Assembly (NCBI GenBank): GCA_002999035.1
Contig: CP027241.1
Location: 1,119,001 to 1,183,000 of the forward strand
Source: Lachnospiraceae bacterium oral taxon 500
GTDB taxonomy: Bacteria; Bacillota; Clostridia; Lachnospirales; Vallitaleaceae
Length of the DNA: 64,000 nucleotides
Direction of reading: 5' to 3'
The position numbers and the translations under genes were made by a program. Shown here piece by piece: positions 1 through 64,000 of this stretch (position 1 is the first letter of the stretch; each line of letters starts with the position of its first letter). A model generated the notes under the pieces. That model ran no database searches. It saw only the letters and a program-made list of their open reading frames with translations, and was not told where the DNA came from.

Positions 1-1
1 C

Positions 2-670
2 ACTTTTGACCGGAACGATCATTACTGGGTTCAGGTTGACGACGCGCTAGGGCGGGCGCTGATGTTTTTAAAGGAAGGAAACTTTGTCTATCCGGTGCCC
101 TTTGGCAGTAAGCGGATTAATCTTTCGCCGAAGGTTTTTTCCGGCAGCAAGCATCTGCTCCATGTCAGGAAAGCAAGGCCTTTTGAGTATTTGGCTTACC
201 GGAATTTGTCCAAAAATGTCAATGATCATCATGACAATACCAAGGCCTTTCCGCATGCCTCAGCCAATGTCGAAACCAGGGGCGAATCGGTGTTTGCGGC
301 CATGAATGCGGTTGACGGGGTGACGGCAGCAGCCAGCCACGGCGAATGGCCGTACCAATCATGGGGCATTAATCAAAGACCAGACGCAGAACTGACGCTG
401 GACTTTGGCCGGCTGATCACCATGGATCGGATTGTGTTTTATCTGCGGGCGGATTTTCCACATGATAACTGGTGGGAAAAGGTAACGATTGAGTTTTCTG
501 ACGGCAGCGAGCAGGAGTTTGCGCTGAAGAGAACCGGAGAAGCGCAGGAGTTTAGCATCGAAGCGAGGCAAATTTTGTGGCTGAAAATGAAAAATATGAT
601 TAAGTCCGGTGAGCCGTCACCGTTTCCGGCGCTGACTCAAATTGAAGTTTACGGCAAGGAAGCAGATTAG
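2..670 (+). CDS. Discoidin-like (F5/8-type C-terminal) protein, 5' partial
   Basis: The reading frame is open from base 2 with no stop before an internal ATG at 62, so the gene begins outside the window and the visible part is its last 222 codons. The C-terminal half reads as a beta-sandwich of the discoidin/galactose-binding type: a Trp-rich stretch (SHGEWPYQSWGINQ), then ELTLDFG, a pattern common where such domains describe a ligand-exposed strand, and a final IEVYG strand. Such domains usually bind carbohydrate. No signal peptide can be judged because the start is missing. I infer a carbohydrate-related role; the family was not pinned down. It is followed 10 bases later by a strong hairpin, so it probably ends its transcription unit. 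Confidence 0.55.
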   Translation, partial: TFDRNDHYWVQVDDALGRALMFLKEGNFVYPVPFGSKRINLSPKVFSGSKHLLHVRKARPFEYLAYRNLSKNVNDHHDNTKAFPHASANVETRGESVFAAMNAVDGVTAAASHGEWPYQSWGINQRPDAELTLDFGRLITMDRIVFYLRADFPHDNWWEKVTIEFSDGSEQEFALKRTGEAQEFSIEARQILWLKMKNMIKSGEPSPFPALTQIEVYGKEAD

Positions 671-679
671 GAAAGAAAG

Positions 680-719
680 CCGGTTCCCGGAGCCGCCGCA
701 AAATGCGGCTGGGAACCGG
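680..719 (+). terminator. Long GC-rich hairpin after the discoidin-like gene
   Basis: Arms CCGGTTCCC (680-688) and GGGAACCGG (711-719) enclose a second stem AGCCGC/GCGGCT, giving about 15 pairs with one bulge. It is followed by AATTT rather than a clean U-run, so termination is likely but weak. It lies directly before the SD of the MFS gene. Confidence 0.5.
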
Positions 720-739
720 TAATTTACGGAGGATTTTGG

Positions 740-1921
740 TTGAAATCGGAAAATAAAATGACAGTTTTTTTTGTCATCACCTTTTTGCATTATGCGGCTG
801 CCAATTTTGCCCATCCCATTACGCCCACTTTGATTGTGGAGTTACAGCTCCCCAGTTATACTTTTGGTACGGCGTTTGCGACGATGGCACTGACCGGCTT
901 TTTGTTTTCGCCCTTTTGGGCCAAAATGAGAGAGTTTTTTTCGGCCAGATCGCTCCTGCTGACCGGCTCGCTTGGCTATGGACTGGGTCAGCTTTTCTTC
1001 GGACTGGCGAAAACCGAGGTCAGCGTTATTTTTGCCCGCGCGTTTTCCGGTTTCTTTGTCGGGGCAATCGGCGTTTCGATCCTGATCTATATTACGGAAA
1101 TGTCCGGTGAGGAGAAGGCCGGCGTTAATTTGGCCAAATACGCGATTGTTCAGGCGCTGGGCGGAGCGGTCGGCTTCCTTTTGGGCGGCACGATCGGCGT
1201 ATACTCGATTCAGCTGACATTTTGGATGCAGGCGGCCAGTTTGGTCTTGTGCGGCGTGCTCTTTTTTCTGCTGCTGGAAAATAATACGGTGGCCGGACGG
1301 CCATCCATCCCCCTGCGCAGCTTGGCGAAAGAGATGAACCCGATCCGTTCTTTCCTCGACTGTCGCGGCTTTATGACGAAAAGCTTTGTGCTGCTCTTTA
1401 TCGTTATTGCCTTAGCCAATATCGGCATCACGGTTTTTGATCAGGCGTTTAATTATTACCTGAAAGCGCAGCTGGATTTGACCTCGGTTTATAACGGCTT
1501 TTTTAAAGCGGCCATCGGCCTGATTACTTTGCTGGTCAACAGTACGGTTTGCCTGTGGATCATTCGCCGCGGCAATATTCAAAGGGCGCTCAGTATTATC
1601 CTGCTCTGCTGCGCGGTCAGCGTTTCCGCATTGTTTGGGATTTTTAGTGTGCCGCTGTTTTTGGCAGTTTGCTTTGTTTATTATTCCTTTCATTCGCTGA
1701 TTGTGCCGCTGTTGCAGGATAATGCTGCGCATGAGGCTAATTATCAAAACCGGAACCTGGTGATGGGGCTTTACAATGCCGTCCGCTCCTTGGGTATGAT
1801 TGGCGGGGCATTATCTGCCGGCTTTTTTTATCAGACTCACGCCATGCTGCCGTTTGCTTTAGCAGTGCTGTGCTTTGCTCTGGCGGCCGGGTTTATGGTG
1901 TGGCATCAAGTCTCCCGATAG
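740..1921 (+). CDS. MFS transporter
   Basis: A 393-residue protein with about twelve hydrophobic segments, the usual size of the major facilitator superfamily. It should be a cytoplasmic-membrane secondary transporter. The start is a TTG at 740, chosen because GGAGG (about 728-733) lies at the right distance; the next in-frame ATG is at codon 7. The loop between helices 2 and 3 (FWAKMREFF) is a weakened form of the MFS motif A. Substrate cannot be read from sequence. It stands alone between the discoidin-like gene and the MerR regulator on the same strand; MerR regulators often control drug efflux, but the regulator is downstream here, so a link is only possible. Confidence 0.8.
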   Translation: MKSENKMTVFFVITFLHYAAANFAHPITPTLIVELQLPSYTFGTAFATMALTGFLFSPFWAKMREFFSARSLLLTGSLGYGLGQLFFGLAKTEVSVIFARAFSGFFVGAIGVSILIYITEMSGEEKAGVNLAKYAIVQALGGAVGFLLGGTIGVYSIQLTFWMQAASLVLCGVLFFLLLENNTVAGRPSIPLRSLAKEMNPIRSFLDCRGFMTKSFVLLFIVIALANIGITVFDQAFNYYLKAQLDLTSVYNGFFKAAIGLITLLVNSTVCLWIIRRGNIQRALSIILLCCAVSVSALFGIFSVPLFLAVCFVYYSFHSLIVPLLQDNAAHEANYQNRNLVMGLYNAVRSLGMIGGALSAGFFYQTHAMLPFALAVLCFALAAGFMVWHQVSR

Positions 1922-2044
1922 GAAGAGGGTTAAGGGACGAAAGTCTTTCTCATTTTGCCGAATGGCTGACCGGATGCCAACTTATTATTTGCTGGTATTT
2001 CGACAGTTACCCAAGGCATCAATGATTTTTACAGGAGGATGACC

Positions 2045-2908
2045 ATGGCAGAAACGTTTTCATCGAAGTTGAGCATCGGTCAAATGGCGAAGCTAAACAA
2101 TATTTCGGTTCAGACCTTACGCTACTATGAAAAAATGGGACTTCTTAGTCCCAAATGGGTGGATGCCGGGAGCAAGTACCGCTATTATGACATTGAACAA
2201 TCCTGTATTTTGGATATGATTAAGTATTTGAAAAAATGTGATTTGAGTCTGGAGGAGATTCATCACATTTTATCGGCCGAGCAAATTGACGCCGGGCAGC
2301 TGTCCTGTTTGCTGGAGCAAAAGCAGAATGAGATCGACCGGGAGATGCGGGAGTTGGATTTTAAAAAAGCGGCGATCCGCAATATTTTGAACAGTTTGGA
2401 TGCCTATCAGCTGATGCCGGCACTGGGGACGATTGTGCTGGAGTATTTTCCCAAGCGTTATGCCTTTGTCTACCGGGGCGACTGTAATTATTATCAAAAC
2501 ACACGTCGGTATGAACAGGGGCTGATGGAATTAAAGGCAGAAATGGCCAAGTATCATTTGCCGCATTTTTACTCCTTTAACCCGGCCTCACTGATTCGCA
2601 GGGAGGTGTTAAGTCCGGGTAAACTCTACTGCAACGAACTTTTTGTCTATATTGATGAACTCTATGCTAAGGATAGAGTTCCGTTAATTGAAATCAGCGG
2701 CGGAACCTATTTTTGCATTTACTGCAATGAGGTTCTGCATGAAGAAAAATACACCTATCAGCTGATTGAACATATTCAGAACAATCATATGGAAATTGTC
2801 GGCGACGGCATTGAAGAGTCGATCAGTGATTTGATTGCTATTCGGGAAAACCGGAAAAATCTGCTTATGCGGGTCAAAATTCCGGTTCGCTTTCAGCGCT
2901 TTGCGTGA
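2045..2908 (+). CDS. MerR-family transcriptional regulator
   Basis: An N-terminal winged helix-turn-helix of MerR type (LSIGQMAKLNNISVQTLRYY, about residues 9-28 of this start) is followed by the usual basic wing (SKYRYYD) and a dimerisation coiled coil (about 80-125). The rest, about 150 residues, resembles a BmrR-like effector-binding (GyrI-like) domain by size and position. Two in-frame ATGs exist, at 2039 and 2045; AGGAGG at 2033-2038 touches the first, so 2045 (6-base spacing) is preferred. The next operon downstream has a promoter with a 19-base spacer, the hallmark of MerR-activated promoters, which makes it a likely target. Effector unknown. Confidence 0.85.
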   Translation: MAETFSSKLSIGQMAKLNNISVQTLRYYEKMGLLSPKWVDAGSKYRYYDIEQSCILDMIKYLKKCDLSLEEIHHILSAEQIDAGQLSCLLEQKQNEIDREMRELDFKKAAIRNILNSLDAYQLMPALGTIVLEYFPKRYAFVYRGDCNYYQNTRRYEQGLMELKAEMAKYHLPHFYSFNPASLIRREVLSPGKLYCNELFVYIDELYAKDRVPLIEISGGTYFCIYCNEVLHEEKYTYQLIEHIQNNHMEIVGDGIEESISDLIAIRENRKNLLMRVKIPVRFQRFA

Positions 2909-2981
2909 ATAACTCATAATCCGGCTGTGCTTAAGCGTTTTCGTATTTGTATAGCTGGATTTTGATTATAGTTTAGGAATG

Positions 2982-3026
2982 ATACAGGATATGACGGAGA
3001 ACTTGCCCTCCGCTCGTATCCTGTAT
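2982..3026 (+). terminator. Terminator-like hairpin after the MerR gene
   Basis: ATACAGGATA (2982-2991) pairs with TATCCTGTAT (3017-3026), with an inner stem CGGAG/CTCCG. A short TATTATT tract follows. It separates the MerR gene from the next promoter. Confidence 0.6.
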
Positions 3027-3112
3027 TATTATCTGCCTGTTTAATGCCTGACCTATAATTTTCTGATGAATCATGGGCGTTTTGCTTGGTTTTAGAAACT
3101 TTTAAATCGGTC

Positions 3113-3143
3113 TTGACTCTATACTAACTATATTTGCTATGAT
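3113..3143 (+). promoter_or_regulatory. Candidate MerR-type promoter (19-base spacer)
   Basis: TTGACT (3113-3118) and TATGAT (3138-3143) are separated by 19 bases instead of 17. MerR-family activators characteristically act on such overlong spacers by twisting the DNA. The MerR gene ends about 200 bases upstream. The pairing of this regulator with this promoter is inferred. Confidence 0.5.
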
Positions 3144-3227
3144 GATAATGCAAATCAAAGGGATGAAAATCGGAGCAGAGTTTGTCAGCAAAGGATTCAT
3201 CGTTTTTTGATGCCGTATCATTTAGAT

Positions 3228-3259
3228 AACAAAAAAGGCGATTTCTGCCTTTATTTGTT
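3228..3259 (+). promoter_or_regulatory. Leader hairpin before the oxidoreductase gene
   Basis: AACAAA.AAGGC (3228-3239) pairs with GCCTTTATTTGTT (3247-3259), about 11 pairs, followed by ATAATTTTAAC. It lies in the roughly 150-base leader between the candidate promoter and the SD AAAGGAGG of the gene at 3298. It could be an attenuator or a terminator of an upstream transcript; no known riboswitch core was recognised in the leader. Confidence 0.45.
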
Positions 3260-3297
3260 ATAATTTTAACAAATATGACTTAAAGGAGGACAGGAAT

Positions 3298-4344
3298 ATG
3301 AAGGTTGTACAAGTTGGTTGCGGAAAAATGTCGGCTTACAGTATGCGCTATGTATTAGAGAGAAAAGGCCAGTTGGTTGGCGCTTATGATATTCGCACCG
3401 AACTGGTCGGCAAGGATGTTTCGGAAATCATCGGCGGCGCACCGATTGGTGTAAAGATAGAGCATATCGACCAGTTGGATGAGTCGTTAAAGCGGGTGCA
3501 GCCGGATATTGCGGTCATTACCACGCAAAGTCTGATTGCTTCGATTTATCCCTTGCTGGAAGTACTGGCCAAAAATCATGTCAATGCCGTGTCGATTTGC
3601 GAAGAACTGTTTTATGCCTGGGATTCCAACCCGGTGGTATCGAAAAAGATTGATGATTTAGCCAAAGAGAATGGCGTGACGATTACCGGCAGCGGCTATC
3701 AGGATGTTTCCTGGGGCAGCATGGTAACGGCTTTGGCGGCAACGGCTGCGTCGATCAAGACCATTCATGGCATCAGCAGCTATAATCTGGAAGATTATGG
3801 TTTGGAAACGGCCGCCATGCATGGTGCCGGTTTAAATACGGCCGAGTTTGAGAAGCAAATCTTAGAGGTCAATAATGTTACGGCCGAGGAGCAGGAACGC
3901 CTGATTGCTGCCGGCAAGTTTTTACCTGGCTATATGTGGCCGGTTAACGGCTGGGTGGCTTCGGCGCTGGGCCTGCATGTGACGAAGATCTCTCAGCGGG
4001 CAGAGGCAACGACCTATTCGACGGATTTATATTCCAACACCCTGAAAAAGACTATTCCTGCCGGAGAGCCGACGGGGCTGCGCACAATTGTCACCAGTGA
4101 AACCGAAGAAGGAATTACGATTATTACCGAATGTATTGGCCGTGTCTTTTCCCCGGATGAAAAGGATGTCAATGAATGGTTGATTAAGGGCGAACCGGAT
4201 ATGCGCTTTGTGATGGAAAACCCGGCGACCGTAGAAATGACCTGTGCCTGCGCAGTCAACCGTCTGCCGGACATTGTTGCGGCCGAGCCGGGATATGTGA
4301 CCTCGGAAAAAATGCAGGATCTGAAGTTTAGAGCGAAACTTTAA
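3298..4344 (+). CDS. NAD(P)H-dependent amine dehydrogenase family (2,4-diaminopentanoate dehydrogenase-like)
   Basis: A 348-residue protein starting with a Rossmann nucleotide-binding fold (VVQVGCGKMS, residues 3-12) and having the dihydrodipicolinate-reductase-like layout of the family that includes 2,4-diaminopentanoate dehydrogenase (Ord) of anaerobic ornithine fermentation. Length matches that family. None of the other ornithine-pathway genes (OraE/S, OrtA/B) is present, so the true substrate is probably another amino- or oxo-acid. The SD AAAGGAGG lies 7 bases before the ATG. It is followed on the same strand by a 3-hydroxyacyl-CoA dehydrogenase relative (169-base gap) and a permease, suggesting a three-gene catabolic unit, probably under the upstream MerR regulator. 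Confidence 0.7.
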   Translation: MKVVQVGCGKMSAYSMRYVLERKGQLVGAYDIRTELVGKDVSEIIGGAPIGVKIEHIDQLDESLKRVQPDIAVITTQSLIASIYPLLEVLAKNHVNAVSICEELFYAWDSNPVVSKKIDDLAKENGVTITGSGYQDVSWGSMVTALAATAASIKTIHGISSYNLEDYGLETAAMHGAGLNTAEFEKQILEVNNVTAEEQERLIAAGKFLPGYMWPVNGWVASALGLHVTKISQRAEATTYSTDLYSNTLKKTIPAGEPTGLRTIVTSETEEGITIITECIGRVFSPDEKDVNEWLIKGEPDMRFVMENPATVEMTCACAVNRLPDIVAAEPGYVTSEKMQDLKFRAKL

Positions 4345-4513
4345 AAGTGCTGATGATTAAGCGCCGGTTGGTTTTGTGGTTTAGACTGCTATGGAAAACG
4401 GTTGTCATGGGTGTCAAAAGATGATAAATCCTTTTGCAAGTAAGTTCTGCTTGGATTTTCATGCTTTTGTCACTTGTATCATAAATATATTTTAAGCAGA
4501 GGAGGATTTTAAC

Positions 4514-5434
4514 ATGGACAAAGTAAAAATCGCGGTTGTTGGTGACGGCACAATGGGGCATGGCATTACCGAGGTATTTGCCAAAGCCGGGTATCCGGTG
4601 ACAATGATTGGTTTAAATGAAACCACGATAAAAAAAGGATTGGAAAGAATCGAAATCAGCTTAAAGGAATTTGTGGCGCATGGTTTGCTGGCTGAGGGAG
4701 AGATTCAGGCGACACTGGGTCGGGTATCGACCAGTGAGGACTTGGAAGCGGCCAAAGACGCAGCGATTGTGATTGAGGCGGTGCCGGAGAATATGGCACT
4801 GAAGACAGAAATCTTCGGCAAGCTGGAAAAGATTTGCACGCCGGAAGCGGTTTTAGCAACAGCCAGCGGTCACTCGGTATCAGAAGTAATTGCCGAAGTC
4901 AACAAACGCGACCGGGTGATTGCAACGCATTTCTGGTTCCCACCCCAGCTGTTGCCGCTGGTTGAGGTTTGTGGTGCACCGGAAACAAGCAAAGCAACGC
5001 TGGATTGGACTTGTGAATTATTGCATAGTATCGGCAAAAAGCCGGTTGTGATTGACAAGGAAATTGACGGCTTTATCGGCAACCGGATTCAGTTTGCGGC
5101 TTTGCGGGAAGCCTGGGCGCTTTATGCAGCAGGTGTAGCGACGGCTGAGGCGATTGACTCCATCGTAAAATATAGTATTGGCCGTCGTTATTCAGTAACC
5201 GGTCCGATCGAATCGGCCGATGTTGCCGGACTGCCGGTGATGGTAAACTTTGCCGCTTATTTGCAGCCATCGCTGTCGATTGATAAGGAACCGCCGGCTA
5301 AACTGTTTGAATTGATGAGAAAAGAAGGCGGTACGGTTTATGACCGGCCTCAAGCCGAAACGGATAAACTCTTGGCTGCCCGTAAGGAAGAATTGTTCCG
5401 CTGGCTGGCCGCTGATCAGGAAGAAATGAAATAG
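4514..5434 (+). CDS. 3-hydroxyacyl-CoA dehydrogenase family protein
   Basis: A 306-residue NAD-dependent dehydrogenase. The Rossmann motif is GDGTMG (10-15). The family catalytic set is visible: His139 and Glu151 in THFWFPPQLLPLVEV, Asn190 in GFIGNR, and a Ser near 118-121. The context around His (HFWFPP) differs from the HFFNP of butyryl-pathway Hbd, resembling divergent members acting on non-CoA or unusual beta-hydroxy acids such as carnitine or gulonate; that is inference. SD AGAGGAGG precedes the ATG. Neighbours are the amine-dehydrogenase-like gene and a TauE/SafE-type permease, so it probably oxidises or reduces a beta-hydroxy intermediate of the same pathway. Confidence 0.75.
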   Translation: MDKVKIAVVGDGTMGHGITEVFAKAGYPVTMIGLNETTIKKGLERIEISLKEFVAHGLLAEGEIQATLGRVSTSEDLEAAKDAAIVIEAVPENMALKTEIFGKLEKICTPEAVLATASGHSVSEVIAEVNKRDRVIATHFWFPPQLLPLVEVCGAPETSKATLDWTCELLHSIGKKPVVIDKEIDGFIGNRIQFAALREAWALYAAGVATAEAIDSIVKYSIGRRYSVTGPIESADVAGLPVMVNFAAYLQPSLSIDKEPPAKLFELMRKEGGTVYDRPQAETDKLLAARKEELFRWLAADQEEMK

Positions 5435-5470
5435 CAGAGCAAGCAGTGACAAACGGTCATTTTTAGTATC

Positions 5471-5507
5471 ATAAGAGGCAGAAGTATTTGTGATTTCTGC
5501 CTCTTAT
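5471..5507 (+). terminator. Perfect 13-bp hairpin between dehydrogenase and permease genes
   Basis: ATAAGAGGCAGAA (5471-5483) pairs with TTCTGCCTCTTAT (5495-5507). No U-run follows (ATTAAAAAG), so it may be a partial terminator or mRNA-stability element that lowers permease expression. Confidence 0.5.
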
Positions 5508-5529
5508 ATTAAAAAGAAAGAGGTATTTT

Positions 5530-6420
5530 ATGCCGAAAGAATATGTTTTGTATCTTATTTTTGCGGGAATTATTGTAGTGAACGGGCTGTTTGCTTACCT
5601 TTTTTTAAAGGATTATTGGAAGCATCGGGAGGAAGCCAAAAAGGAACCCGGCCCACCCTTGCTTATTTGCATTAGTTCGTTTATTATTTACTTTTTATCA
5701 ACCTTTGGTGTGTCCGATTATGCGATTTCCACGGCATTTTATAGGGCCACAAAATGGGTAGACGATAAAAAGATTCCCGGAACGCTGAACACGCAATGCG
5801 TCTTGCCGGTAGCGGTCATGGCACTGGCTTACATCAAGTCGATAGAAGTGGATATTTTGACTTTGGTTTTGTGTATTGTTTCCCAAACCTTGGGATCGTA
5901 TATTCTGCCGCGCTTTGTGGTCAAGCTTCCGATTAAGACCATTCGCCGGGTGATTGGCTTTGGTCTTTTGGGTGCAACGGTTATCATTTTGATGGGTAAG
6001 TTTGGGTTATTCCCGATTGGCGGTGAGCTGACCGGTTTGACCGGCGTTAAGCTGTGGGTTACGGTTGCTTTGTTTGCCGTCTTTGGTGCTATGAATACCA
6101 TCGGTATCGGCTCTTATCCGGTAACGATGCTAACAGTGTATGCTGTTGGTCTGAACCCGGTTATTGCTTTTCCGATTATGATGGGTGCGTGTACGTTTTC
6201 CGTGCCGGTGGGCAGTATGGAGTTTGTTCGCTTGGGACAATATGCCAGAAAGATTACGCTGATTTCTTCCTTTGTTGGTATCTTAGGGGTGTTATTGGCG
6301 GTTTTCGTGGTAAAGTCAATGGATATCGGAATGCTGCAGTGGTTAGTTGCCGCTATTTTGGTTTATAGCGGGGCAACGATGCTGTATAAGGAATATGCTC
6401 CGCAAAAGAAGGAGGCGTAA
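5530..6420 (+). CDS. TauE/SafE (TSUP) family membrane permease
   Basis: A 296-residue, very hydrophobic protein with about eight membrane segments; the length and repeated Gly/Pro-rich helices fit the TSUP family of anion or organic-acid exporters and importers. The conserved early segment ISSFIIYFLSTFGVSDYAIS is characteristic of the start of these proteins. SD AAAGAGG precedes the ATG at 5530. It ends the three-gene unit begun at 3298 and most likely moves the substrate or product of the two dehydrogenases across the membrane. A terminator follows at 6493. Confidence 0.7.
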   Translation: MPKEYVLYLIFAGIIVVNGLFAYLFLKDYWKHREEAKKEPGPPLLICISSFIIYFLSTFGVSDYAISTAFYRATKWVDDKKIPGTLNTQCVLPVAVMALAYIKSIEVDILTLVLCIVSQTLGSYILPRFVVKLPIKTIRRVIGFGLLGATVIILMGKFGLFPIGGELTGLTGVKLWVTVALFAVFGAMNTIGIGSYPVTMLTVYAVGLNPVIAFPIMMGACTFSVPVGSMEFVRLGQYARKITLISSFVGILGVLLAVFVVKSMDIGMLQWLVAAILVYSGATMLYKEYAPQKKEA

Positions 6421-6492
6421 AAGGATAGGCTTTTATTGTCAGCTTCTTTGTCAAATGGTGTTGGTACAATTTAAAGAATAAAATCAACTTTC

Positions 6493-6526
6493 AAGGTGAG
6501 ATTGCATTAGCGCTCTCACCTTTTAT
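6493..6526 (+). terminator. Rho-independent terminator
   Basis: AAGGTGAGA (6493-6501) pairs with TCTCACCTT (6514-6522), followed by TTATAGTA. It closes the 3298-6420 unit. Confidence 0.7.
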
Positions 6527-6665
6527 AGTAATGGGATAATAAGTTTTTTGTGATAAAGATTCTGTTTTTAAAATGGAAGAAACTGCGGTAACTTAGAGCA
6601 ATGGCTTTCGGATTAATTATTTTCTAATTTGTTTCCAATTAGATTTTAATCATTTTCCACAACCA

Positions 6666-6732
6666 GCGGACGACTTCGCGTTGAATTTTTGCTAAGATAA
6701 GAATTGAAAAACCAAAGATTATCTTATATAAT
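6666..6732 (+). promoter_or_regulatory. Conserved 5' block of Rpn paralogue 1
   Basis: GCGGACGACTT (6666-6676) and TTGAATTTTTGCTAAGATA lie upstream of TTGAAA (6704-6709), a 17-base spacer and TATAAT (6727-6732). The same arrangement occurs before the paralogues at 51757 and 54031. The TATAAT abuts the SD AAAGGAG (about 6734-6740), so a transcript starting 7 bases after it would lose most of the SD; the promoter role is therefore doubtful despite perfect boxes. Confidence 0.55.
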
Positions 6733-6746
6733 AAAAGGAGAAGAAG

Positions 6747-7676
6747 ATGCTCAGGAATAAGGAAAAAATTGACGAAATCCGGACGGTTATCGAAAGCCCT
6801 GACAATATGCGCTTTACCGCCCGCAATGATTATGCGTTTAAGAAGTTGTTCGGACGGGCAGAGAATATCATCATCTTGCGGGAGTTCTTATCGGTGGTGC
6901 TGGAACTGGATAAGGAAGAACTTAGAGATATCGTGATTGAGAATCCAGCGGTGGGGAATTATTATGCCGATGACAAACAAGGGATATTGGATATTAAGCT
7001 AACTTTGCCGAATGGGCAAAAGGTTAATATTGAAATGCAGAATCTATGGGAGCCGCATTATGAAAAACGGACATATTTTTATTGGGCAAGCCGGTATCTG
7101 GAAAATTTTAAACCGGGCAAAGCCTATAAATATTTAGCCCGATGTGTCAGCATCCATATCTTAGGTGAGAAATTCCCGCTGACAGAGGAGATTCATTCGA
7201 TTTACCGGGTGATGAATGTAAAAAGCTTTCAGCTGTTTTCGGATGATTTGGAGTTTCATTTTTTGGATTTGACGAAGGTAAAGCCGGAAGAAAATCAAAG
7301 TGATTTGGAACAATGGCTGCGTTTTATTCAAACCGATGACAAAGCTGTCCGGGAAGAATTAGGAAGGAGGAATGCGGTTATGCAATATGCCAATGAAGTC
7401 ATGAATCAGTTCTATGCGGATAAGAAAGAAAGATGGAACTACGAAGCCGCGGTTCGCTATGAGTCCGACCGGGCGACATTGTGGGAAGCAGGCGTGGATA
7501 AGGGGCGGGCAGAGGGTATCCTTATTGGTGAAAAAAGAGGAGAAAAGCGAGGCGAAAAGCGAGGTGAAAAACGTGGCAAGCTGCAAACAGCTAAGAATAT
7601 GAAAGCGAAAAACTTCGATGTCGAAACAATTCGAGAGATTACCGGCTTGACGGCCGAGCAGATTGCAGAGTTGTGA
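6747..7676 (+). CDS. Rpn-family PD-(D/E)XK nuclease / putative transposase, paralogue 1
   Basis: A 309-residue member of the Rpn (recombination-promoting nuclease, PDDEXK_2) family. The nuclease core reads DIKLTLPNGQKVNIEMQ, with the acidic residue and the ExQ pair of the motif, after the typical start RNDYAFKKLFG. The C-terminus carries four tandem GEKR units encoded by near-identical 12-base repeats (about 7528-7578), then a predicted short helical tail ending in ITGLTAEQIAEL. Two paralogues at 51757 and 54031 are nearly identical through the core but differ in the repeat tract. SD AAAGGAG precedes the ATG. Family members have DNA nuclease activity linked to RecA-independent recombination, or possibly defence; the role here is unknown. 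Confidence 0.85.
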   Translation: MLRNKEKIDEIRTVIESPDNMRFTARNDYAFKKLFGRAENIIILREFLSVVLELDKEELRDIVIENPAVGNYYADDKQGILDIKLTLPNGQKVNIEMQNLWEPHYEKRTYFYWASRYLENFKPGKAYKYLARCVSIHILGEKFPLTEEIHSIYRVMNVKSFQLFSDDLEFHFLDLTKVKPEENQSDLEQWLRFIQTDDKAVREELGRRNAVMQYANEVMNQFYADKKERWNYEAAVRYESDRATLWEAGVDKGRAEGILIGEKRGEKRGEKRGEKRGKLQTAKNMKAKNFDVETIREITGLTAEQIAEL

Positions 7677-7741
7677 CCGGGGCTTTGCTTTGCAGCAGCA
7701 GAAAGATAAGGCCGGGTTAGAAAATGGTTTAGAGGGATACG

Positions 7742-9088
7742 ATGAAATTATCAGAACAGGCACAAAACTTAACAACCGGCAATATTTGGCAAAAAATGTT
7801 GCTCTTTGTTTTGCCGATTTTTTTGGGAACCGTTTTTCAGTCCTTTTATACGATTGCTGACGCGGTAATTGTCGGTCGTTTTTCCGGCCGGGATGGACTG
7901 GCGGCCTTGGAATCTGTTTATTTTTTGACAAAACTGCCGGTTAATTTCTTTACCGGCCTGGCTTCCGGTGCGGCCATCATTATTTCTCAATATTTCGGAG
8001 GGCGAAAGCTGGATCGCATTTCCGCCGCCAGTCATACGGCGGTGCTTTTTGCTTTTTTAGGCGGCGCCCTGCTGTCGGTCGGAGCTTGTTTGACTGCTCC
8101 GTTTTTTGTTCGGCTGATTGAAGTACCGGCGGAGATTGAAAAGGCGGCACTGACTTATGTCCTGATTTATTTCGGCGGAATGGCGTTTTCCATGCTGTAT
8201 AATGTTGTCGCCGGAATTCTTCGGGCACTGGGCGATTCTAAGACGCCGTTTTATTTTTTGATTTTAGCCACCATTTTAAATGTCGGTTTAGACCTGCTGT
8301 TTGTGGCTGTCTTTGACTGGGGAGTAACCGGCGCGGCCGTGGCCACCCTGCTTGCACAAATTGTGTGTGCGGGACTGATTGTGTTTTTTTTAATGAAAAC
8401 CGATTTACCCTGTAAACTCCGTCCGGCTCAACTCCGGTTTACCGCAAAATATCTGCGCAAAATCGTAAAGCTTGGCCTGCCGATTGGAATCCAGGCGATT
8501 GTTTACCCGTTGGCCAATATCGTTATTCAGTCGGCCATCAATACCTTTGGTGTCAGCTGTATTGCCGCCTGGTCGGTCTGCGGCAAACTGGACTTTTTGA
8601 TTTGGTCGCTGTCGGACGCTTTTTATCTGGCGATTTCAACTTTTGTCGCCCAAAATTATGGAGCCGGTCAGTACCGGCGGGTACGGCAGGGGGTGCGGGC
8701 GGCACTGCTGCTGGCAGGCTGTCTGGTTTTGACAATTAGCGCAATTCTGTATTTCTGGCATATTCCGCTTGGCTATGCGCTGGTGGATGATGCCGAAGTA
8801 ATCAGCATTATGTCGCAGATTATTCATTTATTTGCACCGCTTTACTTTTTATATATTTTTGGCTGCATCCTGCCGGGCGCGATTCAGGGGACCGGCGAAA
8901 CGGCGGGGCCCATGATTTTGACTTTGATCGGCACCTGCGCCAGTCGAATCTTGTGGATTTATTTGGTATTGCCGCGGTATCGCAGCTTTATGACGGTTAT
9001 GCTGTGTTTTCCGGTATCATGGGCACTGACGGCGGTGCTGCTGCTTGTTTTTTATGGCCGGGTGGCCCGGCGGCTTACGGATCAATAA
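7742..9088 (+). CDS. MATE family efflux transporter
   Basis: A 448-residue membrane protein with about twelve helices in two related halves (WQKMLLFVLPIFLGT near 17-31 and KYLRKIVKLGLPIGIQAI near 237-254), the layout of MATE cation-coupled drug/organic-cation exporters. It sits in the cytoplasmic membrane. The ATG at 7742 has only a modest SD (AGAGGG). It lies 65 bases after the Rpn gene and its last 7 bases overlap the 3' end of the convergent LacI-PfkB gene. Its substrate is unknown; context next to the nucleoside locus may be chance. Confidence 0.85.
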   Translation: MKLSEQAQNLTTGNIWQKMLLFVLPIFLGTVFQSFYTIADAVIVGRFSGRDGLAALESVYFLTKLPVNFFTGLASGAAIIISQYFGGRKLDRISAASHTAVLFAFLGGALLSVGACLTAPFFVRLIEVPAEIEKAALTYVLIYFGGMAFSMLYNVVAGILRALGDSKTPFYFLILATILNVGLDLLFVAVFDWGVTGAAVATLLAQIVCAGLIVFFLMKTDLPCKLRPAQLRFTAKYLRKIVKLGLPIGIQAIVYPLANIVIQSAINTFGVSCIAAWSVCGKLDFLIWSLSDAFYLAISTFVAQNYGAGQYRRVRQGVRAALLLAGCLVLTISAILYFWHIPLGYALVDDAEVISIMSQIIHLFAPLYFLYIFGCILPGAIQGTGETAGPMILTLIGTCASRILWIYLVLPRYRSFMTVMLCFPVSWALTAVLLLVFYGRVARRLTDQ

Positions 9089-10986
9089 GGGCGGCTGCTT
9101 CTGACCAGGAGATTCGGTTCCTGCTGATGAATATATGCTTCCAAGGTGTTTTTATCCACCAGTGACGGCACGACACCTTCCCGGGAAATACAGAACCCGG
9201 CGGCATAGCCGGCAATGGCAACCGCTTTTTTTAAGTCAAAGCCATACAGCAGATATGAAGCCAGAGCGGAAATAAAGGCATCGCCCGCTCCGGTATTATC
9301 AATTGAAGGAAAACTTTTGGCCGGAAAGCGTTCGTTTAGTTCCTCTGACAGGACATAACAGCCTTCCGCCCCCAGTGTGACAATGACGATAGCTACGCCT
9401 TGCCGGTAAAGGGAAGCGGCTTTTTCTTCAATCGGGCGGCCGCCCGGACAAATCTCAGACAGTTCTTTCGCGTTTAAGACTAAAATATCAACGCTGCTCA
9501 GCAACTCAGGACTTAAATAATTACAGGATGACGGTTTTAAAATCGTTTTGCCGCCGTGTTTACGCATCAGCCGACAAGCGGTTTCGGCCGCCGGCATGGG
9601 AATTTCGGTGCTGACTAAGCAATAGGCAGTATTTTCAAATAAATATTCTTTTTGCAGTAAATCAGCCGGCGACAGACTGTCATTGGCACCGGATAAAATC
9701 GTAATCGTGGATTCGCCCTTGGGTTCAACAAAAATATAGGCTTTGCCGGTAGAAAACTGCGAGCTCCGTTTTAAGCCGTCCGTATTGACGGTATGCTGCT
9801 GCAAGGCATCGTAAATAATATCCGCTTCCGATTGGCTGCCGACGGCGCTGATGATGGCTGCCCGGTGTCCCAGTTTAGCCGCGCCAATGGCTTCATTGGT
9901 TGCTTTGCCGCCGGCGTACAGGGAGGACTGGGTGGTGAGGATGGCTTTGCCGGAGGTCGGCAGCTGCGGTACCTTTAAATAAATATCCAAATTGGTGCTG
10001 CCGACGGCCAGGATCTTTTGGCTGTGCATAAAATGCGGCACATCAATGGTGGTTCGGCTGCTTAAAGCATATTCGGATTGAAAATGCTCCATAGGCAGCG
10101 GCAAGTTTTCCAGGCGGTGCAGAAGCTTTTGCCCTAAAAACCGACCATAGTCGTAACGGGAAATCGAAAAAGCGGAAATATCGGGAAAGCTGTCCTCCGG
10201 TCGGATATCATCCCGCAGGGAAAGCAGGGAGAAGTCCCAGGGGATTTGATAATGCTGGGCTAGGCTGCGGGCATAAAGATCGGCGGCGGCGGCATAATGG
10301 GAAGAAACTACGGCGGTAACCGCCCGACTGCTGATTTTATGCAGCAGCAGCGGCAGGCTTTGCTCATTAAACACCAAATCTTCGCGCAGTGGAATTTGCC
10401 GGTCAAATAAGCATTTCTTATAGCCGTTAAAAAAGTCCTCGGTTCTGGCGCCGGACAGCAGCAGGCAGGCAATGTCCCGATGATGACAGGCAATTAAGGC
10501 TTGCGTGGCCTGGTAGCCGAAAGCCTGATAATCAATGTTTTCCGATGAGGCAGTCGGAGAATTGAAAAGTAAGTAGGGGATTTTCAGTTTTTCCAGTTCA
10601 GGGGCAAAGTCTAAGCTGTTTTCGGCGGCCATTTCCCATAAGACGGCATCGGCCTTGTTCTTGCCGAAACCGGCCAGCGCTTTCTGTTCCTCGGCCGGGT
10701 CGCCGCCGGACTCGGCTAAAAGCAGCTGGTAGCCGTGCTCGCAGGCGACGGCCAAAATGCCGCTTAGGGTTTTGGATAGGCTTTTATGGGAGCGCAGCAG
10801 TACACCGATCAGGAAGCTCTTGGCGGTTGCCGGCAGAAAGGAATAGGGCGCATAATTATACTCCTTGGCAATCCTTAATACCTTTTCTCTGGTTTCCTGA
10901 CTGATGCTGCTGTCTTTTTGATTCATGACCTTGGAAACGGTTGAAACCGAAACACCGGCCAGTCTGGCAATATCCTTTATATTCAT
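9082..10986 (-). CDS. LacI-type regulator fused to PfkB-family sugar kinase
   Basis: One uninterrupted 634-residue frame. Residues 1-55 are a LacI helix-turn-helix (IKDIARLAGVSVSTVSKVMN); about 56-320 form a periplasmic-binding-protein-like effector domain; about 323-620 are a ribokinase-like PfkB domain with the sugar-binding motif YAGGKATNEA (358-367) and the anion-hole/catalytic motif NTGAGDAF (564-571, Asp569 as base). Ribokinases usually have GGKGxNQ at the first motif, so the second Gly is changed to Ala here, which may alter specificity. It is divergent from a nucleoside-hydrolase/ECF operon and I infer that it represses that operon and the one at 18107, sensing or phosphorylating ribose released from nucleosides. 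The C-terminal codons overlap the MATE gene. Confidence 0.88.
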   Translation of the reverse strand: MNIKDIARLAGVSVSTVSKVMNQKDSSISQETREKVLRIAKEYNYAPYSFLPATAKSFLIGVLLRSHKSLSKTLSGILAVACEHGYQLLLAESGGDPAEEQKALAGFGKNKADAVLWEMAAENSLDFAPELEKLKIPYLLFNSPTASSENIDYQAFGYQATQALIACHHRDIACLLLSGARTEDFFNGYKKCLFDRQIPLREDLVFNEQSLPLLLHKISSRAVTAVVSSHYAAAADLYARSLAQHYQIPWDFSLLSLRDDIRPEDSFPDISAFSISRYDYGRFLGQKLLHRLENLPLPMEHFQSEYALSSRTTIDVPHFMHSQKILAVGSTNLDIYLKVPQLPTSGKAILTTQSSLYAGGKATNEAIGAAKLGHRAAIISAVGSQSEADIIYDALQQHTVNTDGLKRSSQFSTGKAYIFVEPKGESTITILSGANDSLSPADLLQKEYLFENTAYCLVSTEIPMPAAETACRLMRKHGGKTILKPSSCNYLSPELLSSVDILVLNAKELSEICPGGRPIEEKAASLYRQGVAIVIVTLGAEGCYVLSEELNERFPAKSFPSIDNTGAGDAFISALASYLLYGFDLKKAVAIAGYAAGFCISREGVVPSLVDKNTLEAYIHQQEPNLLVRSSRPY

Positions 10987-11042
10987 ATCCCAACCCTCTC
11001 ATTTTCTGGTTTTTATCCTTAATTTTTCCCTGTAATGCTTTT

Positions 11043-11071
11043 ATCATAACCTAATTACCGCCAAAAGTAAA
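11043..11071 (-). promoter_or_regulatory. Candidate promoter of the LacI-PfkB gene
   Basis: On the minus strand TTTACT (11071-11066), 17 bases, TATGAT (11048-11043). It fires toward 10986 and is about 30 bases from the block that drives the divergent operon, so regulator binding there could affect both directions. Confidence 0.5.
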
Positions 11072-11100
11072 GGCTTTTCCGTAAGCGGGAGTTTTTGCGC

Positions 11101-11230
11101 CGTCATTTTGCATAAAAATAGTTAGAAAATAATCAAAAAATAGACAAAAACACAAAAGAATATTGACAGAGACTAGGGGAAGCGCTAATATAAAGGCAAT
11201 CAAGAAAAAAATATAGGAAACCATTTTCCT
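11101..11230 (+). promoter_or_regulatory. 130-bp promoter block, copy 1 (nucleoside operon 1)
   Basis: TTGACA (11163-11168), 17 bases, TAATAT (11186-11191) form a near-consensus promoter. A palindrome AGGAAACCATTTTCCT (11215-11230) lies about 20 bases after the likely start, a good repressor position. The whole 130-base block, including 60 AT-rich bases upstream of -35, recurs without indels at 17953-18082 with roughly 15 differences by eye. The downstream gene starts at 11296. Confidence 0.8.
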
Positions 11231-11295
11231 GTATAGAGCTGTATAGAATACGAAAAATGACAAGGCAGAGCCGATAAGACCGGGAAAGGCAAAAG

Positions 11296-12267
11296 ATGAA
11301 CGAAAAACAAAAAATTATTATGGATGTGGATCCGGGGATTGATGATTCCTTGGCGATTGTATTTGCCGGAATGGCCAAAGCAAGCTTAGAGCTTGTGGGC
11401 ATAACGACAGTGAGCGGCAATGTTGAGGTTAACCAGGCTTCTTTAAATGCGATCAAGGCGCTGCAAATGTGCGGCCAGACGCAGGTTCCGGTTTATAAGG
11501 GAGCGGCGCAGCCGCTGTTCAAGGAATATTGCGACGCGACAGATACACATGGCCGGGATGGGCTGGGCGAAACATTTTTTTCGATAACAGATTGCTGTCA
11601 ACCTATGCCGGCAACGGATTTTATTATTCAGCAGCTGGAACGCTTTCCGGGTGAGATTACGATTTTGGCTTTGGGGCCGTTGACCAATTTAGCTTATATT
11701 TTGCGGAAAAACGAGGGGGCGTTAAAAAAGGCCAGGCAGATTGTGATTATGGGAGGTGCGGCCAAAGTTCATGGGAATTGCTCACCGGTAGCGGAATATA
11801 ATTTTTGGGTCGATCCCCATGCGGCGGCTGAGTTTTTTGTGGCAGGGCTGGAAAATGTAGTTATGGTGCCGCTGGATGTAACCTATTCCATTTTGCTGAC
11901 GCCCAATATCCGGGAGATGATTCACCAGTTTGAGCTGCCGCTGGCGGATTATGTCGATAAAATTACGCGCTTTTATGTGGATTTTCATTGGCGGCAGGAG
12001 CGGACGCTGGGCTGTATTATCAATGACCCGCTGACCGTTGCCTACTTACTAAAACCGGAGATTTTAGGGCTTGCGACGGCGACGGTGCAGGTGGAAACAG
12101 AGGGGCTGTGTATCGGGCAGTCGATTTGTGATTTCCGTGCGCAAACCGGCAAAACTCAAATTGCTCTAACGGTAAATGAAAAGGAGTTTTTTCGCCTGTT
12201 TTTATTAACTTTATTTCCGGAAAGAGAAAAAGATATTTTACGAATGGAACAAAAAGGCTGGATTTAG
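11296..12267 (+). CDS. Nucleoside hydrolase (IunH family), catalytic-His variant
   Basis: A 323-residue member of the inosine/uridine-preferring nucleoside hydrolase family, which cleaves N-ribosides to base and ribose. The calcium-binding Asp cluster is present (MDVDPGIDDS, residues 9-18). The family's second key motif, usually HDP near residue 241, reads INDPLT here with Asn243 in place of the catalytic His; the two other hydrolases in the window keep His. Some activity may remain or the specificity may have changed. It is first in an operon with a second hydrolase 12 bases downstream, an ECF transporter and an MFS carrier. SD is weak (AAAGGC). Cytoplasmic. Confidence 0.85.
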   Translation: MNEKQKIIMDVDPGIDDSLAIVFAGMAKASLELVGITTVSGNVEVNQASLNAIKALQMCGQTQVPVYKGAAQPLFKEYCDATDTHGRDGLGETFFSITDCCQPMPATDFIIQQLERFPGEITILALGPLTNLAYILRKNEGALKKARQIVIMGGAAKVHGNCSPVAEYNFWVDPHAAAEFFVAGLENVVMVPLDVTYSILLTPNIREMIHQFELPLADYVDKITRFYVDFHWRQERTLGCIINDPLTVAYLLKPEILGLATATVQVETEGLCIGQSICDFRAQTGKTQIALTVNEKEFFRLFLLTLFPEREKDILRMEQKGWI

Positions 12268-12279
12268 AAGGAGCGGTTT

Positions 12280-13254
12280 ATGCGAAAAATAATTATTGAT
12301 ACGGATCCGGGAATTGATGACGCATTTGCGATTGCGGCAATGGCCTTATGCAAAGAGGTTGAGATATTGGGGATTTGCAGTGTCGGTGGAAATAAAGGTA
12401 TTGAAGTTACAACCCGCAATGCGTTATCCTTGGTGCGGTGGCTGGATTGTCCCGCTCTGGTCTATAAAGGAGCGGCGCAGCCATTGAATGAAATGGGGGG
12501 CGCCAGTCATACGGAAGATGCGATCCATGGTGTTAACGGCTTAGGCGGTGTTTTTTTGCCGGAGAATCCGGCGGGATTAGCGGCGCAGCCGGCGGAGGAT
12601 TTCATCATTGAAATGGCAGAAAAATATCCGGGCGAAGTTGAGATCCTGGCTTTGGGGCCATTGACTAATTTGGCACTGGCAGCAGAAAAGAATGAAGCGG
12701 CGTTCAAAAAAATAAAAGCGATTTACTCCATGGGCGGCGGAGTGCTGTGCGGAAACGTAACGCCGGTGGCCGAGTTTAATTATTGGTTTGACCCGGAGGC
12801 GGTGGCGAGGGTGCTGCAAGTAACGGCGGAAGTACCTTTTTATATGCTGGGACTGAATGTCACCAATCAAGTTGTTTTTAGGCATCAGGATGTTTTCTTT
12901 TTGGAAAAGGAAGGCGACGAAAAAGGAAAGCTGCTGGCGCAAATGGTGCGTTCGTATTTGGACTTGTTCTGGCAGGACAGGCGCTTAATGGGCTGCGTTA
13001 TCCATGATTTAACAACGGCATTGTTTATGCTGCAGCCGGAATTGGCAAAACCGGAACAGATTTGCCACGCCAATGTGAGAATGGCGGTGGAAGGGATCGC
13101 CCGCGGGCAGACGGTGGTTGATCTGGTGGATTCCTGGCATTTGCAGAAAAATGCTTTTGTGGTTATGGGGATTCAGGCAGATGCCTGCAAGCAAATGTTC
13201 ATGGAATTACTGTTACCGGAAAAAGCGGAACTTTACCAAAAATATGTATTATAA
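12280..13254 (+). CDS. Nucleoside hydrolase (IunH family)
   Basis: A 324-residue paralogue of the preceding gene, 12 bases downstream, with SD AAGGAG before the ATG. The N-terminal Asp cluster is IIDTDPGIDDAF (residues 4-15) and the C-terminal motif is VIHDLTTA with the catalytic His at 242 (the usual Pro after Asp is Leu). It should hydrolyse nucleosides taken up by the ECF or ABC systems nearby, giving base and ribose. Having two tandem paralogues with different active-site residues suggests division of substrates (for example purine versus pyrimidine nucleosides), which is inference. Confidence 0.87.
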   Translation: MRKIIIDTDPGIDDAFAIAAMALCKEVEILGICSVGGNKGIEVTTRNALSLVRWLDCPALVYKGAAQPLNEMGGASHTEDAIHGVNGLGGVFLPENPAGLAAQPAEDFIIEMAEKYPGEVEILALGPLTNLALAAEKNEAAFKKIKAIYSMGGGVLCGNVTPVAEFNYWFDPEAVARVLQVTAEVPFYMLGLNVTNQVVFRHQDVFFLEKEGDEKGKLLAQMVRSYLDLFWQDRRLMGCVIHDLTTALFMLQPELAKPEQICHANVRMAVEGIARGQTVVDLVDSWHLQKNAFVVMGIQADACKQMFMELLLPEKAELYQKYVL

Positions 13255-13255
13255 A

Positions 13256-13390
13256 CTTAACTTTTCCATATTTGTCCGAACAACCTTTTTTAGGCAGGCC
13301 GCTCATCCGGGCAGAAGTGCGAAGTACTTCGATTAGGGTAGGCCACCCGCCCGGGCAGAAAGCGGAGCTTTCGATCAGTGGAAAGTTGAG
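13256..13390 (+). repeat. Dispersed inverted-repeat element, family 1, copy A
   Basis: Ends CTTAACTTTTCC (13256-13267) and GGAAAGTTGAG (13380-13390) are inverted repeats. The left end continues with a family-specific stretch (TTTGTCCGAACAACCTTTTTT). The interior has two hairpin units of the form CCGGGCAGAA(A)GCG-GAGCTTTCGATCAG. Related copies are at 22970-23122 (opposite orientation), 52920-53071 and 58886-59076. No coding capacity; it fills the gap between the second hydrolase and the ECF genes. The remainder up to 13536 shows nothing further. Confidence 0.75.
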
Positions 13391-13536
13391 ATATAAATCA
13401 TGGAAAAGGCGGTAAGAGATAGAGCCGAACCGGGGACGATGGGGGTGTGTATTCGAGTAAAAGCGGGAAGTATTTTGGTAAGGGAAAGCCTAAGTTAAAA
13501 AAGGAAATTGCAAAGCAGCAAGGAGAGGAGAAAACA

Positions 13537-14115
13537 GTGAAAAAGAATTTATCTTTAATGAGTATTTTATTATTTCCAATTGCGATTGCGATTAATTTTG
13601 TCGGTGGCCAGATTGTTGCGCTGCTGCGGCTGCCGGTGTTTTTGGATTGCATCGGTACCGTGTTAGTCGGAGCATTAACGGGGCCGATCGGCGGCTTGAT
13701 TGTCGGGGTAATGACTAATTTGATTTTGGGGATTACAGCTCCGACCTTTATTCCTTATGCAGTAGTATCGGCAGCGATTGGCATAGTATCTGGAATTTGT
13801 GCGAAGAGAGGAATGTTTAAAACTGTTAAAATGACTCTGTTGACCGGCGTGTTTGTTTGGATCGTAACACAACTGACGGCGATTCCGATTACGACTTTAG
13901 TGTTTGGCGGAGTAACGGGCAGCGGGACATCTTTTATTACCGGCTTTTTAGTTGGAGCCGGACAAGGGCTGTTTCAGGCAGTTTTCACGACCAGTATCTT
14001 AACAGAAACCATTGATAAGTTCATTACGGTTTTAATTGCGTATTTTCTGATTAAATCTATTCCGGCTAGAACTTTATCCAAGTTCCCATTGGGCGAAAAA
14101 TATTTGGAAAATTAA
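13537..14115 (+). CDS. ECF transporter S component (substrate-binding), probable nucleoside/base
   Basis: A 192-residue protein with about six hydrophobic helices, typical of ECF S components that bind a vitamin-like ligand in the membrane. The frame is open 90 bases further upstream, but GTG at 13537 is preferred because AGGAGAGGAG (13521-13530) lies just before it and the upstream part is hydrophilic and unconserved in character. It is followed by EcfT and two ATPases, so this is a dedicated (group I) ECF system. The two nucleoside hydrolases upstream point to a nucleoside or nucleobase ligand; ligand identity is inference. Confidence 0.8.
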   Translation: MKKNLSLMSILLFPIAIAINFVGGQIVALLRLPVFLDCIGTVLVGALTGPIGGLIVGVMTNLILGITAPTFIPYAVVSAAIGIVSGICAKRGMFKTVKMTLLTGVFVWIVTQLTAIPITTLVFGGVTGSGTSFITGFLVGAGQGLFQAVFTTSILTETIDKFITVLIAYFLIKSIPARTLSKFPLGEKYLEN

Positions 14116-14205
14116 GTGCAGTTGCGCGTTTGGATATATGGAAAAGCTCTGTTTTTAACGGAGGCTTTTATGTTGATGGGTTGATTTGGGTGAAGGGGGC
14201 GCTTT

Positions 14206-14964
14206 ATGAAGAAAAAAGTTATTTCTGAACTTTACCCGATTACGAAATTAGCGGTAGTTGCAGCGCTGATTGTGATTGGATTTTTGTTTCAAAATTATGT
14301 GTATGGGTATTTTATTGTTTTGCCGTTTACTGTTTTAGCGGCATTTATTGATCGAAGCGGGAAGTCTTATTTGAAAAAAATTACAACGGCGATGTTGTTT
14401 TTTGTTCTGTTCTTTCTGGCCTTTAAAATTATGCTAGATACATCCGATTCCAGGATTTTGCTGAAGTGGGGTTTCATTACTGTCAGGGAGCAGGGACTTC
14501 TTAGCGGGGCAAATGATTCGGCTTTGATTATGGTATTTGCCGCAAGCTTTTTGCTGTTTTTTGAAACCACGGACATGGCGGATTTTATGATTTCTTTAAA
14601 TAAGCTGGGGCTATCGCATGTAGGTTCTTATATTGCTTTATCTACCCTGCAAATGATTCCGGAAATGGGGAAAAAGAGTAAGGTGATTTTGCAGGCGCAG
14701 CAGGCACGGGGAATTGAAACAACCGGCAGCTTGTTTACCCGGATGAAAGCCTTTATTCCGGCGCTGGGGCCTTTGATTATCTCATCTATTACCGATTTGG
14801 AAGATCGGGCGGTTACTTTGGAGGTGAGAGCCTTTTCCAGCGAAAATCCCAAAACCTTTTATCGGGAACTGCCGTTTCGGCTGGCGGATAAGCTGATCTT
14901 GGGAATAACCTTTTTACTGCTGATCGGTTGCATTGTGGGGAGGATTATCCTATGGCTCAAATAG
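14206..14964 (+). CDS. ecfT: ECF transporter transmembrane component T
   Basis: A 252-residue membrane protein with four to five N-terminal helices and a cytoplasmic coupling region carrying the two EcfT coupling motifs: QARGIE (about 165-170) and the EVRAFS segment (about 206-211), which contact the ATPases. SD AGGGGGCG precedes the ATG. Its last 13 bases overlap the start of the first ATPase gene, indicating translational coupling. It transmits ATP hydrolysis to the S component encoded upstream. Confidence 0.88.
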   Translation: MKKKVISELYPITKLAVVAALIVIGFLFQNYVYGYFIVLPFTVLAAFIDRSGKSYLKKITTAMLFFVLFFLAFKIMLDTSDSRILLKWGFITVREQGLLSGANDSALIMVFAASFLLFFETTDMADFMISLNKLGLSHVGSYIALSTLQMIPEMGKKSKVILQAQQARGIETTGSLFTRMKAFIPALGPLIISSITDLEDRAVTLEVRAFSSENPKTFYRELPFRLADKLILGITFLLLIGCIVGRIILWLK

Positions 14965-15821
14965 AAATAAAGGATGTTAGTTTTCAATATCCGCTGACGG
15001 ATTTTCGGGCGCTGGAAAAAGTAAACTTAGAAATTGAAAAAGGAGAGTTTTTGGCGCTGATCGGCAAAAACGGGGCAGGAAAAACCACGCTGTGCAATGC
15101 CATTCGCGGATTGATTCCGCACTTTCAAAAAGGAAAGTACGAGGGAGAAATCAAGATTGACGGTGTCAGCACGAAGGAGATGGATTTGGGGAGTTCGGCA
15201 GCGAAGGTGGGCTTAGTATTTCAAAATCCATTTATCCAGGTAAGCGGGGTCAAGCGGACGGTGTTTGAAGAAGTATTATTTGGTTTGGAGAACCTGGGTG
15301 TTCCCCGTTCGGAAATGATAGACAGAACCAATGATATGCTGTGTCAGTTAAAAATTGACTATCTTAGGGATAAAAACCCAACCGAACTGTCCGGCGGGCA
15401 AAGGCAGCGAGTGGCGATTGCTTCGGTATTGGTAATGAGTCCGGAAATTTTGATTATTGACGAACCGACCTCGCAGTTAGATCCGATCGGAACAGAAGAA
15501 GTATTTGAAACAATCGCATTGATGAAAGAAAAGAAAATAACGATTATCTTGGTGGAGCAAAAAATCAATTTGATTGCCGAATATGCCGATCGGGTGGCGG
15601 TGATGGATAAGGGGAAAATTGTATTATATGGCTCGGCCAGAGAAGTGCTGACCAATAAAGAAATTGAAAATTATGGGGCGGCCTTACCGGAAGTGACGAA
15701 ATTCAGCTATTTCCTGATGGATAAAAAACAAATTCAGCTGACAGAGATACCGATTACTTTGCAGGAAGCCAAAAAAACTTTTGTCGGTCGTTGCGCGGGG
15801 AAAGGGGCGGAGGACTTGTAA
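14952..15821 (+). CDS. ECF transporter ATPase A (canonical signature, switch His replaced)
   Basis: A 289-residue ABC ATPase. Walker A is GKNGAGKTT (38-46), signature LSGGQ (146-150), Walker B ending IIDEP (168-172). The switch histidine expected after the next strand is Gln203 in LVEQKI. The start at 14952 is preferred to an upstream in-frame ATG at 14928, because GGGAGG lies 8 bases before it and homologous ATPases begin at this MAQIEIKDVSF. It overlaps ecfT and abuts the second ATPase. It should pair with that partner in the cytoplasm to drive uptake. Confidence 0.87.
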   Translation: MAQIEIKDVSFQYPLTDFRALEKVNLEIEKGEFLALIGKNGAGKTTLCNAIRGLIPHFQKGKYEGEIKIDGVSTKEMDLGSSAAKVGLVFQNPFIQVSGVKRTVFEEVLFGLENLGVPRSEMIDRTNDMLCQLKIDYLRDKNPTELSGGQRQRVAIASVLVMSPEILIIDEPTSQLDPIGTEEVFETIALMKEKKITIILVEQKINLIAEYADRVAVMDKGKIVLYGSAREVLTNKEIENYGAALPEVTKFSYFLMDKKQIQLTEIPITLQEAKKTFVGRCAGKGAEDL

Positions 15822-16615
15822 TGGATGGAATAAGTTTAGATCATGTGAGTTTTCGCTATGATAATGGTTTTGTGGCAGTAGACGATGTCAGTCTGGAAAT
15901 TGCCAAGGGAGAAAAAGTGGCAATCATCGGCCAAAACGGAGCCGGCAAGACGACAACGGTAAAACTGATGAACGGACTTTTGCGGCCATATTCCGGCTGT
16001 GTTCGGGTCGAGGGCGAGGATATTGCCGGAAAAACAACGGCAACCGTATCTCGCCGGGTAGGCTATGTTTTTCAAAATCCGGGAGATCAAATTTTTAACA
16101 AGGATGTCTATTCTGAAATCGCTTATTCCCCGAAGTACATGAAATTAAGTCCGGATGAGGTGAAAAAGCGGGTTCAGGATGCGGCCGAACTTTGCGGTAT
16201 AGAAAAATATCTGACATTAAATCCTTATGAGCTACCGTTTTCTTTGCGCAAGTTTGTCACGATCGCATCGGTGATTGCGATGGGCTGTGAGTATGTTATT
16301 TTAGATGAACCGACAGCCGGGCAGGATTTAGAGGGGCTGCGCCTGCAAAAAAGAATTATTGATGAACTGATCGCCCGCGGAAAAACGGTCATTACCATTA
16401 CGCATGATATGGAGTTTGTGATTGATAATTTTAGCAGGGTGATTGTCATGGCCAATAAAAAAGTAGTGGGGGATGGGGATGCTAGGGAAATTTTCTGGAA
16501 CTTTGAAGTGCTAAAGCAGGCGGATTTAAAACAGCCCAATATTTTGCAGTTAGCAGATTTTCTGGGAATCCCGGATATTATCAATACCGGAGAGCTGATA
16601 GAGGCATTGCGATGA
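15821..16615 (+). CDS. ECF transporter ATPase A' (degenerate signature, intact switch His)
   Basis: A 264-residue ABC ATPase. Walker A is GQNGAGKTT (37-45), Walker B VILDEP (159-164) and switch His195 in TITHDM are intact, but the signature motif is replaced by LPFSLRK (138-144) instead of LSGGQxR. Start ATG at 15821 overlaps the TAA of the preceding gene (TAATG). Together with its partner, whose signature is intact but switch His is lost, it would form an ABC dimer with one consensus and one degenerate ATP site. Its last bases overlap the following MFS gene (ATGA). Confidence 0.87.
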   Translation: MDGISLDHVSFRYDNGFVAVDDVSLEIAKGEKVAIIGQNGAGKTTTVKLMNGLLRPYSGCVRVEGEDIAGKTTATVSRRVGYVFQNPGDQIFNKDVYSEIAYSPKYMKLSPDEVKKRVQDAAELCGIEKYLTLNPYELPFSLRKFVTIASVIAMGCEYVILDEPTAGQDLEGLRLQKRIIDELIARGKTVITITHDMEFVIDNFSRVIVMANKKVVGDGDAREIFWNFEVLKQADLKQPNILQLADFLGIPDIINTGELIEALR

Positions 16616-17754
16616 CGAGGCAAACCAAATATGTAATTCTTTTCTTTATGTTTGTGACATTTTTCACGGTATTTGAGATGAATGTGGTCTTGCCGCTGGC
16701 CCCCTCGATTGCCAAGCGATATGGGATTGCTTTGGCGGATATTTCGCTTTTAAACTTGGGCTATTCCCTGATGGGGCTTTTGGCTCCGGTTTTCGGATAT
16801 TATTCAGACAGATACAATATTAAATGGGTTTTATTACTGAACTTATTCATTTTTTGCGCGGGCTGCGCAGTGATGGTTTGGGGAACAGGGATTTTTGTTT
16901 TTGTGGCGGCCCGGTCCCTGATCGGTTTAAGCTATTATTCGATTGTCGGATTGACGGCGGCCTATACCGCCGGCGCTGTCAGTCCGGATAAAATCGGCTA
17001 TGTTGGCGGGTTCTATAAGTTGGCATTTGGTATTGGCATTGTAACCTCGCCGATGCTGGGAGCATGGATCACAGAGTATTTTGATTTTACTGTGATTTAT
17101 GTTCTGCTCTTGGGCGCAGGGCTTTTGGGGGCGGCAGGGGTGCTGTTTTTGCCGCCGACGGAAGAAAAAGAAGAGAAGATCACCTGGCCGGAAGCAAAAA
17201 GCCTGCTGAAAGAACGAAAAGTAAAGGTTTATATGCTGATTACCTTTGCTTTGTCCGTTCCGGCGGTCTTCTTTTATAACTATTATTCGGTGCATCTGGA
17301 AATGCTGTCCTTTTCGCAGGCCGAGATTGGCAGGATGTATACCTTTGTTTCGGCGGGGAGTGTAGCAGCAGCGTTTTTGATCATCTTGTGCGGGGAAAAA
17401 ATCGGCAAGCTGCGGCTGGCGATTTGGGGTTTGGTCTTGTGTACGCTGACAGCGATGCCGCTGGCTTTCGGCAGTAAGTTGATTTTAATCATTACTTCGT
17501 TTTTCTTTGGCATTGGCTATGATACTATTTGGGGGCTGCATTTTCCGCTGAGCTCTTTGATTTACAAAAAAGGAAACAGCACTTTCTTAACAATTTTGAG
17601 TTTATCCATGGCGTTTACCAATGTGGTTGCTAACTTGACAGCTCCTCTCGTTTATCATGCCGGCGGCTTTTTATGGAATATGATTCTTTGTTTTGCGGCG
17701 CTGCTTTTGACCACCCTTTTGTATGTCAAGGAAAATCACCAGGATTTACGTTAA
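16612..17754 (+). CDS. MFS transporter, last gene of nucleoside operon 1
   Basis: A 380-residue major facilitator protein with about twelve helices and motif-A-like YYSDRYNIKW between helices 2 and 3. The start codon overlaps the stop of the ATPase gene (ATGA), so it is translationally coupled to the ECF genes. I infer export of the unused nucleobase or import of a related compound; MFS sequence alone does not tell. A strong terminator follows at 17899. Confidence 0.82.
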   Translation: MTRQTKYVILFFMFVTFFTVFEMNVVLPLAPSIAKRYGIALADISLLNLGYSLMGLLAPVFGYYSDRYNIKWVLLLNLFIFCAGCAVMVWGTGIFVFVAARSLIGLSYYSIVGLTAAYTAGAVSPDKIGYVGGFYKLAFGIGIVTSPMLGAWITEYFDFTVIYVLLLGAGLLGAAGVLFLPPTEEKEEKITWPEAKSLLKERKVKVYMLITFALSVPAVFFYNYYSVHLEMLSFSQAEIGRMYTFVSAGSVAAAFLIILCGEKIGKLRLAIWGLVLCTLTAMPLAFGSKLILIITSFFFGIGYDTIWGLHFPLSSLIYKKGNSTFLTILSLSMAFTNVVANLTAPLVYHAGGFLWNMILCFAALLLTTLLYVKENHQDLR

Positions 17755-17898
17755 GTTATTTCGCTTATTTTCCAGCTTTCCTTGCCGGCTGTTTACCGGT
17801 TTTCTTAATCGCGGAGTTGACTCGGTGCAAGGATGTTCGCTTTATGAATTTTCGGGTTCAAAATCTGACTTTATTTTTTGGTCAGGTTGAAACTAAGG

Positions 17899-17943
17899 AC
17901 GCACTCGCAATCGTTGACATTTTGACGAATTGCGAGTGCGTTT
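17899..17943 (+). terminator. Rho-independent terminator of nucleoside operon 1
   Basis: ACGCACTCGCAAT (17899-17911) pairs perfectly with ATTGCGAGTGCGT (17929-17941), followed by TTGTGCTTT. The 140 bases between the MFS stop and this hairpin show nothing else recognisable. Confidence 0.75.
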
Positions 17944-17952
17944 GTGCTTTAA

Positions 17953-18082
17953 CGTCATTTTGCATAAAAATAGTTAGAAAATAATCAAAAAATAACCAAA
18001 AACACAAAAGGATATTGACAAGAACCAAGGGAAGCGTTAATATAAAAGCGATAAAGAAAAAGTTATAGGAAAACATTTTCCT
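17953..18082 (+). promoter_or_regulatory. 130-bp promoter block, copy 2 (nucleoside operon 2)
   Basis: TTGACA (18015-18020), 17 bases, TAATAT (18038-18043), then palindrome AGGAAAACATTTTCCT (18067-18082), all at the same offsets as copy 1 at 11101-11230. The shared upstream part begins CGTCATTTTGCATAAAAATA. The BMP lipoprotein gene starts 25 bases later, with SD AAAGGGGAAG. Confidence 0.8.
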
Positions 18083-18106
18083 AAGCAAAAAAGAAAGGGG
18101 AAGCAA

Positions 18107-19216
18107 ATGAAGAAAGTATTAAGTTTGTTGATGGCATGTCTGCTCTGTTTCAGTTTGGCGGCATGCGGCAGTGCGGACAGTGGGAAGAAGGACAGCGGAA
18201 AGCCGGACAGTGGCCAGACGGATAGTGGAAAGAAAGAAGAAACCACCAAAACCGAGGAAGGCAAGAAAATCAGAGTATGTATTGTTTATACCGGAAATCT
18301 GGGCGACAAATCGTATAACGATTCCTGTAACGCCGGAGCGGAAAGAGCAAAAGCAGATTTTGGCATTGAGCTGAAATCCTTGGAAGGAACAACGGCCCAG
18401 GAATGGGAAGCAAACCTGGTAGCGGCCTGCGAGGAAGGCTATGATTTAGTTATCGGTGCTTCGTCCAATATTGCCGACTATATTACCGAGCATGCCGAGA
18501 ACTACCCGAATGTTAAGTTCGCAGTGATTGATACGACCGTTGATCTGCCGACGGTTGAGTCCATCAGTTTTGCTCAAAACGAAGGTTCGTTCTTAGCCGG
18601 CGCGGCGGCAGCAATGTTTACTCAAAAAACGGATATTGAGGGTGTCAATTCAGAAAAAATTATCGGCTGGGTCGGCGGTATGGACATTCCGGTGCTGCAT
18701 GACTTTTACATCGGCTATGAGCAGGGTGCCAAATATATTGATCCGGACATTAAGATTTTGCAGGCGTTTGCCGGCAGCTGGATTGATCCGTTAAAGGGCA
18801 AGGAACTGACACTGGCACAGTATGAGCAAGGCGCAGACATCGTTATGAACGTTGCTTCCGGTACCGGTTCGGGTATTTTGGAAGCGGCCAAAGAAGCGAA
18901 ACGCTATGCCATCGGCGTAGACTTAAATCAGGATAATGACCAGCCCGGCCATGTTTTGACCTCAATGGTAAAAAGAGTCGACAACGCCTGCTATCTGGTT
19001 ATTGAATCAGTGGTTAAGGGAACCTTTGAAGGCGGCAGCACCCAATATCTCAGCCTGAAAGAGGGCGGCGTCAGCTTAACCGATTTTTCGGTAATCAAAG
19101 CAGCCCTGGGCGATAAGTTCCCGCAGGACATCGTTGATAAGTGTAAAGAATTGGAACAAAAGATCATTTCCGGAGAAATTAAAGTTCAAAATTACGAAGG
19201 CTTTGGCCCGAAATAA
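18107..19216 (+). CDS. BMP-family nucleoside-binding lipoprotein
   Basis: A 369-residue exported lipoprotein. The signal peptide ends in the lipobox LAAC (about 17-20), followed by a low-complexity linker of DSGK-type repeats (about 23-45), then a Basic Membrane Protein/PnrA-like periplasmic-binding fold beginning KIRVCIVYTG. BMP proteins of Gram-positive bacteria (for example BmpA of the Lactococcus NupABC system) bind nucleosides outside the cell. It heads an operon with matching ATPase and permeases. A hairpin terminator after the gene would keep its mRNA level above that of the membrane components. Confidence 0.9.
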   Translation: MKKVLSLLMACLLCFSLAACGSADSGKKDSGKPDSGQTDSGKKEETTKTEEGKKIRVCIVYTGNLGDKSYNDSCNAGAERAKADFGIELKSLEGTTAQEWEANLVAACEEGYDLVIGASSNIADYITEHAENYPNVKFAVIDTTVDLPTVESISFAQNEGSFLAGAAAAMFTQKTDIEGVNSEKIIGWVGGMDIPVLHDFYIGYEQGAKYIDPDIKILQAFAGSWIDPLKGKELTLAQYEQGADIVMNVASGTGSGILEAAKEAKRYAIGVDLNQDNDQPGHVLTSMVKRVDNACYLVIESVVKGTFEGGSTQYLSLKEGGVSLTDFSVIKAALGDKFPQDIVDKCKELEQKIISGEIKVQNYEGFGPK

Positions 19217-19226
19217 AGCGTAAAAA

Positions 19227-19291
19227 AAGCTGCCGCACGGGGGTGGTACCGACCAGTCGGTAAAGTCATCCTGCGCGGCAGCTTATTTTTT
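19227..19291 (+). terminator. Partial terminator between binding protein and ABC genes
   Basis: AAGCTGCCGC (19227-19236) pairs with GCGGCAGCTT (19275-19284), enclosing a second stem ACCGAC/GTCGGT, followed by ATTTTTTGG. Probably an attenuating terminator that sets the ratio of binding protein to transporter. Confidence 0.7.
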
Positions 19292-19314
19292 GGAACAAAA
19301 GAGAAAAGGTTACA

Positions 19315-19398
19315 GTTCAGGCAAGCTCCCGATAATCTGCCGATATTTCGGTGAATTATGAGTATGGGCGGTAAGCATAAATATCCGTGTGTCTGAAC
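19315..19398 (+). repeat. Dispersed inverted-repeat element, family 2
   Basis: Left end GTTCAGGCAAGC (19315-19326) and right end GTCTGAAC (about 19391-19398) match the ends of family-2 copies at 26238-26311 and 47939-48220. The interior differs. It lies between the binding-protein terminator and the ATPase gene. Confidence 0.55.
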
Positions 19399-19421
19399 CC
19401 GACCGGCAAATGAGGGAAAAG

Positions 19422-20966
19422 ATGAGCGAATACATTGTAGAAATGAATAATATTGTAAAATCGTTCGGTGAGGTGCGGGCGGTGCGGCATGGCGAGTTTA
19501 CTCTGGAAAAGGGCGAAATTCACTCTCTGATCGGAGAAAACGGAGCCGGCAAGTCAACGATGATGAAGCTGCTGTACGGGATGTATCCGATTGATGACGG
19601 AGAAATTATCGTCCGCGGCAAAATGATGCCGAAGCTGGAGCCAAGACTGGCGATTCAGCTGGGTATCGGTATGGTGCATCAGGAGTTTGTACTGGTTAAC
19701 GATCTAACGGTTTTGGAAAATATTATTTTAGGCTTTGAGCCGAAAAAAGGTTTTACCATCGACTTTGACCGGGCCAGAAAAGACGTGAAGCGTTATATTG
19801 AGCAGTATAATATGGAGATTCAGCTGGATAAAAAGGTGGGTCAGATTTCCGTCGGCGAAGCGCAGCGGGTAGAGATTATCAAGACACTGATGCGGGGAGC
19901 GGAGGTCATTATTTTAGACGAGCCGACGGCGGTGCTGACGCCGCAGGAAACCAGAAAGCTGTTTGAAATCCTCCAGAATTTAAAGGAAGAAAAAAAATCA
20001 ATTGTATTTATTTCGCATAAATTAAATGAAGTCATGGAAATCTCCGACCGGATCAGCGTCATGCGTCAGGGCAATTATATTCGGACCGTGCCGAAGGCAG
20101 AAACCAATCCGCTGGCGCTGACTAAGGATATGATTGGCCGCGAAGTTTTCCTCAATATTGAAAAGGATTATGACCGGCCCGGCGAAAAGATTTTGGAAGT
20201 CAAAGATGTCTGGGTGCCGAGCCAAAAGGAATCCTCTAAAATCAGAGGATTGTCCTTGTCCGTAAAGGAAGGGGAAATTGTCGGCATTGCCGGTATTGAC
20301 GGCAACGGTCAATCGGAACTGATTGAAGCGATTACGGGCTTACGCCGGACGGAAAAAGGGCAGGTGCTGTTAAACGGCCGGGACGTGACGAATAAAAGTC
20401 CCAAAGAAGTGCGGCAGGCAGGTTTGGCGCATATTCCCGAGGACCGCAATGTTCGCGGGCTGAACCGGGAGATGAGCATAGAGGATAATCTGGTGGCGGT
20501 GGAAATCGATCAGCCCCGTTTTTCCAAAGGCCTTTTAAGAAATGAGCAGGCCCAGGCTGAACACGCCGGGCAGCTGGTCGGGCAGTTTGACATTCGGCCG
20601 GCCGACTATAAACTGGCGGCCTCGTCATTATCGGGCGGCAATGCCCAAAAAGTAGTCGTTGCCCGGGAAGTATCAATGAAGAAAAAACTGCTGGTTGCCT
20701 CCCAGCCGACGCGGGGGATTGACGTCGGAGCCATTGAGATTATCCGCTCCGCTTTGGAAAAAGCCAAAAAAGAAGGGGCGGGAGTGCTTCTGGTATCGGC
20801 CGAACTGGAAGAAATTATTTCTTTGTCGGATCGGATTTTAGTGATGCATGAAGGCCGGATTACCGGCGAAATGCCGGCGCAGGAAGCCAATGAAAATAAC
20901 TTGGGCCTGTTGATGATGGGAGCAAAAGTGCAGGAAGGAGAGCAAAGTCATGAATCAATCCGTTAG
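19422..20966 (+). CDS. Nucleoside ABC transporter ATP-binding protein (NupA-like, two NBDs)
   Basis: A 514-residue double ABC ATPase of the sugar/nucleoside type. The first half has Walker A GENGAGKST and signature ISVGEAQR; the second has the degenerate Walker A GIDGNGQSE and a normal LSGGNAQK, the usual pattern of RbsA/NupA-like proteins. The frame is open to a GTG at 19389, but that lies inside the repeat element; ATG at 19422 with GAGGGAAAA before it is preferred. It ends 17 bases inside the next permease gene. It powers uptake of the ligand bound by the BMP lipoprotein. Confidence 0.9.
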   Translation: MSEYIVEMNNIVKSFGEVRAVRHGEFTLEKGEIHSLIGENGAGKSTMMKLLYGMYPIDDGEIIVRGKMMPKLEPRLAIQLGIGMVHQEFVLVNDLTVLENIILGFEPKKGFTIDFDRARKDVKRYIEQYNMEIQLDKKVGQISVGEAQRVEIIKTLMRGAEVIILDEPTAVLTPQETRKLFEILQNLKEEKKSIVFISHKLNEVMEISDRISVMRQGNYIRTVPKAETNPLALTKDMIGREVFLNIEKDYDRPGEKILEVKDVWVPSQKESSKIRGLSLSVKEGEIVGIAGIDGNGQSELIEAITGLRRTEKGQVLLNGRDVTNKSPKEVRQAGLAHIPEDRNVRGLNREMSIEDNLVAVEIDQPRFSKGLLRNEQAQAEHAGQLVGQFDIRPADYKLAASSLSGGNAQKVVVAREVSMKKKLLVASQPTRGIDVGAIEIIRSALEKAKKEGAGVLLVSAELEEIISLSDRILVMHEGRITGEMPAQEANENNLGLLMMGAKVQEGEQSHESIR

Positions 20967-22056
20967 GGCAGTTGTAAAAATAGGCTTGACTCTTTGCCTG
21001 GTGCTGGCCATCGGCGCGGTCTTTATTTTGGCGATCGGGGAAAATCCGGTCAGCGCTTATCGGGCGGTGTTAAAAGGTGCATTCGGTACCCGGCTGGGTC
21101 TGGGCAATACGATTGCCGGCTTTACACCTTTGCTTTTGACTTCCACGGCTTTTGCGGTGGCAGCCAAAGCCGGTGCCTTTAACGTCGGTGTCGAAGGCGA
21201 GGTTTGTCTGGGCGGGATTGCAGCCGCTTATATCGGCATTAACTGGGGCTTTTTACCGAAGCCGTTACTGCTCTTGGCCTGTTTTTTGGGCGCGATGGTG
21301 GTGGCCGGATTGTGGGCCTGCATCCCGGCTTTTTTAAGAGCATATTATGATGTTTCGGAGGTCTGCGTCACGATTTTGATGAATACGGTTGCCCTTTATA
21401 TCGCCTCTTATCTGGTCAGCGGGCCGATGAGCGCCGGAACGGCCAATCCGCAGTCGCATCCCGTGCTGGTAACGATACCCAAGATTATGAAGCCGTCGTC
21501 GGCTAATGCCGGTATTTTTTTGGCGGCGGTCGTGGTCGGGCTGGTGGTGTTTATGCTGTATAAAACCAAGTGGGGCTACAAAATCCGAACGGTCGGCACC
21601 AATCCCTATCATGCCGATTATGTCGGGATTTCTTCAAAAAGAGTATTTATCCAGGCCATGATTTTATCCGGGATGCTGGGCGGAATGGCCGGCTGCATTG
21701 AGGTGCTGGGTGTGCATGGTTATTATTTGGATAACTTTGCCCGGGACTTGGGTACCAACGGCATGCTGGCGGCGTTAATTGTTAAATCCAATCTGATTTT
21801 CACGCCCTTTATGGCATTCTTTTTGGGAGCGCTTAAATCAGGAGCAATGGCCATGCAGCAGTCAACCGGCGTACCGAAATCAATTGTGGATACGATTTCT
21901 GCCGTTTTTATCATTGTGGCAACAATGGAGCTGCTGTTCCAGTGGAAAGCAAGATCCTCATTTCTTTCTAAATTAAAAAAGACGCAGCCGCAGACAGGAG
22001 CGGAACAAACCGAAGGAGGGAGCGAAAATAATGGAAAATCTGGCGAAAATCTTTAA
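20950..22056 (+). CDS. Nucleoside ABC transporter permease (NupB-like)
   Basis: A 368-residue inner-membrane permease of the BPD_transp_2 type found with BMP-family systems, with eight to ten helices. The family motif around AFNVGVEGEVCLGG (near 77-90) is clear. It overlaps the ATPase gene by 17 bases, with SD AAGGAGAG inside that gene, and overlaps the next permease by 26 bases, so the three are translationally coupled. The C-terminus is a hydrophilic Gln/Glu-rich tail. Confidence 0.88.
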   Translation: MNQSVRAVVKIGLTLCLVLAIGAVFILAIGENPVSAYRAVLKGAFGTRLGLGNTIAGFTPLLLTSTAFAVAAKAGAFNVGVEGEVCLGGIAAAYIGINWGFLPKPLLLLACFLGAMVVAGLWACIPAFLRAYYDVSEVCVTILMNTVALYIASYLVSGPMSAGTANPQSHPVLVTIPKIMKPSSANAGIFLAAVVVGLVVFMLYKTKWGYKIRTVGTNPYHADYVGISSKRVFIQAMILSGMLGGMAGCIEVLGVHGYYLDNFARDLGTNGMLAALIVKSNLIFTPFMAFFLGALKSGAMAMQQSTGVPKSIVDTISAVFIIVATMELLFQWKARSSFLSKLKKTQPQTGAEQTEGGSENNGKSGENL

Positions 22057-22966
22057 TCTTTCTTTGATTTACGCAACCTTTCGGGCGTCAACGCCGATTA
22101 TTTACGCGGCGCTGTGCGCGGCTATCACGCAGCAGGCCAATATTTTAAATATCGGCACCGAAGGCATCATGCTGATAGGAGCGTTTACGGCCGTGGCGGT
22201 CAGCTTTTTTACCGGCAGCTGGATAGCCGGAGTTTTGGTGGCGATGTTGGCCGGCGGGCTGATTGCAATGATTATGGCGGTTGGACATATTCGCTATAAT
22301 TCCGAGATTTGTGCGATTGGCATGGGCATTAACCTGTTGGCTATTGCCGTGACCAAGTTTTTGATGCAGGTTATTTTTAAGACCAACGGAACCTTTTCCA
22401 ATCCGTCGATTGTACCGATTCCGCGGATTTCCGTACCGTTTTTAAAAAACATTCCAGTGATTGGCGAGATTTTAAATGATTGGAGTCTAACGGAATGGTT
22501 TGTCCTGGCATTCATTATCTTTCTTCAATTTTTATTTTATAAAACCGTTTGGGGACTGCGGCTGCGGGCAGTCGGCAAGCTCCCGATAGCGGCCCAGACG
22601 GCCGGCATTCATGTCAATGCCGTCAAATATCAGGCCATGTTTATTTCCGGAATTATCGGCGGCCTGGCCGGTGCACATTTATCGCTGGGTTACAGCCGGC
22701 AGTTTGTGGAAAATATGACAAGTAGCCGCGGTTTTATGGGCGTGGCAGCCATGTATTTCGGCGGCGGCGATCCGGTGCTGACGGCGGTGGGTTGTCTGCT
22801 GTTTGGCTTTGCTGATTCCATCGGCGCCCGCTTGCAGGCCTATGGTTTTCCGGCTCAGTTTGTCCTGATGATGCCGTATCTGGTTACGGTTTTAGTGCTG
22901 GCGGTGTCAATGTTTATTAAGATTAAAACTCATAAGAAAAAGGAGTCGTCGCTGATGACGAATTGA
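22031..22966 (+). CDS. Nucleoside ABC transporter permease (NupC-like)
   Basis: A 311-residue partner permease of the same family, with the motif NILNIGTEGIMLIGAF (near 37-52) equivalent to that of the preceding protein. SD GGAGGG lies just before the ATG inside the upstream gene. It should form the heterodimeric channel with the NupB-like subunit. It is followed by a family-1 repeat element and then the third nucleoside hydrolase. Confidence 0.88.
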   Translation: MENLAKIFNLSLIYATFRASTPIIYAALCAAITQQANILNIGTEGIMLIGAFTAVAVSFFTGSWIAGVLVAMLAGGLIAMIMAVGHIRYNSEICAIGMGINLLAIAVTKFLMQVIFKTNGTFSNPSIVPIPRISVPFLKNIPVIGEILNDWSLTEWFVLAFIIFLQFLFYKTVWGLRLRAVGKLPIAAQTAGIHVNAVKYQAMFISGIIGGLAGAHLSLGYSRQFVENMTSSRGFMGVAAMYFGGGDPVLTAVGCLLFGFADSIGARLQAYGFPAQFVLMMPYLVTVLVLAVSMFIKIKTHKKKESSLMTN

Positions 22967-22969
22967 TAA

Positions 22970-23122
22970 CTCAATTTTCCTCGGGCGGGCGTTCTTGCCC
23001 TGGTCGAAACGCTATGCGTTTCTGCCCGGGTGGGCGACCTACCCTGATCGAAAGCTTCGCTTTCTGCCCGGGCGGGCGACCTACCAAAAAAAGGTTGTGC
23101 TGACAAATGCGGGAAATTGGAT
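22970..23122 (-). repeat. Dispersed inverted-repeat element, family 1, copy B (reversed)
   Basis: Begins CTCAATTTTCC (22970-22980) and ends near GGAAATTGG (about 23112-23120). The right-hand AAAAAAAGGTTGTGCTGACAA is the reverse complement of the family-specific left end of copy A. The interior holds two hairpin units (for example CGAAAGCTTCGCTTTCTGCC). It sits inside operon 2 between the permease and hydrolase genes. Confidence 0.72.
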
Positions 23123-23147
23123 TCATAATTTCAAAAAGGAGAACAAA

Positions 23148-24080
23148 ATGGAAAAAACAAAGATTATATTGGACTGTGATCCCGGACATGACGATGCGGT
23201 GGCGATTATGCTGGCGGCCAAAAATCCGGCGATTGAACTGCTTGGTATTACGGTGGTAGCCGGCAATCAAACCTTGGACAATACCCAGCGCAATGCTTTA
23301 AACATAGTCCAGCATCTGGATTTGGACGTACCGGTTTATGCCGGCTGCGGTCAGCCGATGGTACGGCAGAAGGTGACGGCCGGGGATATTCATGGCAAAA
23401 CGGGCCTGGACGGTCCGGTTTTTGCAGCGCTGACCCGCGAACTGGAAAAGGAACATGCCGTTTCTTTTATCGTCAGAACACTGATGGACTCAGCCGGTGA
23501 TATTACTATGGTAACAACCGGACCGATGACGAATTTGGCTATGGCGATGCGGATGGAGCCGAGAATTATTGAAAAAATTCAAAAAATTGTGCTGATGGGC
23601 GGCGCTTATACCAATGGCAATGTCACACCGGCAGCCGAATTTAATATTTTTGCCGATGCCGATGCGGCTCATGTTTGTTTCAGTGCCGGCCGGCCGGTGG
23701 TAATGGTTGGCCTTGATGTCACCCGTAAGGCGCTGTGTTACCCGGCGATTGTCGAGCGCATGGGTAAAATCGGCAACAAGGCTTCGGGCTTATTTGTCGA
23801 TCTGATGGGACATTTTTGCCGGACGCAAAAGGAAATTTTCGGCTGGGAGGGCGGGCCGCTGCATGACCCGATTACAATTGCTTATTTGATTGACCCGACA
23901 GTCTTGACGCTGAAAGCAATGAATACCGAAATCGAGCACAGGAGCATTCAATCCTATGGCCGGACCAACTGTGACTACTTTGGCTATATGAAAAGAGAAG
24001 CCACGGCCGATATAGCGATTGATATTGATGTGGAAAAGTTTTGGGATATGGTTGAGGACGGTCTGCGTCTATACTCGTAG
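23148..24080 (+). CDS. Nucleoside hydrolase (IunH family)
   Basis: A 310-residue nucleoside hydrolase with Asp cluster LDCDPGHDDA (residues 7-16) and catalytic His239 in LHDPIT. The frame stays open 51 codons upstream, but those codons translate repeat element B; ATG at 23148 with AAAAGGAG 7 bases before it is the real start. It should split nucleosides imported by the ABC system into base and ribose, the latter for the ribokinase at 26338. Length and motifs are typical of fully active members, unlike the Asn variant at 11296. Confidence 0.9.
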   Translation: MEKTKIILDCDPGHDDAVAIMLAAKNPAIELLGITVVAGNQTLDNTQRNALNIVQHLDLDVPVYAGCGQPMVRQKVTAGDIHGKTGLDGPVFAALTRELEKEHAVSFIVRTLMDSAGDITMVTTGPMTNLAMAMRMEPRIIEKIQKIVLMGGAYTNGNVTPAAEFNIFADADAAHVCFSAGRPVVMVGLDVTRKALCYPAIVERMGKIGNKASGLFVDLMGHFCRTQKEIFGWEGGPLHDPITIAYLIDPTVLTLKAMNTEIEHRSIQSYGRTNCDYFGYMKREATADIAIDIDVEKFWDMVEDGLRLYS

Positions 24081-24100
24081 GGCGGGAAGGAGGACGTTAA

Positions 24101-25378
24101 GTGAAGGATTTAAAAGCAACATTGCAGGCGAATCAGGAAAAATATATCGAGGCCTTAAAACAGATTGTGGCGATTGATACGCATGATTTGGGGCATGGTA
24201 TTCTGGGAGGGCTGGAAAAGCCCGGTCAGGAGTTTATGCTGGATTTATTCGGCCGGATGGGAGCGGAGGTTTTGACCGATCCGATGACGGAAGAAAGCAT
24301 TCAGCGCTGTTACCGGCAATATCAGGAAGGAAACCTGGGGCATAATTATCAGGACCGGTTTAATGTCTATGCCACGTTTCGGGCAAAGCAGCCGGCGCCG
24401 ACCCTGATGTTTAACGGGCATATGGACGTGATGCCGGCCGATAACACCGAGGACTGGACCAATCCGCCATTTGCGCCGGTGATTCGGGACGGCAAAATGT
24501 ACGGCCGGGGAACGGCTGATATGAAGGGCGGCCTGATGGCGGCGGTGATGGCGGTTCAGCTACTGAAAGATGCCGGTTTAGAGGAGTTGCCGGTCAATGT
24601 CGCCATTACTTCGGTGTGTGATGAAGAAGGCGGCGGGAATGGCTCGATGCAAGCGATTATGAGCGGACAGCGGGCCGACGGTGTGGTAGTTTGCGAGGGA
24701 ACGAGCGATGAGCTGATTTTGGCGCATATGGGTTTTGTTTTCTTTCGAGTGCAGATTAAAGGCAAGGCCTGCCATTCCGGGGATAAGACCAAGGGCGTAA
24801 ATGCGATCGAAAAGGCGATCAAACTGATGGAAGCCTTGCGCGATAAGGAGCATGAGTGGCTTTTGCACTATAAACATCCGCTGCTGCCGCCGCCGAACTT
24901 AAACGTCGGCGTAATCAAGGGCGGCGATGCCGGTTCCACTGTGGCCGGAGAGTGCGAGTTTTCCACTTGTGTCCATTATATTCCCAATCAAATGTCGTAC
25001 CAGCAGGTGGTGGATGAGTTTACCGAAACAATTCAGCGCACGGCAAAAGCCGATCCCTGGCTGGAGCAAAATCTGCCGGAGATTACGATTTATCAGGCCG
25101 GCGGCGGGTTTGAAATGGAACGGGAACATCCCTTTGTTCATGCTTTTGAGCGGGGGTATCTGGCGGCCAGGGATAAGGCCGTAAAAATTGTCGGTTCGCC
25201 GGCCGGCTGCGATTCCAGACTGTGGAAGAATATTGCCGGTTGTCCGACCATTCAGTTTGGCCCCGGCAATTTGGCGCAATGCCACGGAATTGATGAATGG
25301 GTCAGCCTGGATGCATATTTGGAGAGCATTTTGATTTATGCGCATTTGATTTTGGAGTTCGGTAAACCGGAACATTAA
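24101..25378 (+). CDS. M20-family metallohydrolase (ArgE/DapE-like)
   Basis: A 425-residue cytosolic dizinc hydrolase of peptidase family M20. Metal-binding motifs are visible: NGHMDVMP (His about 107), RGTADMKGG (Asp about 137), DEEGGG, and a late GPGNLAQCHG. Members remove acyl or carbamoyl groups from amino acids or cleave small peptides. The GTG start at 24101 has SD GGAAGGAGG. It follows the third nucleoside hydrolase by 20 bases in operon 2. Relation to nucleosides is unclear; M20 also includes allantoate and N-carbamoyl-beta-alanine amidohydrolases of base degradation, but this sequence reads as the ArgE/DapE side. Confidence 0.83.
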   Translation: MKDLKATLQANQEKYIEALKQIVAIDTHDLGHGILGGLEKPGQEFMLDLFGRMGAEVLTDPMTEESIQRCYRQYQEGNLGHNYQDRFNVYATFRAKQPAPTLMFNGHMDVMPADNTEDWTNPPFAPVIRDGKMYGRGTADMKGGLMAAVMAVQLLKDAGLEELPVNVAITSVCDEEGGGNGSMQAIMSGQRADGVVVCEGTSDELILAHMGFVFFRVQIKGKACHSGDKTKGVNAIEKAIKLMEALRDKEHEWLLHYKHPLLPPPNLNVGVIKGGDAGSTVAGECEFSTCVHYIPNQMSYQQVVDEFTETIQRTAKADPWLEQNLPEITIYQAGGGFEMEREHPFVHAFERGYLAARDKAVKIVGSPAGCDSRLWKNIAGCPTIQFGPGNLAQCHGIDEWVSLDAYLESILIYAHLILEFGKPEH

Positions 25379-25483
25379 AGCAATAAGAATAAGGGAAAAA
25401 AGGCGAGAACCGCCGAAGCGGTGCGCTGCTTAAAACAATGAGAGAATAAAGTCCAACCAGCTGATATATCAGGAGGAGATAAG

Positions 25484-26230
25484 ATGAGCAAAAAAGTTTT
25501 ACTGGCCGGGGAATCCTGGATGAGTTACACCACCCATGTTAAGGGGTTTGATACCTTTTATACTTCGGTTTATGAAACCGGTGAAAGATATTTAAAAGCG
25601 GTGATGCAAAAAGCCGGGTATGAGTTTGTATTTTTGCCGAATCATTTGGCAATGGAAGAATTTCCCTTTACTTTAGAGGAATTAAAGCAGTATGATGTCA
25701 TTATGCTGTCGGATATCGGCGCCAACACTTTGCTTTTGCCGACGGCCACTTTTACCAAAAGCCAGGTTCGGCCCAACCGCTGCAATCTGTTGAAAGAATA
25801 TGTCCTGCAAGGCGGCGGGCTCTTGATGATCGGCGGATACATGACTTTTTCCGGGATTGATGGCAAAGGCAAATGGGGGGATACGGCAGTGCAGGATGTT
25901 CTTCCGGTCAAGCTTTTGTTCGGCGATGACCGGCAGGAGCACTGCGAAGGGATTCAGCCGCAGACGGTCAAAGCGCATGCCATCCTGCAGGGCATCGGCG
26001 AGTGGCCGAAGGTTTTGGGCTATAATAAAACCACCATCAAGGCAGAGGCCGAGCTGTTAGCGACGGTTGGAGACGATCCCTTTGTGGCGGCGGCTGAGTA
26101 CGGCGCCGGCCGGACGGCGGTCTTTACAACGGATTGTGCGCCGCATTGGGCACCGGCCGAGTTCTGTGAATGGCCGGGTTATGAAACGCTGTTTGTCAAT
26201 CTGGTAAAATGGCTGACTAAGGAAGTGTAA
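25484..26230 (+). CDS. Class I glutamine-amidotransferase-like protein
   Basis: A 248-residue protein of the putative glutamine amidotransferase group (DUF1355-like) with the alpha/beta flavodoxin-like fold: MSKKVLLAGESW at the start, a central VLQGGGLLMIGGYMTF turn, and TTDCAPHW near the end. No Cys follows the GG turn, where true GATase class I enzymes have their nucleophile elbow, so amidotransferase activity is doubtful. SD AGGAGGAG precedes the ATG. It lies in operon 2 between an M20 hydrolase and the ribokinase. Function unknown; a sugar- or base-modifying role would suit the context. Confidence 0.65.
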   Translation: MSKKVLLAGESWMSYTTHVKGFDTFYTSVYETGERYLKAVMQKAGYEFVFLPNHLAMEEFPFTLEELKQYDVIMLSDIGANTLLLPTATFTKSQVRPNRCNLLKEYVLQGGGLLMIGGYMTFSGIDGKGKWGDTAVQDVLPVKLLFGDDRQEHCEGIQPQTVKAHAILQGIGEWPKVLGYNKTTIKAEAELLATVGDDPFVAAAEYGAGRTAVFTTDCAPHWAPAEFCEWPGYETLFVNLVKWLTKEV

Positions 26231-26237
26231 TTATATC

Positions 26238-26311
26238 GTTCAGGCAAGCCGTCTGTAGCGGCGGAAGGAGTTCCGCCGGCATAGCAAGTATCAATCGTTG
26301 CTTGCCTGAAC
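26238..26311 (+). repeat. Dispersed inverted-repeat element, family 2
   Basis: GTTCAGGCAAGC (26238-26249) and GCTTGCCTGAAC (26300-26311) are perfect inverted 12-base ends around an internal hairpin CGGCGGAA/TTCCGCCG. It fills the gap before the ribokinase gene and could also act as an mRNA hairpin. Confidence 0.72.
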
Positions 26312-26337
26312 TGTAATCAAGTGTAAGGTGGTATCAA

Positions 26338-27246
26338 ATGAAAATATTAAACTTTGGTTCGCTGAATATTGATTATGTATACAGTCTGGATCATTTTGTA
26401 AAAAAAGGAGAAACGATCTCATCCGATAACTTAGAGGTGTTCAGCGGCGGCAAGGGTCTGAACCAGTCGATTGCCATGGGCCGGGCGGGAATCAGCGTTT
26501 TTCATGCCGGGGCAGTCGGCACCGACGGAGAAAGCCTTTTGCAGCTGCTGCGGCAGGCGGGGGTGAGTACGGAGCTGGTGGCGGTATCAGAAGCGGTTCG
26601 GACCGGCAACGCCATCATTCAAAGAGACCGGAGCGGCGATAACTGTATTATTTTATACGGCGGAGCCAATCAAAGCATTTCCTCCGGGCAGATTGAGCGG
26701 ACACTGGCCTTGTTTACAGCCGGTGATTATCTGGTGCTGCAAAACGAGATTAACGGCATGAAGGAAATTATGGAAAAGGCGCATCAGCGCGGGCTGCGGA
26801 TTGTCCTCAATCCCTCGCCGATGAATGAGAAAATAGAAGGGCTTCCGCTCCGCTTTGTCGATTATTTCATTTTAAATGAAATTGAAGCCAAGGGTCTGCT
26901 GGGCAGGGAGGACTTGGAGGAAACGGACGAAAAAAAGCTGATTCGGCAGCTGGCAGACCGTTTTCCTGAGGCGGGAATCCTGTTGACTTTGGGCTCGGAC
27001 GGCGCGATGTATTTGGATAAAAACGAAAATCTCTATCAACCGGCCTATAAGGTGGCGGTCAGGGATACGACGGCGGCCGGCGATACCTTTACCGGTTATT
27101 TTATGGCCGGTTTGCTGAAAGGTCTGCCGAAAGCGGAATGTATGAAGCTGGCAGCCAAGGCGGCGGCGATTGCCGTGTCCCGACCGGGAGCGGCGCCTTC
27201 CATTCCGGAGTGGGCGGAAGTCGAGCATTTCGGCGGCGAAGCCTAA
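26338..27246 (+). CDS. Ribokinase / PfkB-family sugar kinase
   Basis: A 302-residue PfkB kinase with the N-terminal FSGGKGLNQS (about 38-47) of ribokinases and the C-terminal DTTAAGDTFTG (about 242-252) containing the catalytic Asp; both match ribokinase closely. It would phosphorylate ribose released by the nucleoside hydrolases to ribose-5-phosphate in the cytoplasm. SD is AAGGTGG. It is the second PfkB kinase of the locus; the first is fused to the LacI regulator and has a changed sugar motif. Confidence 0.87.
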   Translation: MKILNFGSLNIDYVYSLDHFVKKGETISSDNLEVFSGGKGLNQSIAMGRAGISVFHAGAVGTDGESLLQLLRQAGVSTELVAVSEAVRTGNAIIQRDRSGDNCIILYGGANQSISSGQIERTLALFTAGDYLVLQNEINGMKEIMEKAHQRGLRIVLNPSPMNEKIEGLPLRFVDYFILNEIEAKGLLGREDLEETDEKKLIRQLADRFPEAGILLTLGSDGAMYLDKNENLYQPAYKVAVRDTTAAGDTFTGYFMAGLLKGLPKAECMKLAAKAAAIAVSRPGAAPSIPEWAEVEHFGGEA

Positions 27247-27346
27247 AGAGCGGGAAAGGCACGCTGGTCTTTGGGCGGGTTTTGCGGCGAACGCAGCCGG
27301 CGAAAATTGCGGCTTTCAAGCGGAGAAAGTTGAGGAAATAAGAAAA

Positions 27347-28471
27347 ATGAAAGCGGAAGAAGCGGTTCAATTTTTGGAAGAAATTTTAAGAATTCCATCG
27401 GTCAACGGCGAGCATGATGAAGGCAAGGTGGCGGAATATCTGCACCAATATTTCAGCTGGCATGGTATTGAAAGCAAGATTGACCGGCTGGATGAGAAAC
27501 GAGCCAATGTGATTGCATTTGTACCGGGACGGGAAGAGGAAACAGTTGTTTGGAATGGGCATCTGGATACGGTTGAGTACGGTGACCGGCAGAAATGGCA
27601 AACCGATCCGCAAGTACCGGTGCGGCAGGACGGCCGGATTTATGCTCGGGGCGCTTCGGACATGAAAAGTGGGCTGGCGGCAATGGTATACGCTCTGACG
27701 CATTTACCGGGGCAGCCGCGGAAAAGCATTCAGTTTCTGGGAACCTGCGATGAAGAAAGAGGCGGCGCGGGCGCCAAAGCGGTTTTGGATAAAGGACAAA
27801 TGAAGCCGGCCGGGCTTATTTTGGTGGGCGAGCCAACCGGTATGCGGCTGGGTATTGCCCAAAAGGGCTGCTTATGGCTGGAGATTAAAGTCAAGGGCAA
27901 AACCGGACACGGTGCTTATCCGGAAAAAGGGATTAATGCCATTGAGCGGCTGTATGCCCTGACGGAGCAGCTAAAATCCTATGTGCTTGGTTTTTCCCAC
28001 CCCTATTTGGGGCGGTCGACCATGCAGATTAACCAGATTGCAGGCGGGATGGCGGCCAATATGACGGCTGATGACTGCCGGGCGGTTTTGGATATCCGGA
28101 TGACACCGCCGCTGACGGCCGAGGATATTTTGCGCCGGGCCGGAGAGATTTTGCGGGAGCTTCAGCAGGCAAGCCCGGGACTGAGCATGGAGTTTGCGGC
28201 GCTTAACCGGCGGCGGGCGATTCAGATCGCACCGGAGGCGGAATGGGTTCAAAGCTGGGAGGAGTTGCTGCGCCAGAAAGGCTATGCCGGGGATAAAATC
28301 GGGATTAATTTCTTTACCGATGCCTCGATCTTAACGGCGCACAGCCCGGAGCAGGCAGTCCTTTTGTTTGGCCCGGGCGAGCCGGAAATGGCGCATCAGC
28401 CCAATGAATATGTGGAAGTTCAAAAATATGTGGACGCGATTGAACTGCTGCAGAGTTTTGCGGTTTTGTAA
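27347..28471 (+). CDS. M20-family metallohydrolase
   Basis: A 374-residue M20 enzyme with motifs NGHLDTVEYG, ARGASDMKSG, CDEERGGAG and the final GPGEPEMAHQPNE carrying the last metal-binding His. The frame is open into the ribokinase gene, but ATG at 27347, with TGAGG about 10 bases before it, places the protein start where M20 enzymes begin. The spacing is loose, so the start is less certain than the family. It is only distantly similar to the M20 enzyme at 24101. It is the last gene of operon 2; a hairpin element at 28530 follows. Confidence 0.83.
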   Translation: MKAEEAVQFLEEILRIPSVNGEHDEGKVAEYLHQYFSWHGIESKIDRLDEKRANVIAFVPGREEETVVWNGHLDTVEYGDRQKWQTDPQVPVRQDGRIYARGASDMKSGLAAMVYALTHLPGQPRKSIQFLGTCDEERGGAGAKAVLDKGQMKPAGLILVGEPTGMRLGIAQKGCLWLEIKVKGKTGHGAYPEKGINAIERLYALTEQLKSYVLGFSHPYLGRSTMQINQIAGGMAANMTADDCRAVLDIRMTPPLTAEDILRRAGEILRELQQASPGLSMEFAALNRRRAIQIAPEAEWVQSWEELLRQKGYAGDKIGINFFTDASILTAHSPEQAVLLFGPGEPEMAHQPNEYVEVQKYVDAIELLQSFAVL

Positions 28472-28529
28472 GCCGAAAACAGAAAAGTAAAATACGAAGT
28501 GAAGTACGAAGAAAAACAGAATACAAAAA

Positions 28530-28606
28530 GGGGCTGCTGCAAAATGCAGATTTTACGCAAGAATTTTTCTAAATCTTGTGTAAAAATCTTAAAATGCAAC
28601 AGCCCC
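28530..28606 (+). repeat. Palindromic element, family 3, copy 1
   Basis: GGGGCTGCTGCA (28530-28541) and TGCAACAGCCCC (28595-28606) bracket a long imperfect palindrome (AGATTTTACGCAAGA / TCTTGTGTAAAAATCT). A TTTT run follows, so it likely works as a bidirectional terminator between operon 2 and the convergent pyruvate kinase gene. A shorter copy is at 36742-36803. The 110 bases from here to the pyruvate kinase stop show nothing else. Confidence 0.75.
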
Positions 28607-28721
28607 TTTTCAACTGCCGGCAGCGATTTTCCTCCGGCAGCAAACTTAGGCTGTAATTCTATTGATTTTTCCCTGTGCCGGGCAAGGCTTGTTTTCCGGC
28701 GAAGCGGCAGAAAATCGGATG

Positions 28722-30140
28722 TTATTCTACTTCCTGCACTTTCATCAAATTGGTGTTGCCGCTGATACCTAAGGGAATGCCGGCGGTGATGACGACCAAA
28801 TCTCCCTCCTGGGCAATGCCCATTTGCTTAATGGTCGCTACGGACTTATAAAACAGGATTTCCGATGAGGTTTCCTGCTTGACCAGAATCGGCTCCACAC
28901 CCCAGTAAAGCTGCATAATCCTTTGAATCTTCGGATTGGAGGTCGTGGCGACAATCATGGAATCCGGCTTAAACTTACTGATTAATCTGGCCGTATAGCC
29001 CTCGTAGGTCGGGCAGATGATGGCTTTGGCGTTTAAGTATTCGGCGGTGGTTACTGTGGCAAACGATACGGCGTTGGTAACCGAGGTTCCGCGGTCATAA
29101 ATCGTGCGGTGGCGCTTGGTGCGGTCGCGCACTGATTTTTCGGTTTGAATCGCAATCCGCTTCATCATCCGGACCGATTCAATCGGGTAGGCACCGGCTG
29201 CCGATTCCCCTGACAGCATAATGGCATCGGCTCCGTCCCAGATGGCATTGGCCACGTCTGACACCTCCGCCCGGGTCGGCCGGGGATTTTTAATCATCGA
29301 GTCCAGCATTTGGGTAGCGATGATCACCGGCTTTTCCATATCATTGCAGATATCAACGATTTTTTTCTGCACTTCCGGAATCAGCTCCGGCGGCGTTTCC
29401 ACACCGAGATCGCCGCGGGCGACCATGATGCCGTCGGCTGCCTGCACAATTTCCTTGATGTTATTGACACCTTCCTGATTTTCAATCTTGGCAATGATTT
29501 GCACATGCTTGCCGCCGTGGGTAACCAGATGTTTGCGGATTATTTCCACATCAGCCGCACTGCGGATAAAGCTGGCGGCAACAAAGTCAATATCCTGCTC
29601 GACGCCGAAAATCAAATCGGCTTCGTCTTTTGGCGTCAGGATCGGGAGATTTAAATGAATATTCGGCACATTAATGCCCTTATGATTTTTCACATCACCG
29701 CCGTTTTTAATCAGGCAGTGAATCTCGCTGCCTTTTATTTCTTTGACTTCCAACTCAATCAAGCCATCGTCAATCAAGATTGGGCTGCCGACCGCTACAT
29801 CGGTATGGAGGGAAGGATAGGTCACGCTGATGCGGGAGCTGTCGCCTTCAAAGTCTTCCGGAGAAAGGATGACCATATCACCGGTTTTTAAGGTGGCGAT
29901 GCCGCCCACAAAATTGCGGGTACGGATTTCTGGTCCGCGGGTGTCCATCAGGAGAGCAACGGGAATTCCCAGTTCTTCGCGGACTTCCTTAATCATATCA
30001 ATGTTTTTGGCATGCATTTCCTGCTCGCCGTGAGAAAGGTTCAGCCGGGCAATGCGCAGCCCGCTTTTAACCAGTTCGGTAAATACTTCTTTACTGTTAC
30101 TGGACGGTCCGATAGTTCCGATAATTTTGGTTTTGTTCAT
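28722..30140 (-). CDS. pyk: Pyruvate kinase
   Basis: A 472-residue pyruvate kinase that makes pyruvate and ATP from phosphoenolpyruvate and ADP in glycolysis. The N-terminus KTKIIGTIGPSS, the substrate loop MVARGDLGVE and ATQMLDSM are the family hallmarks. Length is that of the short form without a C-terminal PEP-utiliser domain. Two in-frame ATGs exist (30146 and 30140); GGGGAGGA is 2 bases from the first and 8 from the second, so 30140 is preferred. It is monocistronic and convergent with operon 2. Confidence 0.96.
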   Translation of the reverse strand: MNKTKIIGTIGPSSNSKEVFTELVKSGLRIARLNLSHGEQEMHAKNIDMIKEVREELGIPVALLMDTRGPEIRTRNFVGGIATLKTGDMVILSPEDFEGDSSRISVTYPSLHTDVAVGSPILIDDGLIELEVKEIKGSEIHCLIKNGGDVKNHKGINVPNIHLNLPILTPKDEADLIFGVEQDIDFVAASFIRSAADVEIIRKHLVTHGGKHVQIIAKIENQEGVNNIKEIVQAADGIMVARGDLGVETPPELIPEVQKKIVDICNDMEKPVIIATQMLDSMIKNPRPTRAEVSDVANAIWDGADAIMLSGESAAGAYPIESVRMMKRIAIQTEKSVRDRTKRHRTIYDRGTSVTNAVSFATVTTAEYLNAKAIICPTYEGYTARLISKFKPDSMIVATTSNPKIQRIMQLYWGVEPILVKQETSSEILFYKSVATIKQMGIAQEGDLVVITAGIPLGISGNTNLMKVQEVE

Positions 30141-30337
30141 AATCATTCTCCTCCCCGGAAAAACGGGTCAATAAGAAATATCACGGGCTTCTTTTAATGC
30201 CCACATGAGTAATTCATCGAAATTCATTGTCTATCCCAATCTATCATAAGATAGCTGTTTTGTATTTGGACGAATCACAAATGGCTTGCCTGAACGGTAA
30301 CGGTGTTTTAGAGGAAAAGCTTTAAAAATTTCCTTAT

Positions 30338-30374
30338 AAATGATAAGTGTCAAATGCTTTGGCACCTATCATTT
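30338..30374 (+). other. Imperfect inverted repeat upstream of pyk
   Basis: AAATGATAAGTGTC (30338-30351) pairs with GGCACCTATCATTT (30361-30374) with G-U pairs. The 337-base gap 30147-30483 also contains a solitary family-2-type end (GCTTGCCTGAAC near 30284) and the terminator at 30420. No gene was seen there. Confidence 0.5.
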
Positions 30375-30419
30375 ATATAGAATATCACAACAATCGGGTT
30401 TTGGCAAGAAGGAACAAAG

Positions 30420-30448
30420 AAGGAGTCCTAAAAAAAGACTCCTTTTTT
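30420..30448 (-). terminator. Terminator of the TetR/ECF-S operon
   Basis: AAGGAGTC (30420-30427) pairs with GACTCCTT (30437-30444), with T-rich flanks on both strands. It lies 35 bases past the stop of the minus-strand gene at 30484. Confidence 0.6.
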
Positions 30449-30483
30449 CATGGTTCCGCTGAGCGCTTAATGAACCGATATGC

Positions 30484-31050
30484 TCATTGTTTTTCGAGCT
30501 TAAACAGCTTGGCTGTGATAGTTGCCATGACCGCCGACAGAACAATGCCGAGGATGAGGACGACCGGGAGCGCCCACATTGGGCTGACAGCCATCAGCGT
30601 ATCGGCATAACCGACCGGCATTTCTTCAATTGAGTGTTCATAAGAATGAGCACGATTGAACCAGATTTGGATATAATAGCCGAAAGTAGAAAAAGTCATA
30701 AGAATTGCTCCAGCCACATTTCCCGTCCAGCGGTATTTCCACACATAACGAATCATTTCTGCCCCTAGGGCAATAACAATCAGCGGAATCACATGCCATC
30801 CATTGGCATCACCTATCATCAGCAGCATGATAATCGCGCCGGCCGATAAACATAGCGCCGCGCCGGCTGCCTTTACCCGGTCAAATGCTTTGATCACAAT
30901 TCCGGTCAGCAGGATTCCGGCGGTAATCTGGTAGCAGACAAAAACTAACGGATGGATAAGCCCGGTCACACATACCAGCATAGTGCCGATTATGTACAGA
31001 AGCATATAAACAAGCATCCACAGGGCATTTCTTGAGGTCCATTTATTCAT
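30484..31050 (-). CDS. MptD-type (Trep_Strep) ECF transporter S component
   Basis: A 188-residue protein with about five hydrophobic segments and the size and helix pattern of the MptD/Trep_Strep family of predicted ECF substrate-binding components. No T or A subunit gene is adjacent, so it would use a shared energising module encoded elsewhere, or serve another role. SD AAAGGAG precedes the ATG at 31050. It is cotranscribed with the TetR gene 35 bases upstream, which probably controls it. Ligand unknown. Confidence 0.65.
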   Translation of the reverse strand: MNKWTSRNALWMLVYMLLYIIGTMLVCVTGLIHPLVFVCYQITAGILLTGIVIKAFDRVKAAGAALCLSAGAIIMLLMIGDANGWHVIPLIVIALGAEMIRYVWKYRWTGNVAGAILMTFSTFGYYIQIWFNRAHSYEHSIEEMPVGYADTLMAVSPMWALPVVLILGIVLSAVMATITAKLFKLEKQ

Positions 31051-31085
31051 CGTAATTGCTCCTTTCGTTGGACTGTAATGTTTTT

Positions 31086-31700
31086 CTAATAGCCGAAAAA
31101 GTTTTTCCAGCTAAGGGTAAAGAATTTATCAAGTGTTTCGGCGTAATGGAGTGCTTCCTCTCGGGTAAAATTATGCCGCAGCGCCTGAAAAATGGCGTCC
31201 ACATAGCTGGTTGTTAGCAGATGCAGTTCCTTCGTGCTGAAATTGTTCAGTTTTATTCCCATTGACCGGAGCTGGCCCATAAAGCTTAGCGTTCTTTCTT
31301 CCCCCAGCTTGGCGATATCATGCAAGAAGTTTTCGTATCGTGTTCCTTCTGCTTTGCAGACGGCCAGGCAGAAAGCATCGAAATGCTCATAAATATATTC
31401 CATGATCCAGACGGTTTCGTGAGAGCCTTCCCATATATGGGAAAAATCAGCTGTGTCTAGAATTCGGCGCGTTTCATCGGCGGATTGACGATACATCTCG
31501 ATCAACCCGTCATACGCCGGTGCTACTAACGCCGCAAACATTTCTTCCTTGCTGGGAAAATGCTTATACAGACCCGAAGCGCTCATTTTAGCGTCAGCGG
31601 CGATGCGCCGCATAGAAGCGTCTTTAAAGCCATAGGTCATAAATTCTTTCTGTGCGGACGCAATGATTTTTTTATGGTTTTCCGTTTTGTCTTTGGGCAT
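31086..31700 (-). CDS. TetR/AcrR-family transcriptional regulator
   Basis: A 204-residue regulator with an N-terminal helix-turn-helix (KDASMRRIAADAKMSASGLY, about 26-45) followed by FPSKEEMF, the typical TetR continuation, then an all-helical ligand/dimer domain. SD GGAAGG lies before the ATG. It leads a two-gene operon with an ECF S component. A 13-base perfect inverted repeat overlaps its promoter (31727-31770), so autoregulation is very likely. Confidence 0.9.
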   Translation of the reverse strand: MPKDKTENHKKIIASAQKEFMTYGFKDASMRRIAADAKMSASGLYKHFPSKEEMFAALVAPAYDGLIEMYRQSADETRRILDTADFSHIWEGSHETVWIMEYIYEHFDAFCLAVCKAEGTRYENFLHDIAKLGEERTLSFMGQLRSMGIKLNNFSTKELHLLTTSYVDAIFQALRHNFTREEALHYAETLDKFFTLSWKNFFGY

Positions 31701-31726
31701 ATTCTGCTTCCTTCCAAAAATTTAAA

Positions 31727-31782
31727 AGCGAACACTGTACTCTAACAATTAATAGAATACAGTGTTCGCTGTCATTTGTCAA
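31727..31782 (-). promoter_or_regulatory. TetR promoter with operator palindrome
   Basis: On the minus strand TTGACA (31782-31777), 17 bases, TATTCT (31759-31754). AGCGAACACTGTA (31727-31739) and its exact reverse complement TACAGTGTTCGCT (31758-31770) flank the -10 region on both sides. The -35 overlaps the stop codon of the upstream MFS gene. Confidence 0.8.
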
Positions 31783-33104
31783 TATATTTTTTTACGCTCG
31801 TTAGAACTGCCTTTTTTAGGGGTCTTGTCATCAGACAGACTAAGTTTTTCGGTGCCGGGTAAGTTTTCATAGAGCCTCGGAAAATACTTTTTATCCAGCC
31901 GGTAAACAAAAAGCAGCAGGAGGACGGCAGCCAGTCCCGTGCCGATAATTGCGGAAAACGCCAAGAGGTAGGAAAAACGGTCGATAATCCGGCCGATGAT
32001 CAGGCGGCTGGTGGTTGCACCCACGCCGTAACCGATGCCGATAATCGCCGACAACCGGCCCCGGTGCGAGCTGGGCACCCGCCGGCTGATATAGGGGGAG
32101 TTGCCAATGGTATTGATAATTTCACCGGCAGTAAAAATAAAAATCATAAGAAAGAACACAAAGTACGGCGGCCCGCCCAGAATCAGGAGAAAGCTGGCGG
32201 AATAAAGGCTTACGCCCAATACGGCCTTGAGCAGGCCCGGCAGCCGGTGCAGCAGGTAAGTGAAAATGGGCGTAAACAATATGACGACAAAGGCATTAAA
32301 GGACGATAAAAACCCATAATAAGCCGGGCCGTTTTCCCCAAAGACATAACTGGTATAAAGCGGCAGTGAAAAACCCCATTGGCTGTAAACAAAGGCCGAC
32401 AAGGCGACGGCCGGCAGGAAAAAAAGCAGCGGCGGCCGTTTTTTCATCAGGGCAAAAGCGGTGGTTTCCGGCGCGATATCATTTTCATACTCATTGATTT
32501 CATCGCCGGCCAGAGTTTCTTTGGCAATCGGAAAAACAAATAAAATAATAAGGAGGGTGGAACTGATGGTTGTTAAACCGTCAAAAATAAAGGCCAGGGA
32601 AAGATAATTATTAAACAGCAGACCGCCAATGGCTGCGCCGAACATATAGCCGAGATTATGTCCGAGGTAGCTCAGGGAGTAGACTTTTTCTCTTTCTGCC
32701 GGTTTGGTGGCATCGGCGACCAGCGCATCATAAGCCGGCCCTTCCATACTGGCAAATAAGCCCGCCAGGCCGAACAGGAGAATCATCCAAAAACCGGGCT
32801 GAATGAAGGCGCAGCTGATGAAGAAAACCGTGCTGATAATATCAAAGACGATAATGATTTTTTTGCGGTTAAAGTGGTCGGCCAGTTTTCCGCCGGCAAT
32901 GCTGCCGATCAGATAAAAAATCGACAGGCCGGTGGTGGCGTAAGCGCTTTCGGAAGCGGACAGGCCGATTTTCTGACTGAGGATTAAGGTCAGCAGCGGC
33001 CAAATAAAAGCGCCCATATTGGTAATCATTCGACCCAAAAATAAAATATAGGCCGCCCGGGAAAGCCCGCGGTATTGAAAGAATATGGATTTTATATGCT
33101 GCAT
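31779..33104 (-). CDS. MFS transporter
   Basis: A 441-residue major facilitator with about twelve helices, a motif-A-like GGKLADHFNRKK (about 70-81) and a basic cytosolic tail ending RKKIY. The family layout resembles multidrug exporters of the MdtG/YttB type; substrate unproven. SD AAAGGAGA lies just before the ATG at 33104. Its stop overlaps the -35 of the TetR operon, so read-through into that operon is possible. Confidence 0.82.
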   Translation of the reverse strand: MQHIKSIFFQYRGLSRAAYILFLGRMITNMGAFIWPLLTLILSQKIGLSASESAYATTGLSIFYLIGSIAGGKLADHFNRKKIIIVFDIISTVFFISCAFIQPGFWMILLFGLAGLFASMEGPAYDALVADATKPAEREKVYSLSYLGHNLGYMFGAAIGGLLFNNYLSLAFIFDGLTTISSTLLIILFVFPIAKETLAGDEINEYENDIAPETTAFALMKKRPPLLFFLPAVALSAFVYSQWGFSLPLYTSYVFGENGPAYYGFLSSFNAFVVILFTPIFTYLLHRLPGLLKAVLGVSLYSASFLLILGGPPYFVFFLMIFIFTAGEIINTIGNSPYISRRVPSSHRGRLSAIIGIGYGVGATTSRLIIGRIIDRFSYLLAFSAIIGTGLAAVLLLLFVYRLDKKYFPRLYENLPGTEKLSLSDDKTPKKGSSNERKKIY

Positions 33105-33272
33105 AGCAGTCTCCTTTGGTGGTTGTTCGCTTTTGCCGGCGAAAGCGCCGATTCTTTTTGACCGGTTTTCTGCTCAGGCGATTTTTTGAGTATGGTCCGG
33201 CGCCGCTCCTTTTCGGCCGGCGGCGTGCTCGTCCAAGCCGCAAAGTACGCCGTTCCGGAAAAGCTTTAGGCT

Positions 33273-33301
33273 ATTATATCAGCTTTGAGGGAAGAGAGCA
33301 A
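33273..33301 (-). promoter_or_regulatory. Candidate promoter of the MFS gene
   Basis: On the minus strand TTGCTC (33301-33296), 17 bases, TATAAT (33278-33273). The -10 is perfect, the -35 poor. The leader of about 165 bases to 33104 is GC-rich with no recognised element. Confidence 0.45.
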
Positions 33302-33374
33302 GAGGAGACGGGGCGGCGGAGCCTTTATGCGGGATAAATGAAAATCAGCGCTTTAAATTTGAAACATTTGTTTA

Positions 33375-33430
33375 TTGACGCTGGATAAAGAAAAGAGTAT
33401 AATAAAATCAAACGTCGGTAAACGTTTTCA
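33375..33430 (+). promoter_or_regulatory. GRE1 promoter with LacI/cre-like operator
   Basis: TTGACG (33375-33380), 17 bases, TATAAT (33398-33403). The sequence GGTAAACGTTTTCA (33417-33430) just after the likely start matches 13 of 14 positions of the LacI/CcpA-type cre consensus TGWAANCGNTNWCA. Binding there would block initiation. Confidence 0.75.
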
Positions 33431-33460
33431 CGGATGTAAAAGAAAGGAAAAACTAATAAA

Positions 33461-35782
33461 ATGGCAAAAGACAGGGTGATTTTTTTAAAAAAGTATATGA
33501 TGAAACAGCCTCGGTACCTTAGCTGTGAACAAGCCCGCATTATTACAGAAGCCAATCGGAAACATCAAGGGAAAACGGAAATTTTAGTTCGAGCTTGGGA
33601 ATTAAGAGAAGCCATGGAAAAAATCGCCATTGAGATCCTGCCGCAGGAGTTGATAGTTGGCAATCGCAGCACCGGCGTGAAAAGCGGGATTGTTTATCCG
33701 CGCTGTGGGTTGCTGTGGATTGATGATGAGCTGGAAACGCTCCCGGAAAGGAATCAGGATCCTTTTAAAGTGGATCCGGAAGACATTAAGGTATATCGTC
33801 AGGAAATTTTACCGTATTGGCGGGAAAAGGCTTTAGAGCGCAGAATAGAACAAGAAGCCGGAGAGTGGAGCAAAGCGCTGCAGGCGGTGGTTAAAGTTAA
33901 TCAGCAGGGACGATCGCAAGGCCATATTATTCCGGACGTGGAAACTTGGCTGAAAAAGGGGCCGGCGCAATTAGCCCGGGAGGCGGCGCAAAAGAAAGAG
34001 GCAGCGCAGACAAGCGAAGAAAGAGACTGCTATGAGAGCATGCAAATCGTGCTGGAGGGAGCGGTCAGGTTTATCAGCCGGTATGAAGAGCTGGCTCGTG
34101 GGCTTTATGAAGAAACCAAACAGCAAGATTACCGGCAGATAGCGGATAATTGCCGGAACCTGGCGCGACGCCCGGCGGCGGGCTTTTATGAGGCTTTGCA
34201 AATGACTTGGTTTTTACTGGTATTGCTCCATTTGGAAGCGAATGCCATGTCGTTTTCCTTGGGCAGGATGGATCAGTATTTGCTGCCATATTACCAAAAA
34301 AGCATAGATACCGGAGAATTAGACGCGGAGCGGGCTATGGAACTGCTGGAGTGTTTTTATCTGAAATGCAATCAAATCGTTTGTATGTGCAATCATTTAG
34401 AAGCCCAATATTTTGCCGGCTTTCCGATTGGCTTTAATATTGTGGTCGGGGGAGGAGGAGACGAAAAAAATCGGGAAAATGAATTGACCTTCCTGTTTTT
34501 AAAAGCGCAGGAAGAATTGAATCTGCCGCAGCCTAATCTTTCGGCCAGACTTTGCCGGCAGTCGAGCGACGATTATTTGAGAGCCTGTGCGGATGTACTG
34601 GAACAGGGCGGCGGGCTGCCGCAGTTTTTTAATGATGAAAGCATTGTCCCGGCTTTGATGGAAAGCGGAATGACGAAGCAGGACGCTGAGGAGTACGGCG
34701 TAGTCGGCTGCGTGGAATTAAGCAGCTGCGGCAATATGTTGGGCTGGAGCAATGCTGCTATGTTTAATCTGGTCAAGGTTTTGGAACTGACCTTAAATCA
34801 TGGCCGGTGTTTGTTGAGTGGGGAGCAGCTGGGACTGGATCTGGGCGGCCTGGATACCTATGCAGACTATGCCGCCATGGAAAAGGCGCTGGAAGCGCAA
34901 ATGAATTATTTTATTGAGCAGATGATTAAACTGCATGAAATTGTTGACCGGCTTCATCAAAAATATTTACCGACGCCGCTGTTGTCATCGGTCATCAAAG
35001 GCTGCATGGAGACGGGCCGGGATGTTTCGGCCGGCGGGGCGAAATATAACCGGTCAGGGATTCAGCTGGTTCAGGTGGCCAATTTGATAGATAGTCTGTC
35101 GGTGTTAAAAAACTTGGTTTATTCCGGGGAAATCGGCCAGGATCAGATGCTAGGGCAGCTCCGGGATGACTGGCCGGATGAGGTTTTGCGCAGCCGGGTG
35201 ATGAATTATGGTGAGTATTACGGAAACGATAAAGAAGAGGTGGATGCTTTAGCGCAAAAATGGGTGCAAAAGTTTCGAGAGAAATTGAAAGACTATAAAA
35301 ATACCCGGAACGGCGGATATACGGTCGGATTATATACGGTCTCGGCGCATGTACCAATGGGCACAGGCGTTGGTGCTTCCTGTGATGGTCGAAAGGCCGG
35401 AACACCTTTGGCGGACGGTGGAATTTCACCGCGGGCGGGAGTTGACGTACACGGGCCGACTGCTGTTTTGAAATCGGCGGCGGCGGTTCCGTCTGTGCAG
35501 TGCGCTAACGGTACTTTACTGAATATGAAGTTTTCCAAAACAATGTTTTCGGAAAAGCAAAATAAAGAGCGGTTTCTTATGCTTTTGCGGGCGTTTGTTT
35601 ATTTGCCGATTCATCATGTTCAATTTAATGTAGTAGACCGGCAAACGCTTCTATCGGCACAGGCAAGTCCCGATGAATACAGGAGCCTGATTATCAGGGT
35701 GGCGGGATACAGTGCTTATTTTGTAGACTTAGATCATGATCTGCAAAATGAGATTATTGCCCGAACGGAAAATATTATATAA
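33461..35782 (+). CDS. Glycyl radical enzyme, PFL2/dehydratase-like (GRE1)
   Basis: A 773-residue glycyl radical enzyme. The radical Gly749 is in RVAGYSA near the C-terminus, and the catalytic thiyl Cys417 lies in VGCVELS with Glu419 two residues on. Cys-x-Glu is the pattern of dehydratase and C-X lyase members (glycerol, choline, isethionate and hydroxyproline enzymes), unlike the Cys-Cys of pyruvate formate-lyase. Substrate residues could not be assigned. The activase gene follows 14 bases later. The SD is weak and distant (AAAGGAAAAAC), so the start is slightly uncertain. Oxygen-sensitive enzyme; anaerobic use is implied. Confidence 0.9.
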   Translation: MAKDRVIFLKKYMMKQPRYLSCEQARIITEANRKHQGKTEILVRAWELREAMEKIAIEILPQELIVGNRSTGVKSGIVYPRCGLLWIDDELETLPERNQDPFKVDPEDIKVYRQEILPYWREKALERRIEQEAGEWSKALQAVVKVNQQGRSQGHIIPDVETWLKKGPAQLAREAAQKKEAAQTSEERDCYESMQIVLEGAVRFISRYEELARGLYEETKQQDYRQIADNCRNLARRPAAGFYEALQMTWFLLVLLHLEANAMSFSLGRMDQYLLPYYQKSIDTGELDAERAMELLECFYLKCNQIVCMCNHLEAQYFAGFPIGFNIVVGGGGDEKNRENELTFLFLKAQEELNLPQPNLSARLCRQSSDDYLRACADVLEQGGGLPQFFNDESIVPALMESGMTKQDAEEYGVVGCVELSSCGNMLGWSNAAMFNLVKVLELTLNHGRCLLSGEQLGLDLGGLDTYADYAAMEKALEAQMNYFIEQMIKLHEIVDRLHQKYLPTPLLSSVIKGCMETGRDVSAGGAKYNRSGIQLVQVANLIDSLSVLKNLVYSGEIGQDQMLGQLRDDWPDEVLRSRVMNYGEYYGNDKEEVDALAQKWVQKFREKLKDYKNTRNGGYTVGLYTVSAHVPMGTGVGASCDGRKAGTPLADGGISPRAGVDVHGPTAVLKSAAAVPSVQCANGTLLNMKFSKTMFSEKQNKERFLMLLRAFVYLPIHHVQFNVVDRQTLLSAQASPDEYRSLIIRVAGYSAYFVDLDHDLQNEIIARTENII

Positions 35783-35796
35783 GGCAGGATAGACAG

Positions 35797-36717
35797 ATGA
35801 AAACAGATAGCCAAAAAGAAACCGGAATGCTGCTGGAAATTCAAAGATTTTGTCTGCATGACGGACCGGGCATTCGGACAACGGTATTTTTTAAAGGATG
35901 TCCGCTGCGCTGTAAATGGTGTTCCAATCCGGAAAGCCAAAGCTTTCGGCCGCAGCTCCAGTTTGTGGAAACAAGCTGTATTCGTTGCGGTCGGTGTATT
36001 AAGGCGTGTCCGGCCGGAGCGATGCGGCGGGATCCGACTGGGAAAACGTACCATTTGCCGGAAAAATGCGGCTCTCATTTTGCGTGTGTGGCGGTTTGTC
36101 CGACCAAAGCGCTGCGGATAGCGGGACGGCGCTGGACAGTGGAAGCGGCGGTACATGAAATTGAAAAAGACAAGGTATTTTTTCGCGAAGGCGGAGGGGT
36201 AACCTTTTCGGGGGGCGAGGTATTAGCGCAAATTGATTTTGCGGAACGGCTGGCCGAGGCTTTACACCAAGAGGGGATTCATATTACTTGTGAAACGACC
36301 GGCTTTTCTTCGGAGGAAAGTTTTCGCCGACTGCTCCGGTGGTGCGATTTGCTTTATTTTGACGTGAAGCATTGGGACAGCCGACAGCATTTACAGGGAA
36401 CGGGCGTGGAAGTAGAAAAGATACTGGATCATTTGAAACTGGCAATTGACGCCAGGATCCCATTAGCAGTACGAATCCCGGTCATTCCGCGGTTTAATGA
36501 TCAGCCGGAGGATCAACGGCAATTTTGCCAATTATTAAAAAAATATCAAATACAGGAAGTTCATTTGCTGCCGTTTCATCAATTTGGCTCAGGCAAATAT
36601 CAGCAATTGGGGCTCGAATATGAGTATCAGCATGATAAGTCAATGAAGAAAGAAGAACTGGAAGGTTTTGCGGAGATGCTGAGACAGGAGATTCCTAAGG
36701 TACAAATTGGCGGATAA
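35797..36717 (+). CDS. Glycyl radical enzyme activase (radical SAM)
   Basis: A 306-residue radical-SAM activase that installs the glycyl radical. The radical-SAM cluster is C35-C39-C42 (KGCPLRCKWCSNP). A ferredoxin-like insert follows: first cluster C61, C64, C67, C71; the second keeps C91, C97, C101 but has His94 where the second Cys normally sits (KCGSHFACVAVCP). It is directly downstream of GRE1 and is the only activase in the locus, so it probably serves GRE2 as well. A palindromic element and the convergent LacI gene follow. Confidence 0.92.
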   Translation: MKTDSQKETGMLLEIQRFCLHDGPGIRTTVFFKGCPLRCKWCSNPESQSFRPQLQFVETSCIRCGRCIKACPAGAMRRDPTGKTYHLPEKCGSHFACVAVCPTKALRIAGRRWTVEAAVHEIEKDKVFFREGGGVTFSGGEVLAQIDFAERLAEALHQEGIHITCETTGFSSEESFRRLLRWCDLLYFDVKHWDSRQHLQGTGVEVEKILDHLKLAIDARIPLAVRIPVIPRFNDQPEDQRQFCQLLKKYQIQEVHLLPFHQFGSGKYQQLGLEYEYQHDKSMKKEELEGFAEMLRQEIPKVQIGG

Positions 36718-36741
36718 AGAGGAGAATTTTTGCTGCAAAAA

Positions 36742-36803
36742 TGGGGCTGCTGCAAAGTACAGATTTTACACAAATGTGTAAAAATCTTAAAATGCAACAA
36801 CCC
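36742..36803 (+). repeat. Palindromic element, family 3, copy 2
   Basis: GGGGCTGCTGCA (36742-36753) and TGCAACAACCCC (36792-36803) enclose AGATTTTACACA / TGTGTAAAAATCT. A shortened version of the copy at 28530, again between convergent genes, so probably a bidirectional terminator. Confidence 0.75.
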
Positions 36804-36821
36804 CATCAAGGCGGACGGCAG

Positions 36822-37850
36822 TCATTTACTGAAAGGCCCGTTTGTTTTTATGGAAGAGATGCTGCTGCCTTTGTAGAAAGCCAATTTCAGTTCAACATCT
36901 TTGATTTTGCTTTTGGGTTTATCTAAACGAGACAGAACAATATTTACCAGCTTAGCGGCATAGGTTTCCTCTTTCTGCAACAAGCCGGTCAGCGGAATTT
37001 CGCTGATATCAAACTCACTGGGAGTGGCATAACCGGCAAAGGACAGGGAAGAACGACCACCCTTTAAATAAAGCTGATTTCTTTCCATTAGAAACCAGTT
37101 TAGCTTTTTGGGAGAGGTAATAATAGCGGCAGATATTTGGTCTTGAACCAAAAGTTTATAAAACTCCTGCCGGCAGGTAAGCTCATCCTGAGCGGGAATT
37201 ACCAGATAATCTTGCGGTGAAATATTGTTTTGCTGCATCGCCTGCAAAAAGCCCTGATAACGCAGCACAGCGGCGCTGGAACTGGTTGCACCCAAGGTGT
37301 AAGCAATCCGGCGGTGACCGCAATTGAGGACATGATTGGTTAATTGCCGGCAGGAATCAAAATCGTTGGCGTATAACTGATCGGTAGCAATGCCGTCTTG
37401 CTTGCGGTCAAAAATAATGACCGGCGTAGTCTGACAGATGCTTTTTAATAATTCATGATTCGAACCGGTCGGCGCAATAATAATGGCATCGACTCTTTTT
37501 TGCAGCAGACGGTAAAGATATTCTCTTTCTTTTTCTTCGTCTTCATCGGAATTGCAAAGCAGGACAAATATTTTTTTTTCAAAAAGTAGTTCTTCAATAT
37601 TTTTAAAAATTTTAGCAAAAAAACTATTCGAGATATCAGGAAAGATAATGCCAATGATTTTTTCGTTTTTGGATCGGAGCGCCCGGGCATTGTCGTTGGG
37701 TATGTAACTGAAATGCTCAATTGCTTCCTGAATACGGGCGGCGGTTTCGGGGTTTAACTTCCGCGTTTGATTGATATATCTGGAAACGGTAGCAGTAGAT
37801 ACATCAGCGTATTTGGCAATATCTTTGATGGTTACGGTTTGACTTTTCAT
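36822..37850 (-). CDS. LacI-family transcriptional regulator of the GRE locus
   Basis: A 342-residue LacI-type protein: helix-turn-helix VTIKDIAKYADVSTATVSRY (about 6-25), then a periplasmic-binding-protein-like effector domain (IIGIIFPDISNSFFAKI). The frame is open 37 codons further upstream, but ATG at 37850 is preferred: it has GAGGAG before it, and the upstream residues are not LacI-like and overlap the promoter. It lies between GRE1/activase and GRE2, divergent from the latter. LacI/cre-like boxes at 33417 and 38158-38187 are its likely operators. Effector presumably a sugar or polyol-like substrate. Confidence 0.9.
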   Translation of the reverse strand: MKSQTVTIKDIAKYADVSTATVSRYINQTRKLNPETAARIQEAIEHFSYIPNDNARALRSKNEKIIGIIFPDISNSFFAKIFKNIEELLFEKKIFVLLCNSDEDEEKEREYLYRLLQKRVDAIIIAPTGSNHELLKSICQTTPVIIFDRKQDGIATDQLYANDFDSCRQLTNHVLNCGHRRIAYTLGATSSSAAVLRYQGFLQAMQQNNISPQDYLVIPAQDELTCRQEFYKLLVQDQISAAIITSPKKLNWFLMERNQLYLKGGRSSLSFAGYATPSEFDISEIPLTGLLQKEETYAAKLVNIVLSRLDKPKSKIKDVELKLAFYKGSSISSIKTNGPFSK

Positions 37851-37902
37851 AGTTCTCCTCGGACGGTAAGGACGGCGGCAGGAATAGTAATTGAATAAAT
37901 TG

Positions 37903-37931
37903 ATTTTATCACACCGGAGATGCCTTTTCAA
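37903..37931 (-). promoter_or_regulatory. Promoter of the LacI regulator
   Basis: On the minus strand TTGAAA (37931-37926), 17 bases, TAAAAT (37908-37903), with the ATG about 55 bases downstream. Confidence 0.65.
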
Positions 37932-38123
37932 GATAAGGAGCGGAAAAAAGAAAAGATTCAATCAAAGTTTTGTAAGGTAAGACGTTTGAAAATCAAGAGA
38001 AGAAAGCAAGGGAATTTTCAAGGAATAAAACCAATAAAACGAGAAAAAACAAAAGAGAAAAAGGAAAAAAGACGGGAAGAACATCAGAAGGATAAAAAAG
38101 AAAGGAAAAATGTACAAAAAAGA

Positions 38124-38187
38124 TTGCAAAAACAAAAAAAATATGGTAATCTATATATGGAAAACGATTACATGGAAAACGATTACA
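38124..38187 (+). promoter_or_regulatory. GRE2 operon promoter with tandem operators
   Basis: TTGCAA (38124-38129), 17 bases, TAATCT (38147-38152). Immediately downstream is an exact 15-base tandem duplication, TGGAAAACGATTACA at 38158-38172 and 38173-38187. Read on the minus strand each copy contains TGTAATCGTTTTCC, 13 of 14 matches to the cre/LacI consensus. The 37932-38120 stretch before it is extremely A-rich and holds nothing else recognised. Confidence 0.78.
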
Positions 38188-38222
38188 AAAGAACGGGATG
38201 GAAGTTCAGGAAGGAACGAAAC

Positions 38223-40625
38223 ATGGAAATCAGAAAGTTGACGGAACGAATTGCTAAGATGCGGAAAAATATTATTGATATTCCAGCCTCGATTTGCCCG
38301 GAGAGAGGGGAAATCATTACCAAGGTATATGAAGAATATGAATACCTTCCCGTAGTCCGGCTGCGGGGAAAGAGTTTGGAAGCGATTTTAAGAAATATGA
38401 CGATTTATATCGATGAGGATGGCCTTTTGGCGGGAAATCAAGCCAGCCGGGACAAGGCGGCGCCGGTCTTTCCGGAGTATGGGATCGACTGGATGATGAA
38501 GGAACTGGATGAGTTTGCCCAAAGAGATGGTGACCGATTTGAGATCAGTGAAGAGGCAAAACAAAAAATCCGTGATTTTGCCCCATATTGGAGTAATAAA
38601 ACCTTAAAATTAAAGGCTCTTTCGACTATGACGGAAGAAGCAAGGCTTTATTATGATCAGAATATTATCAAAGCGGAAGGCTGTATTACTTCGGGAGACG
38701 GACATGTAGCGATGGCATATGACGATATCCTGAAGCGGGGACTGCTGTATTATAAGGAATACGCGCTGCAAAAATGTCGGGAGTTGGATACTTCGGATTA
38801 TACCAAACTGAAAAGTTACCATTTTTATCAGGCATTTGCCGGAGTCGCGGACGCGATTATTGATTTTGCTGAAAGATACGCTGTCTTGGCGGAAAAAATG
38901 GCGGCGGAAAAAAATGTTGGAGACGGGCGCCGGGAAGAATTGATGAAGCTGGCCGAGATTTGCCGGAAGGTGCCGGCTCATCCGGCGGAGGGCTTTTATG
39001 AAGCTGTTCAGTTTGTTTGGTTTATTCATTTGATACTGCAGATTGAGTCGAACGGGCATTCCTATTCTTACGGACGGCTGGATCAGTATTTAGCACCGTA
39101 TTATCAAAAATCGATAGAAGCGGGAGAAATTACGGAAGAAAGAGCCTTGGAGCTGATTCAGAACTTATGCATAAAAACCTTGTCAATCAATAAAATCCGC
39201 AGTTGGGAAATGACTAAGACCGGCGCGGGGATGCCGCTGTATCAAAATATCACCATCGGCGGACAAACTGCGGATCGAAAAGATGCGGTTAATCCGGTTA
39301 CGATGCTGATTTTAGAAGCGGTCGGAGCGTTAAAACTGCCGCAGCCCAACTTGACGGTGCGCTATCATCAAGGAGCGTCGCCGGAATTTATGAAAGCCTG
39401 CATGGATGTGGTAAAAAGGGGATTTGGCATGCCGGCCTTCAATAATGATGAAATCATTATTCCGTCATTTATCGCAAAAGGTGTAGAAGAGAAAGATGCT
39501 TATGATTATTCGGCGGTAGGCTGTGTTGAAGTTGCGGTGCCGGGCAAATGGGGATATCGCTGTACCGGTATGAGCTTCATTAATTTTCCGCGGACTTTAT
39601 TGACGGCACTAAACGATGGGGTGGAGCCGAATTCGGGGATTAAGATTTTTGAAGGTGCCGGACATCTGCAGAATATGACTTCCTTTGATCAGGTATTGAC
39701 AGCATGGCGTAAGGGGATTAAAGAAGTGACAAGAGTTTCGGTCATTATTGATAATTGCGCCGATGTATGCTTGGAAGAGGGATATCCCGATGTTTTATGC
39801 TCTGCTTTGACGCAAAATTGCTTGGAAACGGGAAAAACATTAAAAGAAGGCGGTTCAAAATATGATTTTATCAGCGGCCTGCAGGTAGGAATTGCCAACT
39901 TGGGTGATTCTTTGGCTGCCATCAAGGATATTGTTTTTGAACAGAAGCTGATTACTCCGGTAGAGCTTTGGCAGGCAATGAAGGATAATTTTTCCGGAGA
40001 ATGGGGACAGGAAATACAAAGACTTTTGCAAAACAGCAGCCATAAATATGGAAATGATGATTATGTCGATTATCTACTGGCAGAAGCATATGGGGATTAT
40101 ATTAAAGAAATCAGAAAATATACCAATACTCGCTACAATCGGGGGCCGATTGGCGGCGGTTACTATGCGGGTACTTCGTCAATCTCGGCCAATGTTCCTC
40201 ATGGCGCCGCTACAATGGCGACACCGGATGGAAGAAAGGCTGGTCAGCCTTTGGCCGAGGGGTGCTCGCCGGCTCATAATCGAGATACGAATGGGCCGAC
40301 AGCGGTATTTAAGTCTGTTTCCAAATTGCCGACGAAAGAGATTACCGGCGGTGTGCTGCTGAATCAAAAAATCAATCCCCTGTTACTGCAAGAGGATAAA
40401 AATGTAGAAAAATTAATTTTAATGGTCAGGGCATTTTTTGATGATTTAAAAGGCTTTCATGTTCAATTTAATGTCGTATCCAAAGAAACCCTGCTTGATG
40501 CGCAAAAACATCCGGAAGATCATAAAGATTTGATTGTCAGAGTGGCGGGATACAGTGCGTTCTTTAACGCTTTATCAAAAATGACACAGGATGATATTAT
40601 TGCCCGGACGGAACAAAGCCTTTAA
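38223..40625 (+). CDS. Glycyl radical enzyme, PFL2/dehydratase-like (GRE2)
   Basis: An 800-residue glycyl radical enzyme, with radical Gly776 in RVAGYSA, catalytic Cys434 and Glu436 in VGCVEVA. The frame runs 101 codons further upstream, but that part is Lys-rich translation of the promoter region; ATG at 38223 is chosen because GGAAGGAAC precedes it and the protein then starts as family members do. It resembles GRE1 only moderately, and an extra segment (about 320-345, IRSWEMTKTGAG) surrounds the substrate region. It has no activase of its own. It leads an operon with an aldolase-type protein and an ABC importer. Confidence 0.9.
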   Translation: MEIRKLTERIAKMRKNIIDIPASICPERGEIITKVYEEYEYLPVVRLRGKSLEAILRNMTIYIDEDGLLAGNQASRDKAAPVFPEYGIDWMMKELDEFAQRDGDRFEISEEAKQKIRDFAPYWSNKTLKLKALSTMTEEARLYYDQNIIKAEGCITSGDGHVAMAYDDILKRGLLYYKEYALQKCRELDTSDYTKLKSYHFYQAFAGVADAIIDFAERYAVLAEKMAAEKNVGDGRREELMKLAEICRKVPAHPAEGFYEAVQFVWFIHLILQIESNGHSYSYGRLDQYLAPYYQKSIEAGEITEERALELIQNLCIKTLSINKIRSWEMTKTGAGMPLYQNITIGGQTADRKDAVNPVTMLILEAVGALKLPQPNLTVRYHQGASPEFMKACMDVVKRGFGMPAFNNDEIIIPSFIAKGVEEKDAYDYSAVGCVEVAVPGKWGYRCTGMSFINFPRTLLTALNDGVEPNSGIKIFEGAGHLQNMTSFDQVLTAWRKGIKEVTRVSVIIDNCADVCLEEGYPDVLCSALTQNCLETGKTLKEGGSKYDFISGLQVGIANLGDSLAAIKDIVFEQKLITPVELWQAMKDNFSGEWGQEIQRLLQNSSHKYGNDDYVDYLLAEAYGDYIKEIRKYTNTRYNRGPIGGGYYAGTSSISANVPHGAATMATPDGRKAGQPLAEGCSPAHNRDTNGPTAVFKSVSKLPTKEITGGVLLNQKINPLLLQEDKNVEKLILMVRAFFDDLKGFHVQFNVVSKETLLDAQKHPEDHKDLIVRVAGYSAFFNALSKMTQDDIIARTEQSL

Positions 40626-40674
40626 CAGTGGTTTGTGTGGTCGCCGGATAAAAATAAAGGAAGTGAGGTTAAAA

Positions 40675-41346
40675 ATGAAAATATTTATTGATACGGCTGA
40701 TGTTGCTGTAATTAAACAGCTTTATGGCAGATATCGGTTTGATGGGGTAACAACGAATCCAAGGCTGCTGGCCAGGATGCAGGGAAAACCAATGGAACTT
40801 CTGCAGGAGATTCACCGTGCCATCCCAACGGAAGCGGAGCTTCATGTTCAGGTTGTTTCGCTGAAAGCAGAGGAGATGATTAAGGAAGCAGAACATATTC
40901 TAAAAGTATTGGGTTCAGATGTGCATATTAAGGTTCCGGTCAGTGAGGACGGCTATCGAGTCATTCGGCATCTGGCGGAAAAAAGGGTTTCAGTGACGGC
41001 AACTGCAATTTTTCAGCCAATGCAGGCGCTGCTGGCTGCGGAATCGGGGGCGGCTTCGGTAGCACCGTATGTCCGCCAGATTAGTAATAAGAGCAGTGAC
41101 GGAGTGGCGGTAGCTAAGGAGATTCAAAGGCTTTTGGATGTTAACGGCTATCAAACCGAGCTTTTGGCAGCAGCTTTTGAAAGCGTTCATCAAGTGGCAG
41201 AAATGGCTGCTTGTGGTGCAAAATCGGTAACGATAGCACCGGAAATTTTGACAGAGATGCTGAGAAACGGATTTACGGAAAACGCGGTTAAAGGCTTTTA
41301 TGAGGAATTTAAAAGCAGCTTTAATCAGGAAAATATGTTGCAGTAA
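40675..41346 (+). CDS. Fructose-6-phosphate aldolase / transaldolase-like protein
   Basis: A 223-residue class I aldolase of the FSA/TalC group. KIFIDTADV at the start, GVTTNPRLL, and the Schiff-base Lys in HIKVPV (about residue 85) mark the family, whose short form makes or splits fructose-6-phosphate (dihydroxyacetone plus glyceraldehyde-3-phosphate) or related sugars. ATG at 40675 follows GAAGTGAGG; upstream frame is unlikely. It is the second gene after GRE2. A similar pairing of a GRE, an activase and an FSA-type gene occurs in E. coli (ybiWY with fsaA; pflDC with fsaB), suggesting a shared metabolic link. Confidence 0.87.
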   Translation: MKIFIDTADVAVIKQLYGRYRFDGVTTNPRLLARMQGKPMELLQEIHRAIPTEAELHVQVVSLKAEEMIKEAEHILKVLGSDVHIKVPVSEDGYRVIRHLAEKRVSVTATAIFQPMQALLAAESGAASVAPYVRQISNKSSDGVAVAKEIQRLLDVNGYQTELLAAAFESVHQVAEMAACGAKSVTIAPEILTEMLRNGFTENAVKGFYEEFKSSFNQENMLQ

Positions 41347-41432
41347 CAAGTGATACAAACCGGCGGTATCGGAAGAGAAATCCGGAATACCGGTAAAGGT
41401 CAAATGAAGAAAACAAAAAAGGAGGGTTCAGC

Positions 41433-42542
41433 ATGAAGAACAAACGGATGGCAAGATGGATGTTAATGATGGTATTGGTTGTAACGCTGGCAATGGCGGG
41501 GTGTTCGGGAGAAACCAAGAACAACACTGCATCTGTGAAGAAGCTGGCAGTTTCGGGGATTAGCAGTACATCGCAGTATTTACCGGTTTATGTGGCGCAC
41601 CAAAAAGGGTGGTTTAAAGAAGCGGGCTTGGAAGTAGAAGATGTAATGTTTACCAACGGGCCGGTTCAAATGGAATCCTTATCATCAAACTCATGGGATA
41701 TCGGGCTAACCGGTATCGGCGGTGTACTGTCAGGAACCATTCGGTATGATGCTTTGCTGGTTAGCGCCAGTTCAACGGACGATGGCGGGCAGTATGTATT
41801 TGCCAGAAAAGATTCGCCGATTGTAGCGGCCGGGAAGGGCAATAATAAGATTGATCCGGAAATTTACGGAACAGTTGAAACCTGGAAGGGTGTTAAAGCA
41901 TTATGCAGCGCGGGTACCACTTTGCAGTACACTTTATCCAAAACCTTATCCGGTTTTGGTCTGACAAAAGAGGATGTTGACTTTGTAGCCATGGATGGGC
42001 CAACGATTTACAGTTCGTTTTTGGCCGGAGAGGGCGATGTTTGCGTTTTGGGTAACGCGGCCGGTGCTTTCAGTATGCTGAAGATGAGCGACGAATATGT
42101 TCCGGTTTCTAATGGCCGGATTGCACAGACCGGGTTGATGACGAATATTATGGCAAATAAAAACAGTTATAATGATCCGGAAAAATATGAAGCCATGAAA
42201 ATATTTTTACAGGTATACTTTAAAGCAACGAAGTGGATTGAAGAAAATCCGGAAGAAGCAGCCAAGCTGATGCTGGATTTTGCAGAAGACGGCGGCAGCA
42301 AAGTAGACCTTGAGACATGTAAGACTCTTTTGCAGGCGGATCAATACTATACGCCGGAAAGTGCCTATAAATTAGCAACAGAAAAAGCTGAAGGTCAGGA
42401 TTATTCGGTGATGGAGGGTAAGCTGATGGGCTGCTTGGAATTTTTCATCGAAACGGGGAACTATAAAGAAGAAGATAAAGCTGGATTTTTAAATCATACC
42501 GATGCAAAATTAATTACAGATGTGTATAACGCAATGAAATAA
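41433..42542 (+). CDS. NitT/TauT-type ABC substrate-binding lipoprotein
   Basis: A 369-residue exported lipoprotein with lipobox AMAGC (about 20-24), followed by an SsuA/TauA/NMT1-like solute-binding fold (LAVSGISSTSQYLPVYVAHQ, then GWFKEAGLEVEDV). This group binds sulfonates, nitrate, pyrimidine precursors or similar small anions and heterocycles. SD AAAGGAGGG. It belongs with the four following transport genes; by position the ligand should be the substrate of the glycyl radical enzymes. Confidence 0.87.
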   Translation: MKNKRMARWMLMMVLVVTLAMAGCSGETKNNTASVKKLAVSGISSTSQYLPVYVAHQKGWFKEAGLEVEDVMFTNGPVQMESLSSNSWDIGLTGIGGVLSGTIRYDALLVSASSTDDGGQYVFARKDSPIVAAGKGNNKIDPEIYGTVETWKGVKALCSAGTTLQYTLSKTLSGFGLTKEDVDFVAMDGPTIYSSFLAGEGDVCVLGNAAGAFSMLKMSDEYVPVSNGRIAQTGLMTNIMANKNSYNDPEKYEAMKIFLQVYFKATKWIEENPEEAAKLMLDFAEDGGSKVDLETCKTLLQADQYYTPESAYKLATEKAEGQDYSVMEGKLMGCLEFFIETGNYKEEDKAGFLNHTDAKLITDVYNAMK

Positions 42543-42556
42543 TTTGGGGTAAAGAT

Positions 42557-43399
42557 ATGAGTACGACAGATTCGGTAATGATTAATACAAATTATCAGGA
42601 ATGGAAAAAGAAGCGGCGGAAAGAGCAGTTAAACTATCTGATTCTTTGCGGCTGCGGTATCTTGATATTTTTTGGCCTGTGGCAGGCGGCAGTCAGCTTG
42701 AGAATTGCGGATGCGAAACTGCTGCCTGCACCTGTGCAGGTATTTGAAACGATTGTTCAGAAGGTTTATCAAAAAGAACCGGATGGAAATGTCTTGCTGG
42801 CTAATATTTTGGCCAGTCTGCAAGTCGCTTTATCGGGCTTTTTGCTGGCGCTGATAATCGGAATTCCGCTGGGCCTGGTTATGGGCTGGTACCGTTTGGC
42901 AGAGGCTTTTTTTCGGCCGATTTTTGAACTGGTGCGTCCGATTCCGCCAATTGCATGGATTCCGCTGGTAGTAGTTTGGCTGGGAATTGGGTTGAAGGCC
43001 AAGGCACTGATCATTTTTTTCTCAGCTTTTGTTCCCTGTGTAATTAATGCGTATACGGGAATTCGCCTGACAAATCAGACCTATATCAATGTAGCCAAAA
43101 CTTTCGGGGCATCGGAAACGGAAATTTTTTACAAAGTAGGAATTCCGTCGTCGCTGCCGATGGTTTTTGCCGGCATTCGGGTAGCGCTCGGTAATTCGTG
43201 GTCAACCTTGGTGGCGGCGGAAATGTTGGCAGCTACAGCCGGGTTAGGCTATATGATTCAGTTCGGGCGAACGATTGCCCGGCCGGATCTGGTCATTGCC
43301 GGTATGGTAGTAATAGGTGTTATCGGAGCGATATTATCCGCTATTCTGTCTTCGGCCGAGAACCGTTTTGTCAAAGGCAGAAAAAATGGAAACAATTAG
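42557..43399 (+). CDS. ABC transporter permease (SsuC/TauC-like), subunit 1
   Basis: A 280-residue permease with about six helices and the cytoplasmic EAA-type loop (YINVAKTFGASETEIFYKV), the site of ATPase contact. The motif RPIPPIAWIPLVVVW is typical of the SsuC/TauC family. It starts 14 bases after the binding-protein gene with a poor SD (GGGGTAAAG). A second, different permease follows, so the channel is probably a heterodimer. Confidence 0.87.
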   Translation: MSTTDSVMINTNYQEWKKKRRKEQLNYLILCGCGILIFFGLWQAAVSLRIADAKLLPAPVQVFETIVQKVYQKEPDGNVLLANILASLQVALSGFLLALIIGIPLGLVMGWYRLAEAFFRPIFELVRPIPPIAWIPLVVVWLGIGLKAKALIIFFSAFVPCVINAYTGIRLTNQTYINVAKTFGASETEIFYKVGIPSSLPMVFAGIRVALGNSWSTLVAAEMLAATAGLGYMIQFGRTIARPDLVIAGMVVIGVIGAILSAILSSAENRFVKGRKNGNN

Positions 43400-43413
43400 G
43401 CAGGAGTAGTCGT

Positions 43414-44196
43414 ATGGAAAAAGGAAAGAGAACCAATTTCTTTAATATGGTGTGCGTTTTTTTATCAGTGCTGGCGGTAACGCTGATATTGGTAGGCTGG
43501 ATTTCTTTTGCTGCATTGAATCCGCGCTTGATGCCGGGACCGGCGGAGGTGATAGAACGCTTGATTCGGACTTTCACGAAGCCAATCGCCAATACGATTC
43601 TGTTTGGTCATATTTGGGCCAGTCTTCGCCGGGTATTGATTGGTCTCATTTTTGCGTGGCTGGTCGGGATTGGACTGGGGATATTGATTGGCTGGAATAA
43701 GAAAGTAAAGGCGGTTTTGGGCAGCGTTCTTGAGATCCTGCGTCCGATTCCGCCGATTGCCTGGATTCCTTTAGTTATTATGTGGTTTGGGATTGGTGAG
43801 TTTTCAAAAGTTTTCATTGTGTTTATCGGGACAATATTTGGCTTAATTGTCAATACTTCAGCCGGGATTCGGTTGGTAGACAGCATTAATGTTGATGTTG
43901 GCCGGGTTTTTCAGGGAAACCAGCGGCAAATTCTAATGGATATTGTGGTCCCGACGGCACTTCCGTCTATATTTGCCGGTATTCGGACTTCCGTCAGCTC
44001 CGGTTGGACAACGGTAGTAGCGGCAGAGATGTTGGGAGCGAAGTTAGGCTTGGGCTCTTTGGTAACAAAAGGATGGCAGGGAAATGATATGGCACTGGTG
44101 CTGGTGGCGGTTATCAGTATTGCGGCGATCGGTGCCCTGCTTTCGACAGTATTATCGAGATTGGAAAAGGTAGTGTGCCCATGGAACAATATATAA
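43414..44196 (+). CDS. ABC transporter permease (SsuC/TauC-like), subunit 2
   Basis: A 260-residue partner permease with the same RPIPPIAWIPLV motif. Its EAA-like loop (INVDVGRVFQGNQRQILMDI) departs from the usual EAA-G pattern and has GN where AS/GA is expected, so its ATPase contact may differ from subunit 1. The frame is open into the first permease gene, but ATG at 43414 with CAGGAG before it is preferred. It overlaps the first ATPase gene by 16 bases. Confidence 0.85.
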   Translation: MEKGKRTNFFNMVCVFLSVLAVTLILVGWISFAALNPRLMPGPAEVIERLIRTFTKPIANTILFGHIWASLRRVLIGLIFAWLVGIGLGILIGWNKKVKAVLGSVLEILRPIPPIAWIPLVIMWFGIGEFSKVFIVFIGTIFGLIVNTSAGIRLVDSINVDVGRVFQGNQRQILMDIVVPTALPSIFAGIRTSVSSGWTTVVAAEMLGAKLGLGSLVTKGWQGNDMALVLVAVISIAAIGALLSTVLSRLEKVVCPWNNI

Positions 44197-44948
44197 AAAC
44201 AAAATTAGAAGTAAAGAATATCAGCAAAACTTTTTTCACGGAAGCCAAGGAAACAATCGTTATCAAAGATATTTCCTTTCAGGTAAAGGAAGGAGAATTT
44301 TTGGTAATTTTAGGGCCGGGCCGCTGCGGAAAAACGGTGCTGTTGGATATTATTTGCGGGTTAGAGGAGCGAACTTCCGGAGTAATTTATTATCAGGATA
44401 AGGAAACAAGCGGGCTTAATCCGGAGATTGGTCGGGTTTTTCAGAAAATTGCGATCATGCCTTTTAAAACGGTGCGGGAAAACGTGGAATTAGGTCTAAA
44501 ATTTACCGGTATAAAAAAAGAAGAAAGGAAAAAGATTTCACAGCATTATATTGACTTGGTAGGATTAACCGGATTTGAAAACTCGTATCCAACACAGTTG
44601 TCCGGCGGGATGAAGCAGAGGGTCGGAATTGCTAGGGCTTATGCCATGCATCCGGGAGTACTGATTATGGATGAGCCGTTTGGCCAGTTGGATGCGCAGA
44701 CCAGATATTCGATGCAAAATGAGATTTTACGGATCAGCAGCGAAGAGAAAAAAACGATTATTTTTGTCACCAATAATATTGAAGAAGCATGCAGTTTGGG
44801 GGACAGAATTGTGTTGTTGAGCAGCCGACCGGCAGAGGTAAAAGCGGTTTACGATATGAGCTTTTTACCAAAGCCGAGAAATATGGTCAGCGAGGAGTTT
44901 TTGGCAATCCGGCAAAAAATTTCAGAGAATACAGACTTAGCCTTATAG
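44181..44948 (+). CDS. NitT/TauT-type ABC ATPase 1 (switch His replaced by Asn)
   Basis: A 255-residue ATPase from ATG 44181 (a GTG at 44175 is a possible alternative). Walker A is GPGRCGKT (45-52), the signature LSGGM (140-144) and Walker B LIMDEP (161-166) are normal, but the switch-loop His of THDIEEA is Asn198 (VTNNIEEA). It should pair with the different ATPase encoded next. The gene starts inside the end of permease 2. Confidence 0.85.
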   Translation: MEQYIKTKLEVKNISKTFFTEAKETIVIKDISFQVKEGEFLVILGPGRCGKTVLLDIICGLEERTSGVIYYQDKETSGLNPEIGRVFQKIAIMPFKTVRENVELGLKFTGIKKEERKKISQHYIDLVGLTGFENSYPTQLSGGMKQRVGIARAYAMHPGVLIMDEPFGQLDAQTRYSMQNEILRISSEEKKTIIFVTNNIEEACSLGDRIVLLSSRPAEVKAVYDMSFLPKPRNMVSEEFLAIRQKISENTDLAL

Positions 44949-44967
44949 AGAATAAGAGGTTTAATCA

Positions 44968-45720
44968 ATGGGAATGGACAATCGGGAAGTAAAAGTAAAG
45001 GTGGATAACTTGACGAAACAGTTCGGAGAGTTATTGGTGCTGAACGATATCAGTTTTGACATTAAAAAAAATGAATTTTTATGTGTAGTCGGACCGACCG
45101 GCTGTGGTAAAACCACATTTTTAAACTGTTTGACAAAAATCTATTCTCCAACTAAAGGAGAGATTAAGATTGACGGCGAGCCGGCAGACCCGAAAAAGCA
45201 CAATATATCTTTTGTGTTTCAGGAACCGTCTGCTTTTCCGTGGCTAACTGTCCGAGAAAACTTGGAATTTGGGTTAGGCGTGAAGCGTGTGGATAAAAAA
45301 GAAGCGCAAAAGCGGGTGGATAAGATATTGAGTCTTATGGGTTTAAAAGAAGTGGAAAACGCGTATCCCAGAGAACTTTCCGTTAGCGTTGAGCAGCGTA
45401 TTATTATCGGACGTTCGTTTGTGATGCAGCCGGATCTCTTGCTGATGGATGAGCCGTATGGACAGATGGATATTAAAATGCGGTTTTATCTGGAGGACGA
45501 AGTTATTCGCCTGTGGAAGGAATTGGGCAGTACGGTTATTTTTATTACCCACAATATTGAAGAGGCCGTTTACTTGGCGGAGCGAGTATTGATCTTAAGC
45601 AATAAACCGACTACGGTTAAGGAGTCATTACCGATTGCTTTGCCCCATCCCAGAAATATCAGTGATCCCAAGTTTATTGAATATCGGAATTATATTACCG
45701 ATGCTATTAAATGGTGGTAA
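44968..45720 (+). CDS. NitT/TauT-type ABC ATPase 2 (degenerate signature)
   Basis: A 250-residue ATPase with Walker A GPTGCGKTT (42-50), Walker B LLMDEP (158-163) and switch His195 (ITHNIEEA) intact, while the signature is LSVSV (137-141) in place of LSGGQ. Signature loss here and His loss in the partner would leave one consensus and one degenerate ATP site. It is the last gene of the GRE2 operon, 19 bases after ATPase 1. The following 130 bases carry no clear terminator. Confidence 0.85.
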   Translation: MGMDNREVKVKVDNLTKQFGELLVLNDISFDIKKNEFLCVVGPTGCGKTTFLNCLTKIYSPTKGEIKIDGEPADPKKHNISFVFQEPSAFPWLTVRENLEFGLGVKRVDKKEAQKRVDKILSLMGLKEVENAYPRELSVSVEQRIIIGRSFVMQPDLLLMDEPYGQMDIKMRFYLEDEVIRLWKELGSTVIFITHNIEEAVYLAERVLILSNKPTTVKESLPIALPHPRNISDPKFIEYRNYITDAIKWW

Positions 45721-45852
45721 CAGAAGAAGGGCGGTTGTGTGGGCCGGTATTCCTAACATCCGGCGGTAATTGAGATCGTAATTGTTCCGATTCTTCCTGT
45801 ACTGAAATCATTTGACCAAAATCATTTGACAAGCTCTTGACAAAAGAACAGC

Positions 45853-45881
45853 TTGAAATTATCGGCTGTTTACGCTATACT
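45853..45881 (+). promoter_or_regulatory. Promoter of the superoxide dismutase gene
   Basis: TTGAAA (45853-45858), 17 bases, TATACT (45876-45881). Just upstream ATCATTTGAC occurs twice, about 13 bases apart (near 45808 and 45821), a possible regulator site. Confidence 0.6.
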
Positions 45882-45989
45882 AAATAAAGAACTTAATAAG
45901 CGCGGGCCGGAGGCGGTAAGCGCTTTGATAAAATAAGTTACCGTTCAGGTAAACAACTGAAATTATATAAGAAAACACAGGAGGCTATT

Positions 45990-46625
45990 ATGAAATTTGA
46001 ATTACCAAAGTTACCGTATGCCTATGATGCATTAGAGCCGTACATTGACGCTATGACCATGCAGGTTCATTATGAAAAGCACCACGCTACTTATACCGCT
46101 AACTTCAATGCGGCGATTGAGGGATTAGATGTGCCGAGCTGCCCGCGTAAGCTGCTGGCCGAGATTGATCGGATTCCGGCGGACAAGCGTCAGGCTGTTA
46201 TCAATAACGGCGGCGGGTATTATAATCACAAATTATTCTGGGAAAACCTTGCACCTAATGCCGGCGGCGAGCCGACCGGAGAATTGGCGGAAGCAATTAA
46301 GGAAGCTTTCGGGTCTTTTGCCGAGTTTAAGGAAAAGTTTAATACCGCAGCTAAGACTCGCTTTGGTTCGGGCTGGGCTTGGCTGACGATGAAGGATTTA
46401 AAATTAGAGGTGCTTTCCACTGCCAATCAGGATGCGCCCTTACAGGACGGCCGCCGGATTCTACTGGCGTTGGACGTTTGGGAACACGCCTATTACTTGA
46501 AATATCAAAACCGCCGTCCGGATTATGTGGAAGCATTTTGGAATGTGGTCAACTGGGATGTCGTAGCGGAAAGATATCAAAAGAGTAAGGAAAAGCAAAG
46601 CGGCGGCTGTGCCTGCCATAAATAA
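45990..46625 (+). CDS. Superoxide dismutase (Fe/Mn type)
   Basis: A 211-residue enzyme turning superoxide into peroxide and oxygen. The metal ligands appear in [17 protein letters not shown] and DVWEHAYYL (Asp and His). The C-terminus has an unusual short Cys-containing tail, GGCACHK, after KSKEKQS. SD CAGGAGG. Single gene closed by a strong terminator. In an organism with glycyl radical enzymes it presumably protects against brief oxygen exposure. Whether Fe or Mn is used cannot be decided by eye. Confidence 0.93.
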
Positions 46626-46655
46626 GCAGTTTAAAAACTGAAACCGGCTAAGAAG

Positions 46656-46695
46656 CCGCTCTCCGAGGAAGAAGATTCAAGGAGAGCGGTTTTTT
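46656..46695 (+). terminator. Rho-independent terminator after SOD
   Basis: CCGCTCTCC (46656-46664) pairs with GGAGAGCGG (46681-46689), followed by six T. Confidence 0.88.
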
Positions 46696-46697
46696 GA

Positions 46698-46832
46698 TGT
46701 GGCGGAAAGTTTATTGACGAATACGCATCGATTCCTTCTTGGTTGAACTTTGAAGCGGAGCGGGCGGGTGTAAACTTTTCTGCTGTTTTACAGGCGGCGC
46801 TGAAAAGTGAATTGCATATTACCGGAAGATAA
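46698..46832 (+). pseudogene. hicB-type antitoxin remnant (3' end only)
   Basis: An open stretch of 44 codons with no start codon of its own translates to a C-terminal fragment containing IPSWLNFEAERAGVNFSAVL followed by QAALKSELHITGR. This is the ribbon-helix-helix end typical of HicB-family antitoxins (pattern LPxWLNxxAExxGINFSxxLQEAL). It is cut off right after the SOD terminator, and no hicA toxin is present, so I read it as a relic. It was recognised by memory of the family pattern. Confidence 0.6.
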
Positions 46833-46893
46833 AGAAAGATCTTCAACTTTTGGCTTTTATCATCAGCACCATCATATAATTTGCAAACAGTAC

Positions 46894-46922
46894 TTGATTT
46901 TTTGTCATAAAAGCGATATATT
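46894..46922 (+). promoter_or_regulatory. Promoter of the DegV-family gene
   Basis: TTGATT (46894-46899), 17 bases, TATATT (46917-46922). ATATATC/GATATAT motifs just after it could be an operator. Confidence 0.55.
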
Positions 46923-46998
46923 GTGTTATATATCAAAAATTGGATATATTTTATTGGAAAGCGCATAGTTCTTGCGAAGAATAGGAGGAAAGCGATAT

Positions 46999-47862
46999 AT
47001 GACCAAAATCAAGATTGCAACCGATTCCACCGCTGACATTCCGAAATCATTGGCGGAGGAATTAAATATTGCCGTCCTGCCGCTGACGATTTTAGCGGGC
47101 GATAAGGAATATCTGGACGGAGTGGATATTACGCCGGAGGAGTTTTATCGTGTTTTGGAAACGGCGGATAAATTGCCGGTTTCTTCCCAGGTGTCGGTTA
47201 CGCTTTATCAGGAGCTGTTTGAAAAGACCTGGCGTGAGGGCTATACCGATATTATTCATGTGATTTTGAACTCCAAAGGATCCGGCACATATCAGGCGGG
47301 AGTCCTGGCCAGAGATTTGTTTCTGGAGGAGCATAAGGAAGCGGCGGAGCAGTTTCGGATTCATTTGATTGATTCGGGAACTTACAGCATGGCATATGGC
47401 TGGGCGGCGGTCGAAGCGGCGCGGATGGCGGCTAAGGGAGAAGAAGTAGCGGCGATTATTGCTCATATTCAGGATTGGGTCAGTCACGCCCGGCCGATGC
47501 TGGTGCCGCTTAGTTTGAAATTTGTCAAAAAATCCGGTCGGGTGTCCGCGGCAGCGGCGTTTGTCGGCGACGCGATTGGCCTGAAGCCGATGATTACCTT
47601 TGAACAGGGGGAATCCAAGGTTGTGGGCAAAGCCCGCGGCGAAAAGAAAGTGGTACGGGAATTGGTGGAGCTTTGCCGGAAGGAGCGGCGGCCGGGAACT
47701 CCCTATATGCTGGTTTACGGTAATAATCAGGAACAGCGGGAGCAACTGCGTGAGCTTTGCCGGGAAATGCTTGATCAGCCGCCGACGCTGGAATATCCGG
47801 TCGGTTGTATTATTTCAATTAATACCGGCCCGAATATGGTGGCGTTGATTTACCGGATGTAA
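46999..47862 (+). CDS. DegV family fatty-acid-binding protein
   Basis: A 287-residue DegV protein with the N-terminal signature KIATDSTADIPKSLAEE and a second conserved SSQVSVTLYQELFE. Members bind fatty acids and, as FakB, present them to the FakA kinase for phospholipid synthesis; the FakB role is inferred because no FakA gene is adjacent. ATG at 46999 is chosen since AGGAGG lies 9 bases before it; an upstream in-frame start at 46972 lacks an SD. Confidence 0.88.
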   Translation: MTKIKIATDSTADIPKSLAEELNIAVLPLTILAGDKEYLDGVDITPEEFYRVLETADKLPVSSQVSVTLYQELFEKTWREGYTDIIHVILNSKGSGTYQAGVLARDLFLEEHKEAAEQFRIHLIDSGTYSMAYGWAAVEAARMAAKGEEVAAIIAHIQDWVSHARPMLVPLSLKFVKKSGRVSAAAAFVGDAIGLKPMITFEQGESKVVGKARGEKKVVRELVELCRKERRPGTPYMLVYGNNQEQREQLRELCREMLDQPPTLEYPVGCIISINTGPNMVALIYRM

Positions 47863-47910
47863 TTTAATAGGTAGAGAAAGAGGCGGTAAAGTTTGGGTAA
47901 GGTGTACCCG

Positions 47911-48220
47911 GTTCAGACAAGCCCATTCGGGCAGGCCGGTTCAGACAAGCCGCTGATAATTGGCTATAAGCGAATTATCAGCGATGTTCCGCAAATAGAA
48001 AGTAATACTTGATATGACTTTAGAAAGCAAGCTTTCTGCGGTATATTATAGTAGGGATAGTCCGGGATAGTATGGCACAGTTCAGCCAAGCCGCACCGAT
48101 AATTCGCTTGCAGCGAATTATCGGTGTTTGCGTTCCGCAAATAGATATGGACACTTAATATGTCTCCAGAGAGCGAGCTCTCTGTTGTCATATTAAGCAT
48201 CCATATCTGCTTGTCTGAAC
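47911..48220 (+). repeat. Tandem family-2 structured repeats upstream of the S-layer gene
   Basis: A short partial end (GTTCAGACAAGCC, 47911) is followed by two about 140-base copies, X (47939-48078) and Y (48080-48220), matching along their length. Y is closed by GTTCAGCCAAGC / GCTTGTCTGAAC ends; inside are hairpin ACCGATAATTCGC (48095-48107) with GCGAATTATCGGT (48113-48125), and a long arm AGATATGGA...TTAATATG (48143-48162) pairing with CATATTAA...TCCATATCT (48189-48208) around AGAGAGCGAGCTCTCT. That makes a three-way-junction-like fold. X keeps the first hairpin with compensating changes. Confidence 0.7.
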
Positions 48221-48255
48221 TGTGTTACAAATTTATTACATATCTTTTTAAGGTA

Positions 48256-48284
48256 TTGACGAGGTTTTGAGCGGGTGATATAAT
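48256..48284 (+). promoter_or_regulatory. Strong promoter of the S-layer-like gene
   Basis: TTGACG (48256-48261), 17 bases, perfect TATAAT (48279-48284). The leader of about 65 bases ends with AAAGGAGGAAAAG before the ATG at 48356. Confidence 0.8.
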
Positions 48285-48355
48285 CCATCATGTAATGTAA
48301 TGGGGGGAAGAATCCCTGAAAACTAATATTCCAATCAAAAGGAGGAAAAGAGTAA

Positions 48356-51300
48356 ATGAAAAAGATTTTAGCATTTACACTTGCATTGGCAATGGTATTG
48401 TCAACCATGACAGTTACTTTTGCCGCCAGCAAGGAAGTAGAAGCTCTGGCTAACTTGAAGTTGCTGTTGAATACGACAGACGCTGAAGTAAACGCTGAGC
48501 TGAACAGAGCTGTTGGTCTTGCAATGGTATTGAAGGCTTTGGGCTATACCCAAGAAGACGCCAATGCCAAAGCAGCAGACAACAAGTTCACCGACATGGA
48601 AAAGGCTGCATGGGCTAAGGGCTTTGCAACGCTGGGTGAAGAATTAAAGCTCACCAACGGCGTAAGCGTAGAGCCGAAGCTGTTTGCACCGGCTGCTAAA
48701 TTGAGCAAGCAGGCATTTGTAACCTTCATGCTGCGCGCATTGGGTTATGATTCTAACGAAGCTTGGGCAAAAGCAGGCGAATTGGCTAAAGAAGCTAAGT
48801 TGGTTGAAGACGCTACTTTGGAAGACGCTTCTTTCACCAAGGGCGAAGCTGCTGTTGTTATGTACAACGCTTTGATGGCTAAAGTACAGGGCGACGAAAA
48901 GGGCAGAACTTTGGCTGAAAAGTTAGTAGCAGACGGCAAGATGAACAAGGAATTGGCAGTTGCCAATGGCTTGGTATCGGGCGAACCGGAAAAGTTGGAA
49001 GTAGCTGAAGTAAAAGCTGACAACTTAAGAGAAGCAGTTGTTACCTTCAACGGAACTGTTGATAAGGCTACCGCTGAAAAAGTTGGCAACTACAAGGCAA
49101 CTGGCAAGACCTTTGGCAAAGCTAAGTTAATGGAAGACAACAAGACTGTTGTTTTGACCTTAAGCGGCAACAACGCTTTTGAAAACAACAAAACTATCAA
49201 ATTAACCGTTACCGGCGTGAAGAACGTAGCCGGCGTGGTTATGGCTAAGCAAGAAATTAACTTCACTCCGAAGGATGTAGAATATCCGACTGTTAAGAGT
49301 GTTGTTTACACCGGTCCGAAGTCCTTGGAAATCACTTTCTCCGAGCCGATGAAATCTGCTGGAAAAGTTGTTTTGAAGGCCGGAAACTCGACCTTGAGCG
49401 CTACCGCTAAAGTCAGCAAAGGCGATGAGAAAGTAGTAGAAGTTACTATGTTCTCTACCTTGAAAGACGGCACGGAATACTTGGTATGTGTTGGCGATCC
49501 GAAGAACAACGACCAATACGCTAAGGACTACGCTAACTATCCGAATATTTACTTTGAGGGAACTTACGCTTACACCGCAGATAAGACCGCTCCGGAAGCT
49601 AAGATTGTCAGCGCCGATCAAAAGGTTGTCGCTGTTGAGTTCAATAAGCCGGTTACCGGTTTGACGGTAAAACACTTCTATCACAGCTTTGCCGCTTATA
49701 CTGCTAAGAAGTTGTATAAGGACGCTGAATTGAAGGAAGCTTTAACTGATAAGAACGAAGCTGTTTCTAAGGTTTGGGTACAATTCTATGATGAAAAGTT
49801 AGCAAAGAATGATAGAGGCAATGCCTTACCGGCGGGCAATGTTCAGTTTACCATCATGAACGAAGCCGATAAGGTTAAGATTCAGGATAACTGGAAGAAC
49901 AATTTTGCCAGCACCACCTTTGACTTAACCATCGTAGCCGATAGAGAAGCTCCGGAAGTTGTAAGCGTTGAAGTAGACGGCGAGAAAGATATCAAAGTTA
50001 CTTTCAATGAAAAGATTTCCAATATTAAGAGAGAACGTTTCACCTTACTTGACAAAGACGGTAAGGAAATTGAAAAAGGCAGCAAGATGAAAGTTTCGGC
50101 TGAAGATGGCGACAAGGTTGCTAAGTTATCCTTAAGCGAATCCTATGCCGGCAAGACGGTTACTCTGCAGATTAAGGGCATCAAAGATGCTTCTCTGTAT
50201 GAGAACATGATGGCTGACTATACCACCACCTTTGAATTCGGCGATAAGACTTGGAAAGGTCTGAAAACCGTAGAATTCAAGCGGGAAGGTAGTGCGCCAG
50301 AAAATTACAGATTCTTTGTTTATGCTACCTTTGGGGAAGATATGGATAGTTCGGCAGTTAATGTTGATAACTATAAATTCCAAAAAGGCGGTAAGACTGT
50401 AAAAGTAAAGGGTTCGGCTGATTTCTTTGAAGGTAAAGCCAATATAGTAGTCTTTGAGTTATCTTATGACAAGGATAAGAACGACGGCAGCACCGATGCT
50501 TCGTTTGTTGCTGACAATGGTCTTACCGCTTATGTGGATAATTCGGTTAGCTTGTTGGTAAACAATGCGGTTAAGGATTTGGCCGGCAATACCAATCCGA
50601 ACTTCCAGCAGGCACATCCAATCATTAATTGGAGTAAAACTGAAGGCGCTCCGAAGATTGAAAAAGTAGAAGCAGTTGAGACCAGAAAAGTAGTGGTTAA
50701 GTTCGATAAGAACTTGCAGGAAATCTCTACTGGCAGTTTCAAGATTTGGAAGAACTATGGAGCTACTGATGCTGTAGATATGACCAAGGATGCAAGCTAT
50801 AACTGGGATAATGCTAAGACCTTAGAAATCTACTTGGCGGATGATAAGGCTTTGCCGACTGGCCAATTGACGCCTTCTTACAAATTGGTATATACCAAGA
50901 CCACCGGTACTTATGATGTCTATGGTCGGTATTTGGAAATTGTAGCTGGAGATGTTGTTAACGAGAATGGCACAATAACACCTGCTCCGGTACCTAAAGA
51001 CCTTGCCGATAAAATGGCTCCGGCCGTTGCTTCTTTTAAGTATATCAGCGGCAATGCAAATACAAGTGCAACCAGTGCAGCATTTGCTTTAGATGGCAAG
51101 ACCGGAAACGACAACTTAGACGGTAAGCCGATTATCAAGGTTACAAGTAATCTTGAAGATCCTTCTCCGGCGGATGCTGATGGAGTGGTAATTGGTGCAG
51201 TGGTGGAGGGTAAGAAAGAAGTAAAGGTTAGGCAGACAGTTACTGTATTGTATACAGAGGAAGTTAAGGATGCGTCCTTGTCTATTACGACTTATACTTT

Positions 51301-51538
51301 CAATAATGACTTTAGTGTAACGGTTCGGCCGACTGCTGCAGCATCGGACAGAAAAGTCAATATTACGATTAAGAAAGTATACAAAGTTGATGCCAATAAA
51401 CCAGAGGCTGATATCAAAGCAGAAATCTTGGATTGGCTGAACGATTTAACCGTAACTCAGGTTAACTCAGTTGAGGATATGGCTAACAACGTAATGTCCG
51501 GCAACAGCAATGCGCTGGATATCTTGGATGTCAAATAA
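48356..51538 (+). CDS. S-layer-like surface protein with SLH and Ig-like domains
   Basis: A 1060-residue exported protein. A signal peptide (1-23, ending TFAAS) is followed by three SLH-type units (about 30-200; motifs NRAVGLAMVLKALGY, FTDMEKAAWAKGF, FTKGEAAVVMYNAL) that bind cell-wall polymer, then several SbsA-type Ig-like beta domains of about 100 residues (units opening YPTVKSVVYTG, APEAKIVSAD, APEVVSVEVDG, APKIEKVEAVE). Codon use is strongly biased (AAG, GCT, AAC) in the first 1.8 kb, as in very highly expressed genes, and drifts toward ordinary usage later. Strong promoter, ideal SD and a terminator suggest a major S-layer protein. Confidence 0.87.
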   Translation: MKKILAFTLALAMVLSTMTVTFAASKEVEALANLKLLLNTTDAEVNAELNRAVGLAMVLKALGYTQEDANAKAADNKFTDMEKAAWAKGFATLGEELKLTNGVSVEPKLFAPAAKLSKQAFVTFMLRALGYDSNEAWAKAGELAKEAKLVEDATLEDASFTKGEAAVVMYNALMAKVQGDEKGRTLAEKLVADGKMNKELAVANGLVSGEPEKLEVAEVKADNLREAVVTFNGTVDKATAEKVGNYKATGKTFGKAKLMEDNKTVVLTLSGNNAFENNKTIKLTVTGVKNVAGVVMAKQEINFTPKDVEYPTVKSVVYTGPKSLEITFSEPMKSAGKVVLKAGNSTLSATAKVSKGDEKVVEVTMFSTLKDGTEYLVCVGDPKNNDQYAKDYANYPNIYFEGTYAYTADKTAPEAKIVSADQKVVAVEFNKPVTGLTVKHFYHSFAAYTAKKLYKDAELKEALTDKNEAVSKVWVQFYDEKLAKNDRGNALPAGNVQFTIMNEADKVKIQDNWKNNFASTTFDLTIVADREAPEVVSVEVDGEKDIKVTFNEKISNIKRERFTLLDKDGKEIEKGSKMKVSAEDGDKVAKLSLSESYAGKTVTLQIKGIKDASLYENMMADYTTTFEFGDKTWKGLKTVEFKREGSAPENYRFFVYATFGEDMDSSAVNVDNYKFQKGGKTVKVKGSADFFEGKANIVVFELSYDKDKNDGSTDASFVADNGLTAYVDNSVSLLVNNAVKDLAGNTNPNFQQAHPIINWSKTEGAPKIEKVEAVETRKVVVKFDKNLQEISTGSFKIWKNYGATDAVDMTKDASYNWDNAKTLEIYLADDKALPTGQLTPSYKLVYTKTTGTYDVYGRYLEIVAGDVVNENGTITPAPVPKDLADKMAPAVASFKYISGNANTSATSAAFALDGKTGNDNLDGKPIIKVTSNLEDPSPADADGVVIGAVVEGKKEVKVRQTVTVLYTEEVKDASLSITTYTFNNDFSVTVRPTAAASDRKVNITIKKVYKVDANKPEADIKAEILDWLNDLTVTQVNSVEDMANNVMSGNSNALDILDVK

Positions 51539-51580
51539 GCTGAGGTAGCAAGTAAATAAAAATCCTCGTCATGCGGGGTG

Positions 51581-51613
51581 AAAGAAGAGCCGGTTGCCCG
51601 ACTCTTCTTTTTG
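51581..51613 (+). terminator. Rho-independent terminator of the S-layer-like gene
   Basis: AAAGAAGAG (51581-51589) pairs with CTCTTCTTT (51602-51610), followed by TT. Confidence 0.82.
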
Positions 51614-51660
51614 CGAATTTTATGGTTTGCTTGGTGCTATTTTTTATTTAAAATTTCCCC

Positions 51661-51740
51661 TGAAATTCCACAAATTGCGGACGACTTTCAAGTTCTTTTT
51701 TGCTAAAATGGTTGTAGAGAGCAAGATATTTTAGTATAAT
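51661..51740 (+). promoter_or_regulatory. Conserved 5' block of Rpn paralogue 2
   Basis: TGAAATTCCACAAATTGCGG ACGACTTTC, then TTTTTTGCTAAAATGG, TTGTAG (51712-51717), 17 bases, TATAAT (51735-51740). The same block precedes paralogue 3 nearly base for base, and paralogue 1 more loosely. TATAAT directly abuts GAAGGGAG, the SD. Confidence 0.6.
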
Positions 51741-51756
51741 GAAGGGAGAAAGTATA

Positions 51757-52731
51757 GTGGGGTCTAAGAATAAAAAGTATGGAACCGGAACAGCTGCCGG
51801 AAAGTTTGAAGATTGGAAAGAGATTGAAAGCCGCAAAAACGTTGATAATATGCGCTTTACCGTCCGCAATGACTATGCGTTTAAGAAGCTGTTCGGACGG
51901 ACGGAAAACATCATCATCTTGCGGGAGTTCTTATCGGTGGTGCTGGAATTAGGTAAGGAAGAGCTTAAAGATATCGTGATTGAAAATCCGGCGGTGGGGA
52001 ATTATTATGCCGATGAAAAACAGGGGATTTTAGATATTAAGCTAACTTTGCCGAATGGGCAAAAGGTTAATATTGAAATGCAGAATCTGTGGGAGCCGCA
52101 TTATGAAAAACGGACGTATTTTTATTGGGCCAGCCGGTATCTGGAAAAGTTTAAGCCGGGCAAAGCCTATAAATATTTAGCCCGTTGTGTCAGTATTCAT
52201 ATCTTAGGGGAAGAATTTCCGCTGACAGAGGAGCTGCATTCGATTTATCGGGTGATGAATGTCAAAACCTTTCAGCCGTTTTCGGATGATTTGGAGTTTC
52301 ATTTTTTGGACTTGACGAAGTTAAAGTCAAAACAGGATGACAGCGAGTTGGAACAATGGCTGAAGTTTATTGAAACCAATGATAAAGCGGTTCGGGAAGA
52401 ATTAGGGAGGAGGAATGCGGTCATGCAATATGCCAATGAAGTAATGAATCAGTTTTATGCGGATAGGCAAGAACGCTTGAACTATGAAGCCGCCGTTCGC
52501 TATGAGTCTGACCGGGCGACACTGTGGGAAGCAGGCGTAGATAAGGGAATCCTTATTGGCGAAAAGCGTGGCGAAAAACGCGGAGAAAAACGTGGCTTAC
52601 AGCGAGGGCAAAAACAAGGTCATGCGCAGGCTATGCTTCAAACCGCGCGCAATATGAAAGCGAGAAACTTTGATGCCGAGACCATTCGGGAGATTACCGG
52701 TCTTACGGCGGAGCAGATTGCGGAGTTGTAA
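51757..52731 (+). CDS. Rpn-family PD-(D/E)XK nuclease / putative transposase, paralogue 2
   Basis: A 324-residue paralogue of the gene at 6747, nearly identical from NMRFTVRNDYAFKKLFG through the nuclease motif KVNIEMQ to the tail ITGLTAEQIAEL. The tail repeat region reads GEKRGEKRGEKRG then LQRGQKQG, different from the other copies. GTG at 51757 is chosen as start: an ATG at 51739 is part of the TATAAT and lies before the SD AAGGGAG. Compared with paralogue 1 the N-terminus carries a different 30-residue leader. Function as for paralogue 1. Confidence 0.85.
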   Translation: MGSKNKKYGTGTAAGKFEDWKEIESRKNVDNMRFTVRNDYAFKKLFGRTENIIILREFLSVVLELGKEELKDIVIENPAVGNYYADEKQGILDIKLTLPNGQKVNIEMQNLWEPHYEKRTYFYWASRYLEKFKPGKAYKYLARCVSIHILGEEFPLTEELHSIYRVMNVKTFQPFSDDLEFHFLDLTKLKSKQDDSELEQWLKFIETNDKAVREELGRRNAVMQYANEVMNQFYADRQERLNYEAAVRYESDRATLWEAGVDKGILIGEKRGEKRGEKRGLQRGQKQGHAQAMLQTARNMKARNFDAETIREITGLTAEQIAEL

Positions 52732-52919
52732 TGTTTGAAACCAAGGATGCAAAGAATAGAGAAAATACAAAAAAATACAAATCGAATATAGAAGAGCATA
52801 AATCGTTCCGATTGGGAAACCAAGAAGGAATGATTTTTTTCTTTCACTTTACCCGCAATCCTATTGGTCTTAGGTGGGAAAAAATGATGGAATATATAGT
52901 CGAATTGTGATATTATATA

Positions 52920-53071
52920 CTCAACTTTCCCATGTTCGTCAGAACAGTCTTTTTTAGGCTCGTTGCATGGCGGGAACGATAGGCAAATTGCGGAGCAAAT
53001 TGCCGAAAGTGGAGTCCATGCACCCGCTCTCTGAGCGGGATAGAGCCAAAAAAGACTATGGGAAAGTTGAG
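52920..53071 (+). repeat. Dispersed inverted-repeat element, family 1, copy C
   Basis: CTCAACTTTCCCAT (52920-52933) and its inverted copy ATGGGAAAGTTGAG (53058-53071) form perfect ends, with TATA flanks. The second arm pair AGTCTTTTTTAGGCTC / GAGCCAAAAAAGACT lies inside. The interior differs from copies A and B. The 188 bases before it, after paralogue 2, show no gene. Confidence 0.8.
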
Positions 53072-53147
53072 TTATATAGATACAAAACAAATGACTTAAT
53101 AGTTCAGCTGTCATCAATACAGTAAGAGAATGAAAAAGGAGGCGGCT

Positions 53148-53432
53148 ATGGCATCATTACAAGAATTGATTCGACCATCGGCGGATTTGAGAAATCATTA
53201 TAGTGAAATTTCAAGGCAATGCAGAGAAAATAATGAAATCGTGATTATCACGGTCAACGGTAGAGGCGATACTGTGTCTATGGGTTATGAGGAGTATAAA
53301 AGAATGAAGGCGAGGCTGGAGCTTTTAGAGCTTTTGGCAGAAGCGGACAATGATGTGAAAGAAGGAAGGGCAGCACCAATTCAGGAAACATTTGAGGACT
53401 TGCGAAATATTTTACAGGAGGAAAACCTGTGA
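53148..53432 (+). CDS. Antitoxin, Phd/YefM family
   Basis: A 94-residue protein with the Phd/YefM fold pattern: SADLRNHYSEISRQCR near the start, then VIITVNGRGDTVSMGYEEYKR, the family's hallmark strand-turn-helix. Such antitoxins bind operator DNA with the N-terminus and neutralise a RelE/ParE toxin with the C-terminus. ATG at 53148 is used because AAAGGAGG precedes it; an upstream ATG at 53130 overlaps the SD. The end overlaps the toxin start by 4 bases. Confidence 0.9.
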   Translation: MASLQELIRPSADLRNHYSEISRQCRENNEIVIITVNGRGDTVSMGYEEYKRMKARLELLELLAEADNDVKEGRAAPIQETFEDLRNILQEENL

Positions 53433-53746
53433 GGTATCGGATAATCAGAACGGATGTAGCAGATTCTCAAATTAGAAGTATTATTTTGTATGTTGCGGAG
53501 GTTTTTGGTAATCAAGTAGCATTGGAAAAGTTGAAAGAATTAGAAGAAAGTATTTTGGCATTGGCAGAAAATCCGTATTTAGGAACAAGGCCTCAGTATC
53601 CGGTATTAAAAAGACAGGGATACAAAGTATTGATTTTAAAGAAAAATTTGGTTTTTTATAAGGTAAAAGAAGAACAAAAAGAGGTCATAATTTATGCTGT
53701 AATTGATGGAAGGCAAGAGTACCTTCGAATTATTCAGGGACTGTAA
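53429..53746 (+). CDS. Toxin, RelE/ParE superfamily
   Basis: A 105-residue ParE/RelE-type toxin: RYRIIRTDVADSQIRSIILY at the start, then LEESILALAENPYLGTRPQY and LKKNLVFYKV, the usual pattern. The GTG start overlaps the antitoxin stop (GTGA), typical of coupled toxin-antitoxin pairs. Whether it acts on mRNA at the ribosome or on gyrase cannot be told. A terminator follows at 53761. Confidence 0.88.
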   Translation: MRYRIIRTDVADSQIRSIILYVAEVFGNQVALEKLKELEESILALAENPYLGTRPQYPVLKRQGYKVLILKKNLVFYKVKEEQKEVIIYAVIDGRQEYLRIIQGL

Positions 53747-53760
53747 ATAGAAATCAGAGA

Positions 53761-53799
53761 AACGCAAATTCGGCGAAAGTTACCGGGTTTGCGTTTTTT
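53761..53799 (+). terminator. Rho-independent terminator of the toxin-antitoxin operon
   Basis: AACGCAAA (53761-53768) pairs with TTTGCGTT (53788-53795), followed by TTTT. Confidence 0.8.
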
Positions 53800-53852
53800 G
53801 TATGGTATTTACTACCTCTCGAAATCGCCTGATTGCTCGCAAGGCAAACTTC

Positions 53853-53899
53853 GCACATACTTTTGGGGTATTTAAATATGGCCGATTTTGAGTATGTGC
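53853..53899 (+). other. Inverted repeat before Rpn paralogue 3
   Basis: GCACATACT (53853-53861) and AGTATGTGC (53891-53899) are perfect inverted arms 29 bases apart. No run of T follows. Possibly an end of an element or a regulator site. Confidence 0.4.
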
Positions 53900-53933
53900 T
53901 AAAGACGACCCATACCTATGCAGAAAAATTTTT

Positions 53934-54014
53934 CTGAAATTCCACAAATTGCGGACGACTTTCTTTTGAATTTTTGCTAAGATAGTTGTATCGAACAGAA
54001 TATTTTAGTATAAT
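53934..54014 (+). promoter_or_regulatory. Conserved 5' block of Rpn paralogue 3
   Basis: CTGAAATTCCACAAATTGCG GACGACTTTC, then TTGAATTTTTGCTAAGATAG, TTGTAT (53986-53991), 17 bases, TATAAT (54009-54014) touching GAAAGGAG. Nearly the same as the block before paralogue 2. Confidence 0.6.
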
Positions 54015-54030
54015 GAAAGGAGAGAGTGTG

Positions 54031-54996
54031 GTGGGACATAAGAATAAAAAGTATGGCACCGAAGCAGTTGCCCGAAAGTTTGAAACTGGGAAAGAGATTA
54101 AAAGCCGAAAAGACGTTGAGTACCAGAAAGATATCGACAATATGCGTTTTACCGTCCGCAATGATTATGCGTTTAAAAAGCTGTTCGGGAGACAAGAGAA
54201 TATCATCATCCTGCGAGAATTTCTATCGGTGGTGCTGGAATTAGGCAAGGAAGAGCTTAAAGATATCGTGATTGAAAATCCGGCGGTAGGGAATTATTAT
54301 GCCGATGACAAACAGGGGATTTTGGATATTAAGCTAACTTTGCCGAATGGCCAAAAGGTTAATATTGAAATGCAGAACCTGTGGGAGCCGTATTATGAAA
54401 AACGGACTTATTTTTATTGGGCCAGCCGGTATCTGGAAAAGTTTAAGCCGGGCAAAGCCTATAAATATTTAGCCCGTTGTGTCAGTATTCATATCTTAGG
54501 GGAAGAATTTCCGCTGACAGAGGAGCTTCATTCGATTTACCGGGTGATGAATGTAAAAAGTTTTCAGCCGTTTTCGGATGATTTGGAGTTTCATTTTTTG
54601 GATTTGACGAAGTTAAAGCAAGAGGATGACAGCGAGTTGGAACAATGGCTGAAGTTTATTGAAACCAATGATAAAGCTGTTCGGGAAGAATTAGGGAGGA
54701 GGAATGCGGTTATGCAATATGCCAATGAAGTAATGAATCAGTTTTATGCGGATAGGCAAGAACGCTTGAACTATGAAGCCGCTGTTCGCTATGAGTCTGA
54801 CCGGGCGACACTGTGGGAAGCAGGCGTAGATAAGGGAATCCTTATCGGTGAAAAACGCGGTTTGCGGCGCGGGGAACAGCAGGGCCGTCGCAGTGAAAAA
54901 ATCGAAACGGCCCGGAATATGAAAGCGAGAAACTTTGATGCCGAGACCATTCGGGAGATTACCGGTCTTACGGCGGAGCAGATTGCGGAGTTGTAA
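54031..54996 (+). CDS. Rpn-family PD-(D/E)XK nuclease / putative transposase, paralogue 3
   Basis: A 321-residue copy very close to paralogue 2, 1.3 kb downstream of it. Nuclease core and C-terminus match; the tail repeats are contracted to one GEKRG followed by LRRGEQQGRR. GTG at 54031 (or 54028) follows AAAGGAGAG, equivalent to the start used in paralogue 2. The ferritin gene begins 31 bases after its stop. Confidence 0.85.
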   Translation: MGHKNKKYGTEAVARKFETGKEIKSRKDVEYQKDIDNMRFTVRNDYAFKKLFGRQENIIILREFLSVVLELGKEELKDIVIENPAVGNYYADDKQGILDIKLTLPNGQKVNIEMQNLWEPYYEKRTYFYWASRYLEKFKPGKAYKYLARCVSIHILGEEFPLTEELHSIYRVMNVKSFQPFSDDLEFHFLDLTKLKQEDDSELEQWLKFIETNDKAVREELGRRNAVMQYANEVMNQFYADRQERLNYEAAVRYESDRATLWEAGVDKGILIGEKRGLRRGEQQGRRSEKIETARNMKARNFDAETIREITGLTAEQIAEL

Positions 54997-55027
54997 CATA
55001 AATTATTGTGAAAGGAAGGAGTTTAAA

Positions 55028-55540
55028 ATGTTATCAGAAAAAATGGTAAAATTATTAAATGAGCAGGTTAACAAGGAGCTTTACTCGGCATATCTTTATT
55101 TGGATATGGCTAATTTTTATACGAATAAAAATTTAAAGGGTTTTGCTAATTGGTACTATGTACAGGCACAGGAGGAAATGGCACATGCGATGCTGTTTCG
55201 GGCTTATGTGCTGCGGGAAGGATATCCGGTGGAATTAGAGGCGATTGCCAGGCCGGATGTGGCGTTTGCTGAACTGGTCGATCCTTTAAAAGCGGCATAT
55301 CAGCATGAAGTCTATGTGACCGGCACCATTCACAATATTTATGCAGCAGCGCAGGAGGAAAAGGATTACCGGACCATTACTTTTGTTGACTGGTTTGTTA
55401 AAGAGCAGGCGGAAGAAGAGGAAAATGCCAGCGACTTGGTTCAAAGATTTGAATTGTTTGGTCAGGATATGAAAGCCCTGTATTTGCTGGATGCGGAATT
55501 GGCGACCAGAACCTATACCCCGCCGACATTGACGATTTAA
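55028..55540 (+). CDS. Ferritin
   Basis: A 170-residue non-haem ferritin storing iron as a mineral core in a 24-subunit shell. MLSEKMVKLLNEQVNKELYS begins the first helix, with ferroxidase Glu; EEMAHA supplies Glu and His ligands in helix B; EQAEEEENASDLVQ continues helix C. ATG at 55028 follows AAGGAAGGAG. Lies between Rpn paralogue 3 and the YbaK gene, 6 bases before the latter. Confidence 0.93.
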   Translation: MLSEKMVKLLNEQVNKELYSAYLYLDMANFYTNKNLKGFANWYYVQAQEEMAHAMLFRAYVLREGYPVELEAIARPDVAFAELVDPLKAAYQHEVYVTGTIHNIYAAAQEEKDYRTITFVDWFVKEQAEEEENASDLVQRFELFGQDMKALYLLDAELATRTYTPPTLTI

Positions 55541-55546
55541 AGGACG

Positions 55547-56026
55547 ATGGATAAAAATAAAACAAATGCCATGCGGATGCTGGATAAACAAGGAATTGCC
55601 TATGAAGCGTTGACTTATGATGCCAGTGACGGCAATATCGACGGCGTATCGGTGGCGGCTAAGGTTGGCTGGGATCCTGCCCATGTTTATAAAACGTTGG
55701 TGCTGCGGGGGAGTGACAGAAATTATTATGTCGGAGTAATTCCGGTGGCGGCAGAACTGGATTTAAAAAAGGCGGCCAAGGTTTTCGGCGTGAAAAACGT
55801 GGAGCTCATTCCGGTAGCGGATCTTTTGCCGGTGACCGGTTATATTCGGGGCGGCTGTTCGCCGATTGGCATGAAAAAGGATTTTCCGTTGTGTGTTGAC
55901 CGCAGTGCGGAGGAGCTGGATTTTATCCTGGTCAGTGGCGGCCGGATCGGCACGCAGATTAAGCTGGATCCGCGCCGGTTAATGGCATTGCGTCATGCAC
56001 GCAGCGCTGATCTGCTGAAAGCATGA
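55547..56026 (+). CDS. YbaK/EbsC-type Cys-tRNA(Pro) deacylase
   Basis: A 159-residue protein of the YbaK family that hydrolyses mis-acylated Cys-tRNA(Pro) in the cytoplasm. Matching features are KTNAMRMLDKQGIAYE at the start, VYKTLVLRG with the catalytic Lys, and TGYIRGGCSPIGMKK. SD AAAGGACG, 6 bases after the ferritin stop, so the two may be cotranscribed. The 212 bases to pepT contain nothing recognised. Confidence 0.92.
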   Translation: MDKNKTNAMRMLDKQGIAYEALTYDASDGNIDGVSVAAKVGWDPAHVYKTLVLRGSDRNYYVGVIPVAAELDLKKAAKVFGVKNVELIPVADLLPVTGYIRGGCSPIGMKKDFPLCVDRSAEELDFILVSGGRIGTQIKLDPRRLMALRHARSADLLKA

Positions 56027-56238
56027 TTGCAGAGAACAGGCGGGAGAATAGCGGCCGGGTCGGTATGCGGATTGCTTGATTAAGGGTTTGGCATTTTGGG
56101 GCAAGGGCAGAACGGCAAAAATCGAGTTAATGATTTGTTTCGGCGCAAGTAAGCGGATAGGTATGCTTGATACGGCCGGAAGGATTGCCCGAACTCTGAC
56201 CATTATTTTAAGTTTATTAGTAGAAACAGGAGAAAAAC

Positions 56239-57456
56239 ATGGAAAATATTGTCGATAAATTTATTCGCTATGCTAAGATTGAAACGACTTCCGATTTTTA
56301 TTCGGAAGCATCGCCGACAACAGCGGTGCAGTTTGATTTGGCGAAGCAATTAGTTAAGGAATTAACGGAGATGGGTCTGACCGAGATTGAATTGACGGAG
56401 CAGTGCTATGTTTATGCTACGCTGCCGGCCAATACCGACCGTGAACTGCCGGTTATGGGCTTAATTGCGCATATGGATACGGCGCCGGATTGCAGCGGCA
56501 AGGGAGTGTCGCCGCGGATTGTGGAAAATTATGACGGCAAGGTCATTGCCTTAAACTCATCTGTCAGCCTTGATCCGCGGGAATTTCCGGAACTGCTGGA
56601 TTATGTTGGGGAAACGTTGATTGTAACTGACGGCAATACCCTGCTGGGCGCGGATGATAAGGCGGGCGTGGCCGAGATTATGTCGGCGCTGGAATATTTG
56701 ACCGAGCATCCGGAAATTAAGCACGGTAAGATTCGAATTGGCTTTACACCGGACGAGGAAGTCGGTAAGGGCGCGGATCATTTTGATGTGGCTAAGTTTG
56801 GGGCCGATTTTGCTTATACCATGGACGGCGGTGCCAGAGGGGAATTGGAATATGAAAGCTTTCATGCGGCGGATGCTTTTGTCAGGATTGCCGGCAAAAG
56901 TGTTCACCCCGGATCGGCTAAAAATAAGATGATTAATGCTGCAAATGTCGCCTGTGAGTTTCATGCCCTACTGCCGGTGGCCGAGCGGCCGGAGCATACC
57001 GAAGGCCGGGAGGGCTTTTTCATGCTGCACGAGATTCGGGGAGGCATTGAGCAGGCGGAAATGCGCTATTTGATTCGCGACCATTCGCGGGAGCAGTTTG
57101 CGCGGCGCAAAGAAGTGATGCAGCAGGCGGCGGATTATTTAAATCAAAAATACGGCGGCCGGATTCAGTTGGAACTAAAAGACAGCTATTATAATATGCG
57201 GGAGAAGATTGAGCCGGTCATGTGGATTGTCGATTTGGCCAAGGCGGCGATTGAAGCCGAAGGGATGGCGCCGTTGATTCAGCCGATTCGCGGCGGAACG
57301 GACGGTTCCCGTCTTTCTTATATGGGCTTGCCTTGCCCCAATATTTTTGCCGGCGGGCTGAACTTCCACGGCCGGTATGAATATTTGCCGGTTAAATCGC
57401 TGGAAAAGGCCAGGGATGTTATCCTGCGGCTGGTTCAGCTTTTGAACGAGCGTTAA
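56239..57456 (+). CDS. pepT: Peptidase T (tripeptidase, M20B)
   Basis: A 405-residue zinc tripeptide aminopeptidase. Motifs: GLIAHMDTAPD with metal His and Asp, GADDKAGVAEIM, TPDEEVGKGADHFD, and PIRGGTDGSRLSYMGLPCPN near the end, all typical of PepT, as is the length. SD ACAGGAG. Cytoplasmic; releases N-terminal residues from tripeptides. Single gene. Confidence 0.95.
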   Translation: MENIVDKFIRYAKIETTSDFYSEASPTTAVQFDLAKQLVKELTEMGLTEIELTEQCYVYATLPANTDRELPVMGLIAHMDTAPDCSGKGVSPRIVENYDGKVIALNSSVSLDPREFPELLDYVGETLIVTDGNTLLGADDKAGVAEIMSALEYLTEHPEIKHGKIRIGFTPDEEVGKGADHFDVAKFGADFAYTMDGGARGELEYESFHAADAFVRIAGKSVHPGSAKNKMINAANVACEFHALLPVAERPEHTEGREGFFMLHEIRGGIEQAEMRYLIRDHSREQFARRKEVMQQAADYLNQKYGGRIQLELKDSYYNMREKIEPVMWIVDLAKAAIEAEGMAPLIQPIRGGTDGSRLSYMGLPCPNIFAGGLNFHGRYEYLPVKSLEKARDVILRLVQLLNER

Positions 57457-57642
57457 TTCTACTTTTGAATTCAGGAATCGCATTCTGATCAAGCGCGTAA
57501 CTTTTTCTGACCGGAAGGTTTCGCTTTTTTGTCCGAGGGGAATACTTTTTATTTCTGCGGAGAGGAGCGCTCACAAAATTTAGATTTCGGCCGATATAAT
57601 AAAGGAAAATAAGAATAATAAGCATGGAGGAAAGGAAGGATT

Positions 57643-58833
57643 ATGGCAAAAAGATTTTTTACATCCGAATCTGTAACCGAGGGGCATCCCGATAAGATTT
57701 GCGACCAAATCTCGGATGCGGTGCTGGATGCGATTTTAGAGCAGGATCCCAAAGCCCGGGTGGCCTGCGAAACCACCACTACGACCGGAATGGTGTCGGT
57801 GATGGGAGAAATTACAACGGATTGTTATGTGGATATTGCCAAGATTGTTCGCAGGACGGTTAAGGAAATCGGTTATGACCGGGCAGAATATGGTTTTTCC
57901 GGCGATAACTGCGCAGTTATTACCAGCTTAGACGAGCAGTCGCACGATATTGCCATCGGCGTCAATTCTGCGCTGGAAGCCAGGCAGTCGGATGATACAC
58001 AGGAAGAGACGGAAAATATCGGCGCGGGCGATCAGGGCATGATGTTTGGTTTTGCCTGTACCGATACACCGGAACTGATGCCACTGCCGATTGCTTTGGC
58101 GCATCGTCTCAGCAAACAGTTGGCTCAGGTCAGAAAAGAGGGAACGCTGCGTTATTTGAGACCGGACGGTAAAACCCAGGTAACGGTTGAGTATGATGAT
58201 GATAAACCGGTACGGATTGATACGGTAGTCGTCAGTACGCAGCATGACCCGGATGTGACCCAGCAGCAAATCCGGGAGGATATCTTAAAATATGTGGTCA
58301 AACCGATTATTCCGGCGGAGTGGCTGGATGCGGCTACCAAATATTATATTAACCCGACCGGTCGTTTTGTGATTGGCGGACCGGCCGGCGACAGCGGACT
58401 AACGGGCCGCAAGATTATCGTTGATACCTATGGCGGCTATGCCAGTCACGGCGGCGGCGCTTTTTCGGGTAAGGATCCGACGAAGGTTGACCGGTCGGCC
58501 ACTTATGCGGCGCGTTATGTGGCCAAAAATGTGGTGGCAGCCGGTTTGGCGGAGCAGTGTGAACTGGAGTTGGCTTACGCCATCGGCGTAGCCGAACCGG
58601 TTTCGATTTATGTGAATACCAAGGGCACCGGCAAAATAGCCGATGATAAGTTGGTAGAAATCATCCGCCAGGTATTTGATTTGCGCCCGGCGGCGATTAT
58701 TCGGGATTTGAACCTGCGCCGTCCGATTTATCGACAGACAGCGGCCTATGGTCACTTTGGCCGGCCAGAGCTGGATTTGCCGTGGGAGAGAACAGACAAA
58801 GCCGAGCTTTTAAAACAAAAAGCCGGATTGTAA
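57643..58833 (+). CDS. metK: S-adenosylmethionine synthetase
   Basis: A 396-residue enzyme making SAM from methionine and ATP. Hallmarks: [20 protein letters not shown] (residues 5-24), [10 protein letters not shown] near 127, and [16 protein letters not shown] near 273. SD GGAGGAAAGG. The 186-base upstream region has no SAM riboswitch that I can recognise. A terminator-like hairpin follows at 58845. Confidence 0.97.
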
Positions 58834-58844
58834 AGCGAAAAACA

Positions 58845-58877
58845 GATAAGGGAACGTCAGTAGTGGCGTTCCCTATC
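58845..58877 (+). terminator. Terminator-like hairpin after metK
   Basis: GATAAGGGAACG (58845-58856) pairs with CGTTCCCTATC (58867-58877) with one bulge. The following CGTATATTT has few T. Confidence 0.65.
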
Positions 58878-58885
58878 CGTATATT

Positions 58886-59076
58886 TGGAGTGGCAGACTT
58901 TAGGCTGGGTGCTCGCCCGGGCAAAAAGCGAAGCTTTAGAGCGGGGGTGGATATCCGCCCGAGCAGAAGCTGAAGCGCTTCGCTCAGGGGCAGATCGCCC
59001 GTTCGGACAGAAGCCAAAGCTTTCGATCGGGGAGGTCATGCAGAAACAAGCAGCGCTTTGGCAGCAGAAAGTTGAG
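58886..59076 (+). repeat. Dispersed repeat element, family 1, copy D (degenerate left end)
   Basis: The right end GAAAGTTGAG (59067-59076) and three tandem hairpin units (GCCCGGGCAAAAAGCGAAGC; GCCCGAGCAGAAGCTGAAGC; GCCCGTTCGGACAGAAGCC) match copies A and B; the left inverted end was not found. It spans most of the gap between metK and recD2. Confidence 0.6.
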
Positions 59077-59117
59077 TTAGAAATTACCGGCACAGCAGAC
59101 AGGATAGTGGAGAAGTC

Positions 59118-61367
59118 ATGGAGAAAAAGAGCGGGATTATTGAGGATATCATTTTTCGAAATGAGGACAATGGCTATACTGTATTTGAAGTGCTGACAGA
59201 CAGTGGTGCCGAAACCTTTGTCGGAACGGCGCTGAAGCTTTCGGTCGGAGAGGAGATCACGGCTCAGGGCGAGTACAGCGAGCACAGTGTCTACGGCCGG
59301 CAGTTTCAGGTTAAGGAATGTATTACCCGGATCCCGCAGGGAGTGAAAGCGATGGAACGCTATCTGGGTTCGGGCGCGGTCAAAGGCATCGGGCCGGTGC
59401 TGGCCGGGAAAATTGTGGCTCGTTTTGGCGAGGATACCTTTCGCATCATGGAGGAGGAGCCGGAGCAGCTGGCGCAGGTCAGCGGCATCAGCCACAAAAA
59501 GGCAATGGCGATTGCCGAAGCTTTTTTTGAGCAGCGCAATATGCGTCGGGTCTTTCTTTTTTTACAGGAATATGAATTGTCAATGACCTATGCCTTGCGG
59601 ATTTATGAGGCATACCAGGAAAAAACCTTTTTTGTGGTCAAAGAGCAGCCTTACCGGCTGGCAGCCGAGATTGCCGGTATCGGCTTTCGAATGGCTGACC
59701 GGATTGCCGAAAAAGCGGGGGTGGCTCGTAATTCGCCGGAGCGGATTTTAGCGGGGATTCGCTATGTGCTGGAGGAAGCGGCCGGCGAGGGACATGTTTA
59801 TTTGCCGAAAGAAGAACTGTTCAGCCGGGTCTGCTGTCTGTTGCAGATTGAGATTGATTATTTAGAGCCTTATTTAATGGAAATGCAGATGAAGCAGCAG
59901 GCGGTTGTCCGCAAAAAAGGAGAGGGCGAAGCGGTTTATCTGGAAAGCTATTACCGGATGGAGCGCTATATTGCGGTCAAGCTCCTGACGCTGCAAAGCT
60001 TTTCTGCGGTGGGTACCGGCGGTGAGTTTGGCGGGCAGGATAAGCTGCCCGGAGAAAACAAAGATTGGCAGTTAGATGAGGTGCAGGCGGAAGCGGTTGA
60101 GCAATCGCTCAGGGAAAATGTGCTGGTTATTACCGGCGGGCCCGGTACCGGCAAAACTACGATTATCAACCGGATTATCCGGCTTTATACCGGGGCCGGC
60201 TATCAGGTCGAGCTGGCGGCACCGACCGGCCGGGCGGCCAAGCGGATGGCGGAAGCAACCGGGCATCCGGCCCGGACGATTCACCGCCTGCTGGAGAATT
60301 ATTATTCGGCCGATAAGAATCAGCAGAAGTTTCAGCGGGACGAGGATTATCCGTTGGAATGCGATTTGCTGATTATTGACGAAGCTTCCATGCTTGATAT
60401 TTTCTTGACATATCATGTTTTAAAAGCGCTGCCGGAAGGCGCCCGGCTGATTTTGGTCGGCGACCGTGATCAGCTGCCGTCCATCGGTGCCGGTAATATT
60501 TTAAAAGATATTTTAAACAGTCAGATTCCGAGCGTCCGTTTAAACCGGATTTACCGGCAGCGGGACGATTCGGCAATCGTTGTCAATGCTTTTCATATCC
60601 GGCAGGGCGAAAGCATGGAGTATAAGGGCAAGTCCGATTTCTTTTTTATTAGGCGATCGCAGCGCCAGCAAATGGTGGCGGAGATTATCGGACTGATTAA
60701 GACGCGGTTGCCCAAGTTTACCGGCTTTGACCCGGTGACGGAAATGCAGGTGATTACGCCGATGCGCAAAGGCCCTTTGGGAGCGGCGCAGCTAAATGCC
60801 GAGCTGCAGAAGGCGCTCAATCCGCCGGCGCAGAAAAAATATGAAAAAGCTTTTCGTGAGTTGATTTTTCGCGAGGGCGACAAGGTCATGCAGATCAAAA
60901 ATGATTACCAAATGGAATGGAAGATTTACTCGCCGGCCGGTGAGGTGCTGGAGGAAGGCAGCGGCATTTTTAACGGTGATATCGGCCTGATTGAGGATGT
61001 CAATGATTTTGAGGAATGTCTGACGGTTTGCTTTGACGAAGAAAAGCGGGTTAAATATCCCTATGCTGCTTTAGAGGGGCTGGATTTGGCCTATGCGATG
61101 ACAGTGCATAAATCGCAGGGCAGCGAATATCCGGTGGTTATTCTGCCGCTTTTTGACGCCGGCAGCCGGCTGCTAACCCGAAATCTTCTCTATACGGCTA
61201 TTACCCGGGCCAAAAATTATGTGGTCTTAGTCGGCGAGGAACGGATTGCCGAGCAAATGATTGCCAATAACCGGGAGATTAGCCGGTATTCGGGTTTGGC
61301 TGAGATTCTGGCGGAAATGGAGCAGATTTTTACCGGCAAAGGAGGGCCTGATGAAGGAGTGGATTAG
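59118..61367 (+). CDS. recD2: ATP-dependent ssDNA helicase/exonuclease RecD2
   Basis: A 749-residue RecD2-type SF1B 5'-3' DNA helicase. An N-terminal OB-like region (about 1-100) and helix-hairpin repeats (about 105-200; LGSGAVKGIGPVLAGKIVAR) precede the motor: Walker A GGPGTGKTT (about 341-349), Walker B LLIIDEASM (about 419-427), and the late VHKSQGSEYP and YTAITRAKN motifs. ATG at 59118. It overlaps comF by 17 bases. RecD2 acts in replication-fork stability and repair outside RecBCD. Confidence 0.94.
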   Translation: MEKKSGIIEDIIFRNEDNGYTVFEVLTDSGAETFVGTALKLSVGEEITAQGEYSEHSVYGRQFQVKECITRIPQGVKAMERYLGSGAVKGIGPVLAGKIVARFGEDTFRIMEEEPEQLAQVSGISHKKAMAIAEAFFEQRNMRRVFLFLQEYELSMTYALRIYEAYQEKTFFVVKEQPYRLAAEIAGIGFRMADRIAEKAGVARNSPERILAGIRYVLEEAAGEGHVYLPKEELFSRVCCLLQIEIDYLEPYLMEMQMKQQAVVRKKGEGEAVYLESYYRMERYIAVKLLTLQSFSAVGTGGEFGGQDKLPGENKDWQLDEVQAEAVEQSLRENVLVITGGPGTGKTTIINRIIRLYTGAGYQVELAAPTGRAAKRMAEATGHPARTIHRLLENYYSADKNQQKFQRDEDYPLECDLLIIDEASMLDIFLTYHVLKALPEGARLILVGDRDQLPSIGAGNILKDILNSQIPSVRLNRIYRQRDDSAIVVNAFHIRQGESMEYKGKSDFFFIRRSQRQQMVAEIIGLIKTRLPKFTGFDPVTEMQVITPMRKGPLGAAQLNAELQKALNPPAQKKYEKAFRELIFREGDKVMQIKNDYQMEWKIYSPAGEVLEEGSGIFNGDIGLIEDVNDFEECLTVCFDEEKRVKYPYAALEGLDLAYAMTVHKSQGSEYPVVILPLFDAGSRLLTRNLLYTAITRAKNYVVLVGEERIAEQMIANNREISRYSGLAEILAEMEQIFTGKGGPDEGVD

Positions 61368-62058
61368 CGCGGCGCTGGACTTTTTGTATCCGCCGAAATG
61401 TGCACTCTGCGGCTGCTTGCGTGCGCCCCAGGAAAAGGGGATTTGCCGGCATTGCTATGAGAGCCGGGGCTTAATTTTGGAAAATTATTGCCGGAAATGC
61501 GGAAAAAATCTTTACAAGGATGAGTTTTTTTGCTATGATTGCAGCCGTCATGACCATGAGTTTGAAGCAGGACACGCTTTATTCCCCTATGCCCAGATTA
61601 AGGACGCGATTTGGGCAATGAAGTACGGCCGGGAAAAATGGCGGGCCTTAGCACTGGCTGAGCTGATGGGATGGCTGTTTGAGACGGAAGTCCGGCAGTG
61701 GGGAATCGAGGCGCTGGCCTTTGTACCGCAGCATTTTTCGGCACTGGGCCAAAAGGGTTATAATCCGCCGGCAGCGGCGGCGCGGTATTTGGCGGCAAGC
61801 TTTCATCTGCCACTAATCGAGGTTTTGGCGGCGCGGCGCAAAGCACATGCTCAGAAAGAGCTGTCTGCGGCGGCGCGGCAGAAAAACTTAAAAAATATTT
61901 ATTTTTGCAAGGAAAAAGTTCCTTTTCGGCGTATTTTACTGATAGACGATGTATACACCACGGGAGCGACAATTGACGCCTGCAGTCATCTTTTGAAAGA
62001 AAGCGGCGCAGAAAAGGTTTATTTTTTAACAATGGCAATCGGTAGTTTTAATGAATAG
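61351..62058 (+). CDS. comF: ComF-family phosphoribosyltransferase-like protein
   Basis: A 235-residue ComF protein: N-terminal four-Cys zinc ribbon (CALCGC ... CRKCGK ... CYDC) and a C-terminal PRTase domain with the PRPP loop LIDDVYTTGAT (about 200-210). In Firmicutes ComFC takes part in DNA uptake. ATG at 61351 with GGAGGG before it lies inside the end of recD2. It is followed by the YvyF-like flagellar gene 11 bases later, the usual Firmicute order. Confidence 0.92.
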   Translation: MKEWISAALDFLYPPKCALCGCLRAPQEKGICRHCYESRGLILENYCRKCGKNLYKDEFFCYDCSRHDHEFEAGHALFPYAQIKDAIWAMKYGREKWRALALAELMGWLFETEVRQWGIEALAFVPQHFSALGQKGYNPPAAAARYLAASFHLPLIEVLAARRKAHAQKELSAAARQKNLKNIYFCKEKVPFRRILLIDDVYTTGATIDACSHLLKESGAEKVYFLTMAIGSFNE

Positions 62059-62069
62059 GAGGAGTAGGA

Positions 62070-62486
62070 ATGGACGTTAGAAATTGTGTTCGCTGCGGAA
62101 AGATTTTTAATTATATTACGGGTTATCCGATCTGCGCGGATTGCAAAAAGGAACTGGAGCAAAAGTTTGCGGAAGTAAAGCAGTATTTGCGGGAAAATCC
62201 GCATTCCAGCATTCAGGAAGTGGCGGATGCCAATCAGGTTGATATCCGTCAGATTAAGCAATGGATTCGCGAGGAGCGGATTACCTTTGCTGAGGATTCC
62301 ATGGTCGGGATTGAATGTGAGCGCTGCGGGACGACCATTCGGACCGGGCGTTTCTGCGCCAAATGTAAATCAGAAATGGCCGGAAACTTGGAGAGTTTTA
62401 CCCAGAGCGCGACACCGGCGGAATCACCGCTGAAGAGCAGCCTTCCCCCTCAAACAGAGGAAGATCGTCTGCGTTTTCGCCGATAG
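62070..62486 (+). CDS. YvyF-like flagellar operon protein
   Basis: A 138-residue protein with two zinc-ribbon-like Cys pairs at the start (CVRCGK...CADCKK), a helical middle with a helix-turn-helix-like IQEVADANQVDIRQIKQWI, and another Cys set (CERCGT...CAKCKS). This is the layout of the TIGR03826/YvyF family located between comF and flgM. Function unresolved; a role in flagellar gene control is suspected. SD AGGAGGAG. A terminator follows at 62517. Confidence 0.87.
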   Translation: MDVRNCVRCGKIFNYITGYPICADCKKELEQKFAEVKQYLRENPHSSIQEVADANQVDIRQIKQWIREERITFAEDSMVGIECERCGTTIRTGRFCAKCKSEMAGNLESFTQSATPAESPLKSSLPPQTEEDRLRFRR

Positions 62487-62516
62487 AGAAAATAAGCATT
62501 TGATAAAAACTTTTTT

Positions 62517-62561
62517 ACAGCCGTTTCGGGGGCGGAGTGCCGCTTACTGAAACGGCTGTAT
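62517..62561 (+). terminator. Terminator before flgM
   Basis: ACAGCCGTTTC (62517-62527) pairs with GAAACGGCTGT (62549-62559), followed by ATTATTTT. The 160 bases to flgM are A-rich with no clear sigma-D promoter. Confidence 0.75.
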
Positions 62562-62719
62562 TATTTTGATTAACTCACGCTTGCAAGTTCTTTATTTTAG
62601 AGGATTAGGGGGGCTTACTGGAACTGCAACGTTTTTTTACACAAAAAAGGTTAAGGATTCCCAAAAGTGAGACGATAATAATTATAGCAAAAATATACAG
62701 CGTAAAGGTGGTGTAAAAA

Positions 62720-62983
62720 ATGAGAATCGTAGGAACAGAAAAAGTTCAGGGCATTTACGGGAAACAGTCGGTGAAGCGGACGGAAACGAAGGCGGGAGCA
62801 TCTTACGGCAAGGACAGCGTAGTGTTTTCCAATTTGGCGAAAGAATTGCAGCTGGCGAGCAAGGCGGTAAAGGAAGCCCCGGAGGTCAGAACGGAGAAGG
62901 TTGACCGGCTGAAGGCTCAGGTGGAAAGCGGTCAGTATAATGTCAGCGCCAGTCAGATTGCTGAGAAGATTCTGGGCTTTTAG
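62720..62983 (+). CDS. flgM: Negative regulator of flagellin synthesis FlgM (anti-sigma-D/28)
   Basis: An 87-residue FlgM: a disordered N-terminus and the conserved C-terminal helices (VDRLKAQVESGQYNVSASQI AEKIL) that hold the flagellar sigma factor until hook completion. SD AAAGGTGG. It is followed 9 bases later by flgN and then flgK. Confidence 0.93.
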   Translation: MRIVGTEKVQGIYGKQSVKRTETKAGASYGKDSVVFSNLAKELQLASKAVKEAPEVRTEKVDRLKAQVESGQYNVSASQIAEKILGF

Positions 62984-62992
62984 GTGGCATAA

Positions 62993-63508
62993 ATGGCAAG
63001 TTTGATGGATGATTTAATCGCGGTCATGGAGCAGGAAGCGATTTGTTACGAGAACTACTTAAAAACAGCGAATAATAAAAAGGAAGTTATTATTAAGGGA
63101 GATGTGCCCGGCTTACAACAAATTACCCAAGAAGAGGAAATTGTGGCCGGGCAGCTTTTTCGTTTGGAGAAAAAGCGGCAGGCAGTTGTCAGTGATATCT
63201 GCACCGTCACCAATCGCAACGCCGAAACTTTCACGGTGTCGGCGCTGGTCAGAGATTTGGCAGCCAGACCGGAAGAAAGCGAAAGGCTGAAAATCGTGGC
63301 AGACCGCTTGAGCAAGGCGCTGGAAGCTTGCCGGCAGATTAATCAGACCAACAAGATGCTGATTGAACAGTCGCTGGAGTTTTTGGAGTTCACGATTAAT
63401 GCTTTTTCGGGATTAGCCGCCGCCGGCAGCAGCCCGACTTACCGGAAAAAGCAGGGAGATTTCAAAGAGCCCGGCAGCGGTCATTCTATTTTTGATGCCA
63501 AACAGTAG
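62993..63508 (+). CDS. flgN: FlgN-family flagellar export chaperone
   Basis: A 171-residue, largely helical protein with the FlgN pattern (MDDLIAVMEQEAICYENYLK, then long coiled-coil helices) that carries FlgK and FlgL to the export gate. The start at 62993 follows AGGTGGC. Position between flgM and flgK supports the call; the C-terminal 30 residues are low-complexity and hydrophilic. Confidence 0.9.
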   Translation: MASLMDDLIAVMEQEAICYENYLKTANNKKEVIIKGDVPGLQQITQEEEIVAGQLFRLEKKRQAVVSDICTVTNRNAETFTVSALVRDLAARPEESERLKIVADRLSKALEACRQINQTNKMLIEQSLEFLEFTINAFSGLAAAGSSPTYRKKQGDFKEPGSGHSIFDAKQ

Positions 63509-63586
63509 CAATTAGAACGCTTTTACTTAGCGGCTGAAAAGCCGGATGACAAACCGATAATGATTTAAACCATAAAGGAGAAAACC

Positions 63587-64000
63587 ATGAGTTCGATGAG
63601 CAGCTTTTCCCGGGCAGTTTCCGGAATGATGAGTCATCAGCATGCACTGTCGGTGACGGCGCATAATTTTACTAATGTGAAAACCAAGGGCTACAGCCGG
63701 CAGTTGGTTTTATTCGGCGACGCGCCGTATGCTAAAGTCGGACAGAACGGCACGACACTGATGCAGGTCGGCATGGGGACAGATGTCCAAATGGTGCGTC
63801 AAGCCAGAGATATGTTCCTGGATCAGGCCTATCGGGCGGCCAACGGCAAAAAGCAGTTTTATGCCGGAATAGAACAGGCGATGTCAGAGCTGCAGACGAT
63901 TTTGGGTGAACCGTATCAGCAGCAGTTCGGCAGTTCGCTCAATGATTTGGCCAGTTCCATGCATGAGCTGGTTAAACACCCGGACGGACTGGAAACTCGC
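63587..64000 (+). CDS. flgK: Flagellar hook-associated protein FlgK, 3' partial
   Basis: The first 138 codons of flgK, running off the window. The start MSSMSSFSRAVSGMMSHQHA and the N-TKGYSRQ motif are the FlgK/hook-family N-terminus (normally NTGYSRQ), followed by RDMFLDQAYR typical of FlgK. SD AAAGGAG 7 bases before the ATG. It forms the hook-filament junction outside the cell. Confidence 0.92.
   Translation, partial: MSSMSSFSRAVSGMMSHQHALSVTAHNFTNVKTKGYSRQLVLFGDAPYAKVGQNGTTLMQVGMGTDVQMVRQARDMFLDQAYRAANGKKQFYAGIEQAMSELQTILGEPYQQQFGSSLNDLASSMHELVKHPDGLETR

Follow-up and report, generated by a model that had tools for sequence, protein, structure and literature searches.

A candidate tandem operator linking a LacI-ribokinase fusion regulator to two nucleoside import operons in Lachnospiraceae bacterium oral taxon 500

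The 64-kb stretch of the Lachnospiraceae bacterium oral taxon 500 genome analysed here (the window) carries two predicted operons for the import and cleavage of nucleosides, each preceded by a copy of the same promoter/operator block, and a divergently encoded regulator gene (Table 1). Block 1 leads into two IU_nuc_hydro genes and an ECF transporter, block 2 into an ABC operon of the Bmp/PnrA-like kind, which includes a third IU_nuc_hydro gene. The gene order of operon 1 is the same in the sister genome G002, and the extent of operon 2 was deduced from spacing and conserved gene order. The ECF transporter of operon 1 resembles the uncharacterised CD3073 type.

Table 1. Features of the locus; positions are counted from the first base of the window.
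Feature	Position	Strand	Description
LacI-PfkB regulator	9082..10986	-	LacI HTH 2-47, sugar-binding-like part 162-303, ribokinase-like PfkB part 323-608 (Pfam, NCBIfam, model/fold match)
Promoter/operator block, copy 1	11101..11230	+	Before IUNH-IUNH-ECF-MFS operon; 115/130 identical to copy 2
TGCATAAA element near 5' edge, block 1	11109..11116	+	Putative; from TGCAYAAA count
Sigma-A-type promoter TTGACA-17-TAATAT, copy 1	11163..11191	+	Sequence match
29-bp tandem operator, copy 1	11202..11230	+	Candidate; left palindrome degenerate, right 11215-11230; R1 24.4 bits
Operon 1	11296..17754	+	Two nucleoside hydrolases, ECF S/T/A1/A2, MFS transporter; predicted extent
Promoter/operator block, copy 2	17953..18082	+	Before BMP-ABC operon; 115/130 identical to copy 1
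TGCATAAA element near 5' edge, block 2	17961..17968	+	Putative; from TGCAYAAA count
Sigma-A-type promoter TTGACA-17-TAATAT, copy 2	18015..18043	+	Sequence match
29-bp tandem operator, copy 2	18054..18082	+	Candidate; right palindrome 18067-18082; R1 29.1 and 29.2 bits
Operon 2, transport part	18107..28471 (whole operon)	+	BMP lipoprotein, ABC ATPase, two permeases
Operon 2, other genes			Nucleoside hydrolase, M20 peptidase, GATase1-like protein, ribokinase-like PfkB, second M20 peptidase

The two blocks align without gaps and with exactly 15 differences, as a preliminary description of the locus had estimated by eye, and a BLAST search with copy 2 recovers copy 1 at E 1.1e-42. Block positions 1-42 are identical, all differences fall within the last 88 bases, and the edges are sharp, the flanking 10-mers examined on either side matching at 1-4 of 10 positions. 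The preliminary description also suggested a recent duplication. Similar paired blocks are also present in G002, which speaks against this in its simple form, but within each genome the two copies appear to have been homogenised or duplicated separately: the four blocks group by genome at 17 informative sites to 0 to 0, so that copying or conversion must have been lineage-specific. One could also regard the likeness as the passive remnant of a recent duplication, with no regulation shared through the palindrome or the upstream 60 bp. The identical first 42 bp, the sharp edges and the grouping by genome agree with such a history, but other genera, whose flanks differ, also have the operator and promoter parts, and G002 has its own similar pair, which makes this the most improbable explanation of those considered here. 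Most likely, judged from sequence comparison, a single local regulon is controlled through the two blocks, which would be its paralogous promoter-operator modules. When 40 relatives were searched with the 130-bp DNA, the sister genome was found together with many short A-rich matches elsewhere; seven other loci from this search were widened, of which four had some match to a window protein and three had none, and all were set aside because the full regulator was seen in none.

Both blocks contain the proposed promoter, and at 25 held-out loci with a site (see below) a promoter-like pair precedes the operator at a like distance in 17 by our own count; at the remaining eight no such pair was seen at the usual distance, which counts against the operator model. 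The similarity extends beyond the -35 box, where a further site had been suspected. A lead in this direction is the putative upstream element TGCAYAAA, present in 12 of 33 promoter regions compared to a shuffle mean of 0.58 and maximum of 4, a count that includes the 9-base stubs L091, L092 and L093 and several rows that are close relatives or paralogs. The element would account for the upstream conservation only in part.

The palindrome of the preliminary description is present in both blocks, but in its true form it reads AGGAAA-N4-TTTCCT (16 bp); the string given originally, AGGAAA-N4-TTTTCCT, had one T too many through a typing error and has just one other match in the genome. The 16-bp palindrome forms the right-hand portion of a 29-bp unit, AAGAAAANNNTTTAGGAAAANNTTTTCCT, in which two palindromes overlap, their centres 13 bp apart, just downstream of a TTGACA-17-TANNNT promoter. 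Of the 25 held-out loci with a site, 15 show another positive score at a distance of 13 bp, compared with none at 12 bp and one at 14 bp. We know of no tandem operator geometry of this kind for a LacI-type protein. The operator starts 10 bp past the -10 box and hence overlaps the expected start site and the first transcribed bases. This position also suits a function in RNA, in which the palindrome would form a 5' leader hairpin tuning mRNA stability or translation and would not be a DNA operator at all: it lies within the predicted leader, folds alone as a 7-8 bp hairpin (-6.1 and -6.8 kcal/mol), and both of its arms vary from locus to locus, with AGGAAA/TTTCCT in some and AAGAAA/TTTCTT in others. 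However, the conserved unit is a pair of palindromes 13 bp apart, and since these overlap, both hairpins cannot form at once. Moreover, several sites matched on both strands, the best 16-mer starts 7-9 bases past the -10 end, at the expected start site, in L100, L115, L124 and L129, the site follows the regulator gene across genomes (see below), and no Rfam family reaches its threshold within the window. We thus consider an RNA function very unlikely.

The candidate for binding this operator is the LacI-PfkB protein. Its N-terminal LacI HTH is clear (PF00356, residues 2-47, 67.1 bits against a cut-off of 27), as is the periplasmic-binding-protein-like core (PF13377, 32.9 bits against 26.5), and the recognition helix is nearly invariant across 42 aligned sequences. 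The hinge is atypical. Canonical LacI/GalR proteins have the hinge PN..AR.L, whose leucine inserts at a central CG of the operator. Here, 40 of the 42 aligned sequences have PY in place of PN and only one carries an A[RK].L-like string in its hinge; hinge residues 49-54 have a pLDDT below 50 and form no helix in the model, which is weak evidence coming from a DNA-free model. The operator centre is rarely CG: the 25 held-out sites have TA (12), TG (8), CA (2), CT (2) and TC (1) but no CG, and the seven training sites CA (4), TA (2) and TG (1), whereas the right palindrome of Enterococcus raffinosus is centred on CG. The weight matrix favours a pyrimidine-purine step, but such a step is no strict rule, because 3 of the 25 held-out sites deviate and 22 fit. 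According to Ravcheev et al. (2014; PMC4052901), LacI-type operators are even palindromes of 16-22 bp, as found here, with CG at the centre for 1173 of 1303 regulators. The rarity of a central CG and the atypical hinge count against the operator model.

The C-terminal half has a PfkB fold (PF00294, 171.5 bits) and matches E. coli ribokinase RbsK (1rkd) over 306 columns with a TM-score of 0.93 by target length. The catalytic-type motifs GGK..N, GAN and D.TG..D are invariant in 29 aligned orthologs. It stays below the curated ribokinase equivalog cut-off (TIGR02152, 221.9 versus 299.65 bits), and unlike RbsK it is fused to a DNA-binding regulator. The LacI part has RbsR and CcpA among its best matches (NCBIfam RbsR NF047341; PDB CcpA 2o20 and RbsR 9ny7) but is far below the curated RbsR cut-off (84.9 versus 382 bits). 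The kinase of the classical rbs operon has a gene of its own, whereas here the kinase domain is part of the regulator itself. Because the PfkB part is ribokinase-like, ribose is a plausible signal.

Comparison with other genomes strongly supports the idea that the ECF and ABC importers belong to one regulon run by LacI-PfkB. The preliminary description had made it depend on conservation of the palindrome before orthologous operons, and the palindrome is indeed kept before the BMP operon in G279 and Oribacterium, with one change before the orthologous BMP operon in G002 and, again with one change, in G353 ahead of a kinase-nucleosidase operon that also encodes ECF-type ATPases. An 18-mer around it has four matches with at most one mismatch in the three genomes of the genus, two each in G000 and G002, all before nucleoside operons; G001 has neither such a match nor a regulator match at E<=1e-80. 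The remaining 20 rows of this search have three mismatches, with per-genome totals not above the reversed-pattern control. Two details of the genus speak against the model. In G002 the ECF operon lacks a separate block and follows a second BMP operon that does carry one, and in the window the block 1 palindrome starts 228 bp from the regulator start codon, so that autoregulation there would be conjectural.

Among 38 distinct held-out loci, a weight matrix from seven sites detected a site (p<0.01) within 400 bp upstream of the regulator gene in 21, so that the operator stands by the regulator gene or its operon as in a local regulon, while 60 scrambled matrices reached this in 0.55 loci on average and in at most 4. 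Fisher combination across all 39 rows gives 3.6e-32; L121 was dropped before counting loci because its upstream sequence is the same as that of L098, and the broken or partial orthologs L136 and L138 were kept. Against the model, 12 of the 39 rows had p>=0.05 in the upstream 400 bp (L086, L090, L096, L098, L099, L118, L121, L127, L133, L134, L135 and L136). Two of these, L086 (genome G317) and L127 (G540), have a site on a contig other than that of the regulator, before an IU_nuc_hydro-ribokinase-like operon.

A second model, R1, was built from 17 sites, none from the genus of the window. Of 45 pattern sites, 23 were listed, leaving out the window genus and weaker sites, and 17 of these were used; because G279, L132, L100, L093, L129 and L126 were omitted as less regular, R1 is somewhat sharper than the whole set. 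Across 22 family genomes the four genus sites were the sole matches below E 0.005 among the matches listed, and the 20 family genomes without the regulator gave nothing comparable among theirs. In regulator-bearing genomes outside R1, a site below 5e-4, a cut-off chosen after seeing the match lists, occurs in 6 of 14 versus 0 of 36 genomes without the regulator (p 1.9e-4); the other eight, which count against the model, have none among the matches listed. Neither test is fully blind, because the matrix used to find the training sites contained window sites, and weak sites may be missed since the search scored 150 candidates per genome and listed part of the matches. The 45-column pattern is a description and not a test, as it was fitted to the sequences (39/45 used). 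G401 and G392 gave R1 matches that fall within reading frames, and a further match in G346 has no nucleoside gene close to it; all of these were judged to be chance. The sites of E. raffinosus, G317 and G540 were in no training set, and E. raffinosus was found afterwards. In this species the regulator (40.7%) is accompanied by a near-perfect double operator scoring 30.9 bits, behind which lies an ECF-MFS-nucleosidase-PfkB operon of the operon 1 type. This system is located on a plasmid, in a different class of bacteria.

These distributions also bear on the question whether another DNA-binding protein, for instance a global regulator such as CodY or CcpA, occupies the site with LacI-PfkB as a mere neighbour. 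Some sites have TTTTC-N-GAAAA at their middle, which resembles the CodY box, and AAGCGCT/AAGCGTT near the -10 box is somewhat like a CcpA site. But the CodY-like box is poorly kept mid-site in the window (TTATAGGAAAA), a global regulator is expected to have many sites while the near-exact motif occurs twice each in G000 and G002 and is absent from G001, and site presence tracks LacI-PfkB across genomes, the different bacterial class included. Such a protein is hence a highly improbable occupant.

We propose, with a probability of roughly 0.87, that LacI-PfkB represses both nucleoside operons through the 29-bp tandem operator until an inducer appears. The divergently encoded protein would bind the operator directly, probably in the form of two dimers or one tetramer occupying the double site, and would repress rather than activate, blocking transcription of the ECF-type and BMP/ABC-type import and cleavage operons. 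The inducer, which may be ribose, a nucleoside or a phosphorylated product, would then release it. Going by the account of Ravcheev et al. (2014; PMC4052901), the local regulons of AdeR, HpxR and UriR are alike in the LacI-type regulator, the even palindromic operator and the local nucleoside catabolic target genes. As far as those descriptions reach, the present system is set apart by the C-terminal ribokinase-like domain, the atypical hinge and an operator of tandem overlapping palindromes with a centre that is rarely CG. We found no paper on a LacI-ribokinase fusion regulator in the open-licence PubMed Central literature, as judged mostly from titles and the beginnings of abstracts.

Our analysis hence proposes an operator and a target gene set for a LacI-ribokinase fusion regulator, provides an exact 29-bp candidate site that is directly testable, and ties a CD3073-like ECF transporter to nucleoside or ribose use. 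A further, rather doubtful idea is that LacI-PfkB is a combined sensor and enzyme, in which dimerisation of the kinase halves would couple two LacI dimers on the 13-bp-spaced double operator. The kinase half, if active, would phosphorylate ribose or a nucleoside, and the regulator would thereby use up or convert its own signal. If true, the coupling would give a switch-like response, and LacI-PfkB would be a self-limiting transcription factor of a new kind, present in Lachnospiraceae-type clostridia and on an Enterococcus plasmid.

The two paralogous promoter/operator modules were aligned directly over 130 columns without gaps, and the about 15 differences given in the preliminary description proved to be exactly 15, all of them beyond block position 42. 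The similarity ends abruptly at both edges, and block 2 as query recovered block 1 at E 1.1e-42. Both blocks carry the TTGACA-17-TAATAT promoter that had been claimed for them, and the palindrome is also present in both, its sequence being AGGAAA-N4-TTTCCT; the earlier spelling AGGAAA-N4-TTTTCCT contains a surplus T, a writing error, and in a sequence search the string with this T matches just one other place. Immediately 5' of block 2 we observed a perfect 13-bp inverted repeat (ACGCACTCGCAAT / ATTGCGAGTGCGT), perhaps the terminator of operon 1.

Coordinates of the features described in the text
Feature	Position	Strand	Remarks
LacI-PfkB regulator gene	9082-10986	minus	divergent from operon 1, block 1 between
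Block 1	11101-11230	plus	promoter/operator module
TGCATAAA element	11109-11116, 17961-17968		near 5' edge of both blocks; recurs as TGCAYAAA at orthologous promoters
29-bp tandem operator	11202-11230, 18054-18082		two overlapping palindromes
Operon 1	11296-17754		3' of block 1, predicted extent; two nucleoside hydrolases, ECF transporter (S, T, two ATPases), MFS transporter
ECF S component	13447-14115		gene of operon 1
Inverted repeat	17899-17941		5' of block 2
Block 2	17953-18082	plus	promoter/operator module
Operon 2	18107-28471		3' of block 2, predicted extent; BMP (PnrA-like) ABC importer, third nucleoside hydrolase, two M20 peptidases, GATase1-like protein, ribokinase-like kinase
Operator copy L179	G317:C23:8342-8372		contig other than the regulator's
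Operator copy L180	G540:C28:85-116		contig other than the regulator's
E. raffinosus system	L186 1286-7849		plasmid pF162_2_1, 1.19-Mb; regulator, operator, ECF-MFS-nucleosidase-PfkB operon

The history of the pair was followed in three genomes of the genus, i.e. the window's genome (G000), its sister genome G002 and G001. If no more than one mismatch is allowed, an 18-base pattern around the palindrome has four occurrences, two each in G000 and G002, and all four coincide with blocks. The remaining 20 rows of this search have three mismatches each (one is the c2 site read on the other strand), and the totals per genome (10, 6, 8) are not above those of a reversed-pattern control (12, 15, 13). 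In G001, both a near-exact copy and a regulator match (E<=1e-80) are absent. In G002, the regulator is directly divergent from a BMP operon with one block in between, and the second block precedes a second BMP-type operon; the ECF operon comprises the window's seven genes (69-83% identity), follows further downstream, beyond this second BMP operon, and lacks its own block. Since the gene order is unlike in the two genomes, the ECF operon would have changed place in one of the lineages, or have acquired or lost a module of its own there. The blocks are 115/130 identical within G000 and 104/132 within G002, cross-genome pairs share 86-87 of 130 positions, and all 17 informative sites (17/17) cluster the blocks by genome. 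This pattern may reflect either a separate duplication of the module in each lineage or gene conversion that keeps each pair alike. An identical stretch of 42 bp at the start of the blocks is improbable (0.003) if the 15 differences were evenly spread. It could result from constraint, but the operator is closer to its G002 counterpart than these 42 bp are, hence recent copying or conversion would explain the identity better.

This stretch contains the TGCAYAAA element, which 12 of 33 promoter regions contain, compared with 0.58 (maximum 4) after shuffling. It lies approximately 12-13 bp from the -35 at L096, L097, L099, L100, L123 and L128, approximately 53 bp from it in the window blocks, L117, L120 and L123, and at other distances in G279 and L132. 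Because several of these rows are close relatives or paralogs, we regard this candidate element as a lead only.

In the regulator, a LacI HTH and a sugar-binding-like core are followed by a C-terminal PfkB part, which is closest to ribokinase by sequence and by predicted fold; in the structure model (mean pLDDT 89.4) it matches ribokinase 1rkd with a TM-score of 0.93 by target length. Since the kinase motifs are invariant across 29 orthologs, activity of this domain as a kinase is plausible. The recognition helix is nearly invariant among 42 aligned sequences, and the usual LacI hinge motif is absent, with PY in 40 of the 42. Furthermore, the operator centre at regulator-linked loci is rarely CG, whereas CG stands at the centre for 1173 of 1303 LacI regulators (PMC4052901). 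LacI-PfkB thus departs from the usual LacI type.

Of 392 genomes belonging to the order, 15 carry an ortholog of the regulator at E<=1e-70; in one other family of this order the number is 27 of 397 at E<=1e-90, and seven loci of the genome_contigs collection lie in G002 and in Lachnospiraceae, Lachnoclostridium and Oribacterium records. By manual count, 13 of the 20 loci under comparison clearly have nucleosidase, BMP/ABC, ECF or ribokinase genes close to the regulator; contig ends truncate some of the others. The nearest family of the window's ECF S component is the uncharacterised CD3073 (129.9 against a cut-off of 180 bits); the gene context suggests a nucleoside, a nucleobase or ribose as substrate. 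Lack of the palindrome before orthologous operons, which would have refuted the preliminary description, is not what was seen: the exact sequence precedes the orthologous BMP operon in G279 and in Oribacterium, in the latter 3.4 kb from the regulator, and in G353 a copy with one change stands in front of a kinase-nucleosidase operon that includes ECF-type ATPases.

A matrix was built from seven sites (two each from G000 and G002, one each from G279, Oribacterium and G353) and applied at 39 other loci to as much as 400 bp of DNA 5' of the regulator. It reached p<0.01 in 21 and p<0.05 in 27 of them, and in 12 it reached neither level; one locus is a duplicate, which leaves 21 of 38 distinct loci at p<0.01. 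Fisher's combination over the 39 loci (3.6e-32) overstates the case, because related genomes are not independent. Kinship is common to the real scan and to scans with 60 scrambled symmetric matrices, which on average passed p<0.01 at 0.55 loci (maximum 4).

A site at p<=0.02 is present in 25 distinct loci; when these were scanned for a second site at all offsets of 1-45 bp, the 13-bp offset alone stood out, with a mean score of -0.56 and positive values in 15 of 25 loci. The neighbouring offsets were positive in 0/25 (12 bp) and 1/25 (14 bp), and the runner-up was the trivial 1-bp shift (mean -4.86, 3/25 positive). The pattern fitted to the sequences is a 29-bp operator, AAGAAAANNNTTTAGGAAAANNTTTTCCT; in the window it has a full right palindrome, and of the left palindrome the left half (AAGAAAA) alone is kept. 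A promoter-like pair oriented toward a flanking gene precedes the site in 17 of the 25 loci (manual count), and there, as in the window, the double site follows the -10 at a distance of 6-11 bases; no such pair at that distance was seen in the other eight. Our best reading is that LacI-PfkB represses at the double operator: occupancy just past the -10 would block initiation, and ribose or a nucleoside would relieve the repression.

Whole genomes were searched with R1, an operator model from 17 sites of other genera. Among the matches listed for 22 family genomes, the G000 and G002 sites rank first (2.9e-6, 7.5e-6, 1.8e-5, 9.6e-5), and no match in the 20 genomes that lack the regulator is better than 0.0091. 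A second set comprised 38 genomes, 22 with and 16 without the regulator at thresholds of E<=1e-70 or E<=1e-90. Again among the matches listed, the strongest sites are in regulator-bearing genomes, and the best value in the 16 others, 9.8e-4, lies inside a reading frame. With a cut-off of 5e-4, picked after the lists had been seen, the matches listed for both sets together include a site in 6 of 14 regulator-bearing genomes outside the R1 training (G000, G002, G317, G428, G359 and G540) and none in the other eight, versus 0/36 genomes without the regulator (p 1.9e-4). The strong operator copies of G317 and G540 precede operons that start with IU_nuc_hydro and include a ribokinase-like gene and other transporter genes. 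This placement, off the regulator's contig, argues for action of the regulator in trans on genes of the same type.

A case outside all training sets came from a plasmid search: two records of a species from a different class, Enterococcus raffinosus, carry a 40.7% identical regulator ortholog. In the one record examined, the regulator is divergent from an operon for ECF S (41%), T, two ATPases, MFS, a nucleosidase (IU_nuc_hydro) and a PfkB kinase; the intergenic AAGAAAACATTTTCGGAAAACGTTTTCCT scores 30.9 bits, its two near-perfect palindromes being offset by 13 bp. This operon closely resembles operon 1 of the window, and the plasmid location hints at horizontal spread of the regulator system.
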